This document shows, piece by piece, positions 1-64,000 of a DNA stretch of 64,000 nt. A program made the translations under genes and the position numbers. The notes beneath the pieces were generated by a model, which was not told the DNA's origin, did no database searches, and worked only from the letters and a program-made list of their open reading frames with translations. Source of the stretch: Ensifer adhaerens (GTDB lineage: Bacteria; Pseudomonadota; Alphaproteobacteria; Rhizobiales; Rhizobiaceae). Every line of letters begins with the position of its first letter. The first letter of the stretch is position 1. Location: the NCBI RefSeq assembly GCF_002007205.1, contig NZ_LAZS01000009.1, positions 1 to 64,000 of the forward strand. The letters are read 5' to 3'.

Positions 1-39
1 AAGGAAATCGGCGAAGGCCCGGTCTATCCGAACATGTGA
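1..39 (+). CDS. C-terminal tail of an upstream gene (partial)
   Basis: The window opens in a plus-strand reading frame that gives KEIGEGPVYPNM and then a TGA stop. The codons are GC-rich at third positions like those of the neighbours, so this is probably the last 12 codons of a gene lying mostly outside the window. Twelve residues are too few to name a family. It lies 51 nt before the PEP carboxykinase start on the same strand, so co-transcription is possible. Confidence 0.4.
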   Translation, partial: KEIGEGPVYPNM

Positions 40-90
40 ACGCCGGCCCGCGCGAACCGACTTCATTTCTGCCAAGCGAGAGACATATCC

Positions 91-1893
91 ATGCAAGACC
101 TGACTGTCATAACCAACTCCGCCCTTAGCCAATGGATCGACGAGGTTCAGGCCCTGTGCGAACCGGATCAGGTCCATGTCTGCGACGGCAGCGATGCGGA
201 ATACGAGCGTCTCTGCAGCACCCTTGTCGCGGCGGGCACCTTTATCCGGTTGAACGAAGACAAGCGTCCGAACTCGTTCCTCTGCCGTTCCGATCCCGGT
301 GATGTCGCACGCCTCGAGCATCGCACTTTCGTGTGCACGGCTGACCGGGACGATGCCGGGCCGACAAACTATTGGGCGGATCCGGCCAGCATGCGCGCCG
401 AGCTTGCGCGGTTGTTCAAAGGGTCGATGCGCGGGCGGACCATGTATGTAATCCCCTTCTCGATGGGAGAACCCGGTTCGGAACTTGCGATGATCGGGGT
501 CCAGATCACCGATTCCGCCTATGTCGCGGTCAGCATGAAGCTGATGGCGCACATCGGCCTGCCTGTCCTGCGCGCACTCGGCGCCAGCGAATTCGTGCGC
601 TGCCTGCATTCGGTCGGAGCCCCGCTCGCGCCCGGCGATCGCGATGTGCCGTGGCCCTGCAACGCGGAACACAAATATATCGTGAGCTTCCAGGACGACG
701 GCTCGATCGCGTCCTTCGGTTCCGGCTACGGCGGAAATGCGCTTCTTGGCAAGAAGTGCCTGGCATTGCGGACCGCCTCGCTGAAGGGGCGAAAGGAAGG
801 GTGGCTTGCCGAGCACATGTTGATCATGGGCGTCGAGGATCCCGCTGGAAAAACGACCTATGTCGCGGCCGCCTTTCCGTCTGCCTGCGGCAAGACCAAT
901 TTCGCCATGCTTCTGCCGCCCGAGGATTTTGACGGGTGGAAGGTCAAGACGGTCGGTGACGACATTGCCTGGATACGGCCGGATGCGGACGGCACATTGC
1001 TCGCCATCAATCCGGAAACCGGCTTCTTCGGCGTTGCCCCGGGCACCAACGACAAGACCAATCCCAACATGATAGCGGCGATCTCGCGCGATACCATTTT
1101 CACCAATTGCGCGCTCACGCCCGATGGTGACGTCTGGTGGGAGGGCTTGACGGAGGAGCCGCCGCCAGCGCTGGTGGATTGGCGCGGTCTCGACTGGACG
1201 CCTGAGGCCAGTCGCCCCGCCGCCCATCCGAATGCCCGCTTCACCGTTTCGCGTGCCCGCTGCCCGAGCATGGACCCTGCGGCCGATCCCGCCGGCGTGC
1301 CGATCTCGGCGTTCGTCTTCGGCGGGCGGCTCTCCCATACCTTTCCGCTCGTCTTTGAGGCAAGGGACTGGCGCGAGGGTGTCTACTGGGCCGCAACGCT
1401 CGGGTCGGAAGCGACGGCCGCTGCCGAGAACCAGGCGGCGACACGGCGCGATCCCTTCGCGATGCTGCCTTTCTGCGGCTACAACATGGCCGACTATTTC
1501 GCCCACTGGCTGTCGATGGGCGACCGGCTTGTGAATGCGCCGGCAATCTTCCGCGTCAACTGGTTCCGGCGCGACGAGGGCGGTGCGTTCCTCTGGCCGG
1601 GCTTCCGGCAAAACATGCGAGTGCTGAAATGGATCGTGCAACGGACAGAAAACACGGGCGGCGGGCAAGCCGCACCGATCGGCCTTGTGCCGCGCTACGA
1701 CGACATCGACTGGCGCGGTCTCGACTATGACGGTCAGACTTTCGAGGCGCTGATGAAGGTCGATCCGACCGAGCTTGCGCAAGAGCTGCAAGGCCATGAT
1801 GCATGGCTGCAATCCTTCGGCCAGAGATTGCCGGCGGAGCTTTCCGTCACCCGTCAGGCTTTGCTCGACGCGCTGGCTCCGGCTCAAAACTAG
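91..1893 (+). CDS. pckG: Phosphoenolpyruvate carboxykinase (GTP)
   Basis: Cytosolic enzyme converting oxaloacetate and GTP to phosphoenolpyruvate, CO2 and GDP, the entry step of gluconeogenesis from organic acids. The 600-aa product has the usual length of GTP-type PEPCK. Visible motifs are PTNYWADP near residue 91, the P-loop with reactive cysteine [12 protein letters not shown] near 262-273, and the metal-binding VGDDIAW near 288-294. These belong to the GTP class, not the ATP class (PckA) that rhizobia commonly use. The first in-frame ATG is taken as the start; only a weak purine stretch (GCGAGAGA) precedes it. The frame is intact. No partner pathway gene lies immediately downstream. Confidence 0.96.
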
Positions 1894-2187
1894 AGCGTTT
1901 CGTCGTTCGACTGGATCTGCCGGCATTCCCTCTGGAGTGCTGCTCCGCCGGCAGACCGGCGGTATAGGCCCCCGCAGGCGGCAGGTCGCGGATCGCTTTC
2001 GGCCTGCGGATGCGGGCGGCCGCACGTCGGGACCTATGACAACAATCGCGCAGCGTGAAACTCACCGTGAAGCGATGACAGGATTGCGACGCCCCAAGTG
2101 ATGCGACGATCGATGCTTGCGCTCCGGTCCCGGCTGGCTCACAGATGCCCCGTCGATCGAATGCCGGGCTAAAGGAGGGCACGAACA
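1894..2187. other. Intergenic region after pckG
   Basis: No convincing gene. Soon after the pckG stop there is an inverted pair, CTGCCGGC (1917-1924) and GCCGGCAG (1947-1954), with a small internal hairpin GCCGG-caga-CCGGC. It could form a weak terminator, but no T-run follows. The rest is GC-rich and leads to the strong AAAGGAGG ribosome binding site of the next gene. Confidence 0.4.
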
Positions 2188-2739
2188 ATGACTTGCGCGC
2201 CGAGGGTCGCCCTTATCCTTGCCATGGCTGCGGCGTCGCCGGGCGTGGCGACCGCAGAAGAGGCGAAGACGCAGTCAGAGCTCTGTGGTGACGACTTGCC
2301 CGAGGCCAATCGGGCCGACTGCGTCACGGCGGACGATCTTCTTGCCCCGCTCTCCACGTCGCCCGGCGATGCGGATCTCACGGTTGTGTTGAGAGCCGAC
2401 AAGGGCGCGCTCACGCTCGAATACCGCAAGCCAGGCGAGCTCCCTGAGAATGATCCTTCGGTAGAATGTACCGTCGGCCGCCAAATCACGCTGCCCGCCG
2501 GCAAAGTCGTGCATCTCGAATTCATCTCGGCCGATGTCGTCTACAGCTTTGAGGCGCCGGGCTATGTCGAGCAGGTGGATCTCGTGCCCGGTCTCGTGAA
2601 CTATCGCCGGATCGAGACGCCCATCGAAGGCGGCCAGGCGGACGGCGTGTTTCATGCGGACCCGGATGGTTTGAAGACGATCGTCTCGATGCGTTTTGAC
2701 AAGGGCCTTTTCGACGGCCAATTGCTTTGCGCCGACTAA
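2188..2739 (+). CDS. Secreted protein with COX2-like cupredoxin domain lacking CuA ligands
   Basis: 183 aa. The start is fixed by a strong AAAGGAGG site 10 nt upstream. Residues 1-23 are a clear signal peptide (hydrophobic core, cleavage near ATA-EE), so the protein should be periplasmic. Residues about 99-137 resemble the core of cytochrome c oxidase subunit II: a proline-led strand (LPAGKVVHL), then ISADVVYSF, where oxidases have S-x-DVIHSF, then VDLVPGLVN, where oxidases have VDxVPGxxN. The first copper ligand His is Tyr119 here, and no C-x-E-x-C-x-x-x-H-x-x-M ligand loop is present. No transmembrane helices follow. I infer a cupredoxin-fold domain that does not bind CuA; the function is unknown. 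Confidence 0.7.
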   Translation: MTCAPRVALILAMAAASPGVATAEEAKTQSELCGDDLPEANRADCVTADDLLAPLSTSPGDADLTVVLRADKGALTLEYRKPGELPENDPSVECTVGRQITLPAGKVVHLEFISADVVYSFEAPGYVEQVDLVPGLVNYRRIETPIEGGQADGVFHADPDGLKTIVSMRFDKGLFDGQLLCAD

Positions 2740-2938
2740 AGCGCATCGCGATCTTCAGCTTCGCTTCGAGCGCTTTCAGTTATTGATTTGTCGCGTGCAA
2801 TCGCAAGATCGCTGCGCAGTTTTGCGCGACATGCCCCGGGGCTTGCGTCCTTGCCACGATCCCATTGTGTTTTCGGCGAATGACCGCGGGGCGCCGTTGA
2901 GATTGCGCCTCGGGCCGGCCGTCGATCCACACGACCGC

Positions 2939-3508
2939 CTAGCGGTTCCTGTTTGAACGCGCGCGATACTCGGCCATTTTCATGCGCGCCGCGCAGGCCT
3001 CCGAACAGTAGAGCTTGGATCCGTTACGCGTGACGTCGACATAGGCGCGGTCGCATTCCTTCGCATGACATATGCCAAAGCGCCGCGTTCCAAACGTGTC
3101 CATCAGCAGCGCCAGGGACACCGCAAACTCGCCTGCCAGCGCCTCCACATCGGTTTCTCCATCGCCATGGAAGTGCAGGTGAAATGGCTGCCCCACATCT
3201 TCAACGAGGTAAGGGCGCGCTCCATAGCGGAGCATCAGGTCATTCAAGGTTTTTGCCGCCGTCGTCTCGTCCGGTGCTTCAAACACCGGGCGAAGCGCTA
3301 CAGCGACCGAATAGAGCCGAGCGCCGGCATCATCCACCGACAACAGCCTTTGTCTCATCGGCGCGTGGAGCTGCTCGGCGAACGCTTGATTAAGTGCGCG
3401 CTCCCGCAAGCCAGGATAGGAACGCCCTCCCGCGCGTCCCTCCAGCGCGAGGTTGACCAGCAGCGCCGCTAACCCGGCCTGTCGTTGCGAGTTACTTGTA
3501 AGTTGCAT
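2939..3508 (-). CDS. CGNR-type zinc-finger transcriptional regulator
   Basis: 189 aa with the ABATE/CGNR layout: an N-terminal alpha/beta region followed near the C terminus by a zinc-binding segment with CHAKEC and, 16 residues on, CSEAC. The family's CGNR signature is degenerate here, reading CAARMK. These proteins are thought to be ligand-sensing DNA-binding regulators. The frame stays open upstream, but the extension would run into the neighbouring MFS gene, so the MQLTSN start at 3508 is chosen. The gene is divergent from the MFS transporter, with GTTACC/GGTAAC repeats between them, which suggests it controls both itself and that transporter. Confidence 0.8.
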   Translation of the reverse strand: MQLTSNSQRQAGLAALLVNLALEGRAGGRSYPGLRERALNQAFAEQLHAPMRQRLLSVDDAGARLYSVAVALRPVFEAPDETTAAKTLNDLMLRYGARPYLVEDVGQPFHLHFHGDGETDVEALAGEFAVSLALLMDTFGTRRFGICHAKECDRAYVDVTRNGSKLYCSEACAARMKMAEYRARSNRNR

Positions 3509-3565
3509 TTTGACGGTAACTCCATAAAGATCGCTGTTACCTTTTAAACGAATGAGAGGGGTAAC
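3491..3565. promoter_or_regulatory. GGTAAC/GTTACC operator cluster between the CGNR regulator and MFS gene
   Basis: Four copies of one hexamer core occur in 75 bp: GTTAC at 3491-3495 (inside the start of the regulator gene), GGTAAC at 3515-3520, GTTACC at 3536-3541 and GGTAAC at 3560-3565. The middle two form an inverted pair with 21-nt centre spacing. The last one overlaps the ribosome binding region of the MFS gene. The arrangement suits an autoregulated divergent promoter; that the CGNR protein binds it is inference. Confidence 0.55.
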
Positions 3566-3571
3566 GTCACG

Positions 3572-4756
3572 ATGGCTTGGAGAACTTATGCCGCAGTACT
3601 GCGCAGCGACGGAGCCGTTCGGCTTGCGGGTGCGGCAGCGGTCAGTCGTCTGACGACATCGATGCTGAGCCTTTCTCTTCTGCTTGCGGTCTCCGCGAGC
3701 AACGGTTCCTTCGCCGAAGCAGGCCTTGTCCTGTTCGTCCATGCCGTTGCGCTCGCTTTGGCGGCCCCGATCGGTGGACGTCTCGCGGATCGATACGGCC
3801 CGCGGCGTACTCTTCATGTCTTTATCGGGTTCCACGCGTTGTCCTATGCGGCGATCGTGTCTGCTCTCGTTCTTGCGCTGCCGCTGTCTCACCTCATCGT
3901 TGCCGCAGCTTTTCTGGGCTGCACGACCCCGCCGTCAACCGCGGTCGTGCGCAGCACCTGGCCGTTGCTGGTTCCCGGAAAATACCTGTCGAGTGCCTAC
4001 GCGCTTGATACGGTGATCAATTCAACCACGTTCATCCTGGGTCCGATGGTCGTGGGCGGTCTCCTTTTCTTCCTGTCGGCAAACACGGTCGTGGGTGCCT
4101 GCGCCATAGCCAAGATTACCGGAGACTTGCTGATCGCAACGGGTGCATCGGGGCTCAAGGGCGCTGAGCGCAGCAGGCGCAAGGCGCTTGCGCTGGCCGA
4201 AAATGCGCCACTGATGCTGCTTCTCGCCGTTATCGCGGCCGATACCTTCACGATAGGGGCCTTGCAGGTCGGGGCTGCGGCTGGCGCCACGGCGACGGCG
4301 GCGAGCCTTCTCTTCAGCGCCTTCGCTGGCGGCGAGGTCGTCGGGGGACTTCTCTCCGGCGTCCGATCGCGCGATGCGAACGTGAAGCGAGACATGATCG
4401 GCTTCCATCTGGCAACGGCCTGCCTCTTCGTCTTGATGAGTTCGGTTCTCGGATCATGGGGACTGCTGGTGCTTTACGTCGGCGTCGGACTCTTAAGCGG
4501 GGCGCGGGATGCGCTGGGCCAGTTCGCAGTCGGCATCAGTGCCCGGCCTGAAGACCGCACGGAGGCGTTTGGCTGGCTCAGTGGTTTCATGTGGGGCGGC
4601 TACGGGCTTGGCACACTCCTTTCCGGCTATCTGGATGAAGAATGGGGGCGGCGCAGCATTTACCTGGTCGCGGCCGCAGCCTCGGCAATGTCGGCCATCG
4701 TCCTGTTGTGGCTGAAGCTCGGCGGCGCGGCTGGTGTGATTGAGGATCGGACGTGA
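3572..4756 (+). CDS. MFS transporter
   Basis: 394-aa inner-membrane protein with about twelve hydrophobic segments, the usual length for a drug:H+ antiporter-type MFS. The loop 2-3 signature is visible as GGRLADRYGPRR at residues 68-79. A GAGAGGGG stretch about 10 nt upstream supports the ATG at 3572. The substrate cannot be told from sequence. It is divergently arranged with a CGNR-type regulator over a shared repeat-bearing promoter, the usual layout for an inducible exporter with its regulator. It converges on the TetR gene downstream. Confidence 0.9.
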   Translation: MAWRTYAAVLRSDGAVRLAGAAAVSRLTTSMLSLSLLLAVSASNGSFAEAGLVLFVHAVALALAAPIGGRLADRYGPRRTLHVFIGFHALSYAAIVSALVLALPLSHLIVAAAFLGCTTPPSTAVVRSTWPLLVPGKYLSSAYALDTVINSTTFILGPMVVGGLLFFLSANTVVGACAIAKITGDLLIATGASGLKGAERSRRKALALAENAPLMLLLAVIAADTFTIGALQVGAAAGATATAASLLFSAFAGGEVVGGLLSGVRSRDANVKRDMIGFHLATACLFVLMSSVLGSWGLLVLYVGVGLLSGARDALGQFAVGISARPEDRTEAFGWLSGFMWGGYGLGTLLSGYLDEEWGRRSIYLVAAAASAMSAIVLLWLKLGGAAGVIEDRT

Positions 4757-4786
4757 CGGACTGAAAGTCGCCACATGTCTGGCAGG

Positions 4787-5380
4787 TCACGCCGTCATGA
4801 TGAAAGGCCGACACGTCTCCGGCGGCACGCCATGGAGCACGAGTTTTCGGAACGCAGCGTCGGCTTCGCGCGGTGTCATTTCCGGTCGCTCCTCCAGCCA
4901 CCAGCGCAGAACGGCGTTGAATGTGGAGACCATATGGCGGATCACGAGATCACGAGGAACGGTGGCATGCATCGTCGTGGGCAGTGACTTGCGGAGGATT
5001 TCCGCAAGCACATCGTCTATCGCATCGCGAACGATGCCGCCGCCGCGTCCGCCAGCCAGCGCGACCCGGATGTCCGCGTGTTCCGCGACATGCTCGAACA
5101 GGGCCCGGCTCGGGTCCCATGCCTTCTCAGGTTCCTGCTGGAGCGCCGCCGAGATCGTCCTGTCCTTTGCGGTCACGAGCAGATCGCGCAAACGCTCCAG
5201 GCTGCGTTTCAGAAGGTCATCTTTCGAGGTGAAATGGGCATAAAACGTCGATCGACCGATGTTCGCCTCGGCCAGGATCTCTTCCACGGTGATCAGCTCG
5301 TAGTGTTTGCGGCGGATCAGGGACAGAAGCGCTTCGTAAAGCGCCGTGCGCGTTCTGGCCACCCGCCGATCGATCCCCAT
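4787..5380 (-). CDS. TetR/AcrR family transcriptional regulator
   Basis: 197 aa. The N-terminal helix-turn-helix is typical (LITVEEILAEANIGRSTFYAHF, about residues 27-48, followed by TSKDDLL); the C-terminal ligand domain is divergent. The start at MGIDRR is preceded by AGAGGAGA at good spacing, so the longer upstream frame is not used. The gene converges on the MFS gene at 4756. No divergent partner is adjacent, so the target is unclear: it may repress itself, and the MFS gene is only a neighbour. Confidence 0.9.
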   Translation of the reverse strand: MGIDRRVARTRTALYEALLSLIRRKHYELITVEEILAEANIGRSTFYAHFTSKDDLLKRSLERLRDLLVTAKDRTISAALQQEPEKAWDPSRALFEHVAEHADIRVALAGGRGGGIVRDAIDDVLAEILRKSLPTTMHATVPRDLVIRHMVSTFNAVLRWWLEERPEMTPREADAAFRKLVLHGVPPETCRPFIMTA

Positions 5381-5456
5381 GTTCGTTCTCCTCTTTCCGG
5401 GCTTGTGCGGTTGGCAGTCCAAGGGCACCAGAGGTGTCCGTCTGTCCCGCGTTTCC

Positions 5457-5469
5457 GAACACAATGTTC
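5457..5469. promoter_or_regulatory. Palindrome upstream of the TetR gene
   Basis: GAACA-caa-TGTTC lies about 80 bp upstream of the TetR start and extends with one mismatch to CCGAACA/TGTTCCGG. The position suits an autoregulatory operator. No other copy was noticed nearby. Confidence 0.4.
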
Positions 5470-5659
5470 CGGACCGTGGATGCCGATTGTTGCCCAGTCA
5501 ACGTCTGAGAACAGCTATGGTTGAACTTTCTGCCATTTCTCCTCTCTTCTCCGTTTCGAAGAACCGATGCTTCGGCTCTCGCTTGCTCGCCTTGGCAAGC
5601 CTGCATCACGCCTATGCGTCATTTCCGCCCGCAGCGCTCCTGAGCGCCTGTTCTTGGCC

Positions 5660-6982
5660 CTAGCATGCGGCAACCCGATTGAAGAGGTCTTGGCGCTCAT
5701 CGAGGAATTCGGCGAAGGCGGCCTGAAATCGCGAGCGGTCGCTCTCGGAGATCTCCAAGCTGAGAGCGTACATCCCGCGTCGGGCGAGGTAGAGCCCGCG
5801 GGACAGCATGTCGAAATAGAAGAGTTCCTTCAGTTCCTGTTCGGCGTTTCTTGCGTCAGCGGCCGAACGGAGTTGGCCGCGGGCAAAGTGCACGGTCCCG
5901 AGCGAACCCATTCCCGTGATTTGCACCGGCGCGCCCGCATCGGCGCAGAGCGTGTTGAGTTGTCCGCGGAACGTATCCCCTTCCGCGCTTAGTCGCGTGG
6001 CGACATCAGGCGTATAGATCTCGGTCAGTGCCGCAAGGCCTGCTTTCATCGTGAGTACGTTGTTGTTGAAGGTTCCTGCGTGGGCAAAGGCTGCAGCGCT
6101 TGCAGGATCAAATCGTGCCATGATGGCCGCGTTGCCGCCAAAGGCACCGATGGACATGCCGCCGCCGATGTATTTTCCAAGGGTCATGAGGTCGGGCGCA
6201 ATCCCGTGGAGCGCCTGCAGCCCGCCCGGCGAAAGTCGCGAGGTCATCACCTCGTCGAAGAGCAGCAGCGCTCCGTGCCGGCTTGCTTCCGTCCGGAGAA
6301 GTTCAAGAAAGCTTCGCTCGGCCGGTATGCAGCCACCGGAGCCGAGCATCGGCTCGACCAGAATGGCAGCACATTGGGCGCCGAGCTCCTGCAACAGCGC
6401 CGCCGTGCCTTCCAGATCATTGTAGGTCCCGACAACAAAATCATGAGGCACATTTGTGGGAGCGCCGCCGGTTGCGAAATTGAGAACGCCGCCATGATAG
6501 CCGCCGTCGAACACCAGGACTTTCCGGCGTCCGGTGATCGCCGTTGCCGCCGCCAGCGCCATCAGGTTCGCTTCGGTTCCCGAATTGGTAAAACGAACGA
6601 GCTCGATCGCGGAAAACCGCTCGCAGATGGCGGCTGCAAAGCTGGCTTCGCTCCGCGTATGGGCAGAAAGGTTGAGGCCCTGTTCGAGAGCGGCCTCGAT
6701 GGCCGCCCGAATTTTTGGGTGGGAGTGCCCGAAGAGGCCGGCGGTGTATTCACCCAGGAAGTTTGAATATTCGTGTCCATCGACGTCCCAGAGCTGCGCG
6801 CCGCTTCCGCGTTCGATCGCCAATGGGAAAGGCCTGTGGAACAGGATGCTGCGCGTGTTGCCGCCGGGCATGAACGCACGGGCGGTCCGATGGTATTCCA
6901 GGCTCAGCCGATTGGCCTGTTCATACCGATGATGTGCTTCGGCCAGCGCCATCGCAATGGCGGCTTTTCCATTCTTCGACAT
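5660..6982 (-). CDS. Class III PLP-dependent aminotransferase (glutamate-1-semialdehyde aminomutase-like)
   Basis: 440 aa, the usual length for the GSA-aminomutase/class III aminotransferase family. Visible features are the N-terminal PGGNTRS, the cofactor-binding SGTEA at 134-138, LFDEV with Asp243 for the pyridine nitrogen, and LGKYIGGG with Lys270 as the Schiff-base lysine. The start MSKNGK is chosen because AAGGAGGG precedes it; the open frame upstream lies in intergenic DNA. This is unlikely to be the biosynthetic HemL, since rhizobia make ALA by HemA, so it probably acts on an amino acid or amine from catabolism. It is divergent from a TetR gene that is the likely regulator. Confidence 0.88.
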
Positions 6983-7027
6983 GCCTCGCCCTCCTTCGAC
7001 CCTCTGGGCCTCATTTTGTACGAAGAA

Positions 7028-7060
7028 CAATTTTATTTGTCTACTGTACAATAAAATTTG
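7028..7060. promoter_or_regulatory. AT-rich inverted repeat in the aminotransferase/TetR divergent promoter
   Basis: AATTTTATT (7029-7037) faces AATAAAATT (7050-7058), with TGT and ACA-like bases inside the gap. The element stands out from the GC-rich surroundings and lies about 47 bp upstream of the aminotransferase start. It may be the promoter core and/or the operator of the divergent TetR regulator. Confidence 0.5.
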
Positions 7061-7087
7061 GATGAGATACTGTTGGAAGCATGGAAT

Positions 7088-7105
7088 GGTGCCGGATCCG
7101 GCACC
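7088..7105. promoter_or_regulatory. Perfect 18-bp palindrome upstream of the second TetR gene
   Basis: GGTGCCGGATCCGGCACC is a perfect palindrome, followed within 3 nt by another half-site, GGTGCCG. It sits about 21 bp before the chosen ATG at 7127, in the presumed leader of the TetR gene. It could be a TetR operator that blocks its own transcription, or an RNA hairpin near the ribosome binding site. Confidence 0.5.
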
Positions 7106-7126
7106 GTTGGTGCCGATAGGAGCAGC

Positions 7127-7855
7127 ATGTCGAAGGAAGACGCCCCACGGCGCGGTCGCCGCAATGACCAGCTCGGCCATGATCAGATCGTCGCGACGGC
7201 GCTCATGATTATCGATCGGGATGGGCTCGACGGCTTCAGCATGCGGGAAGTCGCACGCGAGCTTAAGGTCTATCCCACGGCCATCTACTGGTATTTCAAG
7301 GCCGGCAAGAACGCGCTTCTGGCGGCTGTCGCGTCAAGAGCGCTCAATGGCGTCACGCCGGCTCTTCACATGAACGACGACTGGCGAGAATGGATCAGGC
7401 TGCTGTTTCGGCAGTATCGCAAGGCGCTCTCCGAACACCCGAACGTTGCGCCCTTGCTCGGCGCCCAGCTCGTATCCAATGCCGGGGTCAATCCCATCCT
7501 TGTCGAGCGTGTGCTGACGGCGCTGGATGGCGCCGGGTTCCGCGGCGCGGCGCTGATCGATGCCTACAACGCGGTCCTGGCCGCGATGCTCGGCTATGTC
7601 ACGCTCGAGTTTGCGCCCGTGCCGCGCGACGAGCCCGACAGCTGGGCACGCGCCTTCGAACAGCAATTGAGGGAGCTTCCTTCCGATCACTACCCGCTCA
7701 TCCACGCAAACTTCGGTGGCCTCGCCAATCGCGCCTTCATCTTGCGGTGGGAAAGCGGAAGCACCGCACCGCTCGACGGAGGGTTCGAGACTTATGTCGA
7801 GGCATTCGTCCTTGGCTTGGAAGCAAAGCTGGCGAAGCACACGATGAGCGCATGA
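7127..7855 (+). CDS. TetR family transcriptional regulator
   Basis: 242 aa with an N-terminal helix-turn-helix ([22 protein letters not shown], about residues 38-59) and a long C-terminal domain like the TetR_C group. The frame is open from 7058, but ATAGGAGC lies just before the ATG at 7127, so that start is preferred. The extra N-terminal residues would overlap the palindromic leader. It is divergent from the class III aminotransferase, which it most likely controls. Confidence 0.88.
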
Positions 7856-7929
7856 CGATCCGACGGAGGGGCGAGGTTATCCCCTTGTCCGTCCGTACCG
7901 CGAACAACAACGCAAGGATTTAGACGCAT

Positions 7930-8145
7930 ATGGCAACTGATACCAAAGTTAAGGGTCCGGCATCCTATTTCCCGTCCATTGAAAAGACCTATGGCAAGCC
8001 TGTCGCCCATTGGTTCGATCTTCTCAATTCCGTGAAGGAAAAGAAGCACATGGAACAGGTGGCCTTCCTCAAGGAGGACCACAAGATCGGTCATGGCCAT
8101 GCCAACGCGCTCGTGGCATTCTACCGAGCCCAGATTGGCGTGTGA
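7930..8145 (+). CDS. DUF4287 domain protein
   Basis: A 71-aa soluble protein that matches the small DUF4287 family: PASYFPSIEKTYGKP at residues 10-24 and the conserved C-terminal GHGHANALVAFYR. The function is unknown; relatives are often encoded near SRPBCC or stress-related genes. The start is the only sensible ATG, with AAGGATTTAG upstream. It follows the TetR gene by 74 nt on the same strand and may share its transcript. Confidence 0.85.
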   Translation: MATDTKVKGPASYFPSIEKTYGKPVAHWFDLLNSVKEKKHMEQVAFLKEDHKIGHGHANALVAFYRAQIGV

Positions 8146-8190
8146 GACAAGCCTTGGCCCCGCTTCGTTTCGACTGACCAGCGAACCGAG

Positions 8191-8832
8191 CTAGACCAGA
8201 TTTTCGCTGGAGAGCCCGAGATTTTCCTCCATTTCGCCGCGGGTCATCGCCGCACCGAAAATCGGGGTGCCGCCGGCAAAGAGACGGGACGACGCCAGTC
8301 CACCGGAAAGGACCGGATCAAAGCCAAGCCTGTCGACGAACGCCGCAACCACAAGGTTTGCCTCGGGATCATCACCGGCGACCGCCATGGCGCGACGCTC
8401 GGCATGCCCTTGAGGGCGGGCAGCGTCCTCGATTTCATGGTAGCCCATATGGTTGAAGCTGCGCACCAGCCGCGTGCCCTTCAGGAAGCGCTGGACCACT
8501 TCGCTGCTTGAGGCGGCGCCCTCGAATTCGGCGAGCGTCCCGTCCGTCGGCGCCCAGTAATTCATGGTGTCGACGACGATCTTGCCCTGAAGCAGCTCGG
8601 GTTTGAGAGTGCGATACTTCGACAGAGGCAGCGCCAGAACGATGATGTCGCTCTCGGCGATCGCCTCTTCGGCGCCCGCGGCAATCGCCCCCGGCGCCAC
8701 GATCTGCAGCATGAAGGCGTTGTCGGCGGCTGGTCGCGAGGTCGCGACCCGAACCTCGTAGCCGGCGGACAAGGCGCGCCGCGCAAGGGCAGTGCCGACC
8801 CGCCCGGCGCCGAGGATCGCAACTTTATGCAT
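8191..8832 (-). CDS. NAD(P)-binding F420-dependent-type reductase
   Basis: 213 aa. The N-terminal Rossmann motif GAGRVGTALARRA and the later DIIVLALPLSKY and VDTMNYW segments fit the NADPH-dependent F420 reductase/F420H2:NADP oxidoreductase-like family of single-domain dinucleotide-binding proteins. Rhizobia are not known for F420, so the cofactor partner is more likely a flavin or another metabolite. The start MHKVAI at 8832 overlaps the stop of the LLM oxidoreductase gene by 8 nt (ATGCATAA), which implies translational coupling. It is the last gene of a three-gene minus-strand operon. Confidence 0.85.
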   Translation of the reverse strand: MHKVAILGAGRVGTALARRALSAGYEVRVATSRPAADNAFMLQIVAPGAIAAGAEEAIAESDIIVLALPLSKYRTLKPELLQGKIVVDTMNYWAPTDGTLAEFEGAASSSEVVQRFLKGTRLVRSFNHMGYHEIEDAARPQGHAERRAMAVAGDDPEANLVVAAFVDRLGFDPVLSGGLASSRLFAGGTPIFGAAMTRGEMEENLGLSSENLV

Positions 8833-9895
8833 GTGCTGTTGCCTCGTCGGTCTCCCGCTGGCGCTTGCCGAGTTCGGCATCGACAAGTGGCTTTACCCGG
8901 GTGCCCAGGAGTTCGATCGAGCGCAGGAAGTCCCGGTGCGGCATTTGCCCGACATCCGTCTGGAAGAACTGGCGTTGATGGCCGATGCTCTTGTGAAGCG
9001 TCACGATCCGCTCGGCGATCTCCTCGGGATGACCCACAAAGAGCGCACCCGCGCCGCTTGCTTCCGTGTCGTAGTGAAACCGCGGCGGCGGCGCAAATCC
9101 GCGAATCCGGCCGATCTGTTCCATGACCGCGTGCCAGTGCGTCCAGAAGAAGTCCTTGGCTCGTTTGGCGTCGTCCCCGACAAAACCGGGACTCGCGACA
9201 GACACCTTGATCTTCTCCGGTCCGTGTCCAGTCTGCTCGGCCGCACGTCTGTAGAGATCCGCCAGGGGTGCGAACCGGTGCGCCTGGCCGCCGATGATCG
9301 CATAGGAAATCGGCAGGCCGAGCAGGCCGGCGCGAACCGACGAATGCGGATTGCCGCCCGTCGCGAGCCAGATCGGCAAGGTTCCCCTTTCGGGCCGCGG
9401 CACGACCAGCGCGTCGTTCAGGGCCGGCCGGAATTTACCGGACCAGGTGACGGTCTCGCTCTCATTGATCTTCAGGAGCAGATCGAGCTTCTCGGCGTAG
9501 AGTTCGTCATAGTCGTTGAGGCTCTGGCCGAAGAGCGGAAACGATTCCGTTGACGAACCGCGGCCCGCCGTGATCTCGGCGCGCCCGTTCGAAACGGCAT
9601 CGAGGGTTGCGAATTGCTGATAGACCCGCACCGGGTCGTCGGTGCTGAGCACGGTCACGGCGCTGCCGAGCTTGATGGTCGAGGTGGACGAGGCCGCGGC
9701 GCCCAGAATAACCGTGGCGGCGGACGCCGGCATTTCGCGCGTATGATGTTCGCCGATCCCGAAATAGTCGAGACCCACCTGGTCTGCGAGCTGGATGGCC
9801 TCGAGCAGGTTGCGCGTCGCTTGCGCGGTCGAACCGAGTTCGCCGGTTGCGGCATCGCGCTGTACGTCGCCGAAGCTGTAGATCCCTAGTTCCAT
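8825..9895 (-). CDS. LLM class flavin-dependent oxidoreductase
   Basis: 356 aa, of the luciferase-like monooxygenase fold. It opens with MELGIYSFGD; GIGEHH is near residue 47 and an ITAGRGSS loop near 107. These proteins use FMN or another reduced flavin to oxidise small organics. The start is set by CAGGAGAAG 6-7 nt upstream; the open frame further up has no site. It is the middle gene of the operon with the isochorismatase-like hydrolase (80 nt upstream) and the NAD(P)-binding reductase (overlapping downstream). The reductase may supply reducing power, which is inference. Confidence 0.88.
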   Translation of the reverse strand: MELGIYSFGDVQRDAATGELGSTAQATRNLLEAIQLADQVGLDYFGIGEHHTREMPASAATVILGAAASSTSTIKLGSAVTVLSTDDPVRVYQQFATLDAVSNGRAEITAGRGSSTESFPLFGQSLNDYDELYAEKLDLLLKINESETVTWSGKFRPALNDALVVPRPERGTLPIWLATGGNPHSSVRAGLLGLPISYAIIGGQAHRFAPLADLYRRAAEQTGHGPEKIKVSVASPGFVGDDAKRAKDFFWTHWHAVMEQIGRIRGFAPPPRFHYDTEASGAGALFVGHPEEIAERIVTLHKSIGHQRQFFQTDVGQMPHRDFLRSIELLGTRVKPLVDAELGKRQRETDEATAHA

Positions 9896-9975
9896 CGACT
9901 TCTCCTGATGTACTCTCATTCGACGGCGCTTCGGCGCCGGGGCAAAGCGCCCGGCGCCATCCGGGCGCGACGGTC

Positions 9976-10653
9976 TTAGCCGCGCTGCGAGTCCAGCTGT
10001 TCCTGGTCCTTTTCGACCTGCTGGGCCTTGAGGTAGCTTTCGATCAGCAGCTGATATTCCGGGAAGATCCTGGTGTAGATCTCGGCCCACTGCTGGGCGT
10101 CGTCGCGATGCCAGGTGCGCTGCAGTTCGGAGGCGACCGCTGCCGTATCCATCGGCACGACGCCGGCCTGAACGACGCGGGCAAGGGTGATCTCCTCGGC
10201 CATCTTCGAATAGGTGCCCGAAGCATCGACGACGACGAAGACCTTGTAGCCGTCATGGACGGCGCTGATTGCCGGGAAGGCCATGCAGACGCTGGTGATC
10301 GTGCCGGCGATGATCAGGGTCTTGCGGCCGGTCTCCTTGACGGCGGCGACGAAGTCCGGGTTGTCCCAGGCGTTGATCTCGCCACGGCGGGCGACATACT
10401 TGGCATGCGGCGCGTTGGCATGGATTTCCGGGATCAGCGGGCCGTTCGGGCCCTGCGGCACGGAGGCCGTGGTGATGACCGGCATCTTCGTCAGCGTCGC
10501 CATGCTGGCAAGCGCTGCCGCATGGGCCCGCAGCTTCGGCATCGGCATGTCGTTGACGGTCTGGAACAGGCCGCTCTGGTGGTCGATCAAAAGCATCACC
10601 GCATCATCGGGATCGATAACCGGGCGCTGTCCGTTGAAGTTTGCTGGGGTCAT
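9976..10653 (-). CDS. Isochorismatase-like cysteine hydrolase (YcaC type)
   Basis: 225 aa. The cysteine-hydrolase triad is visible: LLIDHQSGLF (Asp near residue 23), the central Lys region, and GTITSVCMAFPA with the catalytic Cys near 122. The VCMAF pattern and length match YcaC-like hydrolases of unknown substrate more than true isochorismatases. AGAGAAAGGAACC precedes the ATG. It is the first gene of a minus-strand operon with an LLM oxidoreductase and an NAD(P)-binding reductase. Confidence 0.88.
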   Translation of the reverse strand: MTPANFNGQRPVIDPDDAVMLLIDHQSGLFQTVNDMPMPKLRAHAAALASMATLTKMPVITTASVPQGPNGPLIPEIHANAPHAKYVARRGEINAWDNPDFVAAVKETGRKTLIIAGTITSVCMAFPAISAVHDGYKVFVVVDASGTYSKMAEEITLARVVQAGVVPMDTAAVASELQRTWHRDDAQQWAEIYTRIFPEYQLLIESYLKAQQVEKDQEQLDSQRG

Positions 10654-11207
10654 GTCGGTTCCTTTCTCTTGATTGCTCGGACCGTTTCTGATTGAGCGGC
10701 CTTCGATGACTAAGAGAATAGGGATGATACAAATTGGCGGTAGACACCTGGATTGAGCTTCTATGTCTCACTTCTAGGACAATTCAGCCGGCTTGATCAC
10801 GCAAGCGCGTCGGCACGGGGACGAGCGAAGCTTGGCGCAGGCGCGTTTGAGCGGCCCAATGAAATGGGACGAACACAATGGGACGAACCATGCCGAAACG
10901 GCGCTACTTGTCCGCTCCTTGGGGGGCGTATCGGTGTGAACCGCGCCGGGCTTTTTGGCGCGACGCCTTGCGAGCGGCCGCCGCGTGAAACGCAACGGCG
11001 CGATGGTCGACGTCGACTGGGCGCACGCCAGACGACGCACCGTGGACATTCAGGAGCGCGTCTTCGCCCTCGCCGAGACCATCAATCTCACGTGAGTTTG
11101 GTCAACGGCTCGGACCTCGCCCCGGAATGTAACGCACCCAACCGTCGGGATGATCGGTGGTGATGACGAGGTCGAGGACCCCTGACGGTCAGTGCCGACG
11201 CTGACCG
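10654..11207. other. Intergenic region with no convincing gene
   Basis: This holds the promoter of the isochorismatase-LLM operon (the AT-richer part around 10705-10740) and otherwise no supported gene. A plus-strand open stretch from a GTG at 10984 to a TGA at about 11095 reads VKRNGAMVDVDW and onwards with plausible codon use. It may be the tail of a decayed gene, but I recognise no family. A tandem repeat sits at 10863-10888. Confidence 0.4.
10863..10888. repeat. Tandem 14-bp repeat (two copies)
   Basis: AATGGGACGAAC occurs at 10863-10874 and again at 10877-10888, a 14-nt period. Two copies only; no gene is involved and the role is unknown. Confidence 0.5.
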
Positions 11208-11211
11208 TCAG
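11182..11211. terminator. Hairpin terminator at the end of the LysE gene
   Basis: CTGACGGTCAG (11182-11192) and CTGACCGTCAG (11201-11211) are perfect 11-bp complementary arms around an 8-nt loop. The structure overlaps the stop codon of the minus-strand LysE-family gene, the right place for its terminator. No long T-run follows. Confidence 0.6.
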
Positions 11212-11846
11212 CCGATTGTTCGCGCGCTGTCGGTCATCAGCTTGATGCCGAGCGCGCCCACCACCGCGCCGGCGGCCCGGTCAATCCAGGTCTTGGAGCG
11301 CAGATAGACGACCCGCGGTGCATGCGCGGAAAAGCCGACGGCGACGATTGCGTACCACAGGAACTCGTTGATGAAGAGCAGGGGCGGAAGGGCGAGCAGC
11401 ATCCAGGTGGGTGTCGGCGACGGCAGCAGCGCGGCGAACATCGAAGCGTAGAAGATCGCCGTCTTCGGGTTGGAGATCTGAACGAAAAGCCCCCGCAGCA
11501 GAGATTTCCAGAGCGTGCCCGGCTGGTCGGCGGGCGTTTCGGCAATCGTTATCTTTTGCGGTGCAGCCCGCCAGATGCCGATGCCGATCCAGACCAGATA
11601 GGCGCCACCGGCGAGCCTCAAGAGGATGTTGAGCCATTCGACCTGGAGAAGGATCGCCGTCAGGCCGGCGACCGCAATGCAGGCGAACAGGAAGCCGCCA
11701 ATGCCCATGCCGACCGCCGCCATCAAGCCGTCGGCGCGCGACCGGGCGATCGCGATGCGCGACACCACGATGAAGCTCGGGCCAGGGCTCATGGCGCCAA
11801 GCAGGAAGACGCCCAGGATGGAGGCAAGAATTGCGAGTTCATGCAT
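11208..11846 (-). CDS. LysE/RhtB family amino-acid exporter
   Basis: 212 aa with about six hydrophobic segments, the standard size for LysE/RhtB translocators. The diagnostic N-terminal LGAMSPGPSF is at residues 16-25. These inner-membrane proteins export amino acids or homoserine lactone-like compounds; the substrate is unknown. GAGAGGATAG precedes the ATG. The gene ends inside a perfect hairpin. The MFS gene upstream on the same strand is 122 nt away and is probably separate. Confidence 0.92.
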   Translation of the reverse strand: MHELAILASILGVFLLGAMSPGPSFIVVSRIAIARSRADGLMAAVGMGIGGFLFACIAVAGLTAILLQVEWLNILLRLAGGAYLVWIGIGIWRAAPQKITIAETPADQPGTLWKSLLRGLFVQISNPKTAIFYASMFAALLPSPTPTWMLLALPPLLFINEFLWYAIVAVGFSAHAPRVVYLRSKTWIDRAAGAVVGALGIKLMTDSARTIG

Positions 11847-11968
11847 GTCGCTATCCTCTCGTTAGAAAGCGCCGCCAGCGCGGGACGATTATGAAACGCG
11901 TTGCATCATTCCTCAATCGGGCGCGTGTCGCTCCTGCTGGCTCCACTGAGTAAGCGGTAAGATACCCC

Positions 11969-13177
11969 TCAATGGTGACCTTCCTCGATCTTCGGGAGGA
12001 ACCAGGCGAGAAGTCCCGCAAGCGGAAGGAAGGAGCAGACGTAATAGACCGTTTCGACACCGTAGCGGTCGGCCAGTATTCCGAGAAGCGCCGCTGCAAT
12101 GCCGCCCAGGCCGAAGTTCAGGCCGTAGAACAACCCGCCGATGAGCCCTATGCGGTGCGGCAGCAACTCGATGGCGTAAATCAGGATCGATGCGAAGGCG
12201 CTCGCCATGATCAGGTTGATCATCACCGTCAGCACGCCGGTCCAGAACAGGTCGACATGGGGCAGCATGAGCGTCAGAGGGAGCGGTCCGAGAACCGAAA
12301 TCCAGATGATCCGGTAGCGCCCGATGCGATCGCCGACAATGCCGCCGATCAGCGCCCCTGCGGCCGACGCCAGCAGGAAGATGAACAGCATCATCTGTGC
12401 GGAAGGGATGGAAAGGCCGAACCGCTCCATGAGGTAGAAGGTGTAGAACGAGCGGAAGCTTTCGCCATAGGCGTTCTTGGTGAACATCAGCAGCGTCAGC
12501 ACCACCAGGCCTGCGCCGATCGTCGCCGGTGCATGACGGATGCCGCCGCCCGCCTGCTTGCCCTCCGCCCGCAACGCCATGAATGCGGCGCTGATCTCCC
12601 GCTGCTTGCCGCCGATCCAGGCGAGAAGCACCATGGCCAGCAAGGCGAGAGCGGCGAACCAGGCGAGGCTCGGCTGTCCCCAGGGAACGATGATCAGCGC
12701 GGCGAAGACCGGGCCGAGCGCGCCGCCTGCCTGGCCGCCGACCTGAAACAGTCCCTGTGCCAATCCCTGTCGACCGCCGGCGGCATAGCGGGCCATGCGC
12801 GTGGCTTCGGGATGGAAGATCGACGATCCGATGCCGATGAGCGCGACCGAGACGAGGATCATCGCATAGCTGTCGGCAAGAGCGAGGCTGACCAATCCGG
12901 AGAGCGTGAACATCATCCCGACGACCGGCGAATAGGGTGCGGGGTGTTTGTCCGTGACCATGCCGATCGCAGGCTGCAGCAGCGACCCGGCAATCTGGAA
13001 GGTCATGGTGATCATGCCGATCTGCACGAAATCCAGTGCATAGGCATCCTTCAGGATCGGATAGGCGGCCGGGATCAGCGACTGCATGAGGTCGTTGAGG
13101 AGGTGGGTAAGCCCCAGAACGACCAGGACCGCAAGATGCGTCTTGGGCCGTGTCATAGCAGGGATGGCGACTGTCAT
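11969..13177 (-). CDS. MFS transporter, fosmidomycin-resistance (Fsr) type
   Basis: 402 aa with twelve predicted helices. The GLTHLLNDLMQSLIPAAYP opening and the VTDKHPAPYSP loop are typical of the Fsr branch of MFS exporters. Fsr pumps fosmidomycin and related compounds in E. coli; the substrate here is not known. The start MTVAIPAM at 13177 has GGAGCC upstream; the longer frame is ignored because it runs into non-coding DNA. No regulator is adjacent. Confidence 0.9.
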   Translation of the reverse strand: MTVAIPAMTRPKTHLAVLVVLGLTHLLNDLMQSLIPAAYPILKDAYALDFVQIGMITMTFQIAGSLLQPAIGMVTDKHPAPYSPVVGMMFTLSGLVSLALADSYAMILVSVALIGIGSSIFHPEATRMARYAAGGRQGLAQGLFQVGGQAGGALGPVFAALIIVPWGQPSLAWFAALALLAMVLLAWIGGKQREISAAFMALRAEGKQAGGGIRHAPATIGAGLVVLTLLMFTKNAYGESFRSFYTFYLMERFGLSIPSAQMMLFIFLLASAAGALIGGIVGDRIGRYRIIWISVLGPLPLTLMLPHVDLFWTGVLTVMINLIMASAFASILIYAIELLPHRIGLIGGLFYGLNFGLGGIAAALLGILADRYGVETVYYVCSFLPLAGLLAWFLPKIEEGHH

Positions 13178-13627
13178 GGCTGATTTCTTGGCTCCAGGGA
13201 TTCCGGGAAATGGCTTGCGGCGATGGCCGCGCGCCGGGGAGCTTATGCATCCTGCGATAGGCGGGCAACCACCACGCAACGTCACGCGCGAAAAAAATGC
13301 GGCGGCGGAACGGGAGGTCAGAAGCGTTCGAACACGTTCTTGACCGGCCGTCGACAGGGGACAGCCCGGGGCTGCCCTGCAAGCTCACCGCTCCTGCCTC
13401 GGCCACCCTTGCTTGCGCCGATGCGGTCGCGCCCTTCCCGTCGAAGTGCATCGCGGCAAGTGTCCGGACGAACAGGACCTTCAGGTTGCTGAGGCCCTCC
13501 GACAGCGAAAGCACCCGATCTTTTCATCCCCGGCCCGTGTTGCAACGATCGCAGTGCAGCCTCTAAGCTTGGGTCATGGGATGTTCCTTCCATGAGTGAG
13601 CATTCGTTGTGAGGAGATGCGTGCGGC
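13178..13627. other. Intergenic region between the Fsr-like MFS and SDR genes
   Basis: About 450 bp on the promoter side of the MFS gene. Open frames are present on both strands, but their codon use and lack of ribosome binding sites do not support a gene, and none resembles a known family. No repeat or clear hairpin was noticed. Confidence 0.35.
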
Positions 13628-14365
13628 TCAGCACATGCCGCCGTTTGCCCGGATGACCTGGCCGTTGATCCACGCGCCTTCCGGTCCGGCGAGGAAAGAA
13701 ACGACGCGGGCGATATCTTCGGGTTCGGCAAGCCGTTCGAGAGGGTTCATCCTGGCCATGCGGTCAAGCAGTTCAGGGCTCTTGCCGCTCAGGAACAGCT
13801 CTGTCGCCACCGGGCCGGGGGCGATGGCGTTCACGCGAATGCCGCGGCCGCGCATCTCCTGGGCCAACACCTGGGTCAGTCCTTCAACGGCCGCCTTGGT
13901 GGCAATGTAGATGCCATAGGTCGGCAGGCGCATGCCAATCACGCTCGACGAGACGTTGATGATACGGCCATCGTTGCGCAGCCGTCTCGCCGCTTCACGG
14001 CAGACGTTGAACGTGCCCTTGAGGTTTATCGCGATGGTCTCGTTGACGACGTCGTCGGCGACGTCGGCGATCGGGGCAAGCTTCATGATGCCGGCGCTGT
14101 TGACGACGACGTCCACTCCGCCGAAGGCTTGGGTGGCCGTGTCGAACATCGCCGCGACCGCGCGGGCATCGCTGACATCCGCCTGAACGATGCGCGCGTC
14201 GCCACCTGCGCCGATGATTTCGTCTGCGACCGCCTTGGCCGCCTCGGTGCGTCCCGCATAGTTCACGACAATCTTGAAGCCGTCACGGGCGAGGCCCCTG
14301 GCGATTTCCGCCCCGATGCCCCGCGACGCTCCGGTAACGAGTGCGACCTTGCTGCTGTTGCTCAT
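13628..14365 (-). CDS. SDR family oxidoreductase
   Basis: 245 aa, classical short-chain dehydrogenase. The cofactor motif TGASRGIG is at 11-18, NSAG at 89-92, the catalytic Ser near 140, and the Tyr153-x-x-x-Lys157 pair in YIATK. The end reads GQVIRANGGMC, like FabG-type reductases. It is likely a cytosolic NADP-dependent ketone/alcohol reductase of unknown substrate. It is divergent from a LysR gene, the usual layout for LysR-controlled reductases, but that regulator is frameshifted. Confidence 0.92.
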   Translation of the reverse strand: MSNSSKVALVTGASRGIGAEIARGLARDGFKIVVNYAGRTEAAKAVADEIIGAGGDARIVQADVSDARAVAAMFDTATQAFGGVDVVVNSAGIMKLAPIADVADDVVNETIAINLKGTFNVCREAARRLRNDGRIINVSSSVIGMRLPTYGIYIATKAAVEGLTQVLAQEMRGRGIRVNAIAPGPVATELFLSGKSPELLDRMARMNPLERLAEPEDIARVVSFLAGPEGAWINGQVIRANGGMC

Positions 14366-14478
14366 TTTTCAAGCCCTTGCGTTGTTCGGTCTATTGATCG
14401 AGAGGAGGATACGCCTGGCATGAGAGAAGAAAAAATGCATAGTTGGTAGGGGAGCAATAACCGAAAGTATGAGTCGTC

Positions 14479-15371
14479 ATGACGTTTGATGCGCGCCTGC
14501 TCAGCGGGATCGGTGTGCTTTCTGCGGTCGTCGAGGCCGGCAGCTTTGCCCGGGCGGGCGAAGCCATGGGATTGACGCAGCCTGCTATCAGCCGCGCGGT
14601 TGCACGTTTGGAGGAGCGTGTCGGCATCCGAATTTTCAATCGAAGCGCCCGGGCAATCTCGCTGACGGACGAGGGACGGCGGTTTTATGAACTCGTCGCG
14701 CCGCGATCGAGGAGGCCGCCATCATGGCGGGGGCGGCCAAGACGCGGGTGCGCGGCAAGTTGCGAGTCAATGTCGATGGGACGTTCGGGCATTTTGTGCT
14801 CGCCCCAAGGATCAATGACTTTCTCGAACGCTATCCGGAACTGTCGGTCGAGATCTTCGTGCGCGACGCGATCGGGGATTTTGTCGGCGAAGGGACGGAT
14901 GTCGCCGTGCGGTTCGGCGAACCCGGCGCGCATTCGATGCAAACGGAACTTCTGCTGGAAACGCGCGTGTTCACCTGCGTTTCGGCCAAGTATCTCGAGA
15001 GGAATGGCGAACCGAAAACTCCCGCCGATCTCTCGAACGGGCACCAGTGCGTCCTCATCCGCGATCCGGTAACCGGGCGTGCCTTCACCTGGGAGTTTCA
15101 GCGCCGGGGCGAAACCGTGCCATTCGCGGCGACCGGCCGGGTCACGGTCAATGACACGGGTTCGCTCCTTGGCGCCTGCCGTAGCGGCGCTGGCATCGCG
15201 CAGTTGCTCGAACTCTATGTCAGGGACGAATTGGCGGACGGCGATCTGATCCAGATCCTGCCGGATTGGTCGGAGGAAACCTTTCCGCTCCATGCCTATT
15301 ATCGCCGCTCGGATCTCATGCCGGCAAAGCTGCGGGCCTTTCTCGACTTCGTACGCGAGATCGTCGCGTAG
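14479..15371 (+). pseudogene. LysR family regulator, frameshifted
   Basis: The N-terminal part (from 14479) has a complete LysR helix-turn-helix: SFARAGEAMGLTQPAISRAV and LEERVGIRIFNRS. Just after FYELVAP, near 14701-14704, the reading frame changes. The rest of the LysR effector domain continues in the -1 frame as IEEAAIMAGAAKTRVRGKL and on to a stop at 15371. Restoring one G (CCGGCGATC for CCGCGATC) would join the two parts into one protein of about 297 aa. It is therefore a one-base deletion, either real inactivation or a sequencing error. It is divergent from the SDR gene that it would be expected to regulate. Confidence 0.85.
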
Positions 15372-15395
15372 GCGCTTCGGTCGCCCTACCCGGCG

Positions 15396-16286
15396 CTAGG
15401 GCCGCCACCGGACATGCTCGATAAGCGCGCGCAGCTTCGGCGCAAGGTTCCGCCGATCGGGAAAATAGAGGTAGAAGCCCGCGAATGGCGGGAAGTAGTC
15501 TTCGAGAAGCGGCACCAGTTGTCCCGACGAAACATAGGGCCGGAAGGTTTCCTCCATGCCGAACGTTATGCCGCCCCCGGCACAGGCGGTGCGGATCATC
15601 AGCCACATGTCGTTGGTCGTGATCTGGGGGTTCACGGCGACATCGAACTCGCGTCCACCCTTGCCGAACTCCCAGCGGTAAGGCGCGGTCTGCGGTGCCG
15701 GACGCCAGCCGATGCAGCGATGCAAAGCGAGGTCCGACGGTTGCAAAGGCTTGCCGAAGCGTTCGATGTAGGATGGGGCCGCCACTGCGGTCTGGCGTTG
15801 CTCGGCCGATACCGGCACCGCGATCATGTCCTGTTCGATGACTTCGCCGAGCCGCACCCCGGCGTCATAACCTTGGGCGACAATGTCGAATTCCTCGTCC
15901 GTGACGGTCACATCGATCTCGACCGTGGGGTAGGCCGCAGCAAAACTTGCGAGCAACGGCCCCGAGATGAACCTTTCGGCGATCGAGGACACGGCCAATC
16001 GCAACAGGCCCGTCGGAGCCATGTCCCGATCCGCCACGGCGTCCAGGGCCAGGCCGACTTCTTGAAGGGCCGGCGCCACGCGCTGGTAAAGTTGCGCGCC
16101 AGCTTCGGTAAGGCTGACGCTGCGTGTCGTTCGTTGGACGAGCGCCACCCCGAGCCGATCTTCGAGACGGCGCAGCGACTGGCTGACCGCAGATCGGGTA
16201 ACGCCCAGATGCTCCGCGGCCGCGCGGAAACTGCGGGCCTCCGCAACGGCCATGAAGACGGAAATAACATTCAGATCAACGGCCAT
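15396..16286 (-). CDS. LysR family transcriptional regulator
   Basis: 296 aa, usual LysR length. The helix-turn-helix is at about residues 18-40 (SFRAAAEHLGVTRSAVSQSL, then LEDRLGVALVQR), followed by an effector-binding domain with the YDAGVRLGE pattern common in the CrgA/AaeR-like branch. The start MAVDLN is chosen by homology of the N terminus; the frame is open further upstream without support. It converges with the frameshifted LysR gene (24 nt apart). The target is not clear, since the neighbouring Atu4866/CMD pair is on the same strand. Confidence 0.9.
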   Translation of the reverse strand: MAVDLNVISVFMAVAEARSFRAAAEHLGVTRSAVSQSLRRLEDRLGVALVQRTTRSVSLTEAGAQLYQRVAPALQEVGLALDAVADRDMAPTGLLRLAVSSIAERFISGPLLASFAAAYPTVEIDVTVTDEEFDIVAQGYDAGVRLGEVIEQDMIAVPVSAEQRQTAVAAPSYIERFGKPLQPSDLALHRCIGWRPAPQTAPYRWEFGKGGREFDVAVNPQITTNDMWLMIRTACAGGGITFGMEETFRPYVSSGQLVPLLEDYFPPFAGFYLYFPDRRNLAPKLRALIEHVRWRP

Positions 16287-16404
16287 TGGTCGGCTCAACT
16301 TACCTATGCCGGCGTGATTGGGCAGAGTGAAGATATAATCTTGTCCTGCCGACCGGCAACCTTCAAGGCGAGTGCAGATTCTGCGCGCGCCTTGGCTTCC
16401 GTCA

Positions 16405-16764
16405 TCACCTTTCGCGGTAAAACACCATGCCGCCATGGTGCAGCACGCCGTCGATGAACGCGCCGTCGGCGGTGAAGCCGGTGTCGTCCCAGTAGTCGAT
16501 ATGGTTTCCGGTCACGACATAGCGCCCCTGATAGGCGCTCTTTCGGTTTCCGCGCGCCTCGTCATAACGTCCGTTCGGCAACAGCTCCTGGCGGATCCGC
16601 CCGTCCCCGGTGACCCACATGCCGACATAGGGGTGATCTGCTTGCTTGCTCTCAGTCGGGCTGTTCATAATTTCCTCCGCGACGGCTTGGCGGGAGACCG
16701 GCGTGTCGAGGGACGCGAGACCGGCGATAAGCGTGGCGGCGGCAAGCTTGGGGAGATTGCTCAT
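16405..16764 (-). CDS. Atu4866 family protein, probably secreted
   Basis: 119 aa. The conserved body (HPYVGMWVTGDGRIRQELL, then GNHIDYWDDTGFTADG) matches the small beta-rich Atu4866 family first seen in Agrobacterium; its function is unknown. The first 29 residues form a likely signal peptide ending near AVAEE. A shorter start at MNSPTE is possible and would give a cytosolic form. The ATG overlaps the stop of the CMD-like gene by 4 nt (ATGA), so the two are co-translated. Confidence 0.8.
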   Translation of the reverse strand: MSNLPKLAAATLIAGLASLDTPVSRQAVAEEIMNSPTESKQADHPYVGMWVTGDGRIRQELLPNGRYDEARGNRKSAYQGRYVVTGNHIDYWDDTGFTADGAFIDGVLHHGGMVFYRER

Positions 16765-17267
16765 GGCCGCTCTCCCGCGGGCTTGTCGTTGCCCGCTTCG
16801 GCCCGCTCGGCAAAAAGCTGCGACAAGGATTGCGACGCGGCAATGGCGCGCGGAAATCCGGCCGGAACGGTTACCATGTAGATTACCTCCTTGAGCTCAT
16901 CCTCCGAAACGCCGACGTTGAGCGCGTATCCGGCATGGACCTTCATCAGGTCGGTCAGCCCGATCGCGGCGAATGCGGCGACCGCCGCGAGTTGCCGCGT
17001 CCTGTTGTCGAGACCCGGACGGGACCAGACGTCGCCAAGGGCATAGGCCTCGGTCGCGTCGGCAAGGAAGGGAAACTCCTGCCGCATCCGTTCCAGGTTG
17101 GGCTGCGTCACGCCATTGTTGAGGGTCCGGATAACGGCGGCGCCGCGTTCGCGACGCTCCTCCAGGGATTGGGCATAGGCGACCTCGGGTGAAAGGCCCA
17201 GGATAATCGCCGTACCTGCGGCTGCGAATTGCGATTGAATGCGATCAAGCACGTTTCTCTCCTCCAT
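16761..17267 (-). CDS. Exported carboxymuconolactone decarboxylase-like protein
   Basis: 168 aa. The core RTRQLAAVAAFAAIGLTDLMK and VHAGYALNVG segments match the CMD/AhpD fold. The conserved His is present, but there is no CxxC, so it is unlike AhpD and closer to the gamma-CMD branch. Residues 1-33 look like a signal peptide with cleavage after AYA, which is odd for a family usually found in the cytosol. The start MEERNV at 17267 is preceded by GGAG; the upstream open frame is not used. It is translationally coupled to the Atu4866-family gene downstream. Confidence 0.8.
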   Translation of the reverse strand: MEERNVLDRIQSQFAAAGTAIILGLSPEVAYAQSLEERRERGAAVIRTLNNGVTQPNLERMRQEFPFLADATEAYALGDVWSRPGLDNRTRQLAAVAAFAAIGLTDLMKVHAGYALNVGVSEDELKEVIYMVTVPAGFPRAIAASQSLSQLFAERAEAGNDKPAGERP

Positions 17268-17500
17268 GGGTAACGGGTGGGACGCCCGACGATCGCGAAT
17301 GTCGCCCGACCTTCCGTTGCGCTGCTGTGGTTGACGCAAAAGGTAGGCGGGAAGGATTGGAACGATAAGACGCTGATTTCTTTCCATACTGGCAAGCCAC
17401 GCTAACCAATACGTGCGCCGCGCGACGGCGGCGCGATCGCGGCCGTCTCGGTTCTGACCGGCGACGGTGTCATTCGGGCATATGGCGGTCCCCGGCGCGA

Positions 17501-17785
17501 TTGCCGTGGCTCTCGCCGGCAACCCGCGCGGCTGCGGCCCCTGCGCGCGCAGTGGACCTTGCCCGCCTGCCGCCCACCTGGATCGGCGTCGGCACACTCG
17601 ACCTGTTCGCGCAGGAATCGATGCGCTTTGCCGCTCGCCTCGTCGAGGCCGGCGTCGCCGTCGAAATGTCCGTGGTCCCCGGCGCCTATCACGGTTTCGA
17701 TACGATGGTGCCGCAGGCGCGCATTTCGGCTGATTTCATCGCCAGCTGGAAATCGGCTCTGAGCCGGTCGTTGAATGACGACTGA
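17501..17785 (+). pseudogene. C-terminal fragment of an alpha/beta hydrolase (esterase-like)
   Basis: The frame reads LPPTWIGVGTLDLFAQES, then VEMSVVPGAYHGFD, which is the C-terminal third of an acetyl-esterase/HSL-type hydrolase containing the catalytic Asp and His. The N-terminal half with the HGGG oxyanion hole and GDSAGG nucleophile is absent upstream. No good ribosome binding site precedes the ATG at 17501. I read it as a truncated relic ending 11 nt inside the next open frame. Confidence 0.7.
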
Positions 17786-17936
17786 CTGGCAGCCGCTGCA
17801 CGGTTCACGCCGCGCGCTCGCTCCCGGTGCGCAAGGGCTTTTCCGCCAGAAGGCGGCGTCCTGCTTGACGACCGCCTCCTTTCTTCCGATAGGATCAATA
17901 CATGTGTACGGGCACGCGCACGGGGAGGTGGCAACT

Positions 17937-18635
17937 GTGGCAATGCTCTTGGTTCCGGGCTTCATGCTGGACGCCGATCTCTGGCGTGACGTGGTTCCGG
18001 CACTCGGCGACTATGGCCCCGCGGCCTACGCCGATCTGTCGCAGGACAGCTCGATCGCAGCCATGGCGCACCGTGCGCTACTGGACGCGCCGGCCCGCTT
18101 CGTGCTGGTCGGCTTCTCCATGGGTGGCTACGTCGCCCGGGAAATCGTCCGGCAGGCGCCCGACCGGGTGACCGCGCTGATCCTCATTGCCACATCCGCA
18201 CGCGGCGACAGCGATGTCGAGCGCCAACGAAAGGCGGTCGCCGCCGGGCAGACCGCCGGCACCGCGTTCAAGGGGCTCAGCCGATCGGCCATCCTCTCAT
18301 CCCTGCACCCCGACAATGCGGAGCGGGCCGATCTTGTCGATCGCATCCAGGCGGCAGGTCAGCGCCTGGGAGGCGACGCCTTTCGCCGGCAGTCCCTTGT
18401 CGAGCGGAGAGACGAACGGGACGAGTTGGCGGCGATCCGGTGCCCAAGCCTGATTGTCGCGGGTGACAAGGACCGGTTGAGGTCGCGCACCGAGGCGCTC
18501 GAGCTTCACCAGGGACTTGCCGGCTCAAGCTTCGAGGTCGTCGAAGACACCGGCCATATGGTTCCGATGGAGGCGCCGCAACGCCTCGCCACCCTCCTTC
18601 GAGAGTGGCTCGGTCAACAGAACCGCGGAGCCTGA
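17937..18635 (+). CDS. Alpha/beta hydrolase
   Basis: 232 aa from a GTG start with GGGGAGG 8 nt upstream; an ATG two codons later is the alternative, and the open frame reaches back into the hydrolase relic. Catalytic features are the nucleophile elbow GFSMGG (Ser near residue 61), VAGDKDRL with the acid, and DTGHMVPM with the His near the C terminus. The protein resembles small esterases/lactonases of the MenH/RutD type. The substrate is unknown. Confidence 0.85.
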   Translation: MAMLLVPGFMLDADLWRDVVPALGDYGPAAYADLSQDSSIAAMAHRALLDAPARFVLVGFSMGGYVAREIVRQAPDRVTALILIATSARGDSDVERQRKAVAAGQTAGTAFKGLSRSAILSSLHPDNAERADLVDRIQAAGQRLGGDAFRRQSLVERRDERDELAAIRCPSLIVAGDKDRLRSRTEALELHQGLAGSSFEVVEDTGHMVPMEAPQRLATLLREWLGQQNRGA

Positions 18636-19001
18636 CGCCGCGCCCGGGCCAAAAAGGTGCCCTTTCGCGCAGCCGTTGCCGCCGGCATTTTCCCATTTCC
18701 AGCTCCCAGCTTTGCCAATCCAGCGGATGTCCCGCCCAGGCTGCGGACACGCCGGGCAGTCTCGCCAAGCGGGACTGTCCACGGCGTCCAAAAAGGAGGG
18801 CAACGTCCTATTCCCGCTCGCTGTCAACACTGGTCACAAGGCAGTGCGAAGAACGCTGTTGACAAAACACACCGATGGCTGGCAAATGTCAGAATGTGCG
18901 ATGGAAGCCGGATGCGGATGGTATCAGGGGAGACAGGAGCCTGAACCGAACGGCCGGAAACCGTTTCCGTCCGCACGAATGCCAGCATGGGAGGGGACAT
19001 C
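18636..19001. other. Leader and promoter region of the sugar ABC operon
   Basis: About 366 bp without a supported gene. It should carry the promoter of the plus-strand transporter operon that starts at 19002. A TTGACA at 18859-18864 and a CAAATGTCA at 18883-18891 are the main visible signals. Confidence 0.4.
18859..18891 (+). promoter_or_regulatory. Candidate promoter/operator of the sugar ABC operon
   Basis: TTGACA (18859-18864) could be a -35 box. TGACA there and TGTCA at 18887-18891 form an inverted pair of the same half-site that recurs upstream of the SorC-type regulator at 25885-25909. I infer binding by that regulator. Confidence 0.4.
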
Positions 19002-19988
19002 GTGGCTTTTCAGGTGGATCGGCAGCTCAGCTTTCTCGCCACCGTGAACGTTGCCGCCATCGTGGCCGGTGCGGTGCTCGTCGGCGCCAGCTTCGTCGAG
19101 CTCTATAACTTCCAGTCGATGGCGTCACAGGTTCCCGAACTGGGCTTCCTCGCCCTTGGCGTCATGCTGGCCATGATCTCCGGCAACGGCGGCATCGACC
19201 TTTCGGGCATCGCGCTTGCCAATCTCTCCGGCGTTGCCGCCTACTTCTTCCTGCGGGGCGCGATTTCCGCCGACGATGCTCCGCTTCTTTTCACCTGGAG
19301 CCTGATCGGTGTAGCGCTTGGCGTCGGCCTTGTCGGCGGCATGCTGAACGGCTTCCTGATCGCGAAGGTTGGATTGACGCCGATCATCGCGACGCTCGGT
19401 ACGCAATTGCTCTTTACCGGGCTGGCGATCGTTCTCACCAATGGTTCGGCGCTCAGCATAGGCTATGTCGAGCCGCTCGACGATTTCGGCAATGCCACGA
19501 TCCTGAGCGTGCCCCAATGCTTCGCTCTCTTCCTGGTCGTCGCGCTCGCAATCGGCGCCATCCTGCGTTTCACGCCCTTCGGCCAACGTCTGCTTCTGCT
19601 CGGCAACAATGCCAAGGCCGCGCGCTACGCGGGCATCCCGGAAAAGCGCATCCTGTTCCTGACCTACGCCGTCTGCGGGCTTTTGGCGTCGGTTGCCGGT
19701 ATCGTCATTGCCGCGCGCACCTCGAGCGTGAAGTGGGACTACGGCAGCTCCTATGTCCTCATTGCGATCCTCATCGCCGTCATGGCCGGCGTTCGCCCCG
19801 AGGGCGGCTATGGGCGGGTCATCTGCGTGGTGCTTTCGGCAACGTCGCTGCAGATGCTCTCCAGCCTGTTCAACTTCATGAACATCTCGAATTTCTTCCG
19901 GGATCTCGCCTGGGGCGTTCTTCTGCTGGTCTTCATCGCCACGTCCGGCTTCGACTTCAGAGCCTGGTTCAGAGCCGTCCGCAGCTAA
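19002..19988 (+). CDS. Sugar-type ABC transporter permease (RbsC/LsrC family)
   Basis: 328 aa, BPD_transp_2 family, with eight to ten hydrophobic segments and the characteristic LGVMLAMISGNGGIDLS stretch. The GTG at 19002 is chosen because GGGAGGGG lies just before it; an ATG at 18987 is possible but would include that site. It is the first gene of an operon with binding protein, ATPase, second permease and kinase. Two different permeases form a heterodimeric channel, as in LsrCD or RhaPQ systems. Confidence 0.9.
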   Translation: MAFQVDRQLSFLATVNVAAIVAGAVLVGASFVELYNFQSMASQVPELGFLALGVMLAMISGNGGIDLSGIALANLSGVAAYFFLRGAISADDAPLLFTWSLIGVALGVGLVGGMLNGFLIAKVGLTPIIATLGTQLLFTGLAIVLTNGSALSIGYVEPLDDFGNATILSVPQCFALFLVVALAIGAILRFTPFGQRLLLLGNNAKAARYAGIPEKRILFLTYAVCGLLASVAGIVIAARTSSVKWDYGSSYVLIAILIAVMAGVRPEGGYGRVICVVLSATSLQMLSSLFNFMNISNFFRDLAWGVLLLVFIATSGFDFRAWFRAVRS

Positions 19989-20065
19989 CCCCGCTTCCGT
20001 CAGGGCCGGGCGCGAGCCTTCGCGCGCCACAGCTCTTTCCCTTCGAAGGCGCAATGGGAGGAACT

Positions 20066-21067
20066 ATGCCTGATTTTCGTAAACTTGCCGCCTGCACCGT
20101 GGCACTCAGCACCATCTGGGGTGCCGCGGCTGCCACCGCCGAGGAGAAGCCCAGCATCGTCACCGTCGTCAAGGTCACCGGCGAGAACTGGTTCACGCGC
20201 ATGGCCGAGGGCGTCGCCGCCTATGGCAACGACAACGATACGGTTGCCACGAGCCAGATCGGCCCGGGCAAGGCGGATGCCGCCCAGCAGGCACGCCTGA
20301 TTGAGGACCTTGTCGCCAAGAAGGTCAGCGCGATTGCCGTCGTGCCGATGGATGCGTCGTCGCTCGAAGGCGTGCTGAAGCGCGCCGCCCAGCGCGGCAT
20401 CAAGGTGGTGACCCACGAGGCCGACAGCATGAAGAACACGCTCGTCGACATCGAAGCCTTCGAGAACAAGGCCTTCGGCGCCCGCTTCAACGAGAAGATC
20501 GCCGAGTGCATGGGCAAATCAGGAAAATGGACGTCCTTCGTCGGTTCGCTCGGCAGCCTGACGCATGTTCAGTGGGCTGACGGCGGCGCTGAAAACGCCA
20601 AGAAGTACCCAGAAATGGAGCTGGTCTCGGAGAAGAACGAATCCTTCAACGACGCCAACCGCGCCTATGAGAAGGCCCGCGAGATCCTGCGCAAGTACCC
20701 CGACATCAAGGGCTTCCAGGGCGGCTCGGCCATCGACGTCATCGGCATCGGCCGCGCCGTCGAAGAGGCCGGCCTGCAGGACAAGACCTGCGTCTTCGGC
20801 ATCGGCCTGCCGAAGGATACCGGTTCCTATCTCGAATCCGGTGCCGTTGACGGCATCAGCTTCTGGGATCCGAAGGATGCCGGCTACGTCATGAACAAGG
20901 TGGCCGACATGGTCATCAAGGGCGAAGAGATCAAGGACGGCATGGATCTCGGCGTGCCCGGATACGAAAAGGTTTCGGTCAAGAAGGGTGCCGGTGACGG
21001 CATCATCGTGGTCGGCGAAGCTTGGGTCGACGTCGACAAGTCCAACTACGGCAAATACCCGTTCTGA
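20066..21067 (+). CDS. Sugar ABC transporter periplasmic binding protein (LsrB/RhaS-like)
   Basis: 333 aa. GGGAGGAAC just upstream fixes the ATG. Residues 1-25 form a signal peptide (cleavage near ATA-EE). The rest is a Peripla_BP_4-type fold: VTGENWFTRMAEGV near the N terminus, VVPMDASSLEGVLKRA, and GISFWDPKDAGYV near the C terminus. The closest named families are autoinducer-2 binding LsrB and rhamnose-binding RhaS. The ligand is likely a sugar or sugar-like furanose, but residues alone do not decide it. Confidence 0.88.
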   Translation: MPDFRKLAACTVALSTIWGAAAATAEEKPSIVTVVKVTGENWFTRMAEGVAAYGNDNDTVATSQIGPGKADAAQQARLIEDLVAKKVSAIAVVPMDASSLEGVLKRAAQRGIKVVTHEADSMKNTLVDIEAFENKAFGARFNEKIAECMGKSGKWTSFVGSLGSLTHVQWADGGAENAKKYPEMELVSEKNESFNDANRAYEKAREILRKYPDIKGFQGGSAIDVIGIGRAVEEAGLQDKTCVFGIGLPKDTGSYLESGAVDGISFWDPKDAGYVMNKVADMVIKGEEIKDGMDLGVPGYEKVSVKKGAGDGIIVVGEAWVDVDKSNYGKYPF

Positions 21068-21084
21068 TCGGATCACCGATCAAA

Positions 21085-21113
21085 GCCGCCGCGCCCTAAA
21101 CCCGCGCGGCGGC
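21085..21113 (+). terminator. Intra-operon hairpin after the binding protein gene
   Basis: GCCGCCGCGC (21085-21094) and GCGCGGCGGC (21104-21113) are perfect 10-bp arms with a 9-nt loop, 18 nt after the binding-protein stop. No T-run follows. Such hairpins often protect the upstream mRNA so that binding protein is made in excess over the ATPase and permeases. Confidence 0.55.
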
Positions 21114-21132
21114 ATGCCCGTGAAGCCTCTCC

Positions 21133-22722
21133 ATGCACCATCAGGACAAAGCCATGCAGCCACAGCCCACTGGCGGTGAACCGCATCCGAAGCCCGCGAC
21201 CCCGTTTCTGGAGGTGCGCAACATCGAGAAGCACTTCGGTGGCGTGCGCGCGCTCAAGGGCGTGAGTTTTTCGATCGAGGCCGGCAACATCTATCACCTG
21301 ATGGGTGAGAATGGCTGCGGCAAGAGCACGCTCATCAAGATCATTTCCGGGGCTCAAGGGGCTGATGCAGGCGAACTCTTGATCGACGGCAAGACGGTCA
21401 CCGGACTGACACCGGTCGCAGCCCTCGCTGCCGGCATCGAAACGGTCTATCAGGATTTTTCGCTGCTCCCCAATCTCTCGGTCGCCGAGAACATCGGGCT
21501 GACTCAGCAGTTGGTGTCCTCGTCGGGCAAGCTTGCGCGGCGGCTCGACATACCGAAGATGCGGGCGACGGCCGAGCGCGCCCTTGCGGCCGTCGGCCTG
21601 CCGGCGAGCAGGGCCTTTCTTTCAACGCGGACGGACGAGTTGCCGATGGCGACGCGGCAGCTGATTGCCATTGCCCGCGCAATCGCCTCCGACGCCCGCC
21701 TCGTCATCATGGACGAGCCGACGACCGCGCTGACCAAACACGAGGTCGACAATCTCATCGGCGTCGTCGATCGCCTGCGCGCCAAGGGCGTGGCCGTGTT
21801 GTTCGTCACCCACAAGCTCGACGAGTGCAAGTCGCTCGGCGGGCGGGCGATCATCATGCGCGATGGCCAGAAAGTCGCCGAATGCGACGTCGAGGGCCAT
21901 TCGAAGACCGATCTGGCCTTCTGGATGACGGGCAAGGTGCTGGACGACACCCGCCAGCGGTCCGCCGTCACGCTCGGCGAGAAGCTGCTCAATGTCGAAA
22001 AGCTCTCACGGAGCGGATTTTTCGCTGATGTGTCCTTGTCGCTGCGCAAGGGCGAGATCATCGGCATTACCGGCCTGCTCGATTCCGGGCGCAACGAACT
22101 GGCGCTTGCGCTTGCAGGCGTTTCGCCCGCCGACGGCGGCAGCATTTTTCTCGAAGGCAACGAGATCCGCCTTGGCAAACCCGCCGATGCGATTGCTTCG
22201 GGGATTGGCTACGTTCCCGAGGACCGGCTCTCGGAGGGATTGTTCCTCTCGCAATCGATCAAGGACAATATCGTGGTTCCGGTCCTCGACCGGCTGCGCA
22301 ATGCCTTTGGCATCGTCGACCGTCGCCGCAGCCGTGCGCTCGCCGAGCGCACGGTCGATGACCTGCAGGTCGTCTCGGCCGGCGTCGACAAGCCGGTGCA
22401 GTCGCTTTCCGGCGGCAACCAGCAGCGCGTGCTCATCGGCCGCTGGCTGACGATCGAGCCAAAACTTCTCATCCTGCACGGCCCGACCGTCGGCGTCGAC
22501 GTCGGCTCCAAGGACACGATCTATCGGATCATTCAGCGGCTCGCCGGTGACGGCATGGGCGTCATCATCATCAGCGACGACCTGCCCGAACTGCTGCAGA
22601 ACTCAGACCGCATCATGGTCATGCGCAAGGGTCGTGTCGTCAAAACCTTTGCCGCCGAAGGGCTGGCGGAAGACGTTCTCTCGCGCGCGCTGACCGACGA
22701 TACCATTGCGAGGCTTCAATGA
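21133..22722 (+). CDS. Sugar ABC transporter ATP-binding protein (two domains)
   Basis: 529 aa, double-ATPase type like RbsA/MglA/LsrA. Domain 1 has Walker A GENGCGKST and Walker B VIMDEPT; its signature is degenerate (LPMATRQ). Domain 2 has a degenerate Walker A (GLLDSGRNE) but a good LSGGNQQRV signature. Such asymmetry is normal in this family. A second ATG at 21154 has a better-placed AGGA and may be the true start. The stop overlaps the next permease start (ATGA), so they are coupled. Confidence 0.92.
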   Translation: MHHQDKAMQPQPTGGEPHPKPATPFLEVRNIEKHFGGVRALKGVSFSIEAGNIYHLMGENGCGKSTLIKIISGAQGADAGELLIDGKTVTGLTPVAALAAGIETVYQDFSLLPNLSVAENIGLTQQLVSSSGKLARRLDIPKMRATAERALAAVGLPASRAFLSTRTDELPMATRQLIAIARAIASDARLVIMDEPTTALTKHEVDNLIGVVDRLRAKGVAVLFVTHKLDECKSLGGRAIIMRDGQKVAECDVEGHSKTDLAFWMTGKVLDDTRQRSAVTLGEKLLNVEKLSRSGFFADVSLSLRKGEIIGITGLLDSGRNELALALAGVSPADGGSIFLEGNEIRLGKPADAIASGIGYVPEDRLSEGLFLSQSIKDNIVVPVLDRLRNAFGIVDRRRSRALAERTVDDLQVVSAGVDKPVQSLSGGNQQRVLIGRWLTIEPKLLILHGPTVGVDVGSKDTIYRIIQRLAGDGMGVIIISDDLPELLQNSDRIMVMRKGRVVKTFAAEGLAEDVLSRALTDDTIARLQ

Positions 22723-23756
22723 CCGAAACCACCTTCTCCTCGGCAGCACCCCGGTCTGAAAGCGCAGGCGCCGTTGCCGGCATCTGGGCGTGGCTCATGC
22801 GCCACCCGCCGGCCTTCACGTTGATCCTGATCGTCGCCGTTTCGCTCGTCGTCGGTGCGATCAACACCGATTTCTGGCAGGTATCGAACCTCTTCGACAT
22901 CCTGCGTGCTTCCGTCGTGCGGGGTCTCTTCGCGCTCGGCGTGCTTGTCGTGCTTGCCTCCGGTGGCATCGACGTCTCGTTTACGGCAATCGCCGCCTTC
23001 GTCATGTATGCCGTCACCATGCTGGTCGTGAATGTCGTGCCCGACATGCCGATCGTGGCGATCCTTGCGCTCGGCGCTGTCGGCGGCGCCTGCTTCGGTG
23101 GGCTCAACGGCGTTCTGGTTCATGCGCTCAAGGCACCGTCTCTGATCGTGACGATCGGCACGCAATATGTCATCCGCAGCTTCCTGCTCACCTTTGTCGG
23201 CACGGCGCTGTTCATGAACGTTCCGGCGGCGATGGACGCCTTCGGAAAGCTTGCGCTTTTCACCCATCACAGTGCCAACGGCTCGACGTCGACGCTGCCG
23301 GCATTCGTGCTCATCCTGGCGGTCGCCTCATTTGTCACCTGGTGGATCCTCGAGCGCACCCTGATCGGTCGCGCGGTCTATGCCGTCGGCGGCAATGCCG
23401 GTGTCGCCGAACGCCTCGGCTACAATCTGCGCACGGTTCGCATCTTTGTCTTTGCCTATGCGGGGCTTCTCGCCGGCATCGCCGGGATCATTCACGTCTC
23501 CAGCAACCGGCTGGCGAACCCGTTCGACCTCGCCGGCGCCGAACTCGAAATCATCGCGGCAGTCGTTCTCGGCGGCGCCCGCATCACCGGCGGCTCCGGC
23601 AGCGTCATCGGCACGCTTCTGGGTGTGGTCCTCATCACGCTCGTCAGCAACGTGCTCATTCTCGTCGGCATTCCAAGCACCTGGCAGCTCGTCATCGTCG
23701 GCATCTTCATCATTCTTGCCGGCGCGATCTTCTCGATCCGCGGCAGACAATCCTGA
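22719..23756 (+). CDS. Sugar-type ABC transporter permease (second subunit)
   Basis: 345 aa, BPD_transp_2 family, about nine hydrophobic segments. The motif LVVLASGGIDVSFTAIAAF and GARITGGSGSVIGTLLGV near the C terminus are typical of ribose-family permeases. It is the partner of the permease at 19002. It starts within the ATPase stop codon and is followed after an 80-nt GC-rich gap by the kinase gene. Confidence 0.92.
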   Translation: MTETTFSSAAPRSESAGAVAGIWAWLMRHPPAFTLILIVAVSLVVGAINTDFWQVSNLFDILRASVVRGLFALGVLVVLASGGIDVSFTAIAAFVMYAVTMLVVNVVPDMPIVAILALGAVGGACFGGLNGVLVHALKAPSLIVTIGTQYVIRSFLLTFVGTALFMNVPAAMDAFGKLALFTHHSANGSTSTLPAFVLILAVASFVTWWILERTLIGRAVYAVGGNAGVAERLGYNLRTVRIFVFAYAGLLAGIAGIIHVSSNRLANPFDLAGAELEIIAAVVLGGARITGGSGSVIGTLLGVVLITLVSNVLILVGIPSTWQLVIVGIFIILAGAIFSIRGRQS

Positions 23757-23836
23757 CGGCCGGTCCCGGAGCCGCCACGGGCGGTCGGGGCCGGCGTCTT
23801 TCGACAACTCTCCTTCACAGAGAAAGGTTTGAGCGC

Positions 23837-24784
23837 ATGGCGCACGATGTTTCGGTCATCGGACTTTACATTCTCGACATCCTCGGCCGCCCGGTCGACC
23901 GCATTCCCGCGGGCGGCAATGTCGAATTCATCGACGAGATCCGGCTGACGGTTGCCGGTACCGCCGGAGGCACGGTCGTCGACCTCGCAAAGCTCGGTCT
24001 CAACTGCCTCGCCGTTGGCGCCGTCGGCGATGACGAGAAGGCCGACTTCGTGCTTTCGACCTTGCAGCGCTTCGGCGTCGACACGGTCGAGATGCAGCGG
24101 ATCCCGGGCGTACCGACGTCCGCCACGATCCTCAACATTCGTCGCAATGGCGAAAGACCGGCCCTCCACGTTCGCGGTGCGTCCGGTCATTTCGAGGTCG
24201 CAGAAGACGCGCTCGATCGCGTGACGGCGGCGCCGATCGTTCATCTCGGCGGTACGGGCCTGCTCGACCGCCTCGACGGCGAGCCGAGCCGCGTGCTTCT
24301 CGAAGCTGCCAAGCGCAAGGGCCGGACCGTCACCTTCGATCTGCTCGGCGCCAGCGAGAAGACGCTTTCCCTCATCCGTCCGCTCTTCCCCTATATCGAC
24401 TACTTCATGCCGTCGGTGGAAGAAGCCATGCTGATCTCCGGGCGAAAAACGGCCGAGGATGCGGCGCTGTTCTTCTGCGATCTCGGCGTGAAGCATTGCG
24501 TCTTCACGCTCGGCGGCGACGGCGTCTATTTCATGGATCCGGAGCGAAAAACCGTGAAGCTGCCGGCGTTCGAGATCGACGTCGTCGATACGACCGGCTG
24601 CGGCGATGCCTTCAATGCCGGCTTCATCGCCGGTCTGCACCACAAGATGGATACGGAGACATCGCTCAAGTTCGCGCAGGCCTCGGCCGCGTTGGTGGCG
24701 ACCGGTCTCGGTTCAGATGCCGGCATCACCTCCTTCGAGGCGACGCAGGAATTCATGCGGACGGCGCGCGTCAAGGCAAACTGA
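23837..24784 (+). CDS. PfkB family carbohydrate kinase
   Basis: 315 aa, ribokinase fold. It opens with SVIGLYILDILGRPVDRIP, has GTAGGTVVDLAKLG near residue 43, and ends with the anion-hole/catalytic motif DTTGCGDAFNAGF, with Asp as base. It should phosphorylate the imported sugar or a derivative in the cytosol. Last gene of the transporter operon; converges with the SorC-type regulator gene. AAAGG upstream is a moderate ribosome binding site. Rhamnose and Lsr systems use FGGY-type kinases instead, so the substrate here probably differs. Confidence 0.9.
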   Translation: MAHDVSVIGLYILDILGRPVDRIPAGGNVEFIDEIRLTVAGTAGGTVVDLAKLGLNCLAVGAVGDDEKADFVLSTLQRFGVDTVEMQRIPGVPTSATILNIRRNGERPALHVRGASGHFEVAEDALDRVTAAPIVHLGGTGLLDRLDGEPSRVLLEAAKRKGRTVTFDLLGASEKTLSLIRPLFPYIDYFMPSVEEAMLISGRKTAEDAALFFCDLGVKHCVFTLGGDGVYFMDPERKTVKLPAFEIDVVDTTGCGDAFNAGFIAGLHHKMDTETSLKFAQASAALVATGLGSDAGITSFEATQEFMRTARVKAN

Positions 24785-24816
24785 TCGGCGTTCTGGGGCG
24801 TTCCTGACGGAGCGCC

Positions 24817-25779
24817 TCAGGCCTCGTCCGCCAGCAGCATCTCGGCGGTTTCGATGTCGGTGACGAGATGGGTGGCATAGCCGCCATTCATCGTCGCCCG
24901 GATCGCGGTGATCTTGTTCGAACCGCCGGCAACGCAGATGCGGCTTGGGATGCGCACCAGTTCGTTAAGCTCGATGCCCACCATGCGATCATCGAGTTCG
25001 CCGCTCACCTGTCGGCCCGCCTCGTCGATGAACCGGCAGATCAGCACCGCGACTGCGCCGTGCGCCTGGTAGGAGTCGAAGTCCTCCTGGCTTGCGACAT
25101 TGGCCGACCGGATCAGCGTGTCAGGACCGATATCGCCGACGCCGAAGACCAGGACATTGGTCGAATGGATGAGTTCGAACTGCTTGACGAGCACCGGCTC
25201 CGAAAGCAGCCAGCGTTTGAGTTCCGGCGTCGACAGGAGCGCGGGCGCGAGCAGGTTGACGCAGCGCGCATGAATGCGCTGCGACATCAGCGAGGTGCAG
25301 AACTCCGGCGAGAATTCGGGATTGGCGATGGAACTGCCCGAGACCTGGACGACGGTGAGCCCGCCAAGCGGCTCGGCCAGGGAGATCTGGTCGGCGACCG
25401 CAAGCACGGTCCGTCCCCAGGCAACGCCGATCGTGTCGCCTTCCTTGATCATGTCGGCGAGCAGGCGGGCGCCCGCCTCGCCGAGCCTCGTGACCAGCGA
25501 CGTCCGCTCGCCGGCCGGAATGACCAGCGCCCCTTCGAGCCCGAACTTCTCCTTGAGCTTGCGCGCAATGGCGACGCGTCCGCCGACGTCGGTATTGACG
25601 CGGATGGTGACGAGGCCTCTCTCGCGGGCTTCCTGAAGATAGTTGACGATGGTCGCGCGCGACATGCCGAGGATCTTGGCGATGTCGCTCTGGGTCAGTT
25701 GATCGACGTAGTAGAGCCAGGCAGCCCAAACGACCCCGTCATCGAACTCGGGCGGCAACGACTTGCCTTCACCGATCAT
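24817..25779 (-). CDS. SorC/DeoR-type sugar-binding transcriptional regulator
   Basis: 320 aa. An N-terminal helix-turn-helix (LTQSDIAKILGMSRATIVNYL, about residues 27-47) is followed by a sugar-phosphate-binding domain (VAWGRTVLAVAD, VCVAGG-like C-terminal segments), the SorC/LsrR architecture. The ATG at 25779 follows GGGGGAG by 3-4 nt; the ATG at 25806 is an alternative. It probably senses the phosphorylated sugar made by the PfkB kinase and represses both the transporter operon and the divergent aldolase gene. Confidence 0.9.
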   Translation of the reverse strand: MIGEGKSLPPEFDDGVVWAAWLYYVDQLTQSDIAKILGMSRATIVNYLQEARERGLVTIRVNTDVGGRVAIARKLKEKFGLEGALVIPAGERTSLVTRLGEAGARLLADMIKEGDTIGVAWGRTVLAVADQISLAEPLGGLTVVQVSGSSIANPEFSPEFCTSLMSQRIHARCVNLLAPALLSTPELKRWLLSEPVLVKQFELIHSTNVLVFGVGDIGPDTLIRSANVASQEDFDSYQAHGAVAVLICRFIDEAGRQVSGELDDRMVGIELNELVRIPSRICVAGGSNKITAIRATMNGGYATHLVTDIETAEMLLADEA

Positions 25780-26174
25780 CGAACTCCCCCGCCCACTATC
25801 CGTCATCCGTCACTCCGCCTGATACCGTTTGCGCCACCTCAAACCGGAAAAGCTGCTGCCGTCAAACAAATTCGAACACTCAATTGACATTTGACACATG
25901 ATGCTGTCATTTGTTTGCGTTCCGTTGCAACGGACGATCGAGAACGGAATCGCGCTTGAGCACGCTGCCGCGAACGCGGTCGCATGGGCAGGCGAGACCG
26001 CGGTAGACAGCATCGAAAGCCGGGCCTTTGGCGCGGCCCGCGCCGGCTGCCGATCCCAAATTTTCCAAGCGGCCTTTCCTGCCAGCCTCCTGCGGTTCGG
26101 CGGGCGCGGCCCCGCCATGTCATTTTCTCCGGCCCGTCGCAGACGATGTCCGCCGGAAGCCAAGGAGCTTTTCC
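25780..26174. promoter_or_regulatory. Divergent promoter region, SorC-type regulator and aldolase/dehydrogenase genes
   Basis: A 395-bp gap with an AT-rich core at about 25865-25925. There TGACA (25885-25889 and 25892-25896) faces TGTCA (25905-25909), giving the inverted pair TGACA-N8-TGTCA. The same half-sites occur upstream of the transporter operon at 18860-18891. The remaining ~250 bp before the aldolase start is GC-rich with no supported gene. Confidence 0.5.
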
Positions 26175-28223
26175 ATGAAGTCGAGATGGTCCGAAACCGA
26201 ATATGCTGAGGTCGTGGACGCCTATGTCCGCGAGGGCGTCAACCGCGACCTGGCGATCCGCACCTACACGACGCGGCTGCTCGGATCCGACCCGGAGCTG
26301 GTGTTGCACGGCGGCGGAAACACGTCGGTGAAAACCACCTTCACCGACCTCGACGGCTCGGAAATTCCGGTTCTTTGCGTCAAGGGAAGCGGCTGGGACA
26401 TGGGCACGATCGAGCCGGCAGGCCTGCCGGCCGTCCGCCTGCAGCCGTTGCAGGCGATGGTCGGTTTCCAGGCGCTCAGCGACGACGACATGGTCATGCT
26501 GCAGCGTCGGCTGCTGCTCGATCCGACGGCGCCCAACCCGTCGGTCGAAGCGATCCTGCACGCCAACCTGCCGTTCAAGCACATCGACCACACCCATGCC
26601 AACGCGATCGTGTCGCTGACGAACCAGCCGCACGGGGAGGATATCGTGCGCGAACTCTTCCCCAAAGCGATCATCGTTCCCTATGTCATGCCCGGCTTCG
26701 ACCTTGCGAAAGCCTGCGACGAGGCCTTCCGCGCCGATCCGACCGCCGACGGCATGATCCTCCTGAAGCACGGCATCTTCACCTGGTCGGAGGACCCGCG
26801 CGAATCCTATGAGAAGATGATCGCCGCGATCGACCGGGCCGAGCGCCGCATCGCAAAAGGCAATCCGCGACCGTTCGTCCAGGTGAAGCAACCGGCAGCG
26901 CTTGCGTCGGCCGCCGAAATCGCCCCGATCCTGCGTGGCGCCATCGCCATCGACACCGGCGTTGAAGGCGCTCCGAAGCGCTTCGTACTGGAGCATCGGG
27001 CAAGCGAAGCCGTGCTTGAGTTCTGCAACGCCGAGAACGCCGGCGATCTCGCGCGTCGCGGCAATGCAACGCCGGAGCACGTCATTCACATCAAGCGCTT
27101 CGGGCTCGTTCTGCCGGCCCCGGTTGCGGGCGAGACGACCGCCTGGGCTGAGACGGTGCGTGCGGCCGTGGCGGATTACGTCGCCGAGTACCGTGCCTAT
27201 TTCGAGCGCAACAATGCGCGCGTCGGCGGCAACAGGAAGATGCTGGATCCGATGCCGCGCGTTTTCTACGTCGTCGGCGTCGGTCTATTCGCTGCGGGTC
27301 CGTCCAAGAAGGCGGCGCGCGTCGGCGCCGATGTCGCCGAGGCAACGATCAACGTCATCCGCAACGCCGAGGGTATCGAGCGCTTTGAGGCCCTGTCGGA
27401 GCAGGATCTCTTCGACATCGAATACTGGTCGCTCGAACAGGTGAAGCTGACGAAGCAGGTGGAAAAGCCGCTCAGCCGGCAGGTGGCGGTGGTGACCGGT
27501 GGCGCCGGCGGGCTCGGCCTGGCGATCGCCGAGGCACTAAGGGCGGAAGGCGCCGAAATCGCCCTCATCGACCTCGCCGAAGCACCGGTCAAGACGGAGG
27601 CCGCGCGGCTTGGCGGGCTTGGGTTGGCATGCGACGTCACTAACCCTGAGGCGGTCGATGCAACGCTCGCCTCCGTTGCCGAACATTTCGGCGGCGTCGA
27701 CATTGTCATTTCCAACGCAGGCGCTGCCTTCCAGGGGGCTATCGTCGAGGTCTCGGACGAACTCTTCCAGAAAGCCTTCGCGCTCAATTTCTGGGGGCAC
27801 CACTACATCGCCCGGGCTGCAACCCGGATCATGAAGGCGCAGCGCACCGGCGGCGCGCTCGTGTTCAACGTCTCCAAGCAGGCGGTCAATCCCGGCCCCG
27901 ACTTCGGTCCCTATGGCACGTCGAAGGCGGCGCTGATGGCGCTAATGCGGCAATACGCGGTCGAGCACGGCGCCGACGGGATCACGTCGAACGCCGTCAA
28001 CGCCGATCGCATCCGCACCGGCCTCATGACCGACCAGATGGTCGAAGAGCGCAGCCGCGCCCGCGGGATCACCAAAGATGCCTACATGCGGGGCAATCTC
28101 GTCCACCGCGAAGTCTCCGCCAGGGATGTCGCAGACGCTTTCGTGCACCTTGCCAAGGCCCGCGCGAGCACCGGTGCGGTCATCACCGTCGACGGCGGTA
28201 ATGTCGCGGCGATGATGCGATAG
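26175..28223 (+). CDS. Bifunctional rhamnulose-1-phosphate aldolase-type / short-chain dehydrogenase
   Basis: 682 aa, the length of the RhaD aldolase/alcohol dehydrogenase fusion family. The N-terminal class II aldolase domain has HGGGNTSVK near residue 43 and the metal-binding HIDHTHANA near 135. The C-terminal SDR domain starts at VAVVTGGAGGLG near 437 and has the catalytic YGTSK near 580. The protein should split a 1-phosphorylated deoxy-sugar ketose into DHAP and an aldehyde and oxidise or reduce the aldehyde. AAGGAG precedes the ATG. The rhamnose isomerase and mutarotase of canonical clusters are not in the window. Confidence 0.9.
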   Translation: MKSRWSETEYAEVVDAYVREGVNRDLAIRTYTTRLLGSDPELVLHGGGNTSVKTTFTDLDGSEIPVLCVKGSGWDMGTIEPAGLPAVRLQPLQAMVGFQALSDDDMVMLQRRLLLDPTAPNPSVEAILHANLPFKHIDHTHANAIVSLTNQPHGEDIVRELFPKAIIVPYVMPGFDLAKACDEAFRADPTADGMILLKHGIFTWSEDPRESYEKMIAAIDRAERRIAKGNPRPFVQVKQPAALASAAEIAPILRGAIAIDTGVEGAPKRFVLEHRASEAVLEFCNAENAGDLARRGNATPEHVIHIKRFGLVLPAPVAGETTAWAETVRAAVADYVAEYRAYFERNNARVGGNRKMLDPMPRVFYVVGVGLFAAGPSKKAARVGADVAEATINVIRNAEGIERFEALSEQDLFDIEYWSLEQVKLTKQVEKPLSRQVAVVTGGAGGLGLAIAEALRAEGAEIALIDLAEAPVKTEAARLGGLGLACDVTNPEAVDATLASVAEHFGGVDIVISNAGAAFQGAIVEVSDELFQKAFALNFWGHHYIARAATRIMKAQRTGGALVFNVSKQAVNPGPDFGPYGTSKAALMALMRQYAVEHGADGITSNAVNADRIRTGLMTDQMVEERSRARGITKDAYMRGNLVHREVSARDVADAFVHLAKARASTGAVITVDGGNVAAMMR

Positions 28224-28238
28224 GGAAAACAAAAGTGC

Positions 28239-28263
28239 GGCCGCGGTGACAGTCGCCGCGGCC
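28239..28263. terminator. Hairpin terminator after the aldolase/dehydrogenase gene
   Basis: GGCCGCGG (28239-28246) and CCGCGGCC (28256-28263) are perfect arms with a 9-nt loop, extendable by about two pairs. It lies between two converging genes (stops at 28223 and 28292) and probably serves both. Confidence 0.6.
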
Positions 28264-28291
28264 GTGCCGTCCCAACGTTCGTCGCGCGTTC

Positions 28292-28597
28292 CTAAATTCC
28301 GGAGCCGTCCAGTTGCTGCTCGTCCTCGCCTTCCCAGGGCGAAGGCATCGAGCTGCGGCTGAGATTGGCCGCGGGCATCGGCATCCAACACTTCAATTCA
28401 GGCTCGGGGTACGCGATGATGCGGCCGGGCGAGGAATCGGAGGCGCGCCAGCCTTCGGGCCCGAACTGATCGCCATGTGACCAATAGGCGAGATCGACTT
28501 CTGCGGCGCCCTGTTCGGATGGGCGGATCGTGACGAGGATCCGGCTTCCGTTTTTCGGTGCGCTCGCCATGTGACGCCATTGGTCCGGTTCAGCCAT
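28292..28597 (-). CDS. Small conserved hypothetical protein
   Basis: 101 aa, soluble. The pattern WRHMASAPKNGSRILVTIRPSE near the N terminus and CWMPMP near residue 73 recall short proteins of the DUF551 kind, in which a tryptophan-rich end is conserved. The ATG is one of two adjacent ATGs after GGAGG; 28597 has the better spacing. The function is unknown. Confidence 0.7.
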   Translation of the reverse strand: MAEPDQWRHMASAPKNGSRILVTIRPSEQGAAEVDLAYWSHGDQFGPEGWRASDSSPGRIIAYPEPELKCWMPMPAANLSRSSMPSPWEGEDEQQLDGSGI

Positions 28598-28816
28598 CAT
28601 TTTTCCTCCTGCCTTGCTGCTATCCGCAAGTGTCGCTTCGCGCTCAAAAGCGGTCAACTCATAGTTTGCGCAGGCTAGCGGTTCGTATCGTCGCCGGTTG
28701 GAATGTCATGCGGACGCACGCTGGGCAGACGGCTCGAGGCCGCCAGCCTCGGATCGCCCGTCCGCGGCCGGGCCACTGACGGATGAAGGACCTTGTTGCT
28801 AGTAGGACGCCGGAGC

Positions 28817-30034
28817 CTACTTTTTTGCTGCCTGCACCCCGAGCATGACAGTCAGTCCAAGAAGCACGATGCCCGCGCCAAGCGAAATCACGTAGATCAG
28901 CTGGAATGATCCGAGCGCATCTTTCGTCACACCGCCGAGATAGTTGCCGGCCATTGAGCCCAGCCCAAGCAGAACGTTGCCGAACCCGAAGATCGTGGTT
29001 GCCGATCGGCCGTGGAAGTTGAGGCTGACAAAGGCGGGCATCAGCCCGAAGATGGCGTTGAAGGCGAGGCCGAAGAGCGCTGCCCCGATGTAAATCTCCA
29101 CGAGGCTGGAATGGTGCAGAAAGGCTAAGATAGCCGCGACGAGAAGCGCGTAGGTCAGGAGCATGGCTCGGCGCACGGTAATGCGATCGGCAACCCACCC
29201 CATGAGCAACCCGCCGAACATGCCGATGAAGCCGATCGCGCTCCACGCCCGGCTCGCCTCCGCCACGTCGTAGCCGAGATCGTCCCGCAGCAGGGAAACG
29301 AGGTAGTTCTGGGTCGGCATGCAAGCGATGCCGCTGAAAAACATCATGGCGAGCACGATCGTGCTCACCGGCGATCGCAGCACGGACGAGGTGCTCGCAG
29401 CCGCGCCTGGCTCGGTGTCGACGGCGGGACTGCGGCTTTCGAAACGAACGCCGGATAGCCGGACGACGCCCCAGGCAAAGAGAATGAGCGTCAGTACACC
29501 CATGACGAGCCAGACGGATCGCCAGCCGTAGGAGGGCACGAGCGCCGGGACGGCAAGACCGTTGAGGAAGACGCCGTAAGCGGTCCCGGACGACATCAAA
29601 CCCAGTGCTTTCCCCCGATGCGCAGTCGGTAGCGCGGCTTGAGCCAGGGAAACCATTGGAACCCAGACGGATGCCGCAGCCGCGCCCGTCAGGAACAAGA
29701 GCCCGATGAGCTGCCACCCCGCCGTTGCGAACGACAGCGCCAGCAGGCATGTCCCGCAGACCAGCACGGAGAACAGCACGACCCTTGCGGCCCCAAAACG
29801 GTGCGCCAGAAGTCCGCTCGAGAGCGCCGCAACCATGAACCCGACCTGAGCCAGGGCGATCACAGTGCCTGCCTCGCTGTAATCCAGACCAAGGTCGCCC
29901 TTCATGTCCGGGATCAGTGTCGAAAAGAGGTAGATACCGAAGCCGTAAGTGGCAGCGATGAAGCCGGTAAAGAGGGCTGTCAGTTCCAGTCCGCCCAATC
30001 GGCGACCGGAAAACACGGCTTCCTCGTTCAACAT
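28817..30034 (-). CDS. MFS transporter
   Basis: 405 aa with twelve predicted helices. It has a long first periplasmic loop region (FSTLIPDMKGDLGLDYSEAGTV) and a GLLMGWVADRITVRRA loop, typical of MFS carriers for organic anions or aromatic acids. The start MLNEEAV at 30034 is chosen by comparison with MFS N termini; its ribosome binding site is weak and the frame is open upstream. No regulator is adjacent and the substrate is unknown. Confidence 0.88.
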   Translation of the reverse strand: MLNEEAVFSGRRLGGLELTALFTGFIAATYGFGIYLFSTLIPDMKGDLGLDYSEAGTVIALAQVGFMVAALSSGLLAHRFGAARVVLFSVLVCGTCLLALSFATAGWQLIGLLFLTGAAAASVWVPMVSLAQAALPTAHRGKALGLMSSGTAYGVFLNGLAVPALVPSYGWRSVWLVMGVLTLILFAWGVVRLSGVRFESRSPAVDTEPGAAASTSSVLRSPVSTIVLAMMFFSGIACMPTQNYLVSLLRDDLGYDVAEASRAWSAIGFIGMFGGLLMGWVADRITVRRAMLLTYALLVAAILAFLHHSSLVEIYIGAALFGLAFNAIFGLMPAFVSLNFHGRSATTIFGFGNVLLGLGSMAGNYLGGVTKDALGSFQLIYVISLGAGIVLLGLTVMLGVQAAKK

Positions 30035-30457
30035 GGAGCGAGAGCCCCATGTGACTTCGTGAACATCGCTGTCCTGCGCGAAGGTCGATGAAGACTGCCA
30101 TCGCCCCGGTAAGGCGCGCGGACGCTGAATTCCGCTATTTCCGTCGGGGTACTGTGAATGAGCCAATCGTGATCGTCGGAGTGAAGGATCATTTCTTCGG
30201 TGAATTCGATCGCGGGTTCATGGGGTGAGGCATTGCTCGCTTGCCGACGTCACGCAGCGCGCACCGCCGCTGACTGGGTGTAGGCGTGCTTTGCAGCTTA
30301 TGGGAGCATTCTGTGCGAGCAGATGCTTCAGCGCGACTATTTTATGTTGAATTACGGCGCGATACAATTTTGGCGCTTGTCGCGTCGTTTCCGGAAGGTG
30401 CCCCGCCACATCGGGACAGCCCTGCAGAGCCCTCGGGGCTCGCCGCGGACCGTTCGC
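30035..30457. other. Intergenic region between the MFS gene and the helicase 3' end
   Basis: About 420 bp, upstream of the minus-strand MFS gene. A more AT-rich patch (about 30335-30375) may hold its promoter. A short minus-strand frame (30218-30409) lacks a ribosome binding site and family resemblance, so it is not called. Confidence 0.35.
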
Positions 30458-32527
30458 TCATTTCCACATGGAGCGCATGCGCGCACCGACATCGATCCGG
30501 ATCTGCTTGGCGCTTCTCTCGCTGGCATTCGCCGAGATCTTCGGCCAGCTCGTCGTTTCGAAGAACTGCAGCAGCGTCGCCGGAATGAAGCGGGTCCGCG
30601 AGGCGTAGACGTGCCGGTCGCCCTGAGCGTTCTGACCATGGGTGAAGAAGCGTTGCGGCGTAACCAGCGCGAGATGATCGCGCGCCCGCGTCATGCCGAC
30701 ATAAAGCAGCCGCCGTTCCTCTTCGAGTTCGGCGGTCGTGCCGACACCCAGATCCGACGGAATGCAGCCGTCGACGACGTTGAGCATGAAGACCGAGCGC
30801 CATTCCTGGCCCTTCGCCGAATGGATCGTCGAAAGGATCAGATAGTCCTCGTCGAGGAGGGGGACACCTGCCTGATCGCTGGTTGCATCGGGTGGGTCAA
30901 GGGTCAGTTCGGTCAGAAACTGCTCGCGGTTCTGGTAACCGCCGGCAATCTGCTCAAGCTGCAGCAGGTCTGCCTTGCGTGTGTCGGCGTCTTCATGAAT
31001 CCGGTCGAGATGGGGCTCATACCAGGCGCGCGCAGCGCCGATCTCCTGCGGCCATCCCGGCTCGGCCTTTCGCAGGCCGGAAACCAGGTCGATGAAGCCG
31101 GTCCAACCCTCGCCGGTTTTCGGCGGAGGCGGGATTTCTGCAAGGGCTGCAAGCGGTTCCGGATCGGCGGCGATCGCGTCGAGGATCTTTCCGGCCGTCT
31201 GCGGACCAACCCCGGGAAGCATCTGCAGCAGCCGGAAGCCGGCGACGCGGTCGCGCGGGTTCTGCGCGAAACGCATGATGGCGAGCAGGTCCTTCACATG
31301 GGCGCTGTCGAGGAACTTCAGCCCACCGAACTTCACGAAAGGAATGTTGCGGCGAGTGAGTTCGACTTCGAGTGTCCCGCTGTGGCTGGACGATCGAAAC
31401 AGCACCGCCTGCTGCTTCAACGCGACGCCGATCTCGCGGCCAGCCAGAACCTGCTCCACGATGTAGGCCGCCTGGTCCGCTTCATCTTTGACGGTGACAA
31501 GCAACGGGCGCTGCTCCGATTGCCTGTCCGTCCACAGGTTCTTGGTGAACCTTTCCCGCGCCAGCCCGATCACGCCATTCGCGGCAGCGAGGATCGGCTG
31601 CGTCGAACGGTAATTCCGATCGAGGGTGATGACGTCGGCGGGCTCCGGCGAAAACGCATTCGGGAAATCGAGAATGTTGCGGACGGTCGCAGCCCGGAAG
31701 GAATAGATCGACTGGGCGTCGTCGCCAACGACCGTCAGTCCGTGGCCGCCGGGTCTGAGCGACATCAGGATCGACGCCTGAAGCCGGTTGGTGTCCTGAT
31801 ACTCGTCGACGAGGACATGATCGAACCGGGCGCCGAGATCTCGGGCAAGTTCCGGCTCGCAAACCATCTGCGCCCAATAGAGCAGGAGGTCGTCGTAATC
31901 GAGCACGTTCTGCGCCTGTTTGGCGTCGACGTAAGCCGCAAACAGCGCCTTGAGCTGTTCGTCCCAGCCGGTGACCCACGGATAGGCCGACTTCAGCACG
32001 TCCGCAATCGAGCTTTCAGAGTTGACGACGCGCGAGTAGATCGAGAGGCACGTGCCCTTCGTCGGGAACCGGCTTTCCATCTTCGAGAAGCCCAGCTCGT
32101 GGCGCACGAGATTCATCAGATCGGCGCTGTCTTCCCGGTCATGGATCGTGAAGTCCGGGCCGAGACCGATCTGCTCGGCATAGATGCGCAGGATGCGTGC
32201 CCCGATCCCGTGGAACGTGCCGGCCCAGGAGAGCGCGTCGGTCATGACCGCGCCGTTGTCGCCGAGGACCTGGCGACAGATGCGGCCGACGCGGCGGGTC
32301 ATTTCGGAGGCCGCGCGTCGGGAAAAGGTCATCAACAGAATGCGCCGCGGATCGGCGCCGTTGACGATCAGATGCGCCACCCGATGGGCGAGCGTGTTCG
32401 TCTTTCCCGAACCGGCACCGGCAATGATCAGAAGCGGGCCGCCAATCCGTCCATCCGGCAATCCGACACCATGCTCGACCGCCTCACGCTGACGATCATT
32501 GAGTTTTTCGAGATAGGCGGCGCTCAT
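30458..32527 (-). CDS. UvrD/Rep/PcrA family ATP-dependent DNA helicase
   Basis: 689 aa superfamily 1A helicase. In order: the Q-motif region LNDRQREAVEHG, Walker A AGAGSGKT at 36-43, motif Ia MTFSRRAASEM, motif II VDEYQDTN, motif III VVGDDAQSIYSFRAA, motif IV NYRST, motif V TIHSAKGQEW, and motif VI YVGMTRARDHL. It unwinds DNA 3' to 5' in repair or replication restart. Stand-alone, about as long as PcrA without the extended C-terminal tail. The start has no strong site. This is a likely second UvrD paralogue. Confidence 0.93.
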   Translation of the reverse strand: MSAAYLEKLNDRQREAVEHGVGLPDGRIGGPLLIIAGAGSGKTNTLAHRVAHLIVNGADPRRILLMTFSRRAASEMTRRVGRICRQVLGDNGAVMTDALSWAGTFHGIGARILRIYAEQIGLGPDFTIHDREDSADLMNLVRHELGFSKMESRFPTKGTCLSIYSRVVNSESSIADVLKSAYPWVTGWDEQLKALFAAYVDAKQAQNVLDYDDLLLYWAQMVCEPELARDLGARFDHVLVDEYQDTNRLQASILMSLRPGGHGLTVVGDDAQSIYSFRAATVRNILDFPNAFSPEPADVITLDRNYRSTQPILAAANGVIGLARERFTKNLWTDRQSEQRPLLVTVKDEADQAAYIVEQVLAGREIGVALKQQAVLFRSSSHSGTLEVELTRRNIPFVKFGGLKFLDSAHVKDLLAIMRFAQNPRDRVAGFRLLQMLPGVGPQTAGKILDAIAADPEPLAALAEIPPPPKTGEGWTGFIDLVSGLRKAEPGWPQEIGAARAWYEPHLDRIHEDADTRKADLLQLEQIAGGYQNREQFLTELTLDPPDATSDQAGVPLLDEDYLILSTIHSAKGQEWRSVFMLNVVDGCIPSDLGVGTTAELEEERRLLYVGMTRARDHLALVTPQRFFTHGQNAQGDRHVYASRTRFIPATLLQFFETTSWPKISANASERSAKQIRIDVGARMRSMWK

Positions 32528-32677
32528 GCGTTCCCGTTCGTTTTTCGTCGCATTCAGTTACAGCCCGAATCGATTGCAGTAGGGCGGGAAGAACAAAGAA
32601 GGAACATTAGCAACTTATCCTTCGAATGAAAACCCTGGAGGCCTGGCGGGTCGTGAACCGCAGACGCTGCGAGAAAC

Positions 32678-32884
32678 TTACTCCGCCGTCAGGCCGTCGA
32701 AAACCTCGAGCATCGCGTCGCTGATCGCCTTGCCCAGTGCGGCGGCGGTTTGCGCCAGTTCCTCTTCGTCCATGTCGCGCGCGGCGACTGCGAAGGCAGC
32801 GCCTTCGGCCGTTACAATTTCCTGGGCGCGCTGGATCGCCCACAGGGCGAAGTCGCTGCGTCCGTTGATTTCAATGGTTTCCAT
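32678..32884 (-). CDS. Small conserved protein of unknown function
   Basis: 68 aa, acidic, mostly alpha-helical by composition: METIEINGRSDFALWAIQ, then EEELAQTAAALGKAISDAML. AGGAAGTG precedes the ATG and codon use is like real genes here. No family recognised. It lies 150 nt upstream of the helicase gene on the same strand and may share its transcript. Confidence 0.65.
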   Translation of the reverse strand: METIEINGRSDFALWAIQRAQEIVTAEGAAFAVAARDMDEEELAQTAAALGKAISDAMLEVFDGLTAE

Positions 32885-33027
32885 GACACTTCCTGATTTG
32901 CTCGTGTGGAGGTCTTATAGCGGGATGGGGCCCGACAGTCTCGGTCTCTCTTTGCGAGACAACGCATGCCGGATTCGATCGCCAGCCAGGCCTCGACGCG
33001 GACCTGGCCAGAGACCGGCGTTGCCGT

Positions 33028-33760
33028 TTGCATGCCGGTGATTGGGTCGAGCCTACGGATGACGACGCGCGCTGCAAACGGATGGCCGCCTGGGGCAAGC
33101 TGGCCGCGCTCGGCTTTGCGGCCCTTGCCGTTGCGTGGACCGGTCTTCCCAACGGCGGCCAGCGGAAACCGGAAGGCAATCTCGTCAGGAGCTTGCTCGC
33201 GGAGCCGCGCGCCTGGCTGCTCATGGCGTTCCTCGGTCTGGTCAATGGCGGCTATAAGTCGGTGGTGGTCTGGCTTGCTCCGCACTATCAGCAACTCGGC
33301 TGGGGCGCATCGGCGAGCGGCAGCCTGCTGGCCGTCATGGCGATATTCCAGGCAGCGCGGCGCTCTTCCTGCCGGTATTGGCATGTACGACCGGGACGGA
33401 CCGTCGGCCGTGGCTGTGGTTGACGCTTGGATGTCAGTTGCGGGCTTTGCGTTAGCGCCGGATGCCGCGCCCTTCGTCTTCGTGGCGATGACGGGCGCAG
33501 GCTTGGGCGGCTGTTTCGCGCTGTCGATGGTGGTCGCCCTCGATCATCTCTCCGACCCCGCACAGGCAACCGCTCTGTCGGCAGTGATGCAAGGCGGCGG
33601 CTTTCTCCTGGCGGCGCTACCGCCGATGATCGTGTCCGCACTCCATGACCTGACCGGGAACTTTGCCACGGGCTGGAAATGGCACCTGGGGTGCATTGTC
33701 GTTGCGGCCGCGCTCACCGTGCGCCTGTCGCCGCGCGGTTACGCGGCCGCTGTCCCGTAG
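33028..33760 (+). pseudogene. Decayed MFS transporter (truncated, at least two frameshifts)
   Basis: The first frame gives MFS-like sequence (LAEPRAWLLMAFLGLVNGGYK, then SASGSLLAVMAIFQAA) to about 33357. It then continues in another frame as ALFLPVLACTTGTDRRPWLW to about 33433, and in a third as AGFALAPDAAP and onwards to a stop at 33760. This is the C-terminal half of a CynX/NimT-type MFS protein. The N-terminal six helices are missing. It is a relic that can no longer make a carrier. Confidence 0.8.
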
Positions 33761-33890
33761 GCGCCACGCCTGCTGCCTCGCGGGATGATGCAGGGACCCG
33801 CAACGGGTCCGCCGCACGAGAGCAGGACAGCATGAGCGCGATCGCATCCGCGCGTCCGGTTCGTCGCGCGGATGCGGATTTCCGCTGGCG

Positions 33891-34655
33891 TCAGAGGGCC
33901 CGGCCGCCATCGACCTGGATGATGTGGCCGGTCGAGAAGCCAAGCAACGTTGCGCTTGCCAGGATGGCGGCGGCAATGTCGTCGACCTCGCCGATGCGGC
34001 CGAGCGGGGTCGAAGCCGCGACCTTGTCGTTGAAGTCCGAGCCCCGTCCGGGAACGAATTGCGTGTCGACGACACCCGGAGAAACGGCAAGCACCCTGAC
34101 TTCCGGTGCCAGAACGCGGGCGAGCGCCTTGGTCATCACGTCGATGCCGGCCTTGGCCGCGCAATAGGCGATGTTCGACCCGACGCCGGTGAAGGCTGCG
34201 ATCGACGAGATGGAGACGACGAGCCCGTCGCCGGACTTTTTCAGAAGCGGAGCAAAGGCGCGGATCGCCGCGAACTGGCTTCGCCAGTTCACCTTGAAGA
34301 TGTCGTCGATCAGCTCATCCGTCAGTGCGTCGAGATCCCGGTGGGCGATGGGCTTGGTGAAACCCGCCGCATTGACCAGCACGTCGAGCCGACCGAATTT
34401 CTGTTCAATCGCACGGGCGAGGTCGCCAAGAGCGCTGGAATCGGTGATGTCGACGGCATATCGCGCGTGACGTTCCGGGCCGGCAAAGGAGGAAAGCGCG
34501 GCATCCGCGCCTGCTGCACCCTGTTCGCCCGGCATGTGGGTGACGAGCACCGTCGCCCCTGCCTCCGCAAAAAGGCGCCCCGTCGCGGCGCCGATCGCGC
34601 CGTTTCCGCCGATGACGAGAATTGTCTTTCCAACCAAGGACCGCGGATACGCCAT
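33891..34655 (-). CDS. SDR family oxidoreductase of the LacI-type regulon
   Basis: 254 aa. The Rossmann motif is GGNGAIG at 16-22, NAAG follows LDVLV, and the catalytic YCAAK follows SISSIAAFTG; it ends GHIIQVDGGRAL. AGGGAGGAAC just before the ATG fixes the start. Two perfect GCAATCGATTGC palindromes lie 85-120 bp upstream, the same motif family as in the promoter of the transporter/catabolic operon beyond the LacI gene. It therefore probably oxidises or reduces an alcohol/ketone in that pathway. Confidence 0.9.
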   Translation of the reverse strand: MAYPRSLVGKTILVIGGNGAIGAATGRLFAEAGATVLVTHMPGEQGAAGADAALSSFAGPERHARYAVDITDSSALGDLARAIEQKFGRLDVLVNAAGFTKPIAHRDLDALTDELIDDIFKVNWRSQFAAIRAFAPLLKKSGDGLVVSISSIAAFTGVGSNIAYCAAKAGIDVMTKALARVLAPEVRVLAVSPGVVDTQFVPGRGSDFNDKVAASTPLGRIGEVDDIAAAILASATLLGFSTGHIIQVDGGRAL

Positions 34656-34739
34656 AAGTTCCTCCCTCTTGACCTGATGTCTTTTCAGCCGGCGGGAACA
34701 CTGCCCTGCAAATGCCGACCAATCGAAAGCGACCTTAGG

Positions 34740-34775
34740 GCAATCGATTGCACAAAACAATGGGCAATCGATTGC
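34740..34775. promoter_or_regulatory. Twin LacI-type operators upstream of the SDR gene
   Basis: GCAATCGATTGC occurs perfectly at 34740-34751 and 34764-34775, centres 24 bp apart, which suits dimers on nearly the same DNA face. The CG-centred palindrome is typical of LacI-family operators. Both sites lie upstream of the SDR start at 34655. Confidence 0.75.
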
Positions 34776-34876
34776 ATGGCCGAGGGTGTCGAAGGCTGCG
34801 GGCGAGACCGGCGGGAAAGCGTGCGGAGATGAGGCCTGGCCGTTGACGGCTGGCGAAATGCGGGCGGAGGGGATTG

Positions 34877-35917
34877 TCAGCGCCGCTGCGCTGCCACGGG
34901 CCCCGTGCTTTCGCGTTCCAGGAGTTCTACCGGAAGAACGGTCTCCAGCGGGATGTCGTCGTCTGCGCCGGCGTTCATGAGGCGCAGCAGGATCGAGGCG
35001 GCGGTAATGCCCGCATCATATTGCTGGATTCGGACGGTCGTGAGCCTCGGACGCGCCAGTTGCAGGAACGGCATGTCGTTGAAGCCGCTGACCGAAATGT
35101 CCGACGGGCAATCGAGGCCGTTCTCGCGCAACACGTCGATGCAGCCGAGCGCCAGGCGGTCGTTTGCGCAGAGCACCGCGGTGAAGTCGTGACCGGAGGC
35201 GAGCAGTTCGCGCGTGCACCGGGCGCCTTCGTCTTCGTCGAAGCGCATGGCGGTGACGATGAGTTGAGGATCGATCTCGATCGACATTCTCTCGGCGGCG
35301 CTGCGAAAGGCCGCCAGGCGCAACTGGCCGGTCGACAGATCCTGCGGCCCGGCAAGATGCGCGATCCGCCGGTGGCCGAGTTTCGTCAGGTGGCGCAGCA
35401 TCTCGCAGATGCCCAGGTCCTCGTCATTGATGACATAGGGGATGTTCGAATTCTCCACGCGCCGGTTGAGCGTCACCACCGACAGGCCGTCCTGCGCCGC
35501 CTTGGCGATCGACGGGTCGCTTCTGAGCACAGCGGCATGAATGACACCGTCCACACCACGGTCGCGCAACACTTCGAGAAGGCGAATTTCGCGTTCGCGC
35601 TCGCTGTCCGTGTTGACGATGATCGAGGCATAGCCGAGCGGTTCCAGAACACTCTCGATCCCGCGCAGGATCGGCGGGAAAATCGGGTTGGTGATGTCGG
35701 GGATGACGACACCGACGGTCATCGTGCGGTTGGTGCGAAGCCCGAAGGCAATGCGGTTGGGGCGATAGTCCAGGCGTTCTGCCGCCGCCTGGATCTTCGC
35801 CACGACCTCCGGCGTGATGCTCTTTCGCTCGGTCGGGTCAAGGGCGCGCGATACGGTCGACACATGAACGCCGGTCGCGCGCGCAATGTCCTTTAGCGTG
35901 GTTCGTTTCTTTTGCAT
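34877..35917 (-). CDS. LacI family transcriptional regulator
   Basis: 346 aa. The N-terminal helix-turn-helix with hinge is classic: TLKDIARATGVHVSTVSRAL at residues 7-26 and a hinge ending YRPNRIAFGLRT. A periplasmic-binding-protein-like sensor domain follows (VGVVIPDITNPIF, then SVSGFNDMPFLQLARP). GAGAGGTGAC precedes the ATG. It lies between the SDR gene and the divergent catabolic/transport operon, both carrying the same operator type, so it is the likely local repressor. LacI members usually sense sugars, but several control aromatic or acid catabolism. Confidence 0.93.
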   Translation of the reverse strand: MQKKRTTLKDIARATGVHVSTVSRALDPTERKSITPEVVAKIQAAAERLDYRPNRIAFGLRTNRTMTVGVVIPDITNPIFPPILRGIESVLEPLGYASIIVNTDSEREREIRLLEVLRDRGVDGVIHAAVLRSDPSIAKAAQDGLSVVTLNRRVENSNIPYVINDEDLGICEMLRHLTKLGHRRIAHLAGPQDLSTGQLRLAAFRSAAERMSIEIDPQLIVTAMRFDEDEGARCTRELLASGHDFTAVLCANDRLALGCIDVLRENGLDCPSDISVSGFNDMPFLQLARPRLTTVRIQQYDAGITAASILLRLMNAGADDDIPLETVLPVELLERESTGPVAAQRR

Positions 35918-35959
35918 GTGTCACCTCTCGCCTTCATTTAAAATCTTGCCAGAGGTTTT

Positions 35960-36028
35960 GCAATCGTTCGCATAGACACTTGACAAAGCGCAAACGGTGC
36001 GCATAATCGCCAATGTGCAATCGTTTGC
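35960..36028 (+). promoter_or_regulatory. Promoter and LacI-type operators of the catabolic/transport operon
   Basis: A sigma-70-like promoter is visible: TTGACA at 35980-35985, 16-nt spacer, CATAAT at 36002-36007. Operator-like sites flank and overlap it: GCAATCGTTCGC at 35960-35971, the weaker GCAAACGGTGCG at 35990-36001 inside the spacer, and GCAATCGTTTGC at 36017-36028. Repressor there would block polymerase directly. It is also upstream of the divergent LacI gene, which suggests autoregulation. Confidence 0.75.
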
Positions 36029-36131
36029 ATATTCAGTTTGCGGCGGGGCGGTTGAGGAGCCGCCCCGCCGTCGATCGAACAGCGCGCAAGTGACGTCCGG
36101 CATGGCCGGGCGATTTGTTTTTCGCTCCAAT

Positions 36132-36143
36132 GCAAACGATTGC
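36132..36143. promoter_or_regulatory. Downstream LacI-type operator in the operon leader
   Basis: GCAAACGATTGC is the exact reverse complement of the site at 36017-36028, with centres 115 bp apart. It sits 25 bp before the binding-protein ATG. The spacing would allow a repression loop with the promoter sites. Confidence 0.7.
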
Positions 36144-36168
36144 GCGCAACTGTCTGGGAGGAGACAAA

Positions 36169-37452
36169 ATGGGAATCAATCGGCTGATCGCGGCAGCAAC
36201 CGTTAGTGTGCTTTCGGCAAGCACCGTTGCGAGCGCTGCGGAAACAATACGGATCGGCGCATCGCTGCCGATTACCGGTGGCCTTTCGGTCAGCGGCGAA
36301 AAACACAAGCGGGGCTACGAGCTCTGCAACAAGCTGATCAACGAGGCAGGCGGCATCCTCGGCAAGCAGGTGGAGTTGATCGTCAGCGACAATCGCTCCG
36401 ACCCGGCGACGGCCATCAACCAGTACGAACGTTTCATCAATGTCGACAAAGTCGACGCCGTCTACGGCACGTTCTCGAGCCGCCTGACCTTTCCGGTCGG
36501 CAACGTTCTGTCCAAGTACAACATGGTGCATCCGGTTCCCTCGGGCGGAGCGCTCAGGATCTATGCCCAGGGCTACAAGAACCTCTTCTATTTCCAGGTC
36601 AATGCCGCCGAGTACACCGGCAAGGACGTGATCGGTCTCCTGAAGGAGATCAAGGATCCGGCGGATGCGCCGAAGACGGTCGCCGTCGTCCATGCGGACG
36701 ACTTCTTCGCCAACGCGATCGCCACCGGCCTGCTCGGCCAGAAAGTGATCGACCCGGCGAACGACAAGGAAATCGCCGACCTCGCGCCCGGTTACTTCAA
36801 GGAAGCCGGCATCGAGGTGGTCATGGAGGAGAAATGGCCTGAAGAAGGCTTCAACGACTGGCTGAACCTCGCAAACTCGATCAAGCGCTCCGGCGCTGAC
36901 ATGATCGTCGGCCTGACGGCTTCGGCGGAAGAAGCCGTCCAGCTCATGCGGTCGCTGAAAACCGTCGGTGCATCGGCGAAGCTTGTCTATCTCAGCCAGG
37001 GCGCGCAGACGGAGTTCATCGAGGGCGTCGGCAACGATGCGGCCGATGGTGTTGTCATCCACACCACCTGGCACAAGGATGTTCCCTTCAAGAGCACGCT
37101 CGCCGGAAAGCCCTTCGACAACGCCGATTTCGTGAAGGCGTTCGAAGCCGAATACGGCGTCGAGCCGGATGAGGACAGCGCCATTCCCTTCGCCGTCTGC
37201 CAGGGCATCGAGCAGGCGATCACCGGGGCCGGCACCACGGACAACGCCAAGATGGGCGAATGGCTGCACGCCCGCACCAAGGAACAGCCTGTCCAGACCG
37301 TGCTCGGCGATTTCAGCTGGGACGATCTCGGCCTGCCCGTCGAAAAGTCGCACATCATGACCCAGTGGCAGGATGGCAAGCTGACCTTCGTCTACCCGAC
37401 CGGCCAGTTCGAGGGCATCGTGCCCTTCCGCTATCCGAAGTCCGGTTTCTGA
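36169..37452 (+). CDS. Branched-chain-type ABC transporter binding protein
   Basis: 427 aa, Peripla_BP_6 (LivJ-like) fold. GGGAGGAGAC fixes the ATG at 36169. Signal peptide at residues 1-23 (cleavage near ASA-AE). The mature protein opens IRIGASLPITGGLSVSGEK, then LVVSDNRSDP-like and GTFSSRLTFPV segments of the ligand cleft. In soil alphaproteobacteria many such proteins bind aromatic acids or lactams, not leucine; the downstream ring-cleavage gene points to an aromatic ligand. First gene of the LacI-controlled operon. Confidence 0.9.
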   Translation: MGINRLIAAATVSVLSASTVASAAETIRIGASLPITGGLSVSGEKHKRGYELCNKLINEAGGILGKQVELIVSDNRSDPATAINQYERFINVDKVDAVYGTFSSRLTFPVGNVLSKYNMVHPVPSGGALRIYAQGYKNLFYFQVNAAEYTGKDVIGLLKEIKDPADAPKTVAVVHADDFFANAIATGLLGQKVIDPANDKEIADLAPGYFKEAGIEVVMEEKWPEEGFNDWLNLANSIKRSGADMIVGLTASAEEAVQLMRSLKTVGASAKLVYLSQGAQTEFIEGVGNDAADGVVIHTTWHKDVPFKSTLAGKPFDNADFVKAFEAEYGVEPDEDSAIPFAVCQGIEQAITGAGTTDNAKMGEWLHARTKEQPVQTVLGDFSWDDLGLPVEKSHIMTQWQDGKLTFVYPTGQFEGIVPFRYPKSGF

Positions 37453-37468
37453 CCTTTTGCAAAGGCAA

Positions 37469-37500
37469 GGGAGGGTGTTTCGTCCGCGAGGCGCCCTCCC
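37469..37500 (+). terminator. Intra-operon hairpin after the binding protein gene
   Basis: GGGAGGG (37469-37475) pairs with CCCTCCC (37494-37500), extendable by two pairs including a G-T. It lies 17 nt after the binding-protein stop, 50 nt before the ATPase gene. No T-run. It probably sets a higher level of binding protein, as is common in ABC operons. Confidence 0.5.
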
Positions 37501-37550
37501 GATCAGCAGGCATCTACCTACCCAGATTCTAGTACAAGGAGATCGCGCGG

Positions 37551-38297
37551 ATGCTCGAGGTTAAGAACCTGTGCAAGCACTACGGCGGAATTCGCGCCGT
37601 GGACGGCGCAAGCTTCAGGGTCGAGAAGGGCTCGATCACGGCACTCATCGGCCCGAACGGCGCCGGCAAGACCACGGCCTTCAACTGCATCAGCCGCACC
37701 GTCGTACCGACCTCGGGCGAGGTCTGGCTGGACGGGGAGCGGATCGACAATCTGCGCCCGCACAAGATCACGGCCAAGGGCCTGAGCCGGACCTTCCAGA
37801 TCTCGCGCAACCTCGCTGACATGACGGTGCTGGAAAACGTGATCGTGCAGGCGCGCAGCCGCGGCTTTGCCGACCTGTTTCGGCCGGCGGTCTCGGCGGA
37901 GGAGCGGGACAAGGCGATGTCGATCCTCGATTTCCTCGGGATCACCCGCATCGCCTACGAGGACGGGCACAACCTGTCCTACGGCCAGAAGAAGCTGATG
38001 GATCTGGCAGCACTGCTGATGGCCGATCCGAAGATCATCCTGCTCGACGAGCCGGCCGGCGGCGTCAATCCGACGCTGCTCGAAGAGATCGTCGGCCATA
38101 TCCGGGCGCTCAACGCCAAGGGCCTGACGGTGCTGATCGTCGAACACAACATGGATCTGATCATGCGGCTTTCGCACCGCGTCGTCGTCATGGCGCACGG
38201 GCGGGTGATCTGCGACGGCACGCCCGACGTGGTGCGTCGCGATCCGCATGTGCTCGAAGCCTATCTGGGCGGCGTACTGGAAGAGGAAGCGGCCTGA
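37551..38297 (+). CDS. ABC transporter ATP-binding protein, LivG type
   Basis: 248 aa. Walker A GPNGAGKTT near residue 35, signature-like LSYGQKKLMDLA, Walker B IILLDEPAGG, and the LivG-typical insertion with FQISRNLADMTVLENV. AAGGAG 9 nt upstream. It pairs with the LivF-type ATPase that starts inside its stop codon. Together they power the heterodimeric LivHM-type channel. Confidence 0.94.
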   Translation: MLEVKNLCKHYGGIRAVDGASFRVEKGSITALIGPNGAGKTTAFNCISRTVVPTSGEVWLDGERIDNLRPHKITAKGLSRTFQISRNLADMTVLENVIVQARSRGFADLFRPAVSAEERDKAMSILDFLGITRIAYEDGHNLSYGQKKLMDLAALLMADPKIILLDEPAGGVNPTLLEEIVGHIRALNAKGLTVLIVEHNMDLIMRLSHRVVVMAHGRVICDGTPDVVRRDPHVLEAYLGGVLEEEAA

Positions 38298-39025
38298 TGA
38301 GCGAACTCCTGCAAGTTACCAACATCACCGCCGGCTACGGCGACGGCCCGGCTATTCTCGATGGCGCGCGGCTGACGGTCGAGCCCGGCAAGGTCCACTG
38401 CATCATCGGCCCGAACGGCGCCGGCAAGTCGACGCTGCTGAAAGCGATCTGCGGCATGCTGACGATCCGCAAGGGTGACGTCGTCTTCAAGGGCGAGCGG
38501 CTGAACGGGCTGCGCCCCGACCAGATCCTGCGCAAGGGCATCTGTTTCGTGCCGCAGGAACGCGCGCTGTTTCCGAAGATGACGGTGCGCGAGAACCTGC
38601 GCATGGGCGGATACGTGCTCGATGACACGAAACTGCGCGATCGCCGCATCGACGAAATCCTCGAGCGCTTCCCGGTGCTGCGCGAGCGCGCCGACCAGCA
38701 TGCCGGAACCATGTCGGGCGGCCAGCAGCAGACGCTTGCCATGGCACGCACGCTGATCGTCAAGCCCGACATCGTCATGCTGGACGAACCCTCCCTCGGG
38801 CTGGCGCCGAAGGTGGTCCAGGAGATGTTCGACATCATGAAGATGATGTCGCAGGAGGGCGTCACCGTGCTGCTCGTCGAGCAGAACGCATTGATGGGCC
38901 TCAAGAACTCCGACTGGGGCGTCGTGCTCGACCTCGGCCGCACCCTCTTCGAGGGGCCGGCCGAGGCGGTTCTGGCGGACCCGCGCATCCAGGAACTTTA
39001 CCTCGGCGGCCGCAAGGTCGCGTAG
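38297..39025 (+). CDS. ABC transporter ATP-binding protein, LivF type
   Basis: 242 aa. Walker A GPNGAGKST, signature MSGGQQQTLAMARTL, Walker B IVMLDEPSLGLAP, and the LivF-style ending LEGPAEAVLADPRIQELYLGG. The ATG overlaps the previous stop by one base (TGATG), so translation is coupled. The permease gene follows after 11 nt. Confidence 0.94.
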   Translation: MSELLQVTNITAGYGDGPAILDGARLTVEPGKVHCIIGPNGAGKSTLLKAICGMLTIRKGDVVFKGERLNGLRPDQILRKGICFVPQERALFPKMTVRENLRMGGYVLDDTKLRDRRIDEILERFPVLRERADQHAGTMSGGQQQTLAMARTLIVKPDIVMLDEPSLGLAPKVVQEMFDIMKMMSQEGVTVLLVEQNALMGLKNSDWGVVLDLGRTLFEGPAEAVLADPRIQELYLGGRKVA

Positions 39026-39036
39026 CGGAGGACACA

Positions 39037-39915
39037 ATGACAGACATTCTTCAGATACTGATACTCGGGCTTGCGCTCGGCGGCGTGATCGCCCTGATGG
39101 GGTCCGGACTTTCGCTGGTCTTCGGGGTCATGCGCATCGTCAACCTGGCCCATCCGTCACTGATCATCTGCGGCGCCTATGTCAGCTATTGGGCCTTCAA
39201 GCTCTGGGGCCTCGACCCGATCGCGACGTTGCCGATCGCGGCACTGATCATGGCGGCGATCGGCGTGCTGCTCTACCGGCTGATGTTCGAGAGCCAGGCC
39301 AAAAGCGCGCGCTACTCGGAAATGACGGTGCTTCTGACTTTCGCTCTGGCGATGATCGTTGAAGGCTTCCTCGGCGCCGCCTTTACCAACACCCAGCGCG
39401 TGACCTCGCCGGAGTATGCGACGGATGCCTTTTTCATCGGCAGCCTGTTCATTCCGAAGGGTCAACTCTATGCCGGCTGTGTCTCGCTGGCGATCATCGG
39501 CGCGCTGACGCTGTTCCTCAACTACTCGCGGCTCGGTTACGCCATCCGCGCCACCACGCAGAACCGCGAGGCCGCCGAACTGCTCGGCGTCAATGTCAAC
39601 CTCATCAGCATGATCGCCTTTGCGATCGGCATCGGCCTCGCGGGTGCTGCCGGTTCGCTGGTGAGCTTCGTCTTCAGCTTCTTCCCCGCCAAGCAGTGGG
39701 AATGGATCGCAATGCTGATGTCGGTCGTCGTGCTCGGCGGCATGGGCAGCGTGCTCGGCACCGTCGTCGCCGCTCTTCTGCTCTCGGTCATCGCCGCCTT
39801 CGTCGGCGCCTGGGTGGGCGCCACCTGGTCGACCATGACCTTCTTCCTCGCACTCTTCGTCATCCTGCTGATCCGTCCCCAGGGCCTGTTCGGCGAAAAA
39901 CCGGAGTTGGCATAA
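39037..39915 (+). CDS. ABC transporter permease, LivH type
   Basis: 292 aa with about eight hydrophobic segments, BPD_transp_2 family. The N-terminal GLALGGVIALMGSGLSLVFGVMRIVNLAH pattern is typical of LivH; the end reads LLIRPQGLFGEKPELA. GGAGGAC precedes the ATG. Its stop overlaps the LivM-type start by one base (TAATG). Confidence 0.94.
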   Translation: MTDILQILILGLALGGVIALMGSGLSLVFGVMRIVNLAHPSLIICGAYVSYWAFKLWGLDPIATLPIAALIMAAIGVLLYRLMFESQAKSARYSEMTVLLTFALAMIVEGFLGAAFTNTQRVTSPEYATDAFFIGSLFIPKGQLYAGCVSLAIIGALTLFLNYSRLGYAIRATTQNREAAELLGVNVNLISMIAFAIGIGLAGAAGSLVSFVFSFFPAKQWEWIAMLMSVVVLGGMGSVLGTVVAALLLSVIAAFVGAWVGATWSTMTFFLALFVILLIRPQGLFGEKPELA

Positions 39916-40958
39916 TGGCCGTAGACCTGCAACAAGCTGACGCGAGCTCGGTGCTCGAGGCCCGTCGCATCCACAATCAGAAGCTTGCGCGCCAGCATGA
40001 CCAGACCCGCGCCACATGGTTTCCCCTTGTTGTTCTCGGTGTGCTGCTCGCCCTGCCGCTGCTGCAACTGACCGGCAACTACAACTACCTGCTGCACCTC
40101 GTCCTGTTCACGGCATCCTACGCGGTGATGGCGAGTGGTTGGAACATCATCGGCGGCTTTGCCGGCTATATCTCGCTCGGCCACGCGGTGTTCTTCGCGA
40201 TCGGCGGCTATTTTTCAGGCGTGCTCCTGGCGCGGTACGGCATCTCGTCGCTCTTGACGGCGCCGCTCGCCGGCCTGGTGGCCGCCATCTGCGGCTATCT
40301 CGTCGGCCTCATCACGCTGAAGGTTCGCGGCCCGAGCTTCATCATCTCGTCGATCGCACTTCTGATGATCGCCCGCATTCTGTTCGACCACTGGGGGTTC
40401 ATCGGCGGTGCCAACGGCATGTCGCTGCCGGTGACCGACCTGCCGGTACAGACTGCGAAGCTGCCCTACTACTATGCCTTCGTGCTGATGGCCGCCTTCA
40501 CCGTATGGGCGACCTATCGCATCAAGCATTCCAAATTCGGGCTCGGCCTGCGTGCACTCTCCAAGGATGAGGTCAAGGCGGAAAGTGCGGGGATCAACAC
40601 CCGCTTCTACAAGGTGCTCGCCTTCGCTCTGTCGGCCTTCTTCGTCGGCATGTCCGGCGCGGTCTGGGGCGAGTACCTCACCTATCTCCGGCCGAACATC
40701 TTCCTGATCATTCTGGTTTCGGCAAACCTGGTGCTGATGTGCATACTCGGCGGCAAGGGCACGATTGCCGGTCCGGTCGTCGGTGCCATCCTCATCGTCG
40801 CCTTCAACGAAATCTTCGTCGCGACGCTCGGCGCATCCGAGATCAACATTCTCGCGACCGGATTCGTCATGGTCCTGGGGCTGATGTTCTTCCCGAACGG
40901 CGTGATCGGAACGCTCGCCCGCAAGGGCAAGCTGCCCCGCGTCCTCAACTGGGATTGA
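39915..40958 (+). CDS. ABC transporter permease, LivM type
   Basis: 347 aa, about nine hydrophobic segments after a 35-residue cytosolic N terminus. The GGFAGYISLGHAVFFAIGGY stretch is the LivM hallmark. The end reads MFFPNGVIGTLARKGK. Coupled to the LivH-type gene. Although the open frame begins earlier, that part overlaps the LivH gene, so the TAATG start is used. Confidence 0.94.
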   Translation: MAVDLQQADASSVLEARRIHNQKLARQHDQTRATWFPLVVLGVLLALPLLQLTGNYNYLLHLVLFTASYAVMASGWNIIGGFAGYISLGHAVFFAIGGYFSGVLLARYGISSLLTAPLAGLVAAICGYLVGLITLKVRGPSFIISSIALLMIARILFDHWGFIGGANGMSLPVTDLPVQTAKLPYYYAFVLMAAFTVWATYRIKHSKFGLGLRALSKDEVKAESAGINTRFYKVLAFALSAFFVGMSGAVWGEYLTYLRPNIFLIILVSANLVLMCILGGKGTIAGPVVGAILIVAFNEIFVATLGASEINILATGFVMVLGLMFFPNGVIGTLARKGKLPRVLNWD

Positions 40959-40969
40959 GGGAGGCGACC

Positions 40970-41755
40970 ATGCAGGACTTCATCCTCTACAACGCCCCTC
41001 AGTCGACGTGCAGCCAGCGGGTTCGATACGTTCTCAACGCCAAGGGCCTCGCCTTTAAGGAGCACAAGCTCGATCTCTTCACCGGCGATCAGCTCAAGCC
41101 CGAATATCTGGCGATCAACCCGAACGGCGTCGTGCCCTCGCTCGTCCACCAGGGCCGCGCGGTCACCGATTCCGCCGTCATCATGGAGTATCTGGAGGAT
41201 ATTCTTCCCGGTGGGTTGCGGCCGCAGGACGCCTTCGGCGCCGCAAAGATGCGGGCGATGATGCGCTTCATCGACGAAGTGCCGACGCCGGCGGTCCGGG
41301 TGCCTTCCTACAACCTCGCCTTCCTGCCGCACTACCAGGCGATGACGGCGGAGGAGTTTCAGGCGGTCTGCGATGCAAAGCCGCTTCGCCGCGAATTCCT
41401 GATGAAGATGGGGCGCACCGGCTTTCCCGAGCAGGAAATGAATGAAGCGCTCGGGCGACTGCAGCGCGGCGTTCAGCGCATGGCGGCGTGGCTTTCCGAC
41501 AATGGCGGGCCGTGGGTCATGGGCGATCAGCTGACGTTGGCGGATATCGCGATCATGCCGGTGATCGTCCGGATGGACGATATCGGACTGTCCTCGATGT
41601 GGGCGGAGATGCCGGTGATCCAGAGCTGGCTCGATGCCATCCGCGCAACCGGCGCCTTCGCTGAAACCTATTACTACGGGTCGCTGCTGACCGAAAAATA
41701 TCCGCACCTGAAGACGGCCAAGCCCGAACTTCGGGTCGCCGGGTCAGGCCTGTGA
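40970..41755 (+). CDS. Glutathione S-transferase family protein
   Basis: 261 aa. The N-terminal thioredoxin-like domain has NAPQSTCSQRVRYVL, where Cys14-Ser15 occupy the position of the zeta/beta-class active-site residue, and NPNGVVPSL with the cis-Pro. The all-helical C-terminal domain has LTLADIAIMP. In aromatic pathways such proteins serve as maleylpyruvate/maleylacetoacetate isomerases, thiol-dependent dehalogenases or ether-cleaving enzymes. GGGAGGCG upstream; 11 nt after the LivM-type gene, 19 nt before the ring-cleavage dioxygenase, so the role is likely in the same pathway. Confidence 0.9.
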   Translation: MQDFILYNAPQSTCSQRVRYVLNAKGLAFKEHKLDLFTGDQLKPEYLAINPNGVVPSLVHQGRAVTDSAVIMEYLEDILPGGLRPQDAFGAAKMRAMMRFIDEVPTPAVRVPSYNLAFLPHYQAMTAEEFQAVCDAKPLRREFLMKMGRTGFPEQEMNEALGRLQRGVQRMAAWLSDNGGPWVMGDQLTLADIAIMPVIVRMDDIGLSSMWAEMPVIQSWLDAIRATGAFAETYYYGSLLTEKYPHLKTAKPELRVAGSGL

Positions 41756-41774
41756 CGCGGAAAGGAGAACAGGG

Positions 41775-42716
41775 ATGAACAGCCATATCAGCCCCGAGGC
41801 AAAGCTGATTTCCAGGGAGGCCGACGTCACGCCGACGGTGCTTGCAGCCATGTCGCACGGCGACGATCCGCGGCTCAAGCAGATCATGGACACGATGGTC
41901 AGGCATTTGCATGCCTTCCTGCTGGAAGCACGCCCGACCGAGGCGGAATTCGAATACGCCCTGCGCTGGATCACTGCGGTCGGCCAGGCGACCAACGATG
42001 CCCATAACGAAACCGTGCTTGCCGCCGACGTGCTCGGCGCCTCGACGCTGATCGACCTGATCAACAATGATGGCATGCAGGGCGAGACGCTGTCGGCGCT
42101 CTTGGGGCCGTTCTATCGCGGGGGTGCGCCGAAATGCTTAAACGGCGACTGCATCGCCCGTTCGGATACGCCGGGATCGCAGCTCTACTTCACCGGGCGA
42201 GTGACCGATCCAGCCGGCCGACCCGTCGAAGGGGCGACCCTTGATGTCTGGCAGGCGTCCCCGGTCGGGCTTTACGAGAACCAGGACGAGACGCAGGACG
42301 ACTTCAACCTGCGCGGCCGGTTCACGACGGATGGCGACGGAAACTTTCATTTCGTGTCGGTGAAGCCGGCAGGCTACCCGGTTCCAACCGATGGACCGGT
42401 CGGCGATCTCTTGCGGGCGCAGAAGCGCACGCCGATGCGTCCGGCCCACATCCACTTCATCGTCTCGGCGCCGGGCTACAAGACGCTCGTCACCCAGATC
42501 TTTTCCGACACGCACGAAGCCCTGGTCAACGACGTGGTCTTCGGCGCGAAACAGCAGATCGTTGGGAGGTTCTTCCGCCACGACAGCCTGGATAGCGAAT
42601 TTCCGGGCGCTGAGGCGCCTTTCTACAGCTGCAACTATCACTTCAAGCTGGTGGAGGGTCAGTCGGTCCTGCCGCTGCCTCCCATCTCCGGAAAGAAGGT
42701 GGCGCATCATGGCTGA
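41775..42716 (+). CDS. Intradiol ring-cleavage dioxygenase (hydroxyquinol 1,2-dioxygenase-like)
   Basis: 313 aa. An N-terminal helical linker domain (about residues 19-100) precedes the catalytic beta-sandwich. All four non-haem Fe(III) ligands are visible: Tyr167 (GLYENQ), Tyr201 (AGYPVP), His225 and His227 (RPAHIHF). The length and the RPAHIHFIVSAPGY stretch resemble hydroxyquinol and chlorocatechol dioxygenases more than protocatechuate enzymes. The expected reaction is ortho cleavage of a hydroxyquinol or catechol to maleylacetate or a muconate. GGAGAACAGG precedes the ATG. No maleylacetate reductase, muconate cycloisomerase or ring hydroxylase is in the window. Confidence 0.9.
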   Translation: MNSHISPEAKLISREADVTPTVLAAMSHGDDPRLKQIMDTMVRHLHAFLLEARPTEAEFEYALRWITAVGQATNDAHNETVLAADVLGASTLIDLINNDGMQGETLSALLGPFYRGGAPKCLNGDCIARSDTPGSQLYFTGRVTDPAGRPVEGATLDVWQASPVGLYENQDETQDDFNLRGRFTTDGDGNFHFVSVKPAGYPVPTDGPVGDLLRAQKRTPMRPAHIHFIVSAPGYKTLVTQIFSDTHEALVNDVVFGAKQQIVGRFFRHDSLDSEFPGAEAPFYSCNYHFKLVEGQSVLPLPPISGKKVAHHG

Positions 42717-42756
42717 GAGATCAAGCAGCTCGCCCTCTGGCGCGGAGGGCGTGTGA
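42709..42756 (+). other. 15-codon ORF bridging dioxygenase and BKACE genes
   Basis: An ATG at 42709, overlapping the dioxygenase stop region, opens MAERSSSSPSGAEGV and stops at a TGA (42754-42756) that overlaps the BKACE ATG (TGATG). It could carry ribosomes across the 39-nt gap for translational coupling, or be chance. Confidence 0.3.
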
Positions 42757-43634
42757 TGCAGCAGAACGTCATCATCACCTGTGCGGTCACCGGCAATCTC
42801 ACAACGCGGGAAAACCATCCGGGACTTCCCGTCACGCCGGAAGAGATCGCCAATGCCTGCCTGGAGGCGGCCGATGCCGGTGCGGCGATCGCCCATATTC
42901 ACGTGCGCGATCCGGTTACGGCAAAGCCCTCCATGGAGCTCGAATATTACCGCGAGGTCGTCGAGCGGATCCGGGCCAAGAACACGGCGCTGATCCTCAA
43001 CGTCACCACCGGTCCGGGCGGCCGCTACCACCCGAGCGACGAGAACCCGGCGGTCGCCGGGCCCAGGACCACGCTGATGCGGCCGGAAAAGCGGGTCGAG
43101 CACATTGTCGCGCTGAAGCCTGATATCGCCACGCTCGATCTCAACACCATGACTTTCGGGTCGGAGGTCGTCATCAACACGCCGGCCAACGTCAAGATCA
43201 TGGCCGACATCATCAACGAGGCGGGCTCCAAGCCGGAGCTCGAGGTGTTCGACACCGGCCACATCCAGCTGGCGCAGGATCTCTTGAAGGCGGGCGTGTT
43301 GAAGTCGCCGGCGATGTTCACGATCGTCACCGGCGTCAAATACGGCTTTCCCTCGACCACCGACGTGATGGCGACCGCGGCCCGCATGCTGCCGGGAGAC
43401 GCCGTCTGGACCGGCTTCGGCGTCGGGCGAATGTCGTTCCCGATGGCCGTTCAGGCGTACCTGCTCGGCGGTCACGTCCGGGTTGGCCTGGAGGACAATT
43501 CCTACATCGCCAAGGGCGTGCTTGCCAAAGGCAATGGTGAACTGGTCGAGCGGGCAAGAGATCTCATCGAGAAGCTCGGCGGACGGATCGCCGAGCCCTC
43601 TCAGGCCCGTGAAATCCTCGGACTGCGTGCATAG
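42756..43634 (+). CDS. BKACE family beta-keto acid cleavage enzyme
   Basis: 292 aa, formerly DUF849; relatives are 3-keto-5-aminohexanoate cleavage enzymes. Features: CAVTGN near the start, the Zn-binding HIHVRDP near residue 47, and the GVKYGFPSTTD and VWTGFGVGRMSFP segments of the TIM barrel. The family exchanges a beta-keto acid and acetyl-CoA for acetoacetate and a new acyl-CoA. The ATG at 42756 is preferred to a GTG at 42753 because GGAGGG is 6 nt away. In this operon the natural candidate substrate is 3-oxoadipate or a relative made after ring cleavage; that is inference. Confidence 0.9.
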   Translation: MQQNVIITCAVTGNLTTRENHPGLPVTPEEIANACLEAADAGAAIAHIHVRDPVTAKPSMELEYYREVVERIRAKNTALILNVTTGPGGRYHPSDENPAVAGPRTTLMRPEKRVEHIVALKPDIATLDLNTMTFGSEVVINTPANVKIMADIINEAGSKPELEVFDTGHIQLAQDLLKAGVLKSPAMFTIVTGVKYGFPSTTDVMATAARMLPGDAVWTGFGVGRMSFPMAVQAYLLGGHVRVGLEDNSYIAKGVLAKGNGELVERARDLIEKLGGRIAEPSQAREILGLRA

Positions 43635-43661
43635 GCATCGATATCTGCAAGGAGGCATAGA

Positions 43662-44666
43662 ATGAACATTCAGGTGGACGCCAAGATCGCCCGGGCACTG
43701 AGGGTGACGGAAAAATCTCCCGATCTCGACAATCTCAAGATCGACGTGGTCGATGTCGCAGTGCCGCGGCCGGGGCCGGGCCAGGTGCTGGTAGAAATCG
43801 TGGCGGCGGGGGTCAATCCCAGCGACGTCAAAGCATCGCTCGGGCACATGCCGCACGCCGTCTGGCCGCGCACGCCGGGTCGCGATTTCGGCGGCATCGT
43901 GCGCGAGGGGCCGTCGTCGATGATCGGTATGGAAATCTGGGGCGGCGGCGGCGAGCTCGGCATCACCCAGGACGGCAGCCACGCCAAATGGATGGTGCTC
44001 GACCAGAAGGCCGTGCGCGCCAAGCCTGCGAATTTCACCATGCAGGAAGCGGGCTCGATCGGCGTGCCGTTCATCACCGCCTTTGAGGGCCTGCGCGAAG
44101 CCGGCGGCGTGCAGCCGACGGATGTCGTGCTTGTCTGCGGCGGCAACGGCAAGGTCGGGCAGGCGGTCATCCAGCTCGCGACCATGGCCGGCGCCAAGGT
44201 CTTCGCGGTCGAGTACAACGAGCAGCCGCTTCTGGCGCACACCAACGCGCCGGTCGAGATGCTGAACAGCGCCAAGGACGACGTTGCCGCGATCGTGCGC
44301 GAAAAGACCGGCGGCCACGGGGCCGACATCGTCTTCAACACGGTCGGAAGTCCCTATTTCGAAATCGCCAACAACGCGATGGCGAAACAGGCACGACAAG
44401 TGTTCATTTCCACCTTCGATCGCGCCGTGCCCTTCGATATCTTCAACTTCTTCCGTGGCCGCCACAAATATATCGGCATCGACACGCTGGCGCTGTCCTC
44501 GGTCGAGGGCGCGCGCATCTTCGACAAGCTCAAGCCGAAGTTCGAAGAGGGCAAGCTGAAGCCGTTCCCGATCAATCCGGCGACCGTCTATGGCTTCGCG
44601 GATGCCGCCAAGGCCTATGCCTCGGTGCTGCGCGGAACGCCCGAGCGCGTGCTGCTGGTGCCCTGA
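43662..44666 (+). CDS. MDR superfamily zinc-independent quinone/enoyl reductase
   Basis: 334 aa, medium-chain dehydrogenase/reductase. The GroES-like domain has GVNPSDVKASLG and PGRDFGGIV; the Rossmann domain has VCGGNGKVGQAVIQLA near residue 160. No Zn ligands of the alcohol dehydrogenase type are obvious, which fits quinone or enone reductases using NADPH. AAGGAGG precedes the ATG. In this operon it could reduce a quinone or the activated double bond of a ring-cleavage product. Confidence 0.9.
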   Translation: MNIQVDAKIARALRVTEKSPDLDNLKIDVVDVAVPRPGPGQVLVEIVAAGVNPSDVKASLGHMPHAVWPRTPGRDFGGIVREGPSSMIGMEIWGGGGELGITQDGSHAKWMVLDQKAVRAKPANFTMQEAGSIGVPFITAFEGLREAGGVQPTDVVLVCGGNGKVGQAVIQLATMAGAKVFAVEYNEQPLLAHTNAPVEMLNSAKDDVAAIVREKTGGHGADIVFNTVGSPYFEIANNAMAKQARQVFISTFDRAVPFDIFNFFRGRHKYIGIDTLALSSVEGARIFDKLKPKFEEGKLKPFPINPATVYGFADAAKAYASVLRGTPERVLLVP

Positions 44667-44691
44667 GGAGGAGGAAGAGGAGGAGGGAACG

Positions 44692-45024
44692 ATGCAGGTG
44701 ACGCGTTACGGCGATGCCAGATCCTATGAGGCGCCGGAGCACTATGGCATGCATTGCCTGCGGCTCCAGGGAAAGGAAGCGACGGCAACCGACACGATCT
44801 GGATCGGCCTGTCGCATCTCCTGCCTGGCGGCCACACCTCGCTGAAGGACGCTGCGGTCGAGAAGATCTACATCGTCGTTGCAGGCGAGGTGACGGTCGA
44901 AACCGGCAGCGAGAGCGTCACCCTCGGCTTTCTCGACAGCTGCCGCCTGGCGCCCGGCGAGGCGCGGGCGCTCGTCAACCGCACCAATGCGCCGGCGTCC
45001 ATCCTGCTCGCCATGCCGACCTGA
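44692..45024 (+). CDS. Cupin domain protein
   Basis: 110 aa, a single small beta-barrel: LPGGHTSLKDAAVEKIYIVVAGEVTVE holds the first cupin motif, with one His and one Glu. The second motif is degenerate. It could be a small isomerase/decarboxylase or a binding protein. The ATG follows a long polypurine tract of GGA repeats (44664-44690), an unusually strong or multi-register ribosome binding region. It is 26 nt after the reductase gene in the same operon. Confidence 0.85.
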   Translation: MQVTRYGDARSYEAPEHYGMHCLRLQGKEATATDTIWIGLSHLLPGGHTSLKDAAVEKIYIVVAGEVTVETGSESVTLGFLDSCRLAPGEARALVNRTNAPASILLAMPT

Positions 45025-45050
45025 GCGCGCCGAAGATTGGAGAATTGTTG

Positions 45051-45659
45051 ATGGTTTCATCGGGTCTCTACCGACTGGGGTCGCGCGAGCCGCGCGTTCC
45101 CGCCGACGGGCGATATTACATCGCGCCCGGCGCCGTGGTGATCGGCGACGTGCAGTTGGAGGAGGATGTCAGCATCTGGTTCAATGCCGTCTTGCGCGGC
45201 GACAACGAGCCGATCATTCTCGGGCGCGGCTGTAACATCCAGGACGGATGCGTTGTCCACACCGACCCCGGGTATCCCGTCGAGATCGGCGACGATGTCA
45301 CCGTCGGGCACAATGCCACCATTCATGGATGCCGGATCGGCAAGGGTAGTCTCGTCGGCATGGGGGCGACGATCCTGAACGGCGCTCGGATCGGAGACAG
45401 ATGCCTGATCGGGGCCGGCGCACTGGTGCGGAAAAACATGGTCGTCCCGGATGGGTCGCTGGTCCTCGGGGTTCCCGCCCAGATCGTCCGCACACTCGAC
45501 GCGAAAGTGGCCGAGGGCCTGTCGACCGGGGCGCAGCGATACCGCGCGAAGGCGCAGAACTACCCTGGGGATCTTCAGCCGGTTTCCGTCGGGAAGGCAA
45601 CGCCGGGTGCCTACGAAGGCAATTCCATCATGCGGGAGGACGTGCATGTCGCAGAGTGA
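45051..45659 (+). CDS. Gamma-class carbonic anhydrase-like hexapeptide protein
   Basis: 202 aa, left-handed beta-helix. Hexapeptide turns run from about residue 28 to 130, and the three zinc ligands are visible as His70 (VVHTD), His87 (VGHN) and His92 (IHGC). Relatives include CaiE/PaaY, a thioesterase-like member tied to aromatic or carnitine catabolism. PaaY-like activity (hydrolysing stalled CoA esters) is a better guess here than CO2 hydration. The long frame upstream overlaps the cupin gene and is not used; the ATG at 45051 has a weak GGAG 8-13 nt upstream. Confidence 0.88.
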   Translation: MVSSGLYRLGSREPRVPADGRYYIAPGAVVIGDVQLEEDVSIWFNAVLRGDNEPIILGRGCNIQDGCVVHTDPGYPVEIGDDVTVGHNATIHGCRIGKGSLVGMGATILNGARIGDRCLIGAGALVRKNMVVPDGSLVLGVPAQIVRTLDAKVAEGLSTGAQRYRAKAQNYPGDLQPVSVGKATPGAYEGNSIMREDVHVAE

Positions 45660-46698
45660 GAACCGACTGGTCAGTGTCGTCGAGCATTGGCTCCCGCGCA
45701 TGGAGGTGGCCGGGATCCCATCGGCAACCGCACGCGCCGTCATCGAGCGCGCCGGCGTCTGGCAGAACTGGCTTTCCGCGTGGAGTGAGGAGGGCGAGCG
45801 TCACGCAGAGCTCGGCGCTGCGGCTCTGGTCGCCGGCCGCAACGTGACCGCCGGCGAAGCCTATGCCCGCGCCAGCCTTTTTTATCATTTCGGACAGTTC
45901 ATGGCCTTCGAGGACCTGGACGCCAAGGCGAGGGCGGCCGCGCGCAAAGTGGAGCTCTATCGCCTCGCCTCGCCGCTGCTCGATCCGCCTGGCGAGATGG
46001 TCGCTGTGCCCTTCGAGGACGGCGAACTCCGGGCCTTTCTTCGCGTGCCGAAGGGGGAGGGCAGCCACCCGCTGGCGCTGATCATCCCGGGCTCGGATTC
46101 GACCAAGGAGGAATTCCCGGCATTCGAGCGGCATTTTCACGCGCGCGGCGTGGCGACCCTGTCGCTCGATGGGCCCGGACAGGGCGAGGGGCGTTCGATG
46201 GGGGCGCTGCGCCCGGATATCGGCCCGGTCGTCGAGGCGGCAATCCGGTCGGTGGAGGCGCATCCACGCCTTTCGGGCAAGGTTGCGCTCGTCGGCATGG
46301 CCTTCGGCGGGTTTCTCGCCTTGCGCGCGGCCGCATCCGTGCCGGCGATCGCCGGCGTCGTCTCCATCAATGGCTTCTTCGATCTCGGCGGGTTCTGGGA
46401 CGCGCTGCCGCTGGTCTATCGCGACAACATGCGCTTCTCGCTGGGTGGCACGGACGTGCGCGAGCGCGCCGACCGTTTCACCCTGGCGCGATGCGCGCCG
46501 CCAACCGTCCCGGCACTCATCCTCCACGGTGGACGCGACAAGATCTTTCCACCCTCCGAAGCGGTAAAATGCGCTGATATCTGCGCGCGCGGCGCCAAAC
46601 TGCACATATTCGAGGACGGCAACCACGTCTGCAACAACATCCCCTGGCTCTATCGCCCGCTCGTCGCCGACTGGGTGGCGGAGCGCACACGCAGGTGA
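45646..46698 (+). CDS. DHPON-hydrolase-like alpha/beta protein with Ala in place of the nucleophile
   Basis: 350 aa with the FrsA/2,6-dihydroxypseudooxynicotine hydrolase layout: a helical N-terminal half (about 1-115) and a catalytic alpha/beta domain. The oxyanion region IIPGSDSTKEE, the acid in HGGRDKIF (Asp298) and the histidine in EDGNHVCNN (His327) are all present. The nucleophile elbow, however, reads GMAFGG, with Ala219 where GxSxGG is expected. The ATG overlaps the carbonic anhydrase-like gene by 14 nt and follows GGGAGGACG. It is the last gene of the operon. Either it is inactive/ligand-binding, or it uses a mechanism that needs no serine ester. Confidence 0.88.
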   Translation: MSQSENRLVSVVEHWLPRMEVAGIPSATARAVIERAGVWQNWLSAWSEEGERHAELGAAALVAGRNVTAGEAYARASLFYHFGQFMAFEDLDAKARAAARKVELYRLASPLLDPPGEMVAVPFEDGELRAFLRVPKGEGSHPLALIIPGSDSTKEEFPAFERHFHARGVATLSLDGPGQGEGRSMGALRPDIGPVVEAAIRSVEAHPRLSGKVALVGMAFGGFLALRAAASVPAIAGVVSINGFFDLGGFWDALPLVYRDNMRFSLGGTDVRERADRFTLARCAPPTVPALILHGGRDKIFPPSEAVKCADICARGAKLHIFEDGNHVCNNIPWLYRPLVADWVAERTRR

Positions 46699-46752
46699 TG
46701 GTCGACGACGGACGCTTCGACTGTCACGGTTTGGCTGTCGCCAAGAGCCGCG

Positions 46753-47811
46753 TTACGCGTCCGGCAAGGTGAAGACGGCGCAAGGTGCCGCGATGCCGCG
46801 CAAGGGGTGGTCGCCGAGCGGCAGCAGCGGCGTCGACGCGACGTCGGCGACGGCGCCCGAGATCAACACGGACCGGCCGAGCGGCCGGCACAGACCCTCC
46901 AGGCGGCTGACGAGGTTTACCGCCGGGCCGATGGCGGTAAAATCCAGCCGATCGGCGGCGCCGATATTGCCCCAGAAAACATCGCCGAGATGCAGCGCCA
47001 CGCCGAAGGAGAGCGGCGGCAGACCGTCGGCCTGCCGTGTCTGGTCGAGATGCGCCATGCCGGCACGCGCAGCGCCGACCGCGCGCAGGGCTGCATCGCA
47101 GGCTTCGCCCGGCGAACCGCTTACCGGAAAGATCGCCAGAACGCCGTCGCCGATGAATTTCAACACCTCGCCGCCAAAAGCGTGGATCGCGCCGGCGAGG
47201 CGGTCGAACCAGGCGTCGAGCGCCGCGATCACCTCGGCGGGTTCCGATGTTTCGGACAGCGCCGTGAAATTGCGCAAATCGGCGTAGAGCAACGCGGCGC
47301 GGATGGTCTCGCCGCTATCGCGGGTCAGCGCCCCGGCGCGAACACGGGCAGCGCTGCGGCGGCCGAGATAGGCGTCAAGCAGGGCGGCGAGCGCTGCACG
47401 CTCGGCAAGTGCTGCGAGCGGCGCGGCGGCAAAACGCGCGACATCACGAAGCTGCGCTGTCTCGTCAGGGCCGAAAGGGCGGGTTCCGGCCCAGCCGAGG
47501 GGCGCACGTTCCGTCTCCGAGCCGGTCGACTGTTCCAGCAGCGGCCCGAGCTCGGCCAACCACTCCGCTCCGGCCCGGTCGGAGACGGCGCCGGCAAAGC
47601 CGAGGCTCTCGATCACCACGTCGGTCTCGGCTCGCCAAAGCCAGGTGCGGCGCGCGATGATCGGGTGCGGCACGGCGAGCGTGAGCGCACCGCCCGCGAG
47701 CGGCAAACCGTCGGCGACAAGCCGACGGCCGAGTTCCGACAGGAACCGGTCCGGCTCCGGCGAGGCGCTTGCCTCGTCCACGAGCCAGGCGAGGGGTGCG
47801 GACAAATCCAT
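46753..47811 (-). CDS. Class III adenylate/guanylate cyclase
   Basis: 352 aa. A GAF-like or unassigned N-terminal half (about 1-165) precedes the cyclase domain. Both metal-binding aspartates are present (Asp178 in LYADLRNFT, Asp222 in FIGDGVLAIF), as are Lys218 for adenine recognition and GPAVNLVSRLEG with Asn and Arg for catalysis, so it should make cAMP. Rhizobia carry many such cyclases. An in-frame ATG at 47907 is possible; neither start has a strong site, and 47811 is chosen for similarity to related N termini. It converges with the catabolic operon (54 nt apart). Confidence 0.88.
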   Translation of the reverse strand: MDLSAPLAWLVDEASASPEPDRFLSELGRRLVADGLPLAGGALTLAVPHPIIARRTWLWRAETDVVIESLGFAGAVSDRAGAEWLAELGPLLEQSTGSETERAPLGWAGTRPFGPDETAQLRDVARFAAAPLAALAERAALAALLDAYLGRRSAARVRAGALTRDSGETIRAALLYADLRNFTALSETSEPAEVIAALDAWFDRLAGAIHAFGGEVLKFIGDGVLAIFPVSGSPGEACDAALRAVGAARAGMAHLDQTRQADGLPPLSFGVALHLGDVFWGNIGAADRLDFTAIGPAVNLVSRLEGLCRPLGRSVLISGAVADVASTPLLPLGDHPLRGIAAPCAVFTLPDA

Positions 47812-47981
47812 GGTGGAGAGGATAGCGTCGGGACCCCTGCGGACAAGTCCCTTCCCGCCTGGTGTCGCGGGTAAGGCATGGAGACGCCTGGTGGCGTCAT
47901 CGGCCATGGCGGTCTATGATTGCCGTAGCCCGCACTCGGCCTCTCACCCGGCGGGCAGGCCAATCTGCAAAGGGAAGACCG

Positions 47982-48437
47982 ATGCCAGAAGCCCTTGTCG
48001 TTCGCCGCGAAACGCATATTCCGGCGCCGCCCGCCGCAGTGTTCGCTCTTTTGACCGACCCGGAAAAGATCCTGCGCTGGATGGGAACGGAGGCCGACAC
48101 CAAGGCGGAACCCGGTGGCCTCTATCTCGTCAATGTGACGGGCGCCCGATTTGCCCGTGGATCGTTTCGCGAGGTGGTGCCGGTGCATCGGCTCGCCTAC
48201 AGCTTCGGCTGGGAGGGCAGCGAGATCGTCCCGCCCGGCTCGAGCCTGATCGAGATCGACCTGATCGAGCAGCCGCCCGGAACATTGCTGCGCCTCACGC
48301 AAACGGGATTGCCCACCGCCGAGCAATGCGCCGGTCATGCGGAGGGCTGGGCGCATTATCTGGAGCGGCTGGGACAGGTGGCGTCCGGGCGCGACCCGGG
48401 ACCCGATCCGTGGCTCGGCCGCGACGGCGCGGCCTGA
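47982..48437 (+). CDS. SRPBCC domain protein (AHSA1-like)
   Basis: 151 aa. The pattern RRETHIPAPPAAVFALLTDPEKILRWMG at the N terminus and GTLLRLTQTGLPT, then GWAHYLERL near the end, match AHSA1/START-like ligand-binding proteins, often found with ArsR regulators. AAAGGGAAG precedes the ATG. The role is unknown. It converges with the Lrp-type gene, 12 nt apart. Confidence 0.88.
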   Translation: MPEALVVRRETHIPAPPAAVFALLTDPEKILRWMGTEADTKAEPGGLYLVNVTGARFARGSFREVVPVHRLAYSFGWEGSEIVPPGSSLIEIDLIEQPPGTLLRLTQTGLPTAEQCAGHAEGWAHYLERLGQVASGRDPGPDPWLGRDGAA

Positions 48438-48449
48438 ACCGCTTGTTCC

Positions 48450-48923
48450 TCAAATCGGCAGAAGTGCGTCCGGCTTGACGTCGCCGACCGACGCGTAGGT
48501 GTGTGTCTCCCTGACGCCGGGCAGGGGCAAGATCACCCGTTCGAGAAAATCCTGAAACAGCGACATGTCGGCAATCCGCGCCTTCACCAGATAATCGAAG
48601 CCGCCGATCACCATATGGCATTCCAGAACTTCCGGCGCCTTTGCAACCGCGTCGGAGAAGCGCTCGAAGATATGCGGGGCGGTATGGTCGAGGCGCACCT
48701 GGATGAAGACGACGGTGCCTCGGCCGATCTTCTTCGGATCGAGGATCGCCCGCACGGCCTTCACATAACCCTCGCGGAAGAGACGCTTCACGCGCTGGCT
48801 CGTGCCCGTTGGCGACAGACCGACACACTCTGCCAGCTCCAGTGTGGTTCGCCGGCCATCTTCCTGCAGCAATCTCAGCAAGGTGCGATCGACGGTGTCT
48901 AGACCTGCAATTTCGTTCTTCAC
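48450..48923 (-). CDS. Lrp/AsnC family transcriptional regulator
   Basis: 157 aa, standard size. The N-terminal helix-turn-helix is TTLELAECVGLSPTGTSQRVKRL-like (residues about 25-46), followed by an AsnC ligand domain with VIGGFDYLVK near 105. It is divergent from the DMT-family permease at 49070, a very common pairing in which the Lrp protein activates an amino-acid exporter in response to its substrate. Confidence 0.92.
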   Translation of the reverse strand: MKNEIAGLDTVDRTLLRLLQEDGRRTTLELAECVGLSPTGTSQRVKRLFREGYVKAVRAILDPKKIGRGTVVFIQVRLDHTAPHIFERFSDAVAKAPEVLECHMVIGGFDYLVKARIADMSLFQDFLERVILPLPGVRETHTYASVGDVKPDALLPI

Positions 48924-49069
48924 GCTATTTGGTCCATGAAAGAGTGATAATCGCTCAGATTCATCAAAATAAGTGTATTTCGACGCAGCCGTTTGCGCAA
49001 TACGGTGTTTCTGTCGAAGCCCCGGGTGGGGCTTCCGCAGTGTGGGAGACGGGCGTGCAAAGTGCTACG

Positions 49070-49951
49070 ATGGGGGAGGGCGACCGCAGCCGGCGGCTGG
49101 CGATATGGGCAGGGGTGGCGGTCGTTGCCATCACCACCTTACAGTTCGTGGCCGCCCGGTTCAGTCTGCGCGAGCATCTGACGGCCGCCGACATCGTCAC
49201 CTTGCGGTTCTCTGGTGCCGCCCTGGCCTTCCTGCCGGTGTTCCTCAGCTTCGGCTTGCCGAAGTTGATGCAGCTTGGCTGGCGCAAGGCAGCCGTGCTG
49301 GCGCTGCTGACGGGGCTGCCCTATCCGCTGATCATCAACCAGGGACTTTCGCTGGCACCGGTCGCCCATGCGGCTGCACTCTCTCCCGCCGTAATCGTCT
49401 TCTTTTCGTTCCTGTTCTCCCGCCTCGTCTTCAAGGACAAGGCCTCCGGCATGCGGCTTGCAGGTGTTGCCACGGTCATTGCCGGCCTTTTGCTGTTCGT
49501 CGTCCAGTCGGGCGTCGCCGACGCCGGGACATTGCGCGGTGATCTCTTGTTCGCCATATCGGGGTTGATGTTTGCCACCTTTGCGGTGCTGGTGCGGCTA
49601 TGGTCCGTCGACGCCGTGACGGCGACGATCGCCGTGGTGTTCTTCTCCTGCCTGCCGTTGCCCTTGCTGCACATTCTGGCGCCCAGCGGGCTCGCTGCCG
49701 CGTCTTTCACAGAAATTGCCACGCAATTCGTCATCCAGGGTTTTCTTGCCGGAGCGCTCGCGAGCGTTCTCTACACCTATGTCATCCGCCAATTGGGCCC
49801 GCAGCCTGCGTCGCTGTTCATGCCGTGCGTCCCGGTGACGACGACCGCGGCGGGCGTCGTCGTTCTCGGTGAAGTCCCGACGCTGCTTCAGGTCGTCGCC
49901 ATTGCCGTCATCACGTTCGGAATGGTCTTCCCGATCCTGAAAAGGGCGTAG
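49070..49951 (+). CDS. DMT family (EamA) transporter
   Basis: 293 aa with about ten hydrophobic segments in two EamA repeats. It opens IWAGVAVVAITTLQFVAARF and has GLPYPLIINQGLSLAPVAHAAAL in the first repeat. It probably exports amino acids or related metabolites. A GTG at 49055 follows GGGAGAC and is an alternative start. Divergent from the Lrp-type gene, its likely regulator. It ends in a hairpin shared with the RND adaptor gene. Confidence 0.9.
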   Translation: MGEGDRSRRLAIWAGVAVVAITTLQFVAARFSLREHLTAADIVTLRFSGAALAFLPVFLSFGLPKLMQLGWRKAAVLALLTGLPYPLIINQGLSLAPVAHAAALSPAVIVFFSFLFSRLVFKDKASGMRLAGVATVIAGLLLFVVQSGVADAGTLRGDLLFAISGLMFATFAVLVRLWSVDAVTATIAVVFFSCLPLPLLHILAPSGLAAASFTEIATQFVIQGFLAGALASVLYTYVIRQLGPQPASLFMPCVPVTTTAAGVVVLGEVPTLLQVVAIAVITFGMVFPILKRA

Positions 49952-49973
49952 GCCGGGCCGGCTGCCCGCCTAC
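49948..49973. terminator. Bidirectional hairpin between the DMT and RND adaptor genes
   Basis: GTAGGC (49948-49953) pairs with GCCTAC (49968-49973), with an inner GGGC/GCCC pair after a one-base bulge. It includes both stop codons of two converging genes. Confidence 0.5.
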
Positions 49974-51121
49974 TTCTGCGCCTGCTCGGCAGGCATCGGC
50001 TTGACCGGCGCGCCGGGGAAGATCTTCTGCAGGTTTCCCGCGATCACCTTGTCGCCCTCCGAAACGCCCGACGTCAGGCCGATCAGGTCGCCGCTCGTCG
50101 GGCCGAGGGTGACCAGCCGCTGCTCGACCGTCTCGTCCTTGCCGACGACATAGATGTATTTGCCGAGCTGGCTCGAGCCGAGCGCCGTTTCCGGCACCAT
50201 CAGCACGTTTGGTTCCTCGCGGACCTTCAGCCGCACGCGGACATATTGACCGGGCAGCAGGGTCAGATCGGTGTTGTCGATCGTTACGCGCGCCACGACC
50301 GTTCCGGTATTGCCCTCGACCGTATTGTTGATGAAGCTGAGATCGCCGCGATAGCGCGGCTCCTTGTCGCCGGGAAGAAGCACTTCCGCCTCCACCTTGC
50401 CTTTCGCCCGCGCCTTCTGAATCTCGGCGAGCTCCGTCTCGCTCGGGTTGAACGAGACGTAGATCGGCGAAAGCTGCACCAGGTTGTTGAGCGGCGTGCC
50501 TGCGGTGTTGCTGACCAGCGTGCCCTCGGGCGCCTGGTTCCGTCCCAGGCGACCGGCGAAGGGGGCCTGGATTTCGGTATAGTCCAGGTTGATCTCGGCG
50601 GTGCGCACCGCTGCCCGCGACATGGCCAGCGCCGCTTCGGCCTGGTGTACCGCGCTCTGGCGCTGGTCGAAACTGTCCTTGTCGAGGTACCCGGTCGTGG
50701 CGAGCTCGTTGCCGCGGTTGAGGTTGGAGCGCAGATAGGCGAGCGACGCCTCGTCCCGTTCGACCTGAGCCTTCGCCTGATCCAGTTCCGCGCGATAGTC
50801 GCGCGGGTCGATCCGGTAGAGCAGATCGCCTTGCTTCACATCCGAACCGTCGGGCGCCGCCTGGGACTCGATGTAGCCGGTGATCTTGGCCCGAAGCGTC
50901 ACGTTGCGGATCGCTTCCGTTCGCGCCGAATAGTCGAGATAGATGGGAATGGTTTTCTTGACGACCGCTGCGACCGGGACAGGCATGGCCTGTTGCGGCG
51001 GACCCACCGCCGCGCCGGCGTCGCCGCCTTTCAGCTCGAAGCCGCCGTTCTTGTAATGATAGGCCGCGGCGAGGGCGGCGACCACGACCGCTGCGGCAAG
51101 GACCAGTCTCGAACCACGCAT
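49970..51121 (-). CDS. RND efflux periplasmic adaptor (membrane fusion protein)
   Basis: 383 aa, HlyD/AcrA family. An N-terminal membrane anchor (LVLAAAVVVAALAAAYHY, about 5-22), biotinyl-lipoyl halves around GYIESQAAPDGSDVKQGDLLYRIDP, a helical hairpin (about 110-165) and a beta-barrel ending with VIAGNLQKIFPGAPV. The ATG at 51121 follows GGAGCC. It lies 16 nt downstream of the RND pump gene. The order pump-then-adaptor is the reverse of the common acrAB layout. No outer-membrane factor gene is nearby, so a shared TolC-type channel is assumed. Confidence 0.92.
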   Translation of the reverse strand: MRGSRLVLAAAVVVAALAAAYHYKNGGFELKGGDAGAAVGPPQQAMPVPVAAVVKKTIPIYLDYSARTEAIRNVTLRAKITGYIESQAAPDGSDVKQGDLLYRIDPRDYRAELDQAKAQVERDEASLAYLRSNLNRGNELATTGYLDKDSFDQRQSAVHQAEAALAMSRAAVRTAEINLDYTEIQAPFAGRLGRNQAPEGTLVSNTAGTPLNNLVQLSPIYVSFNPSETELAEIQKARAKGKVEAEVLLPGDKEPRYRGDLSFINNTVEGNTGTVVARVTIDNTDLTLLPGQYVRVRLKVREEPNVLMVPETALGSSQLGKYIYVVGKDETVEQRLVTLGPTSGDLIGLTSGVSEGDKVIAGNLQKIFPGAPVKPMPAEQAQK

Positions 51122-51136
51122 GTCAGGCTCCAATTC

Positions 51137-54100
51137 CTATTCCGCCGCCTCCGGCTCGTGACGCTGGCCGATCGGTTGCGAGGATCTGCCCTCGCGCCAT
51201 CTTTCGATGACCGCGTAGAAGACCGGGACGAAAATCAGTGTGAGAATGGTTGCCGCCAGCATGCCGCCGAACACGGTCGTGCCGATCGACTGGCGGCTGG
51301 CAGCGCCCGCGCCTCTGGCATACATCAGCGGCAGCACGCCGAGAATGAAAGCGAAGGCCGTCATCAGGATCGGCCGCAGCCGCAGACGCGCCGCTTCCGC
51401 GGCGGCAGCGACCACGTCGAGCCCCTCCTCGCGCCGCCTTCGTGCGAACTCGACGATCAGGATGGCGTTCTTGGCGGCAAGTCCAACCAGCATCACGAAT
51501 CCGATCTGCGAATAGACGTCGATCTGCATGCCGCGCAGCCACAGCGCCGAGAGTGCACCCAGGAGCGCGAGCGGCACCGAAAGCAGCACCATGAAAGGCA
51601 TCGACCAGCTTTCGTACTGGGCGGCCAGGATCAGGAAGCAGAAGACGAGGGCGAGCGCAAAGACGAGCGCGGCGATCGAGCCTGCCCGGATCTCCTGATA
51701 GGTAATGCCGGTCCACTCGAATGTGTAGTCCCGGGGCAATGTCGTGCGGGCGACACGCTCCATCGCGGCCACCGCCTGGCTCGAGCTGAAGCCGGGTGCT
51801 GCCGCCCCGTTGACCAGTGCCGAGGGATAATTGTTGTAGTGCGTGATGGTCTCGGGCCCGACCGTCGGCTTGAAGGTTCCTAGCGTGTTGAGCGGCACCA
51901 TCTCGCCCTCAGCGTTGCGCACGTAGAGGCGTGAAAGATCGGTCGCCGAGGCCCGCGCGCCCTGGTCGGCCTGCAGCGTTACGCGGAAGGTGCGGCCGAA
52001 GATGTTGAAGTCGTTGACATAGAGCGAGCCGAAATAGATCTGCAGCGTGCTGAAGATATCCGGCAGGCTCAAGCCGAGCAGCTTCGCCTTGTCGCGGTCG
52101 AGATCATAGTCGAATTGCGGGCTCGAGGTGCTGAAGGTGGTGAACAGCTGGTACGGATTGATCTCCGGCTGCTTGCGCGCCTCGGCGATTAGCGCCTGGG
52201 TCGCATCGTTCAGCGCCTGGGCACTGCGCCCGGCGAGATCCTCGACCTGGAATTCGAAGCCGCCGGTCGCGCCGAGACCCTGGATCGACGGCGGATCAAA
52301 CGCGAGCACCAGCGCATCCGGGATCTGTAAGAGTTGCGGCGTCACAGCCTCGCGCAACGCCGAGGCGCCCTGTTCCGGCGGTCGTTCGTCCCAAGGCTTC
52401 AGGACCGCGAACTGCACGGCGGAGTTCGACTGGGCGGCGAAGGAGAGGAAATTGAAGCCGACGACGGAGCCGACGAAATCGACGCCGGCAGTGCCGCGAA
52501 GGATCTCCTCGGACCGCCGCGCGACCGCCTCGGTGCGCTCAAGCGAGGCACCGTCGGGCAATTGGATGACGACGAAGAAGTAGCCCTGGTCCTCGACCGG
52601 CAGGAAAGTCGAGGGGATGCGCTGCCATAGCGCGTAGGTCGAGGCGATCGCGGCGAGGAAGACGGCAAAAAGCGCCCAACGCCAGCGCACGAGCCCGGCG
52701 ACGCTGTGCGCATAGCCGTGCGACAGCGCGTGAAAACCGGTGTTGAACCAGCGGAAGAGAGCAAAACGCGGCTCACCGCGATAGCGCAGGAACGCAGCGC
52801 TCAAGGCCGGACTGAGGGTCAGCGAGTTGAAGGCGGAAAAGGCGACCGAGATCGCGACCGTAAGCGCAAACTGGTTGTAGAGGCTGCCGGCGACGCCCGG
52901 GATGAAGGCGACGGGGATGAAGACGGCAAGCAGCACCGCGGTCGTCGCGATAATCGGCCCGGTCACCTCCTGCATCGCCTTTTTGGTGGCCTCGAGTGGC
53001 GGTAGGCCGGCTTCGAGTTGGCGCTCGACGTTCTCGACGACCACGATCGCATCGTCGACGACGAGGCCGATGGCGAGCACCATGCCGAGCAGGCTCAGCA
53101 TGTTGAGCGAGAAGCCGAAGAGATACATGACGACCAGCGTCGCGATGAGAGAGACCGGAATGGCGATCGTCGGAATGATCGTCGTGCGCAGGTTCTGCAG
53201 GAAGATGAAGACGACGAAAACGACAAGGGCCAGCGCCTCGAGCAGCGTGAACACCACATCCTTCATCGCCGCCGAAACGAAGCGTGTGGTGTCGTAGAAC
53301 ATGTGGTAGGCGATGCCGGCGGGGAAGCGCTGCGAAAGTTCGTCCATCTTCGCCTGCACGCGGGCCTGCAGGTCGAGCGCGTTGGAGCCCGGCCCCTGAA
53401 AGACGGCAAGCACGACGCTCTCCTTGCCGTTGAAGGTGACCGAGGAGGAATAGAGCAGCGCGCCGAGTTCGATGCGGGCCACATCACGCAACCGGGTCGT
53501 CGCCCCGGTGGTCTGGTCGGCTCGAAGCACGATGTCGCCGAACTGGGACGGATCGCTCAGTCGCCCGAGCGCGTTGATCTGCATCTCGAAGGGGGTGCCC
53601 GCCGGCGCCGGCGATTGTCCGATCTTGCCGCCGGCCACCTGGATGTTCTGCTCGGTAATCACGTTCTGGACGTCGACGGCGGTGATGCCGAGATTGGCCA
53701 TGCGGTCGGGATCAAGCCAGACGCGCATCGAATAGCGGCGCTCGCCGAAGAGCTGGACGTCGCCGACACCCGGCAGGCGCTTCAGCGGATCGAGGATCTG
53801 CAGATAGGCGTAGTTGCTGACCGAGGCGAAATCGACCGAATTGTCGGGCGAATCCAGGCTGACGAGCACGGTGAAGTTGGGGATCTGCTTGGCGATCGTG
53901 ACGCCGGTCTGGTTGACGAGGGCCGGAAGCGAAGAGGCGGCCTGCGACACGCGGTTCTGCACGTCGAGCGCTGCGACGTCGATCGGATAGCCCACTTCGA
54001 AGGAGATGATGATGCGCGACGAGCCGTCGTTCGAACTCGTCGAGGTCATGTAGAGCATGCCCGGCACGCCGTTGATCTGCTGTTCGAGCGGCGTCGTGAC

Positions 54101-54280
54101 CGTGTCGGCAACGACCTGGGCGCTGGCGCCCGGATAGTTGGCGGCGACCACGATCTGCGGCGGCGTCACGTCGGGAAACTGCGAGATCGGCAGCAGGAAG
54201 TAGCAGATGCCGCCGGCAAGCGTCATGATGATCGCGATCGCCGATGCGAAGATCGGCCGGTGGATGAAGAAGTCGATCAT
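51137..54280 (-). CDS. RND multidrug efflux permease (HAE1 family)
   Basis: 1047 aa, full-length AcrB/MexB-type proton antiporter. Twelve helices with two large periplasmic loops. Proton-relay aspartates are visible in TM4 (GLVVDDAIVVVENVE). It opens MIDFFIHRPIFASAIAIIM and carries PVSQFPDVTPPQIVV-type porter-domain sequence. The ATG overlaps the stop of a possible 48-aa ORF (ATGA). It should pump hydrophobic compounds across both membranes with the adaptor encoded next. The divergent TetR gene at 54734 is the likely repressor. Confidence 0.95.
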   Translation of the reverse strand: MIDFFIHRPIFASAIAIIMTLAGGICYFLLPISQFPDVTPPQIVVAANYPGASAQVVADTVTTPLEQQINGVPGMLYMTSTSSNDGSSRIIISFEVGYPIDVAALDVQNRVSQAASSLPALVNQTGVTIAKQIPNFTVLVSLDSPDNSVDFASVSNYAYLQILDPLKRLPGVGDVQLFGERRYSMRVWLDPDRMANLGITAVDVQNVITEQNIQVAGGKIGQSPAPAGTPFEMQINALGRLSDPSQFGDIVLRADQTTGATTRLRDVARIELGALLYSSSVTFNGKESVVLAVFQGPGSNALDLQARVQAKMDELSQRFPAGIAYHMFYDTTRFVSAAMKDVVFTLLEALALVVFVVFIFLQNLRTTIIPTIAIPVSLIATLVVMYLFGFSLNMLSLLGMVLAIGLVVDDAIVVVENVERQLEAGLPPLEATKKAMQEVTGPIIATTAVLLAVFIPVAFIPGVAGSLYNQFALTVAISVAFSAFNSLTLSPALSAAFLRYRGEPRFALFRWFNTGFHALSHGYAHSVAGLVRWRWALFAVFLAAIASTYALWQRIPSTFLPVEDQGYFFVVIQLPDGASLERTEAVARRSEEILRGTAGVDFVGSVVGFNFLSFAAQSNSAVQFAVLKPWDERPPEQGASALREAVTPQLLQIPDALVLAFDPPSIQGLGATGGFEFQVEDLAGRSAQALNDATQALIAEARKQPEINPYQLFTTFSTSSPQFDYDLDRDKAKLLGLSLPDIFSTLQIYFGSLYVNDFNIFGRTFRVTLQADQGARASATDLSRLYVRNAEGEMVPLNTLGTFKPTVGPETITHYNNYPSALVNGAAAPGFSSSQAVAAMERVARTTLPRDYTFEWTGITYQEIRAGSIAALVFALALVFCFLILAAQYESWSMPFMVLLSVPLALLGALSALWLRGMQIDVYSQIGFVMLVGLAAKNAILIVEFARRRREEGLDVVAAAAEAARLRLRPILMTAFAFILGVLPLMYARGAGAASRQSIGTTVFGGMLAATILTLIFVPVFYAVIERWREGRSSQPIGQRHEPEAAE

Positions 54281-54423
54281 GACTGGACCGATCCATTGGG
54301 TGCGCCGCCATCGCGGCGGGCAGCACGGCGGAGCATTTCGAAACCGGGCATGCGCACACCCGCCGCGCGGACCTTTTGGTCAGCGACGTTCTCCTCAGCC
54401 TTCTGCCCATCCAGCATGCGCAT
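54277..54423 (-). CDS. Possible 48-aa ORF coupled to the RND pump gene
   Basis: Reads MRMLDGQKAEENVADQ and ends APNGSVQS, with a TGA overlapping the pump ATG in the form ATGA. TGGAGCC lies about 7 nt before its ATG, a better site than the pump gene itself has. The product is charged and not membrane-like, and I recognise no family. It may be a small protein, or a leader that loads ribosomes for the pump gene. Codon bias is weak evidence at this length. Confidence 0.4.
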   Translation of the reverse strand: MRMLDGQKAEENVADQKVRAAGVRMPGFEMLRRAARRDGGAPNGSVQS

Positions 54424-54733
54424 CGTAAGGCTCCAGCACGAGATCATGATGGGCCGGATCGACCCAAATCACGAGCATTGTCGAATTTTAAAAGTCTCTG
54501 CGGTGTGCGCTCTGGCTAAAAGACGCCTGACGACCGCGCTCACCGACACTGCGCTCGAAATTTTTCTGCGGTTACCGCCGCCGTTTCCGGAACTGTCTTC
54601 GCGACGGCGGCTTTTCCTCGATGTGCCGCGCTGGCGAAAATGTTACTGGTCGGTAACATCGTCGCATGTTATCGACCCATGACAGGGCGTCAAGGGGCAA
54701 GATTTTCCGCGCCGTCCACGCCGGGCCAATGCG
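54424..54733. promoter_or_regulatory. Divergent promoter region between RND and TetR genes
   Basis: About 310 bp. The AT-richer stretch at 54480-54500 may hold the RND promoter. A palindrome at 54641-54658 lies nearer to the TetR gene. A direct run of CG-rich sequence between them shows no gene. Confidence 0.45.
54641..54658. promoter_or_regulatory. Candidate TetR operator
   Basis: TGTTACTGGTCGGTAACA is palindromic except for one central mismatch pair (TGTTAC/GTAACA arms). It is 76 bp upstream of the TetR start, in the divergent promoter shared with the RND efflux genes. Confidence 0.65.
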
Positions 54734-55336
54734 ATGACAACGGATTTCTGCAAGCCATCCCGTCGTTCGCCGCGCGATCGCATCGTCGAGGCCGCGCGTG
54801 ATCTCTTCCGCCGGCACGGCATTCGCGGAACCGGCGTCGATGCGATCGCTGATGCGGCCGACAGCAACAAGATGACGCTCTACCGCCACTTCAGTTCGAA
54901 GGACGACCTGATCGTCGAATGCCTGCGCCATGCGGGAATGGAGATGGACGGCTTCTGGCGCGAGCTGGAAGACGCGCATCCCGGCGATGGGTTGGGGCAG
55001 CTCAGGGCCTGGGTCCGGCGCATTGCCGAACATCTCGGCGACGACAGGTGCCAATGCGAAATGATGAGCGCCGCCGTGCAACTGACGGACGAGGATCATC
55101 CCGGACGAGAGGTGATCCGCACATTCAAGGATGCGCAACGGGATCGGGTCGTGGAGCTTTGCCGCAGGGCCGGCGTCGCCGATGCGGAACTGCTCGGCGA
55201 CACGCTGCTGCTGTTGATCGAAGGCGCGCGCGCCGCTCAGCAGAGCAGCGGCGCCGAAGGGCCGAGCGCTCGTTTCGCGGAGATCGCCGACGCGGCGATC
55301 CTGTTCTTTGCCGGCAGTGGCGCCGTTCCCAGGTAA
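54734..55336 (+). CDS. TetR/AcrR family regulator of the RND system
   Basis: 200 aa. Helix-turn-helix GTGVDAIADAADSNKMTLYRHF (about residues 32-53), then SSKDDLIVECL, and a TetR_C ligand domain. It is divergent from the RND operon across a palindromic operator, so it most likely represses efflux until a drug-like ligand binds. No strong ribosome binding site is visible before the ATG. It converges with the NreB-like MFS gene. Confidence 0.9.
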   Translation: MTTDFCKPSRRSPRDRIVEAARDLFRRHGIRGTGVDAIADAADSNKMTLYRHFSSKDDLIVECLRHAGMEMDGFWRELEDAHPGDGLGQLRAWVRRIAEHLGDDRCQCEMMSAAVQLTDEDHPGREVIRTFKDAQRDRVVELCRRAGVADAELLGDTLLLLIEGARAAQQSSGAEGPSARFAEIADAAILFFAGSGAVPR

Positions 55337-55347
55337 CGACCGTGTGC

Positions 55348-56670
55348 CTATCGCTCGGCGGGCCAGTCGGGGTGGTGGCTGTCGATCACGAACACATGGG
55401 TGTGGCGGTGACCGCGGCCGACACGCGTCGCGCCGGCGACATGGGGATGATCGTCAGCCAGCGCGTGGTGCACGTGCTCGATTTCGTCCGGATCCTGCGC
55501 CGGCCAGAGGCGGGCGGCCGCGACGATGGCACCCACGGCGATGAGGCCAAGCGCGGTGAAGGTCGTGCCGAGCCCCACGGTTGCGCCGAGCCAGCCGGCA
55601 AGCGGATAGGTGATCAGCCAGCAGGCATGCGAAAGGGCGAACTGGGCGGCAAAGAGCGCAGGCCGGTCTTCGGGCTGCGCGGAGCGGCGGAGCAACCGGC
55701 CCGATGGCGTCTGCGCCAGCGAATAGCCGAGACCGATGGCGAGCCACAGCGGCAGCAGCGAAGCGAAATTTGGAGCGAGGGCGCCGATGAACAGGCCGGC
55801 GGTGAGGATCACCGCGCCCGAAAACATGGCGACGCGATCGGGTGTCCTGTCGAGCAGGCGCGGCAACAGCAGCGCGGCGATCATCGAGCCGCTGCCGAAG
55901 GCGGCGAGTGCGACGGCTGTGTCGGACTGGGTTAGTCCGAATTTGGCCTGGACCAGCACCACCGTGTTGACGATGACCATCGACCCCGCCGCCGAGACCG
56001 CGAGATTGAGCGCGAGCAGACCCCTGAGCCGCGGTGTGGCGAGGTAGATGCGCAGGCCCCGCGTCGTCCGGTCGTAGATGCCGCGCCGTTCCGTCGCCTT
56101 TGGGCTCGGAAGCGCGACCGAGACAACGAAGGCGGCGGAAGCGAGGAAACCGATCACCGTGCCGGAAAAGAGGCTGTGGAAATTGATGACCGTGAGCAGC
56201 GCTGCGGCGAGCATCGGGCTTGCGACGCTTTCGAGGTCATAGGCAAGCCGCGAGAGCGACAGGGCGCGCGTGTATTCCTTTTCGTCCGGCAGCACATCCG
56301 GAATGGTTGCCTGGAAGGTCGGAGTAAAGGCGGCCGACGCCGACTGCAGCACGAAGATCAACACATAGACCTGCCAGATCTCGGTCACGAACGGCAGGAA
56401 GAGAGCAACGGCTGCGCGCACGAGATCGAGGCTGACGAGCATGGCGCGACGTGGAAGCCGTTCGGAGAAGGCGGCGGCGATCGGCGCCACGCCGACATAG
56501 GCGATCATCTTGATCGCGAGCGCCGTTCCGAGCACCGCGCCCGCTTCGGCGCCGGCCAGATCATAGGCGAGAAGCCCGAGCGCGACGGTCGCAAGACCGG
56601 TTCCGATCAGGGCGATCACCTGCGCCAGGAACAGGCGGCGGTACGTCCGGTTTGCTAGGGTCTGCAGCAT
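55348..56670 (-). CDS. NreB-like MFS exporter with His-rich tail (probable Ni/Co efflux)
   Basis: 440 aa, twelve helices. It begins LANRTYRRLFLAQVIALIGTGLATV, typical of the NreB/NcrC-like MFS branch. The C-terminal tail after the last helix is rich in histidine (EHVHHALADDHPH, then GRGHRHTHVFVIDSHHPDW: 11 His in about 40 residues), a metal-binding feature known from nickel-resistance protein NreB. It follows a CsoR/RcnR-type metal sensor gene by 48 nt with the same orientation. I infer export of nickel and/or cobalt to the periplasm. Confidence 0.88.
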   Translation of the reverse strand: MLQTLANRTYRRLFLAQVIALIGTGLATVALGLLAYDLAGAEAGAVLGTALAIKMIAYVGVAPIAAAFSERLPRRAMLVSLDLVRAAVALFLPFVTEIWQVYVLIFVLQSASAAFTPTFQATIPDVLPDEKEYTRALSLSRLAYDLESVASPMLAAALLTVINFHSLFSGTVIGFLASAAFVVSVALPSPKATERRGIYDRTTRGLRIYLATPRLRGLLALNLAVSAAGSMVIVNTVVLVQAKFGLTQSDTAVALAAFGSGSMIAALLLPRLLDRTPDRVAMFSGAVILTAGLFIGALAPNFASLLPLWLAIGLGYSLAQTPSGRLLRRSAQPEDRPALFAAQFALSHACWLITYPLAGWLGATVGLGTTFTALGLIAVGAIVAAARLWPAQDPDEIEHVHHALADDHPHVAGATRVGRGHRHTHVFVIDSHHPDWPAER

Positions 56671-56718
56671 GGTGGTTGGGCTCGCTCGGTGGGCGGTTAG
56701 TGGCGGCGCGTCCGCCGC

Positions 56719-56994
56719 TCAGAGGTATTTCGTGATCGCCTTGAACTCGTCGATGGAGTGGCGCTGGTCACGCGGAAGCGCGCCGATCGTGTCTTCAAGG
56801 CAATGGTCCAGATGGTCCTGGATCAGGGTGCGCTTCGCCTGGCTGATCGCCTTCTCCACCGCGTGGAGCTGTTGAGCGATGTCGAGACAGGCCCGACCAC
56901 CCTCGATCATGGCTATCACGCTCTTCAGGTGCCCCTCGGCGCGCTTCAGCCGCTTGACAATATCGGGGTGGGTGTCGTGCCTATGCTCGCTCAT
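56719..56994 (-). CDS. CsoR/RcnR family metal-sensing repressor
   Basis: 91 aa, all-helical. Metal ligands visible: Cys36 (GRACLDIA), His61 and Cys65 (DHLDHC), with extra N-terminal histidines (His4, His6, His9). A His-Cys-His-Cys set fits nickel or cobalt sensors such as InrS/DmeR; a plain Cys-His-Cys would be copper CsoR. The neighbouring His-tailed exporter favours Ni/Co. A perfect inverted repeat lies just upstream of its ATG. It is the first gene of a two-gene operon. Confidence 0.9.
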   Translation of the reverse strand: MSEHRHDTHPDIVKRLKRAEGHLKSVIAMIEGGRACLDIAQQLHAVEKAISQAKRTLIQDHLDHCLEDTIGALPRDQRHSIDEFKAITKYL

Positions 56995-56999
56995 TCCAG

Positions 57000-57023
57000 T
57001 ATCCTATCCCCCTGGATAGGATA
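57000..57023. promoter_or_regulatory. Perfect operator of the CsoR/RcnR-type repressor
   Basis: TATCCTATCC (57000-57009) and GGATAGGATA (57014-57023) are perfect 10-bp arms around a CCCT spacer, immediately upstream of the repressor ATG (56994). AT-rich arms with a C/G tract at the centre match the operator style of RcnR/DmeR-type metal repressors. Confidence 0.8.
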
Positions 57024-57133
57024 ATTCAAGGGAGGAGTTTTTGGCGGTGTTCATGGGCGACCATGCGTTCGGCGTCTCTGCGAACAGTGCCGCCGACCCG
57101 AACGCGCGCTTCGCCCGCGCCTCAAATGGTGCG

Positions 57134-57163
57134 CCTATGCCCCGCCATCGGGCGGGGCATAGG
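57134..57163. terminator. Strong 13-bp hairpin with ATCG tetraloop
   Basis: CCTATGCCCCGCC (57134-57146) and GGCGGGGCATAGG (57151-57163) are perfect arms around ATCG. It lies in the non-coding gap between the metal operon promoter and the MDR reductase gene, followed on the plus strand by TTTGGCTTTG. It may terminate minus-strand transcription from the reductase gene, or be a repeat-type hairpin. Confidence 0.55.
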
Positions 57164-57228
57164 TTTGGCTTTGCGAGAGGCGTTACCCGGTTCGCCGATG
57201 CGGAGCCGGGCGCTCGAGCACTTTGATT

Positions 57229-57281
57229 CTAGAGCATCTTTCCGCCCGTAAGTGATTCCACTTGAAGGCAGGATGCTCTAG
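57229..57281. repeat. Rhizobial-type palindromic repeat (RIME-like)
   Basis: CTAGAGCATC (57229-57238) and GATGCTCTAG (57272-57281) bracket an inner part containing AAGTGATTCCACTT (57250-57263, itself nearly palindromic). CTAGAGCATG-type ends around AAGTG cores are seen in interspersed repeats of Rhizobium and Ensifer genomes. The right arm includes the stop codon of the reductase gene. Confidence 0.6.
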
Positions 57282-58276
57282 AGGCGCACGAGCATCTTGC
57301 CGGTGTTGGCGCCCTTGAAAAGGCCAAGGAAAGCCTCAGGCGCATTTTCCAGGCCGGCGACGATGGTTTCGCGCAATTGGATCTTCCGTTCCTTGATCCA
57401 GACGCTCATCTTGCGATCGAACTCGGGGATCAGATCGACGTGATCGGAAACGATCAGCCCCTCAAGGCGGATGCGCTTCTCGATCGCCTGGAAGATGTTG
57501 CGCGGCCCGGCCGCGCCGCCGGCATTGTAGCCGGCGATCATGCCGCAAAGCACGAAGCGGGCGTGGTCGTTGGCGAGCGCAAGCGCCGCCTCAAGATGGT
57601 CCCCGCCGACATTGTCGAAGTAGATGTCGATGCCGTCAGGTGCTGCGGCGGCAAGCGCTTCGGTCAGATCGAGCGTCTCGCGATAGTTGATGACGGCATC
57701 GACGCCGATCTCGTTCTTCAGCCAGGCGGCCTTATCCGATGAGCCGACCGAGGCGATCACCCGCAAGCCGCTGAGCTTGGCGATCTGGGCGACGATGCTG
57801 CCGACGGCGCCGCTGGCCGCCGAAACGAAAATGGTCTCGCCTGGCCTGGCATTGGCGATGCGCGTCAGCCCCACATAGGCGGTGAGGCCGGGAAAGCCGA
57901 GCGCGCCGAGATAGGCCTGGGCCGGAAGACCCGGATCGATCTTGCGCGCCGTCGCCGCGTCGATGACCGCATAATCCCTCCAGCCGGCGAAATGCACGAC
58001 GGCGTCGCCGACCGAGAAGGCCGGATCGGTCGAGTGTTCGACCACGCCGACGGCGGCGCCATCCATGGCTGCGTCAAGCTGGAACGGCGGAATATAGCTT
58101 TTCCGGTCGTCCATGCGGCCTCGCATATAGGGATCGACGGACATCCAGGTGTTGCGGACCAGCAGCTGGCCGGGCTTCGGATCGTCGAGGCGCCGGCTGG
58201 CGATCTCGAAATTTTCTGCGGTCGGAAGTCCGGTCGGACGGCTCTTCAGATGGATTTCGCGGGTTTCGGTAGACAT
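57278..58276 (-). CDS. NADP-dependent MDR oxidoreductase (prostaglandin/curcumin reductase-like)
   Basis: 332 aa. It matches the PTGR/YncB branch: an N-terminal STETREIHLKSRPTG with LVRNTWMSVDPYMRGRM near residue 43, VSAASGAVGSIVAQIAKL at about 150, and IDIYFDNVGG near 212. This branch reduces enones and lacks zinc. The start MSTETR is preceded by AAAGGAAAA; the upstream frame is not used. Its stop codon lies inside a palindromic repeat. Confidence 0.93.
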   Translation of the reverse strand: MSTETREIHLKSRPTGLPTAENFEIASRRLDDPKPGQLLVRNTWMSVDPYMRGRMDDRKSYIPPFQLDAAMDGAAVGVVEHSTDPAFSVGDAVVHFAGWRDYAVIDAATARKIDPGLPAQAYLGALGFPGLTAYVGLTRIANARPGETIFVSAASGAVGSIVAQIAKLSGLRVIASVGSSDKAAWLKNEIGVDAVINYRETLDLTEALAAAAPDGIDIYFDNVGGDHLEAALALANDHARFVLCGMIAGYNAGGAAGPRNIFQAIEKRIRLEGLIVSDHVDLIPEFDRKMSVWIKERKIQLRETIVAGLENAPEAFLGLFKGANTGKMLVRL

Positions 58277-58410
58277 GGTTTTTTCCTTTGTCGTCTGGGG
58301 TTCGGTTGAGAGGGGATGCGTGGGTTCGTTCGCGCGCCGCCTGTGGCGGCGTTCGGTTCGGTGGTGCACGATGGAAGATGAGATCTCGGGGGGTCGCCGA
58401 CCCGTCGGCT

Positions 58411-59049
58411 TCAGGCCGTCGCCGGCAGCAGGCGGGGTTGCCCGGGGGAAGGCTGGTGCTGGCCCTCCGCATAGGCGCGGCCCAGATCGTGGGCGGTGGC
58501 AAGATTGCGCAGCCGCGCCGCGCGGTCGCCGCTCTCCACGTCCAGGAACAGGTGCGACTCGACATTGGTGACGCCGCTGAAATTGAAGATCCCATGGGCG
58601 ATCTGGGCGGTCAGCGCGCTTTCATAGCCGTGCTTCTGGTAGAGCCGGTGGTTCCCGGCGCCGGTGGCGATCAGGCGAACGCGCTTCGCAGAAAGCGGTC
58701 CGGTGAAGCGATCGTCGCTGCCGAAGGCCCAGCCCTTGGTAAATACACGATCGATCCGGCCCTTTGCGACTGCCGGCAGCGACCACCAGTAGATCGGAAA
58801 GGCCAGCAGCAGGAGGTCGGCCCGTTCGACGCGCTGCTGTTCGCGCCTGACGTCCTGCGGCAACGGTCCAAGCCCGCGATAGAAAGCCAGATCCGCGCGG
58901 GTCATGCGCGGGTCGAAACCTTCGGCGGCAAGGTCGGCCAGTTCGACCGCTGCGGTCTTCGTTTCGCGGATGCCGGCGACGTAGCGGTCGGCCAGAGATC
59001 TGGCGAAGGACTGGCCTTCCGGATCGGCGGTGACGAGAAGAATGTTCAT
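58411..59049 (-). CDS. Flavodoxin-fold NAD(P)H oxidoreductase
   Basis: 212 aa, NQO1/KefF-type quinone reductase. It opens MNILLVTADPEGQSFARSLAD and has the active-site pattern LLLAFPIYWWSLPAVAKG with the following FTKGWAFG. It should use FMN or FAD to reduce quinones by two electrons. It is divergent from a LysR gene across a 100-bp gap, so it is the likely target of that regulator. The downstream MDR reductase on the same strand may be part of the same detoxification response. Confidence 0.92.
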   Translation of the reverse strand: MNILLVTADPEGQSFARSLADRYVAGIRETKTAAVELADLAAEGFDPRMTRADLAFYRGLGPLPQDVRREQQRVERADLLLLAFPIYWWSLPAVAKGRIDRVFTKGWAFGSDDRFTGPLSAKRVRLIATGAGNHRLYQKHGYESALTAQIAHGIFNFSGVTNVESHLFLDVESGDRAARLRNLATAHDLGRAYAEGQHQPSPGQPRLLPATA

Positions 59050-59149
59050 GTCGGCCTCGCTTGTCTGTGTTCGTTGGAACTATACAAACATCTGCCAAGG
59101 CGATAAAAAAGTTCGAATTTTGGCGTATATCTATCTATTGGATCGATCA

Positions 59150-60043
59150 ATGCTGCGTATATCCCTGGATCAGTGGCGGACTTTCATCGCGGTGGTCGAT
59201 GCCGGCGGCTTCGCGCAGGCGGCGCAGGCGCTGAACAAGTCGCAGTCGACGGTGAGCTATGCGGTGCGCCAGATCGAAGAGAGACTCGGTGTCGCCGTGT
59301 TCGAGATCGAGGGGCGCAAGGCGCTCTTGACCACCGAGGGGCGTATTCTCTACCGACGCGGCAAGTCGCTGGTCGACGAGGCGACGCGCCTGGAGCGGGC
59401 GGCCGAAAACCTCGCCAAGGGTCAGGAGCAGATGCTGAGCCTGGCGGTGGAGGGGCTGTTTCCCTCCTGGCTGCTCCTGCGCTGCATCGAGCGGTTCGGC
59501 GAGGAGGCGCCGGAGACCCGGATCGAGCTCCATGAGAGCGTGATGGGCGGAACGGACGAGTTGCTGCTGGCGGGTGCCGTCGACCTTGCGATCTGCGCTG
59601 ACAATCTGCCGGCCGGTCACACGGGCGAGGTTCTCCTGCGCTATCGGGCCGTTGCCGCCGCCGCTCCCTTCCACCCGTTGCACCGGTTGGAACGGGAGCT
59701 CGGGATCGAGGACCTCAAGGGTCACCGCCATCTGGTGATCCGCGACAGCGGCTTGGCTAGGCAACGCCCGAGCGTCTGGAGCGTGACGGAGCGGCGGCTG
59801 ACGGTCAGCCACAAGGCAACCTCCATTCGCGCCGCCTGCATGGGCATGGGCTTTGCCTGGTATCCGGAGGACTGGATTCGCGAGGAGCTTGCCGCCGGCC
59901 AGCTGAAGCCCCTGCCGCTGAAGGAAGGGTCGGAGCGCTGGGGCGCAATGTATCTGGTCTACCCGGATCCGGATGCGGCGGGACCGGGCGCAAGGCGCCT
60001 GGGCGAAATCATCAGGCAGGAGGCGCGCGCCCTGGGGCCGTAG
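59150..60043 (+). CDS. LysR family transcriptional regulator
   Basis: 297 aa. The helix-turn-helix is GFAQAAQALNKSQSTVSYAV, with QIEERLGVAVFE following (residues about 19-50). The start MLRISLDQW at 59150 fits the family; the frame before it is intergenic and AT-rich. It is divergent from the flavodoxin-fold reductase gene and probably activates it. The gap between them (59050-59149) is AT-rich and would hold the T-N11-A type site. Confidence 0.9.
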   Translation: MLRISLDQWRTFIAVVDAGGFAQAAQALNKSQSTVSYAVRQIEERLGVAVFEIEGRKALLTTEGRILYRRGKSLVDEATRLERAAENLAKGQEQMLSLAVEGLFPSWLLLRCIERFGEEAPETRIELHESVMGGTDELLLAGAVDLAICADNLPAGHTGEVLLRYRAVAAAAPFHPLHRLERELGIEDLKGHRHLVIRDSGLARQRPSVWSVTERRLTVSHKATSIRAACMGMGFAWYPEDWIREELAAGQLKPLPLKEGSERWGAMYLVYPDPDAAGPGARRLGEIIRQEARALGP

Positions 60044-60085
60044 CCGCCTGTCCATGCGTCCTTCGGGCCGTGCCGGTAGTTGCTT

Positions 60086-60544
60086 TCAGGCCAGTCGCTG
60101 CAGGAGACCGCGCCGTCCGCGCTCCATCACCACCCCGTGGTTCCAGCGAAAGACGGGCCTGAGGATGAAGGAAAGCCGGACCATCCAGGGTTTTGTGACC
60201 TCTACGATCCAGTCGTAGCGAACGCGGCAGCTGGCTCCGTCGCCTTGCAGCGTCCAGCGGCCGATGCCGTCGAGTTCGCCCAGTGCCCGGCCTTCGATGA
60301 GGAAGGGCGGCTCGACTTTCACGGTCTCCATGTCGAAGACCAGCTCGTATGGTAGCGCTGTCGACCAGCGCATGCGCCTGATGGCGCCGACACCGCGCTC
60401 GTCACCCTGTTGCAGCAGCGTCACCTGTTTCACCGAGGGCCACCATTCGGGCCAGCGCTCCGGCGCGCTGAGTTCGCGCCATACGTCTTCAAGAGGGGCG
60501 TCGATCGTCCATTCCGTGACAAGATGAAAACTGGCCGACGACAT
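60086..60544 (-). CDS. SRPBCC/polyketide cyclase-like protein
   Basis: 152 aa. The START-like pattern is WTIDAPLEDVWRELSAPERWPEWWPSVKQ near the N terminus, then ELVFDMETVKVEPPFLIEGRALGELDG and the long C-terminal helix HGVVMERGRRGLLQRL. It binds a hydrophobic ligand; the function is unknown. GAGGGATC precedes the ATG at 60544. It converges with the LysR gene and lies after the symporter terminator. Confidence 0.88.
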   Translation of the reverse strand: MSSASFHLVTEWTIDAPLEDVWRELSAPERWPEWWPSVKQVTLLQQGDERGVGAIRRMRWSTALPYELVFDMETVKVEPPFLIEGRALGELDGIGRWTLQGDGASCRVRYDWIVEVTKPWMVRLSFILRPVFRWNHGVVMERGRRGLLQRLA

Positions 60545-60583
60545 CGCCGATCCCTCAACAGGCGGATGTCTGGAGTATAACAC

Positions 60584-60611
60584 GGCATGCGGGCCCGACG
60601 GCCCGCATGCC
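60584..60611. terminator. Hairpin terminator of the symporter gene
   Basis: GGCATGCGGGCC (60584-60595) and GGCCCGCATGCC (60600-60611) are perfect 12-bp arms with a CGAC loop. On the minus strand it lies 13 nt after the symporter stop; on the plus strand it is followed by CTTTT. Confidence 0.7.
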
Positions 60612-60624
60612 CTTTTCATTGCCG

Positions 60625-62001
60625 TTAGGCAGCCTGCGCCGCCGTTCCAACCGGCTCGAGGTCGTCGACGACCTTGTCGCCGTTGTAGACGGTCTCGTTA
60701 AGAATGCCCTCGCGCTTGGAAACGATGGTCGGCACCAGCGCCTGGCCGGCGACGTTGACCGCCGTGCGGCCCATGTCGAGGATCGGGTCGATCGCGAGCA
60801 GCAGGCCGACGCCTTCGAGCGGCAGGCCGAGCGTCGAGAGCGTCAGCGTCAGCATGACGGTGGCGCCGGTGAGGCCGGCCGTTGCGGCGGAGCCGAGCAC
60901 CGAGACGAAGACGATCAGCACATATTCCTGAATGCCGAGCGGCAGGCCGAAGAACTGTGCGATGAAGATCGCCGAAATCGCCGGGTAGATCGCGGCGCAG
61001 CCGTCCATTTTGGTGGTCGCGCCGAGCGGCACGGCAAAGGCGGCGTATTCGCGCGGCACGCCGAGGCTCTTTTCGGTCACCGTCTCGGTAACGGGCAGGG
61101 TGCCGACCGAGGAGCGCGAGACGAAGGCGAGCTGGATCGCCGGCCAGGCACCGGCAAAGAAGCGCGAGGGTTTCAGCCCGTGTGCGACGAGCAGCGCCGG
61201 GTAGACGACGAAGAGCACGATCGCAAGGCCGATATAGACGGCGGCGGCATACCAGCCGAGCTGCGCCAGGGTTTCCCAGCCATATTGGGCGACGGCGCGA
61301 CCGAGCAGGCCGATCGTGCCGATCGGCGTCAGCCGGATAACCCACCAGAGGATCTTGCGCACAACGGCAAGCAGCGACTGGTTGAAGGCGAGGAACGGCT
61401 TGGCGGCATCGCCGACCTTCAGCGCCGCGGCGCCGACGGCGATCGAGACGACGAGGATCTGCAGTACGTTGAAATTGAGCGAGGTGGTGGCACCCGTGTC
61501 GGTGACCTTGGTGCTGGCTTCCAGGCCGAGCATGTTGGCAGGCACGAGGCCCTTCAGGAAATCGAGCCACGAGCCGGAATAGGACGGGGCTTTCGCGGCT
61601 TCCTGCGAAACGGCCGAGCCGACACCGGGCTGAATGATCAGGCCGAGCGCGATGGCGATGACGACGGCGATCAGCGAAGTGATCGCGAACCACAGCAGCG
61701 TCTGCCAAACGAGCTTTGCGGCATTCTGCAGCGTCGCCAGATTGGCGATCGAGGCGACGATGGCGGTAAAGACGAGCGGCGGCACCAGAGCGCGCAGAAG
61801 CTGGACGAAGATCGAACCGATCGTCTGCAGGGTCACGGTCAGCCAGTTGGCATTGCCGCTGGCATCGACGCCGATGTTGCGGGCGATGAGGCCGAGCAGC
61901 AGGCCGATGACCATGGCTGCCAGGACCTGGAAGCCGAAGGAGGCATAAATCGGCTTTGGTGAGGATTGGGTGGTTGCTTGGGACACGTCTTTCACTCTCA
62001 T
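60625..62001 (-). CDS. Dicarboxylate/amino acid:cation symporter (DAACS family)
   Basis: 458 aa, GltP/DctA-like. The signatures of the substrate site are visible: SRSSVGTLPVT (serine-rich HP1 loop), PLGATTKMDGCAAIYPA in TM7, and AIDPILDMGRTAVNVAGQ in TM8. It takes up C4-dicarboxylates or acidic amino acids with H+ or Na+. The first 20 residues are cytosolic. The ATG at 62001 has only a weak site; the frame is open a further 130 codons upstream without support. No two-component dctBD pair is adjacent. Confidence 0.93.
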   Translation of the reverse strand: MRVKDVSQATTQSSPKPIYASFGFQVLAAMVIGLLLGLIARNIGVDASGNANWLTVTLQTIGSIFVQLLRALVPPLVFTAIVASIANLATLQNAAKLVWQTLLWFAITSLIAVVIAIALGLIIQPGVGSAVSQEAAKAPSYSGSWLDFLKGLVPANMLGLEASTKVTDTGATTSLNFNVLQILVVSIAVGAAALKVGDAAKPFLAFNQSLLAVVRKILWWVIRLTPIGTIGLLGRAVAQYGWETLAQLGWYAAAVYIGLAIVLFVVYPALLVAHGLKPSRFFAGAWPAIQLAFVSRSSVGTLPVTETVTEKSLGVPREYAAFAVPLGATTKMDGCAAIYPAISAIFIAQFFGLPLGIQEYVLIVFVSVLGSAATAGLTGATVMLTLTLSTLGLPLEGVGLLLAIDPILDMGRTAVNVAGQALVPTIVSKREGILNETVYNGDKVVDDLEPVGTAAQAA

Positions 62002-62383
62002 TGTGTGGCGGCGGCCGCATTTTTGGCAACGGTCGCCGCAAGTGTCCGAAAAATAGTCGAGTATTCTGGTCGAGATAAGAAACCCTTTGTCTCGAAAGGT
62101 ACTCCGAGTGGAATATTTTCGCGGAGCAACCACGCGCTGTCGCTTCGGCCGGATTGACTTTGCGGGCGGCGCAGCGGTCGCCGATCTCCAAACTCGGCGA
62201 AGTGACGAAAAACATTTCAATCTCGCCGCACTTCGTTGAAATCTCCTTTCTCTATAAAAATAGTGTATAATGTAATCTGTCCGTCGTGGCCGGAGTTCGC
62301 CGCGTGTTGCGGGGCGCCATGTGGGCTCCGCCGCCGGCGGGGCGATCTCCTCAAGTTTGCAGCGAGAACAGGAGAGGATTGAG
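62002..62383. promoter_or_regulatory. Divergent promoter region, symporter and LLM monooxygenase genes
   Basis: About 380 bp without a gene. A TATAAT at 62266-62271 on the plus strand is a good -10 box for the monooxygenase operon, though no clear -35 stands 17 nt before it. On the symporter side TCGAGA (62070-62075) faces TCTCGA (62090-62095). The AT-rich block 62236-62278 contrasts with the surrounding GC-rich DNA. Confidence 0.5.
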
Positions 62384-63736
62384 ATGACACGCAAGATCCG
62401 GCTTGGAGCCTTTCTTCCCGGTGGCGGGCAGCATGTCGCGGCCTGGCGTCACCCCGACCAGCCAGCCGACGGGGCGACCAGCTTCGAGTTTCACAAGCAA
62501 CTGGCGTTGACCGCGGAACGCGGCCTGTTCGACGCCTACTTTCTTGCCGACGGGCTGGCAATCGGCTTTGGCGGCGCGCGAGAGGGCGGCAACGCCCGCG
62601 TCGCCGGCTTCGAGCCGGTCACGCTGTTTTCCGCCTTGGCGCCGCTGACCACCCATCTCGGTTTCATCGCCACCTCGTCGACGACCTATGAGGAGCCCTA
62701 TACGACGGCGCGCAAGTTCGCGTCGCTCGACCTCATCTCCGGCGGCCGCGCCGGCTGGAACGTGGTGACGACGACGGGCGATCCGACGGCGCAGAATTTC
62801 AACCGCGACACGCAGCTTCCCCATGCCGAACGCTACCGGCGCGCGGCCGAGCATGTCGATGTCGTCAAGAAGCTGTGGGACAGTTTCGAGGACGATACAT
62901 TCATCCGCGACAAGCAAACGGGCGTCTTCTTCGATCCGGCGAAGCTGCACGACACCGATCACCGCGGCGAACACTTCAAGGTGCGCGGCCCGCTCAACAT
63001 CTCGCGCTCGCCGCAGGGGCATCCGATCATCGTGCAGGCCGGCCAGTCCGACGACGGCCGCGGGCTCGCGGCGGCAACGGCGGAGGTCATCTTCACCGCA
63101 CACCAGCACATCGAGACGGCGCAGGAATTCTATCGCGACATCAAGGCCCGCGCCCGCGGTCTTGGCCGCAATCCCGACCATATCCTGGTGATGCCCGGTG
63201 TCTCGCCCTTCGTCGGCCGGACGGAGGCCGAAGCGCGGGAGAAATACGAGCGGCTGACCTCGCTCATCGTCGAAGAGGACGGTATCGGCCTGCTCAATGG
63301 CCTGACCGGAGGGACGCTCGATCTTCGCGGCTACGATCTCGACGGGCCGCTGCCGCCGGCGCCGCCGACCGAGGGCATGAAGAGCCGGCAGGCGCTGATC
63401 CGCCAGATCGCCGACGAGAACAACTTCACCATTCGCCAGCTCTATCAGTGGATCGCGTCGGCGCGTGGCCATTACACGATCGTCGGTACCGCCGGGCAGA
63501 TCGCCGACACGCTGCAGGAATGGTTCGAAAACGAAGCCGCCGATGGCTTCAACATCCTGCCGCCATGGTTCCCGACGGCGCTCGACGACTTCGTCGAGCT
63601 GGTCATTCCGGAGTTGCAGCGTCGCGGCCTGTTCCGCACCGCATACGAGGGTAGAACCTTGCGCGAAAATCTCGGCCTGCCCGTTCCCGTCAACCGCTGG
63701 ACCGCCGCCCGCTCGGCCGTTCAGGCAGCGGAATGA
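62384..63736 (+). CDS. LLM class monooxygenase, NtaA/SnaA/DszA family
   Basis: 450 aa. It opens KIRLGAFLPGGGQHVAAWRHP, then AERGLFDAYFLADG and TSSTTYEEPYTTARKFASLD, LDLISGGRAGWNVVTT, all typical of the NtaA/DszA group of FMNH2-dependent monooxygenases. These split C-N or C-S bonds in compounds such as nitrilotriacetate, dibenzothiophene sulfone or sulfonates. GGAGAGGATTGAG precedes the ATG. The next gene is an SsuC-like permease, suggesting sulfur or nitrogen scavenging. The reduced flavin must come from a reductase elsewhere. Confidence 0.93.
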   Translation: MTRKIRLGAFLPGGGQHVAAWRHPDQPADGATSFEFHKQLALTAERGLFDAYFLADGLAIGFGGAREGGNARVAGFEPVTLFSALAPLTTHLGFIATSSTTYEEPYTTARKFASLDLISGGRAGWNVVTTTGDPTAQNFNRDTQLPHAERYRRAAEHVDVVKKLWDSFEDDTFIRDKQTGVFFDPAKLHDTDHRGEHFKVRGPLNISRSPQGHPIIVQAGQSDDGRGLAAATAEVIFTAHQHIETAQEFYRDIKARARGLGRNPDHILVMPGVSPFVGRTEAEAREKYERLTSLIVEEDGIGLLNGLTGGTLDLRGYDLDGPLPPAPPTEGMKSRQALIRQIADENNFTIRQLYQWIASARGHYTIVGTAGQIADTLQEWFENEAADGFNILPPWFPTALDDFVELVIPELQRRGLFRTAYEGRTLRENLGLPVPVNRWTAARSAVQAAE

Positions 63737-63746
63737 GGTTCGATCA

Positions 63747-64000
63747 TGTCCTATGAAACCGTCAACACCTCGCTTGCCGCAGGCTTCGGGACGACGCGCC
63801 GCGAGGTGCACGCCAGGAGCTCGATCCCGCCAGTCGCGCATCAGAGGCCGCGTGTCGAGCCGCGCGGGCGGCGCCTGCTCGGCGCGATCGTCGCCCGCTA
63901 CGGCCTCGTGCTCGCGTTTCTGGCCTTCTGGCAGATTGCGAGCACCGTGGGCTGGGTCAATGCGGCGGTCTTTCCGCCGCTCGACGTGATCCTCTCTGCC
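63747..64000 (+). CDS. ABC transporter permease, sulfonate/nitrate type (partial)
   Basis: Runs off the window after 84 codons. It reads MSYETVNTSLAAGFG, a charged cytosolic N terminus, then a first helix in YGLVLAFLAFWQIAS, then FPPLDVILSA, the pattern of SsuC/TauC-type permeases. The ATG is 10 nt after the monooxygenase stop, so it is in the same operon. The binding protein and ATPase should lie beyond the window. Confidence 0.8.

Follow-up and report, generated by a model that had tools for sequence, protein, structure and literature searches.

A conserved module of a hydroxyquinol-type dioxygenase and a BsfD-clade BKACE in Ensifer adhaerens, with a possible role in aromatic ring cleavage

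In Ensifer adhaerens, a gene for an intradiol dioxygenase of the hydroxyquinol type shares an operon with genes for a BKACE, an MDR reductase and a cupin. With an SDR gene nearby, these form a five-gene core that, by sequence comparison, is widespread in related loci and that an earlier, sequence-only reading of this DNA had missed. The best explanation of the locus, which keeps the route of that reading with corrections and which we hold to be modestly probable, is a substrate-inducible catabolic operon that would carry out triol ring cleavage, reduction by the MDR and SDR enzymes and a final cleavage by the BKACE. What the sequence shows directly is which genes are present, where the operators lie, that the five-gene core is conserved and that the active-site residues are of the hydroxyquinol type; repression, induction, all of the reactions, the stage at which the SDR and the cupin act and the identity of the substrate are inferred.

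According to this explanation, the LacI-family regulator would use common operators to repress the operon together with the SDR gene that lies apart from it, until a compound taken up by the Liv-type importer, or a product of it, lifted the repression. The glutathione S-transferase (GST), carbonic anhydrase and alpha/beta hydrolase, which are accessory, may turn this compound into a 1,2,4-triol (hydroxyquinol-type) ring, and the dioxygenase would open the ring to give a maleylacetate-type acid. The MDR enzyme, the SDR enzyme or both would convert that acid to a 3-oxoadipate-type beta-keto diacid. From the diacid and acetyl-CoA, the BKACE would form acetoacetate and succinyl-CoA, or a substituted analogue, in a single step standing in for CoA-transferase and thiolase.

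Gene layout and operators

The window analysed is a stretch of 64,000 nucleotides. Open reading frames at positions 33891-46698 give 12 plus-strand genes, a divergent LacI gene and the SDR gene (Table 1); the gene list drawn up earlier was borne out, its positions being confirmed in the sequence. The plus-strand series (36169-46698) runs from the substrate-binding protein (SBP) to the alpha/beta hydrolase in the order tabulated, with intergenic gaps of -14 to +98 bases. Pfam and NCBIfam profiles were scanned against 10 of the 14 locus proteins. The remaining four are the Liv transport genes, named from sequence reading and synteny with an annotated relative; the LivG counterpart in Shinella sp. 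HZN7 is annotated as an ABC ATP-binding protein.

Table 1. Genes and operator sites of the locus, in window coordinates
Feature	Position	Strand	Evidence or remark
SDR oxidoreductase	33891..34655	-	Pfam adh_short_C2 1.9e-46; core module gene, outside main operon here
Two exact operator copies, GCAATCGATTGC	34740-34751, 34764-34775		before SDR gene
LacI-family regulator	34877..35917	-	Pfam LacI 3.4e-11, Peripla_BP_3 1.3e-32
Operator with 1 mismatch	35960-35971		SBP/LacI region 35960..36143
Exact operators	36017-36028, 36132-36143		before SBP/LacI
Substrate-binding protein, Liv/HAAT-type importer	36169..37452	+	Pfam Peripla_BP_6 2.7e-39
LivG-type ATPase	37551..38297	+	by eye and syntenic orthologs
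LivF-type ATPase	38297..39025	+	by eye and synteny
LivH-type permease	39037..39915	+	by eye and synteny
LivM-type permease	39912..40958	+	by eye and synteny
Glutathione S-transferase	40970..41755	+	nearest solved structure LigF, PDB 4xt0 2.6e-20
Intradiol dioxygenase, hydroxyquinol type	41775..42716	+	PDB 3n9t 1e-60, 1tmx 2.3e-59; Pfam Dioxygenase_C, _N
BKACE (PF05853), BsfD clade	42756..43634	+	Pfam 5.9e-97; PDB 9zsc 2.6e-112
MDR enone/quinone reductase-like, candidate maleylacetate-type reductase	43662..44666	+	Pfam ADH_zinc_N 3.4e-15
Small cupin, core module gene	44692..45024	+	Pfam Cupin_2 25.6 bits, under 27.2 cut-off
Gamma carbonic anhydrase / PaaY-like, accessory	45051..45659	+	NCBIfam gamma carbonic anhydrase 4e-50, PaaY 2.9e-39, both under cut-off
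Alpha/beta hydrolase, 2,6-dihydroxypseudooxynicotine hydrolase-like, accessory	45646..46698	+	PDB 2jbw 1.5e-36

The PDB matches of the SBP are amino acid-type binding proteins (best 2.2e-18), and the similarity of the alpha/beta hydrolase to 2jbw covers residues 42-345 of 350. NCBIfam matches of the GST to maiA (7.8e-24) and of the MDR enzyme to quinone_pig3 (2.3e-33) are under cut-off, as is a match of the cupin to beta-D-galactosidase, which we distrusted and set aside. PDB searches returned a single match for the cupin (E 0.024) and none for the SDR at 1e-30. Translation of the SDR likely starts at an ATG; its longest mechanical open reading frame begins at a TTG, at 34760.

The operator GCAAWCGWTTGC has four exact sites in the whole 6.87-Mb genome, all at this locus, and the reversed pattern, used as a control, has zero exact sites genome-wide. 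With up to one mismatch the window holds five matches against a shuffled mean of 0.98, and five were reached in 1 of 100 shuffles. The exact sites at 34740 and 34764 confirm that the SDR gene carries the same operators as the operon, as had been claimed. The earlier interpretation of a ring-cleavage operon under probable LacI control is supported.

Of the 56 related loci tested, 48 have at least one operator site within the stretch fetched and 8 have none; the 56 include 36 of the 80 named loci described below, and some genomes among them were fetched twice. Each of the 19 relatives searched carries the exact operator at least once; in G330, G181 and G271 every exact copy is off-module. These three relatives and the 8 loci with no site count against the main explanation. 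A wider LacI regulon was rejected, as most off-module sites are single and lack a common neighbour in the 18 such stretches read. One off-module site, in G350, led to a second module copy. At L258, an operator pair precedes another LacI-like gene.

The conserved module and its dioxygenase

Related loci were collected from named genomes with an alignment of twelve module dioxygenases as the query, and the best 80 of 333 matches were taken. The sample was chosen by dioxygenase similarity rather than by neighbours and lies by design within the module's clade. Among these best 80 of 333 loci, which belong to alpha- and betaproteobacteria, the BKACE is found at 78, the SDR at 75, the MDR at 74, the cupin at 69 and LacI at 68; identity floors (43% for SDR, 40% for MDR) apply to the single counts of those two genes only, all other counts being floor-free. 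The first three counts lead us to regard dioxygenase, SDR, BKACE, MDR and cupin as a conserved module with the SDR in its core. The sequence-only reading had proposed a genome search for gene co-occurrence, and BKACE, SDR and MDR do occur together at 72 of the best 80 of 333 loci (70 with the identity floors). Judged by sequence, then, the SDR is a core module gene that was overlooked; its identity is 71-74% with the SDRs of L257 and L054 and 56-59% with those that L030, L033, L035, L038 and L049 encode within the operon. The accessory genes were counted in the same best 80 of 333 loci: the GST at 26, the carbonic anhydrase at 16 and the alpha/beta hydrolase at 18, three of these 18 matches being below 30% identity. 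A few of the Liv permease and hydrolase matches in this sample, counted with no floor, are weak.

The dioxygenase had been credited with all four Fe ligands, and Tyr167, Tyr201, His225 and His227 are indeed present, identical at 80 of the best 80 of 333 loci. Leu82 and Asp85, kept at all 80 of the same loci, correspond to Leu80 and Asp83 of 1tmx, which we take to be residues of importance in hydroxyquinol 1,2-dioxygenase. At the Asp83 position, Asp is found in 28/28 module rows and 18/18 MAR/KCE rows (MAR, maleylacetate reductase) and Gly in 12/12 HpaHI/Pca rows; this comparison covered 20 + 8 + 12 + 18 of 77 rows, with the CatA outgroup and L036 left out. Structure matches and active-site residues thus support the earlier identification of an intradiol dioxygenase and suggest the hydroxyquinol type.

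A tree was built of 78 dioxygenase rows, 19 of them in no context group and without L036, whose dioxygenase is seemingly frameshifted. It separates a 45-row clade containing the window enzyme from the MAR/KCE rows (starred branch 100/99). When hydroxyquinol 1,2-dioxygenase identity was assessed by grouping with MAR-linked enzymes, the window dioxygenase stood apart, and no MAR lies within 6 kb in the 45-row clade. As far as sequence can tell, the enzyme is hydroxyquinol-like, yet its clade is separate from the MAR-linked enzymes. The locus shares with the hydroxyquinol pathway (hydroxyquinol 1,2-dioxygenase, maleylacetate reductase, PcaIJ and PcaF) the dioxygenase family, the Fe ligands and the Leu/Asp active-site pair, but its dioxygenase has its own clade, and the operon lacks MAR and PcaIJF and holds MDR, SDR, BKACE and cupin instead. 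The suggestion that the MDR enzyme replaces MAR appears plausible, the best own-genome match to MAR being just 29% identical.

Since MAR is found in the fetched stretch of 6 of the 80 named loci (best 80 of 333), and some of these loci hold a second hydroxyquinol-type dioxygenase, the module may act on a different triol. The substrate could be methyl-, methoxy- or carboxy-substituted, or come from a hydroaromatic acid, with the BKACE cleaving the matching substituted beta-keto acid and plain hydroxyquinol being left to separate MAR-linked clusters. This explanation overlaps with our main one, and we consider it a serious possibility, if somewhat short of probable. It is favoured by the split of the dioxygenase clade and by the presence of another, more distant dioxygenase close to the module in L035, L037 and L038, accompanied in L035 by MAR. 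Neighbouring genes point the same way. Of 88 loci, with the query's own locus counted in each case, 10 have an acyl-CoA-dehydrogenase-like gene and 3 a ketosteroid/oxocyclohexanecarboxylate-dehydrogenase-like gene, encoding enzymes that could aromatise a ring. Carboxylate-type carriers also stand in for the Liv importer, with DctA at 11 of the 88 (its own locus included) and TRAP in L051 and L053. Against it, the hydroxyquinol-type active-site residues are retained, and no pointer to any particular substituent emerged.

Counting against the main explanation, four aromatic hydroxylase queries found no match at the 88 loci beyond one query's own locus. Degradation of an N-heterocycle, considered for the molybdenum hydroxylases near some modules, was dropped because these match at just 7 of 88 loci, their own query included and one at 28%. 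In the oxidative deoxyribonate pathway, an SDR and a BKACE are proposed to act sequentially on a hydroxy acid and then a beta-keto acid (PMC6365646). The substrate there is a sugar acid, and the accessible portion of that source names no ring-cleavage dioxygenase; because the module here is built around an intradiol dioxygenase, such a sugar-acid pathway was set aside.

The BKACE and the lower pathway

The BKACE scores 324.7 bits against PF05853 (gathering 24.8). Its Zn ligands, His47, His49 and Glu246, are found in all aligned rows of related loci, and all 77 aligned rows among the best 80 of 333 loci have Arg90 and Phe165. The lower step proposed for it in the sequence-only reading stays plausible, but the fit to 3-oxoadipate itself is weakened: against NF053568 (3-oxoadipate:acetyl-CoA acetyltransferase) the protein scores 189.1 bits, below the 350 cut-off, and the BKACE tree places it outside the 3-oxoadipate clade, with BsfD. 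Nor was such a route undescribed, as had been supposed. BKACE action on 3-oxoadipate is the named NCBIfam family NF053568, and two reports propose it for pca clusters of Methylobacterium (PMC8963497, PMC12379598). There, too, a BKACE lies beside an intradiol dioxygenase as a proposed replacement for PcaIJ and PcaF, and the NF053568 BKACE likewise has Phe and a GGR motif. The window BKACE nevertheless belongs to a different clade (29-35% identical), and it stands with MDR, SDR, cupin and LacI genes where the Methylobacterium clusters have pca genes. NF053568 neighbours were read at 30 of 54 matches and 20 of those 30 were widened; MAR, a hydroxyquinol-type dioxygenase, a Liv permease and the NF053568 BKACE occur together in 4 of the 20.

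The nearest characterised protein we met is BsfD of flavophos biosynthesis, which acts by acetylation and decarboxylation, reportedly without cleavage (PMC12871164). It has the same Zn ligands; Arg90 and Phe165 of the window BKACE correspond in a gap-free alignment to its Arg91 and Phe166, and a loop insertion is common to both. By analogy, the DUF849 enzyme here might transfer an acetyl group from acetyl-CoA to a beta-keto acid and decarboxylate the product to a 1,3-diketone, to be processed further by the SDR, the MDR or the alpha/beta hydrolase, which resembles a C-C hydrolase. We judge this unlikely. A quick tree does put BsfD at the base of the module clade or inside it, but as a long single branch whose placement the program flagged as unsure, and the hydrolase is present at only 18 of the best 80 of 333 loci. 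A catalytic Tyr has been stated for all BKACE sequences (PMC12871164), and its position is Phe165 in the window protein. Phe and the GGR motif occur, however, in 30/30 NF053568 members (5 via a six-frame fallback), so that neither marks BsfD chemistry, Phe165 is ruled out as proof of it, and the Tyr looks unsafe as a definition of BKACE. The putative BsfD gene, on a B. stagnalis plasmid, adjoins PEP mutase and lumazine synthase, with no ring-cleavage dioxygenase beside it; neither of these phosphonate genes is among the ten profile-scanned window proteins, the other four being Liv.

The absence of CoA-transferase and thiolase, noted earlier, holds for the operon, with no pcaIJ or pcaF among the ten profile-scanned window proteins, but not for the genome. 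Contig 21 carries pcaF above cut-off with two adjoining CoA-transferase genes, and contig 4 a second thiolase above the pcaF cut-off. These candidates favour a reading in which the BKACE is accessory and the genome's own PcaIJF finishes the ring-cleavage product. We find this improbable, given that the BKACE, at 78 of the best 80 of 333 loci, is the commonest neighbour gene tested and that the pcaJ model TIGR02428 has no own-genome gene above cut-off.

In favour of the preferred BKACE cleavage, the genus has another copy of the module (L275), and there the genes that follow it encode a DctA-type carrier, a carbonic anhydrase, 3-oxoacid CoA-transferase A and B and a malic-enzyme-like protein, a set that would suit acetoacetate and succinyl-CoA as products. 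Such CoA-transferase genes are found at 1 of 88 module loci, and TIGR02429 and TIGR02428 do not separate acetoacetate from 3-oxoadipate CoA-transferases.

Novelty and implications

We came across no account of the module in the open-access literature searched, from which most subscription papers are absent. Tentatively, it may represent a widespread, undescribed ring-cleavage route in which MDR/SDR enzymes would do the work of maleylacetate reductase and, at the same time, a BsfD-clade DUF849 enzyme that of CoA-transferase and thiolase, acting on a non-hydroxyquinol triol under a LacI-type regulator. If this is true, aromatic catabolism in rhizobia, roseobacters, Bradyrhizobium and Burkholderiales would have an independently recruited BKACE ending, and a pathway should not be called incomplete merely for want of MAR or PcaIJF in its cluster. 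BKACE chemistry would have to be inferred with caution from the Tyr/Phe position alone, and a testable role would be provided for a DUF849 clade whose sole characterised member met so far makes part of an antimicrobial phosphonate pathway.

A conserved module and its operators

Twelve genes (table), separated by intergenic gaps of -14 to +98 bases, form a putative operon in the window, accompanied by a divergent LacI gene and a separate SDR gene. This gene content, listed by the sequence-only reading, was confirmed, with the Liv genes named by eye and by synteny. The G+C content is 0.61-0.65 across 36-46 kb (2-kb steps), and most of the window is alike. The 6.87-Mb genome contains the operator GCAAWCGWTTGC four times: one pair precedes the SDR gene and another lies before SBP/LacI. 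The reversed control pattern has no match in the genome. Of 56 related loci, among which several genomes figure twice, 48 have one or more sites; in a whole-genome search of 19 relatives, exact sites lay only away from the module in three.

Coordinates of features in the window and in related loci
Feature	Location	Position	Strand	Remark
Twelve-gene operon	window	36169-46698	plus	
Large ORF past the operon	window	46753-47907	minus	adenylate/guanylate cyclase-type look, by eye
Operator pair	L258 (genome G521), off module	5191 and 5256		same operator, directly before another LacI-like gene
Second BKACE of the genome	L046 (own contig 18)	9264-10166		41% identical; Asp at the window Arg90 position
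Dioxygenase of Liv-linked operon	L036 (genome G350)	about 9418-10362		apparent frameshift near start; 90% identity confined to residues 77-313, 72% over whole

A dioxygenase match with an E-value of 1e-100 or lower was obtained for 15 of 394 genomes in the family, including that of the window. In nine of the remaining 14 loci the order is LacI, SBP-LivGFHM, GST, dioxygenase, BKACE, MDR, cupin; the rest are without the importer or cut by a contig edge. We also used twelve aligned module dioxygenases as the query for a scan of named genomes, and analysed the best 80 of 333 matches, which lie within the module's own clade by design, with neighbour genes free to vary. Among these 80 loci, BKACE is present in 78, SDR in 75, MDR in 74, cupin in 69 and LacI in 68, compared with Liv permease in 31, GST in 26, the hydrolase in 18 and the carbonic anhydrase in 16. 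BKACE, SDR and MDR occur together in 72 of the 80 (70 with identity floors). Because of these neighbour counts, the module core is dioxygenase-SDR-BKACE-MDR-cupin, present in alpha- and betaproteobacteria, and this conserved ring-cleavage module with its LacI gene is real. The transporters around the core vary (Liv, TRAP, DctA, NMT1-like ABC), as do the accessory genes.

The SDR gene lies beyond LacI, outside the operon, in the window, L029 and L036; in other close loci that have it, it directly follows the dioxygenase, ahead of BKACE where BKACE is in reach. Identity of the window SDR is 71-74% with the L257 and L054 enzymes, compared with 56-59% for the SDRs encoded inside the operon in five close relatives, which suggests that the gene was probably exchanged, retaining its own operator pair.

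Dioxygenase and BKACE

In a dioxygenase tree of 78 rows, a starred split (100/99) sets 45 rows (28 module, nine HpaH/HpaI-linked, three PcaHG-PcaF-linked and five unlabelled) apart from the side with rows linked to maleylacetate reductase (MAR) or KCE. MAR was found within 6 kb for none of the 45, against six of the best 80 of 333 named loci in their fetched stretches. The 1tmx-83 position is Asp in 28/28 module and 18/18 MAR/KCE rows and Gly in 12/12 HpaHI/Pca rows; at 1tmx-107, all 28 module rows have Leu, where the MAR/KCE rows carry Val or Ile. We read the module dioxygenase as a hydroxyquinol-type enzyme, possibly with a different preference.

Sister dioxygenases at L099-L104, L063, L084 and L085, in which Gly takes the place of the hydroxyquinol-type Asp, adjoin HpaH-type hydratase genes, most also HpaI-type aldolase genes and one (L102) shikimate-related genes; these loci perhaps encode another uncharacterised intradiol route. 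In three genomes of the order (L065, L081, L083), a hydroxyquinol-type dioxygenase gene sits between pcaF and pcaH-pcaG.

The window BKACE passes PF05853 (324.7 bits) and scores 189.1 bits against NF053568, the 3-oxoadipate-named family, under its 350 cut-off. Among solved structures its closest relative is BsfD (9zsc), of flavophos biosynthesis; we take a B. stagnalis gene, 58.0% identical to the window BKACE, to be BsfD because PEP mutase and lumazine synthase genes lie beside it. In the available text of PMC12871164, BsfD transfers acetyl and the product then loses CO2, with no cleavage, and its authors implicate Phe166, replacing Tyr, and a loop with Arg91 for the phosphonate. Both are matched in the window enzyme (F165, R90) and kept in 77/77 aligned rows. 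Since Phe and a GGR motif occur in 30/30 NF053568 members, the Phe is no proof of BsfD chemistry. The Arg is compatible with a substrate bearing a second acid group, and we infer that the Arg residues are spatially equivalent. A quick tree resolves NF053568 as a clade of its own (100), while BsfD sits on a long branch basal to the module clade, its placement unsure.

Lower pathway and known parallels

Elsewhere in the window's genome, contigs 21 and 4 each encode a thiolase that passes the pcaF cut-off, the one on contig 21 beside two CoA-transferase genes; no gene passes the pcaJ model TIGR02428, and no close MAR was found (best match 29%). Within the same genus, genome G350 carries a second copy of the module (L275, contig 28). 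This copy has a full-length dioxygenase, and after it come genes for a DctA-type carrier, carbonic anhydrase, both subunits (A and B) of a 3-oxoacid CoA-transferase and a malic-enzyme-like protein. These would fit acetoacetate and succinyl-CoA as products, although the CoA-transferase models do not tell acetoacetate from 3-oxoadipate transferases. CoA-transferase genes adjoin the module at this one of 88 loci; the same genes occur at 64% in L114/L141, one NF053568 locus of a single genome.

Of 199 genomes in the order, 52 have an NF053568 match above the cut-off. Among 30 such loci, eight have PcaH/PcaG alongside and four a hydroxyquinol-type dioxygenase; among 20 widened loci, four (L139, L140, L145, L146) combine MAR, Liv permease, hydroxyquinol-type dioxygenase and NF053568 BKACE, and would be hydroxyquinol-type clusters ended by this family.

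The sequence-only reading called the BKACE route undescribed. As far as the available text of PMC8963497 and PMC12379598 goes, the step has already been proposed for Methylobacterium pca clusters, so the chemistry is not new; the module differs in that its BKACE belongs to another clade. In the open-access literature searched, we found no description of the step in this module by that clade. Cleavage of a putative triol ring, reduction by the MDR enzyme and cleavage by BKACE would, with somewhat better than even probability on the sequence evidence, be what this module encodes, and this is the leading reading.
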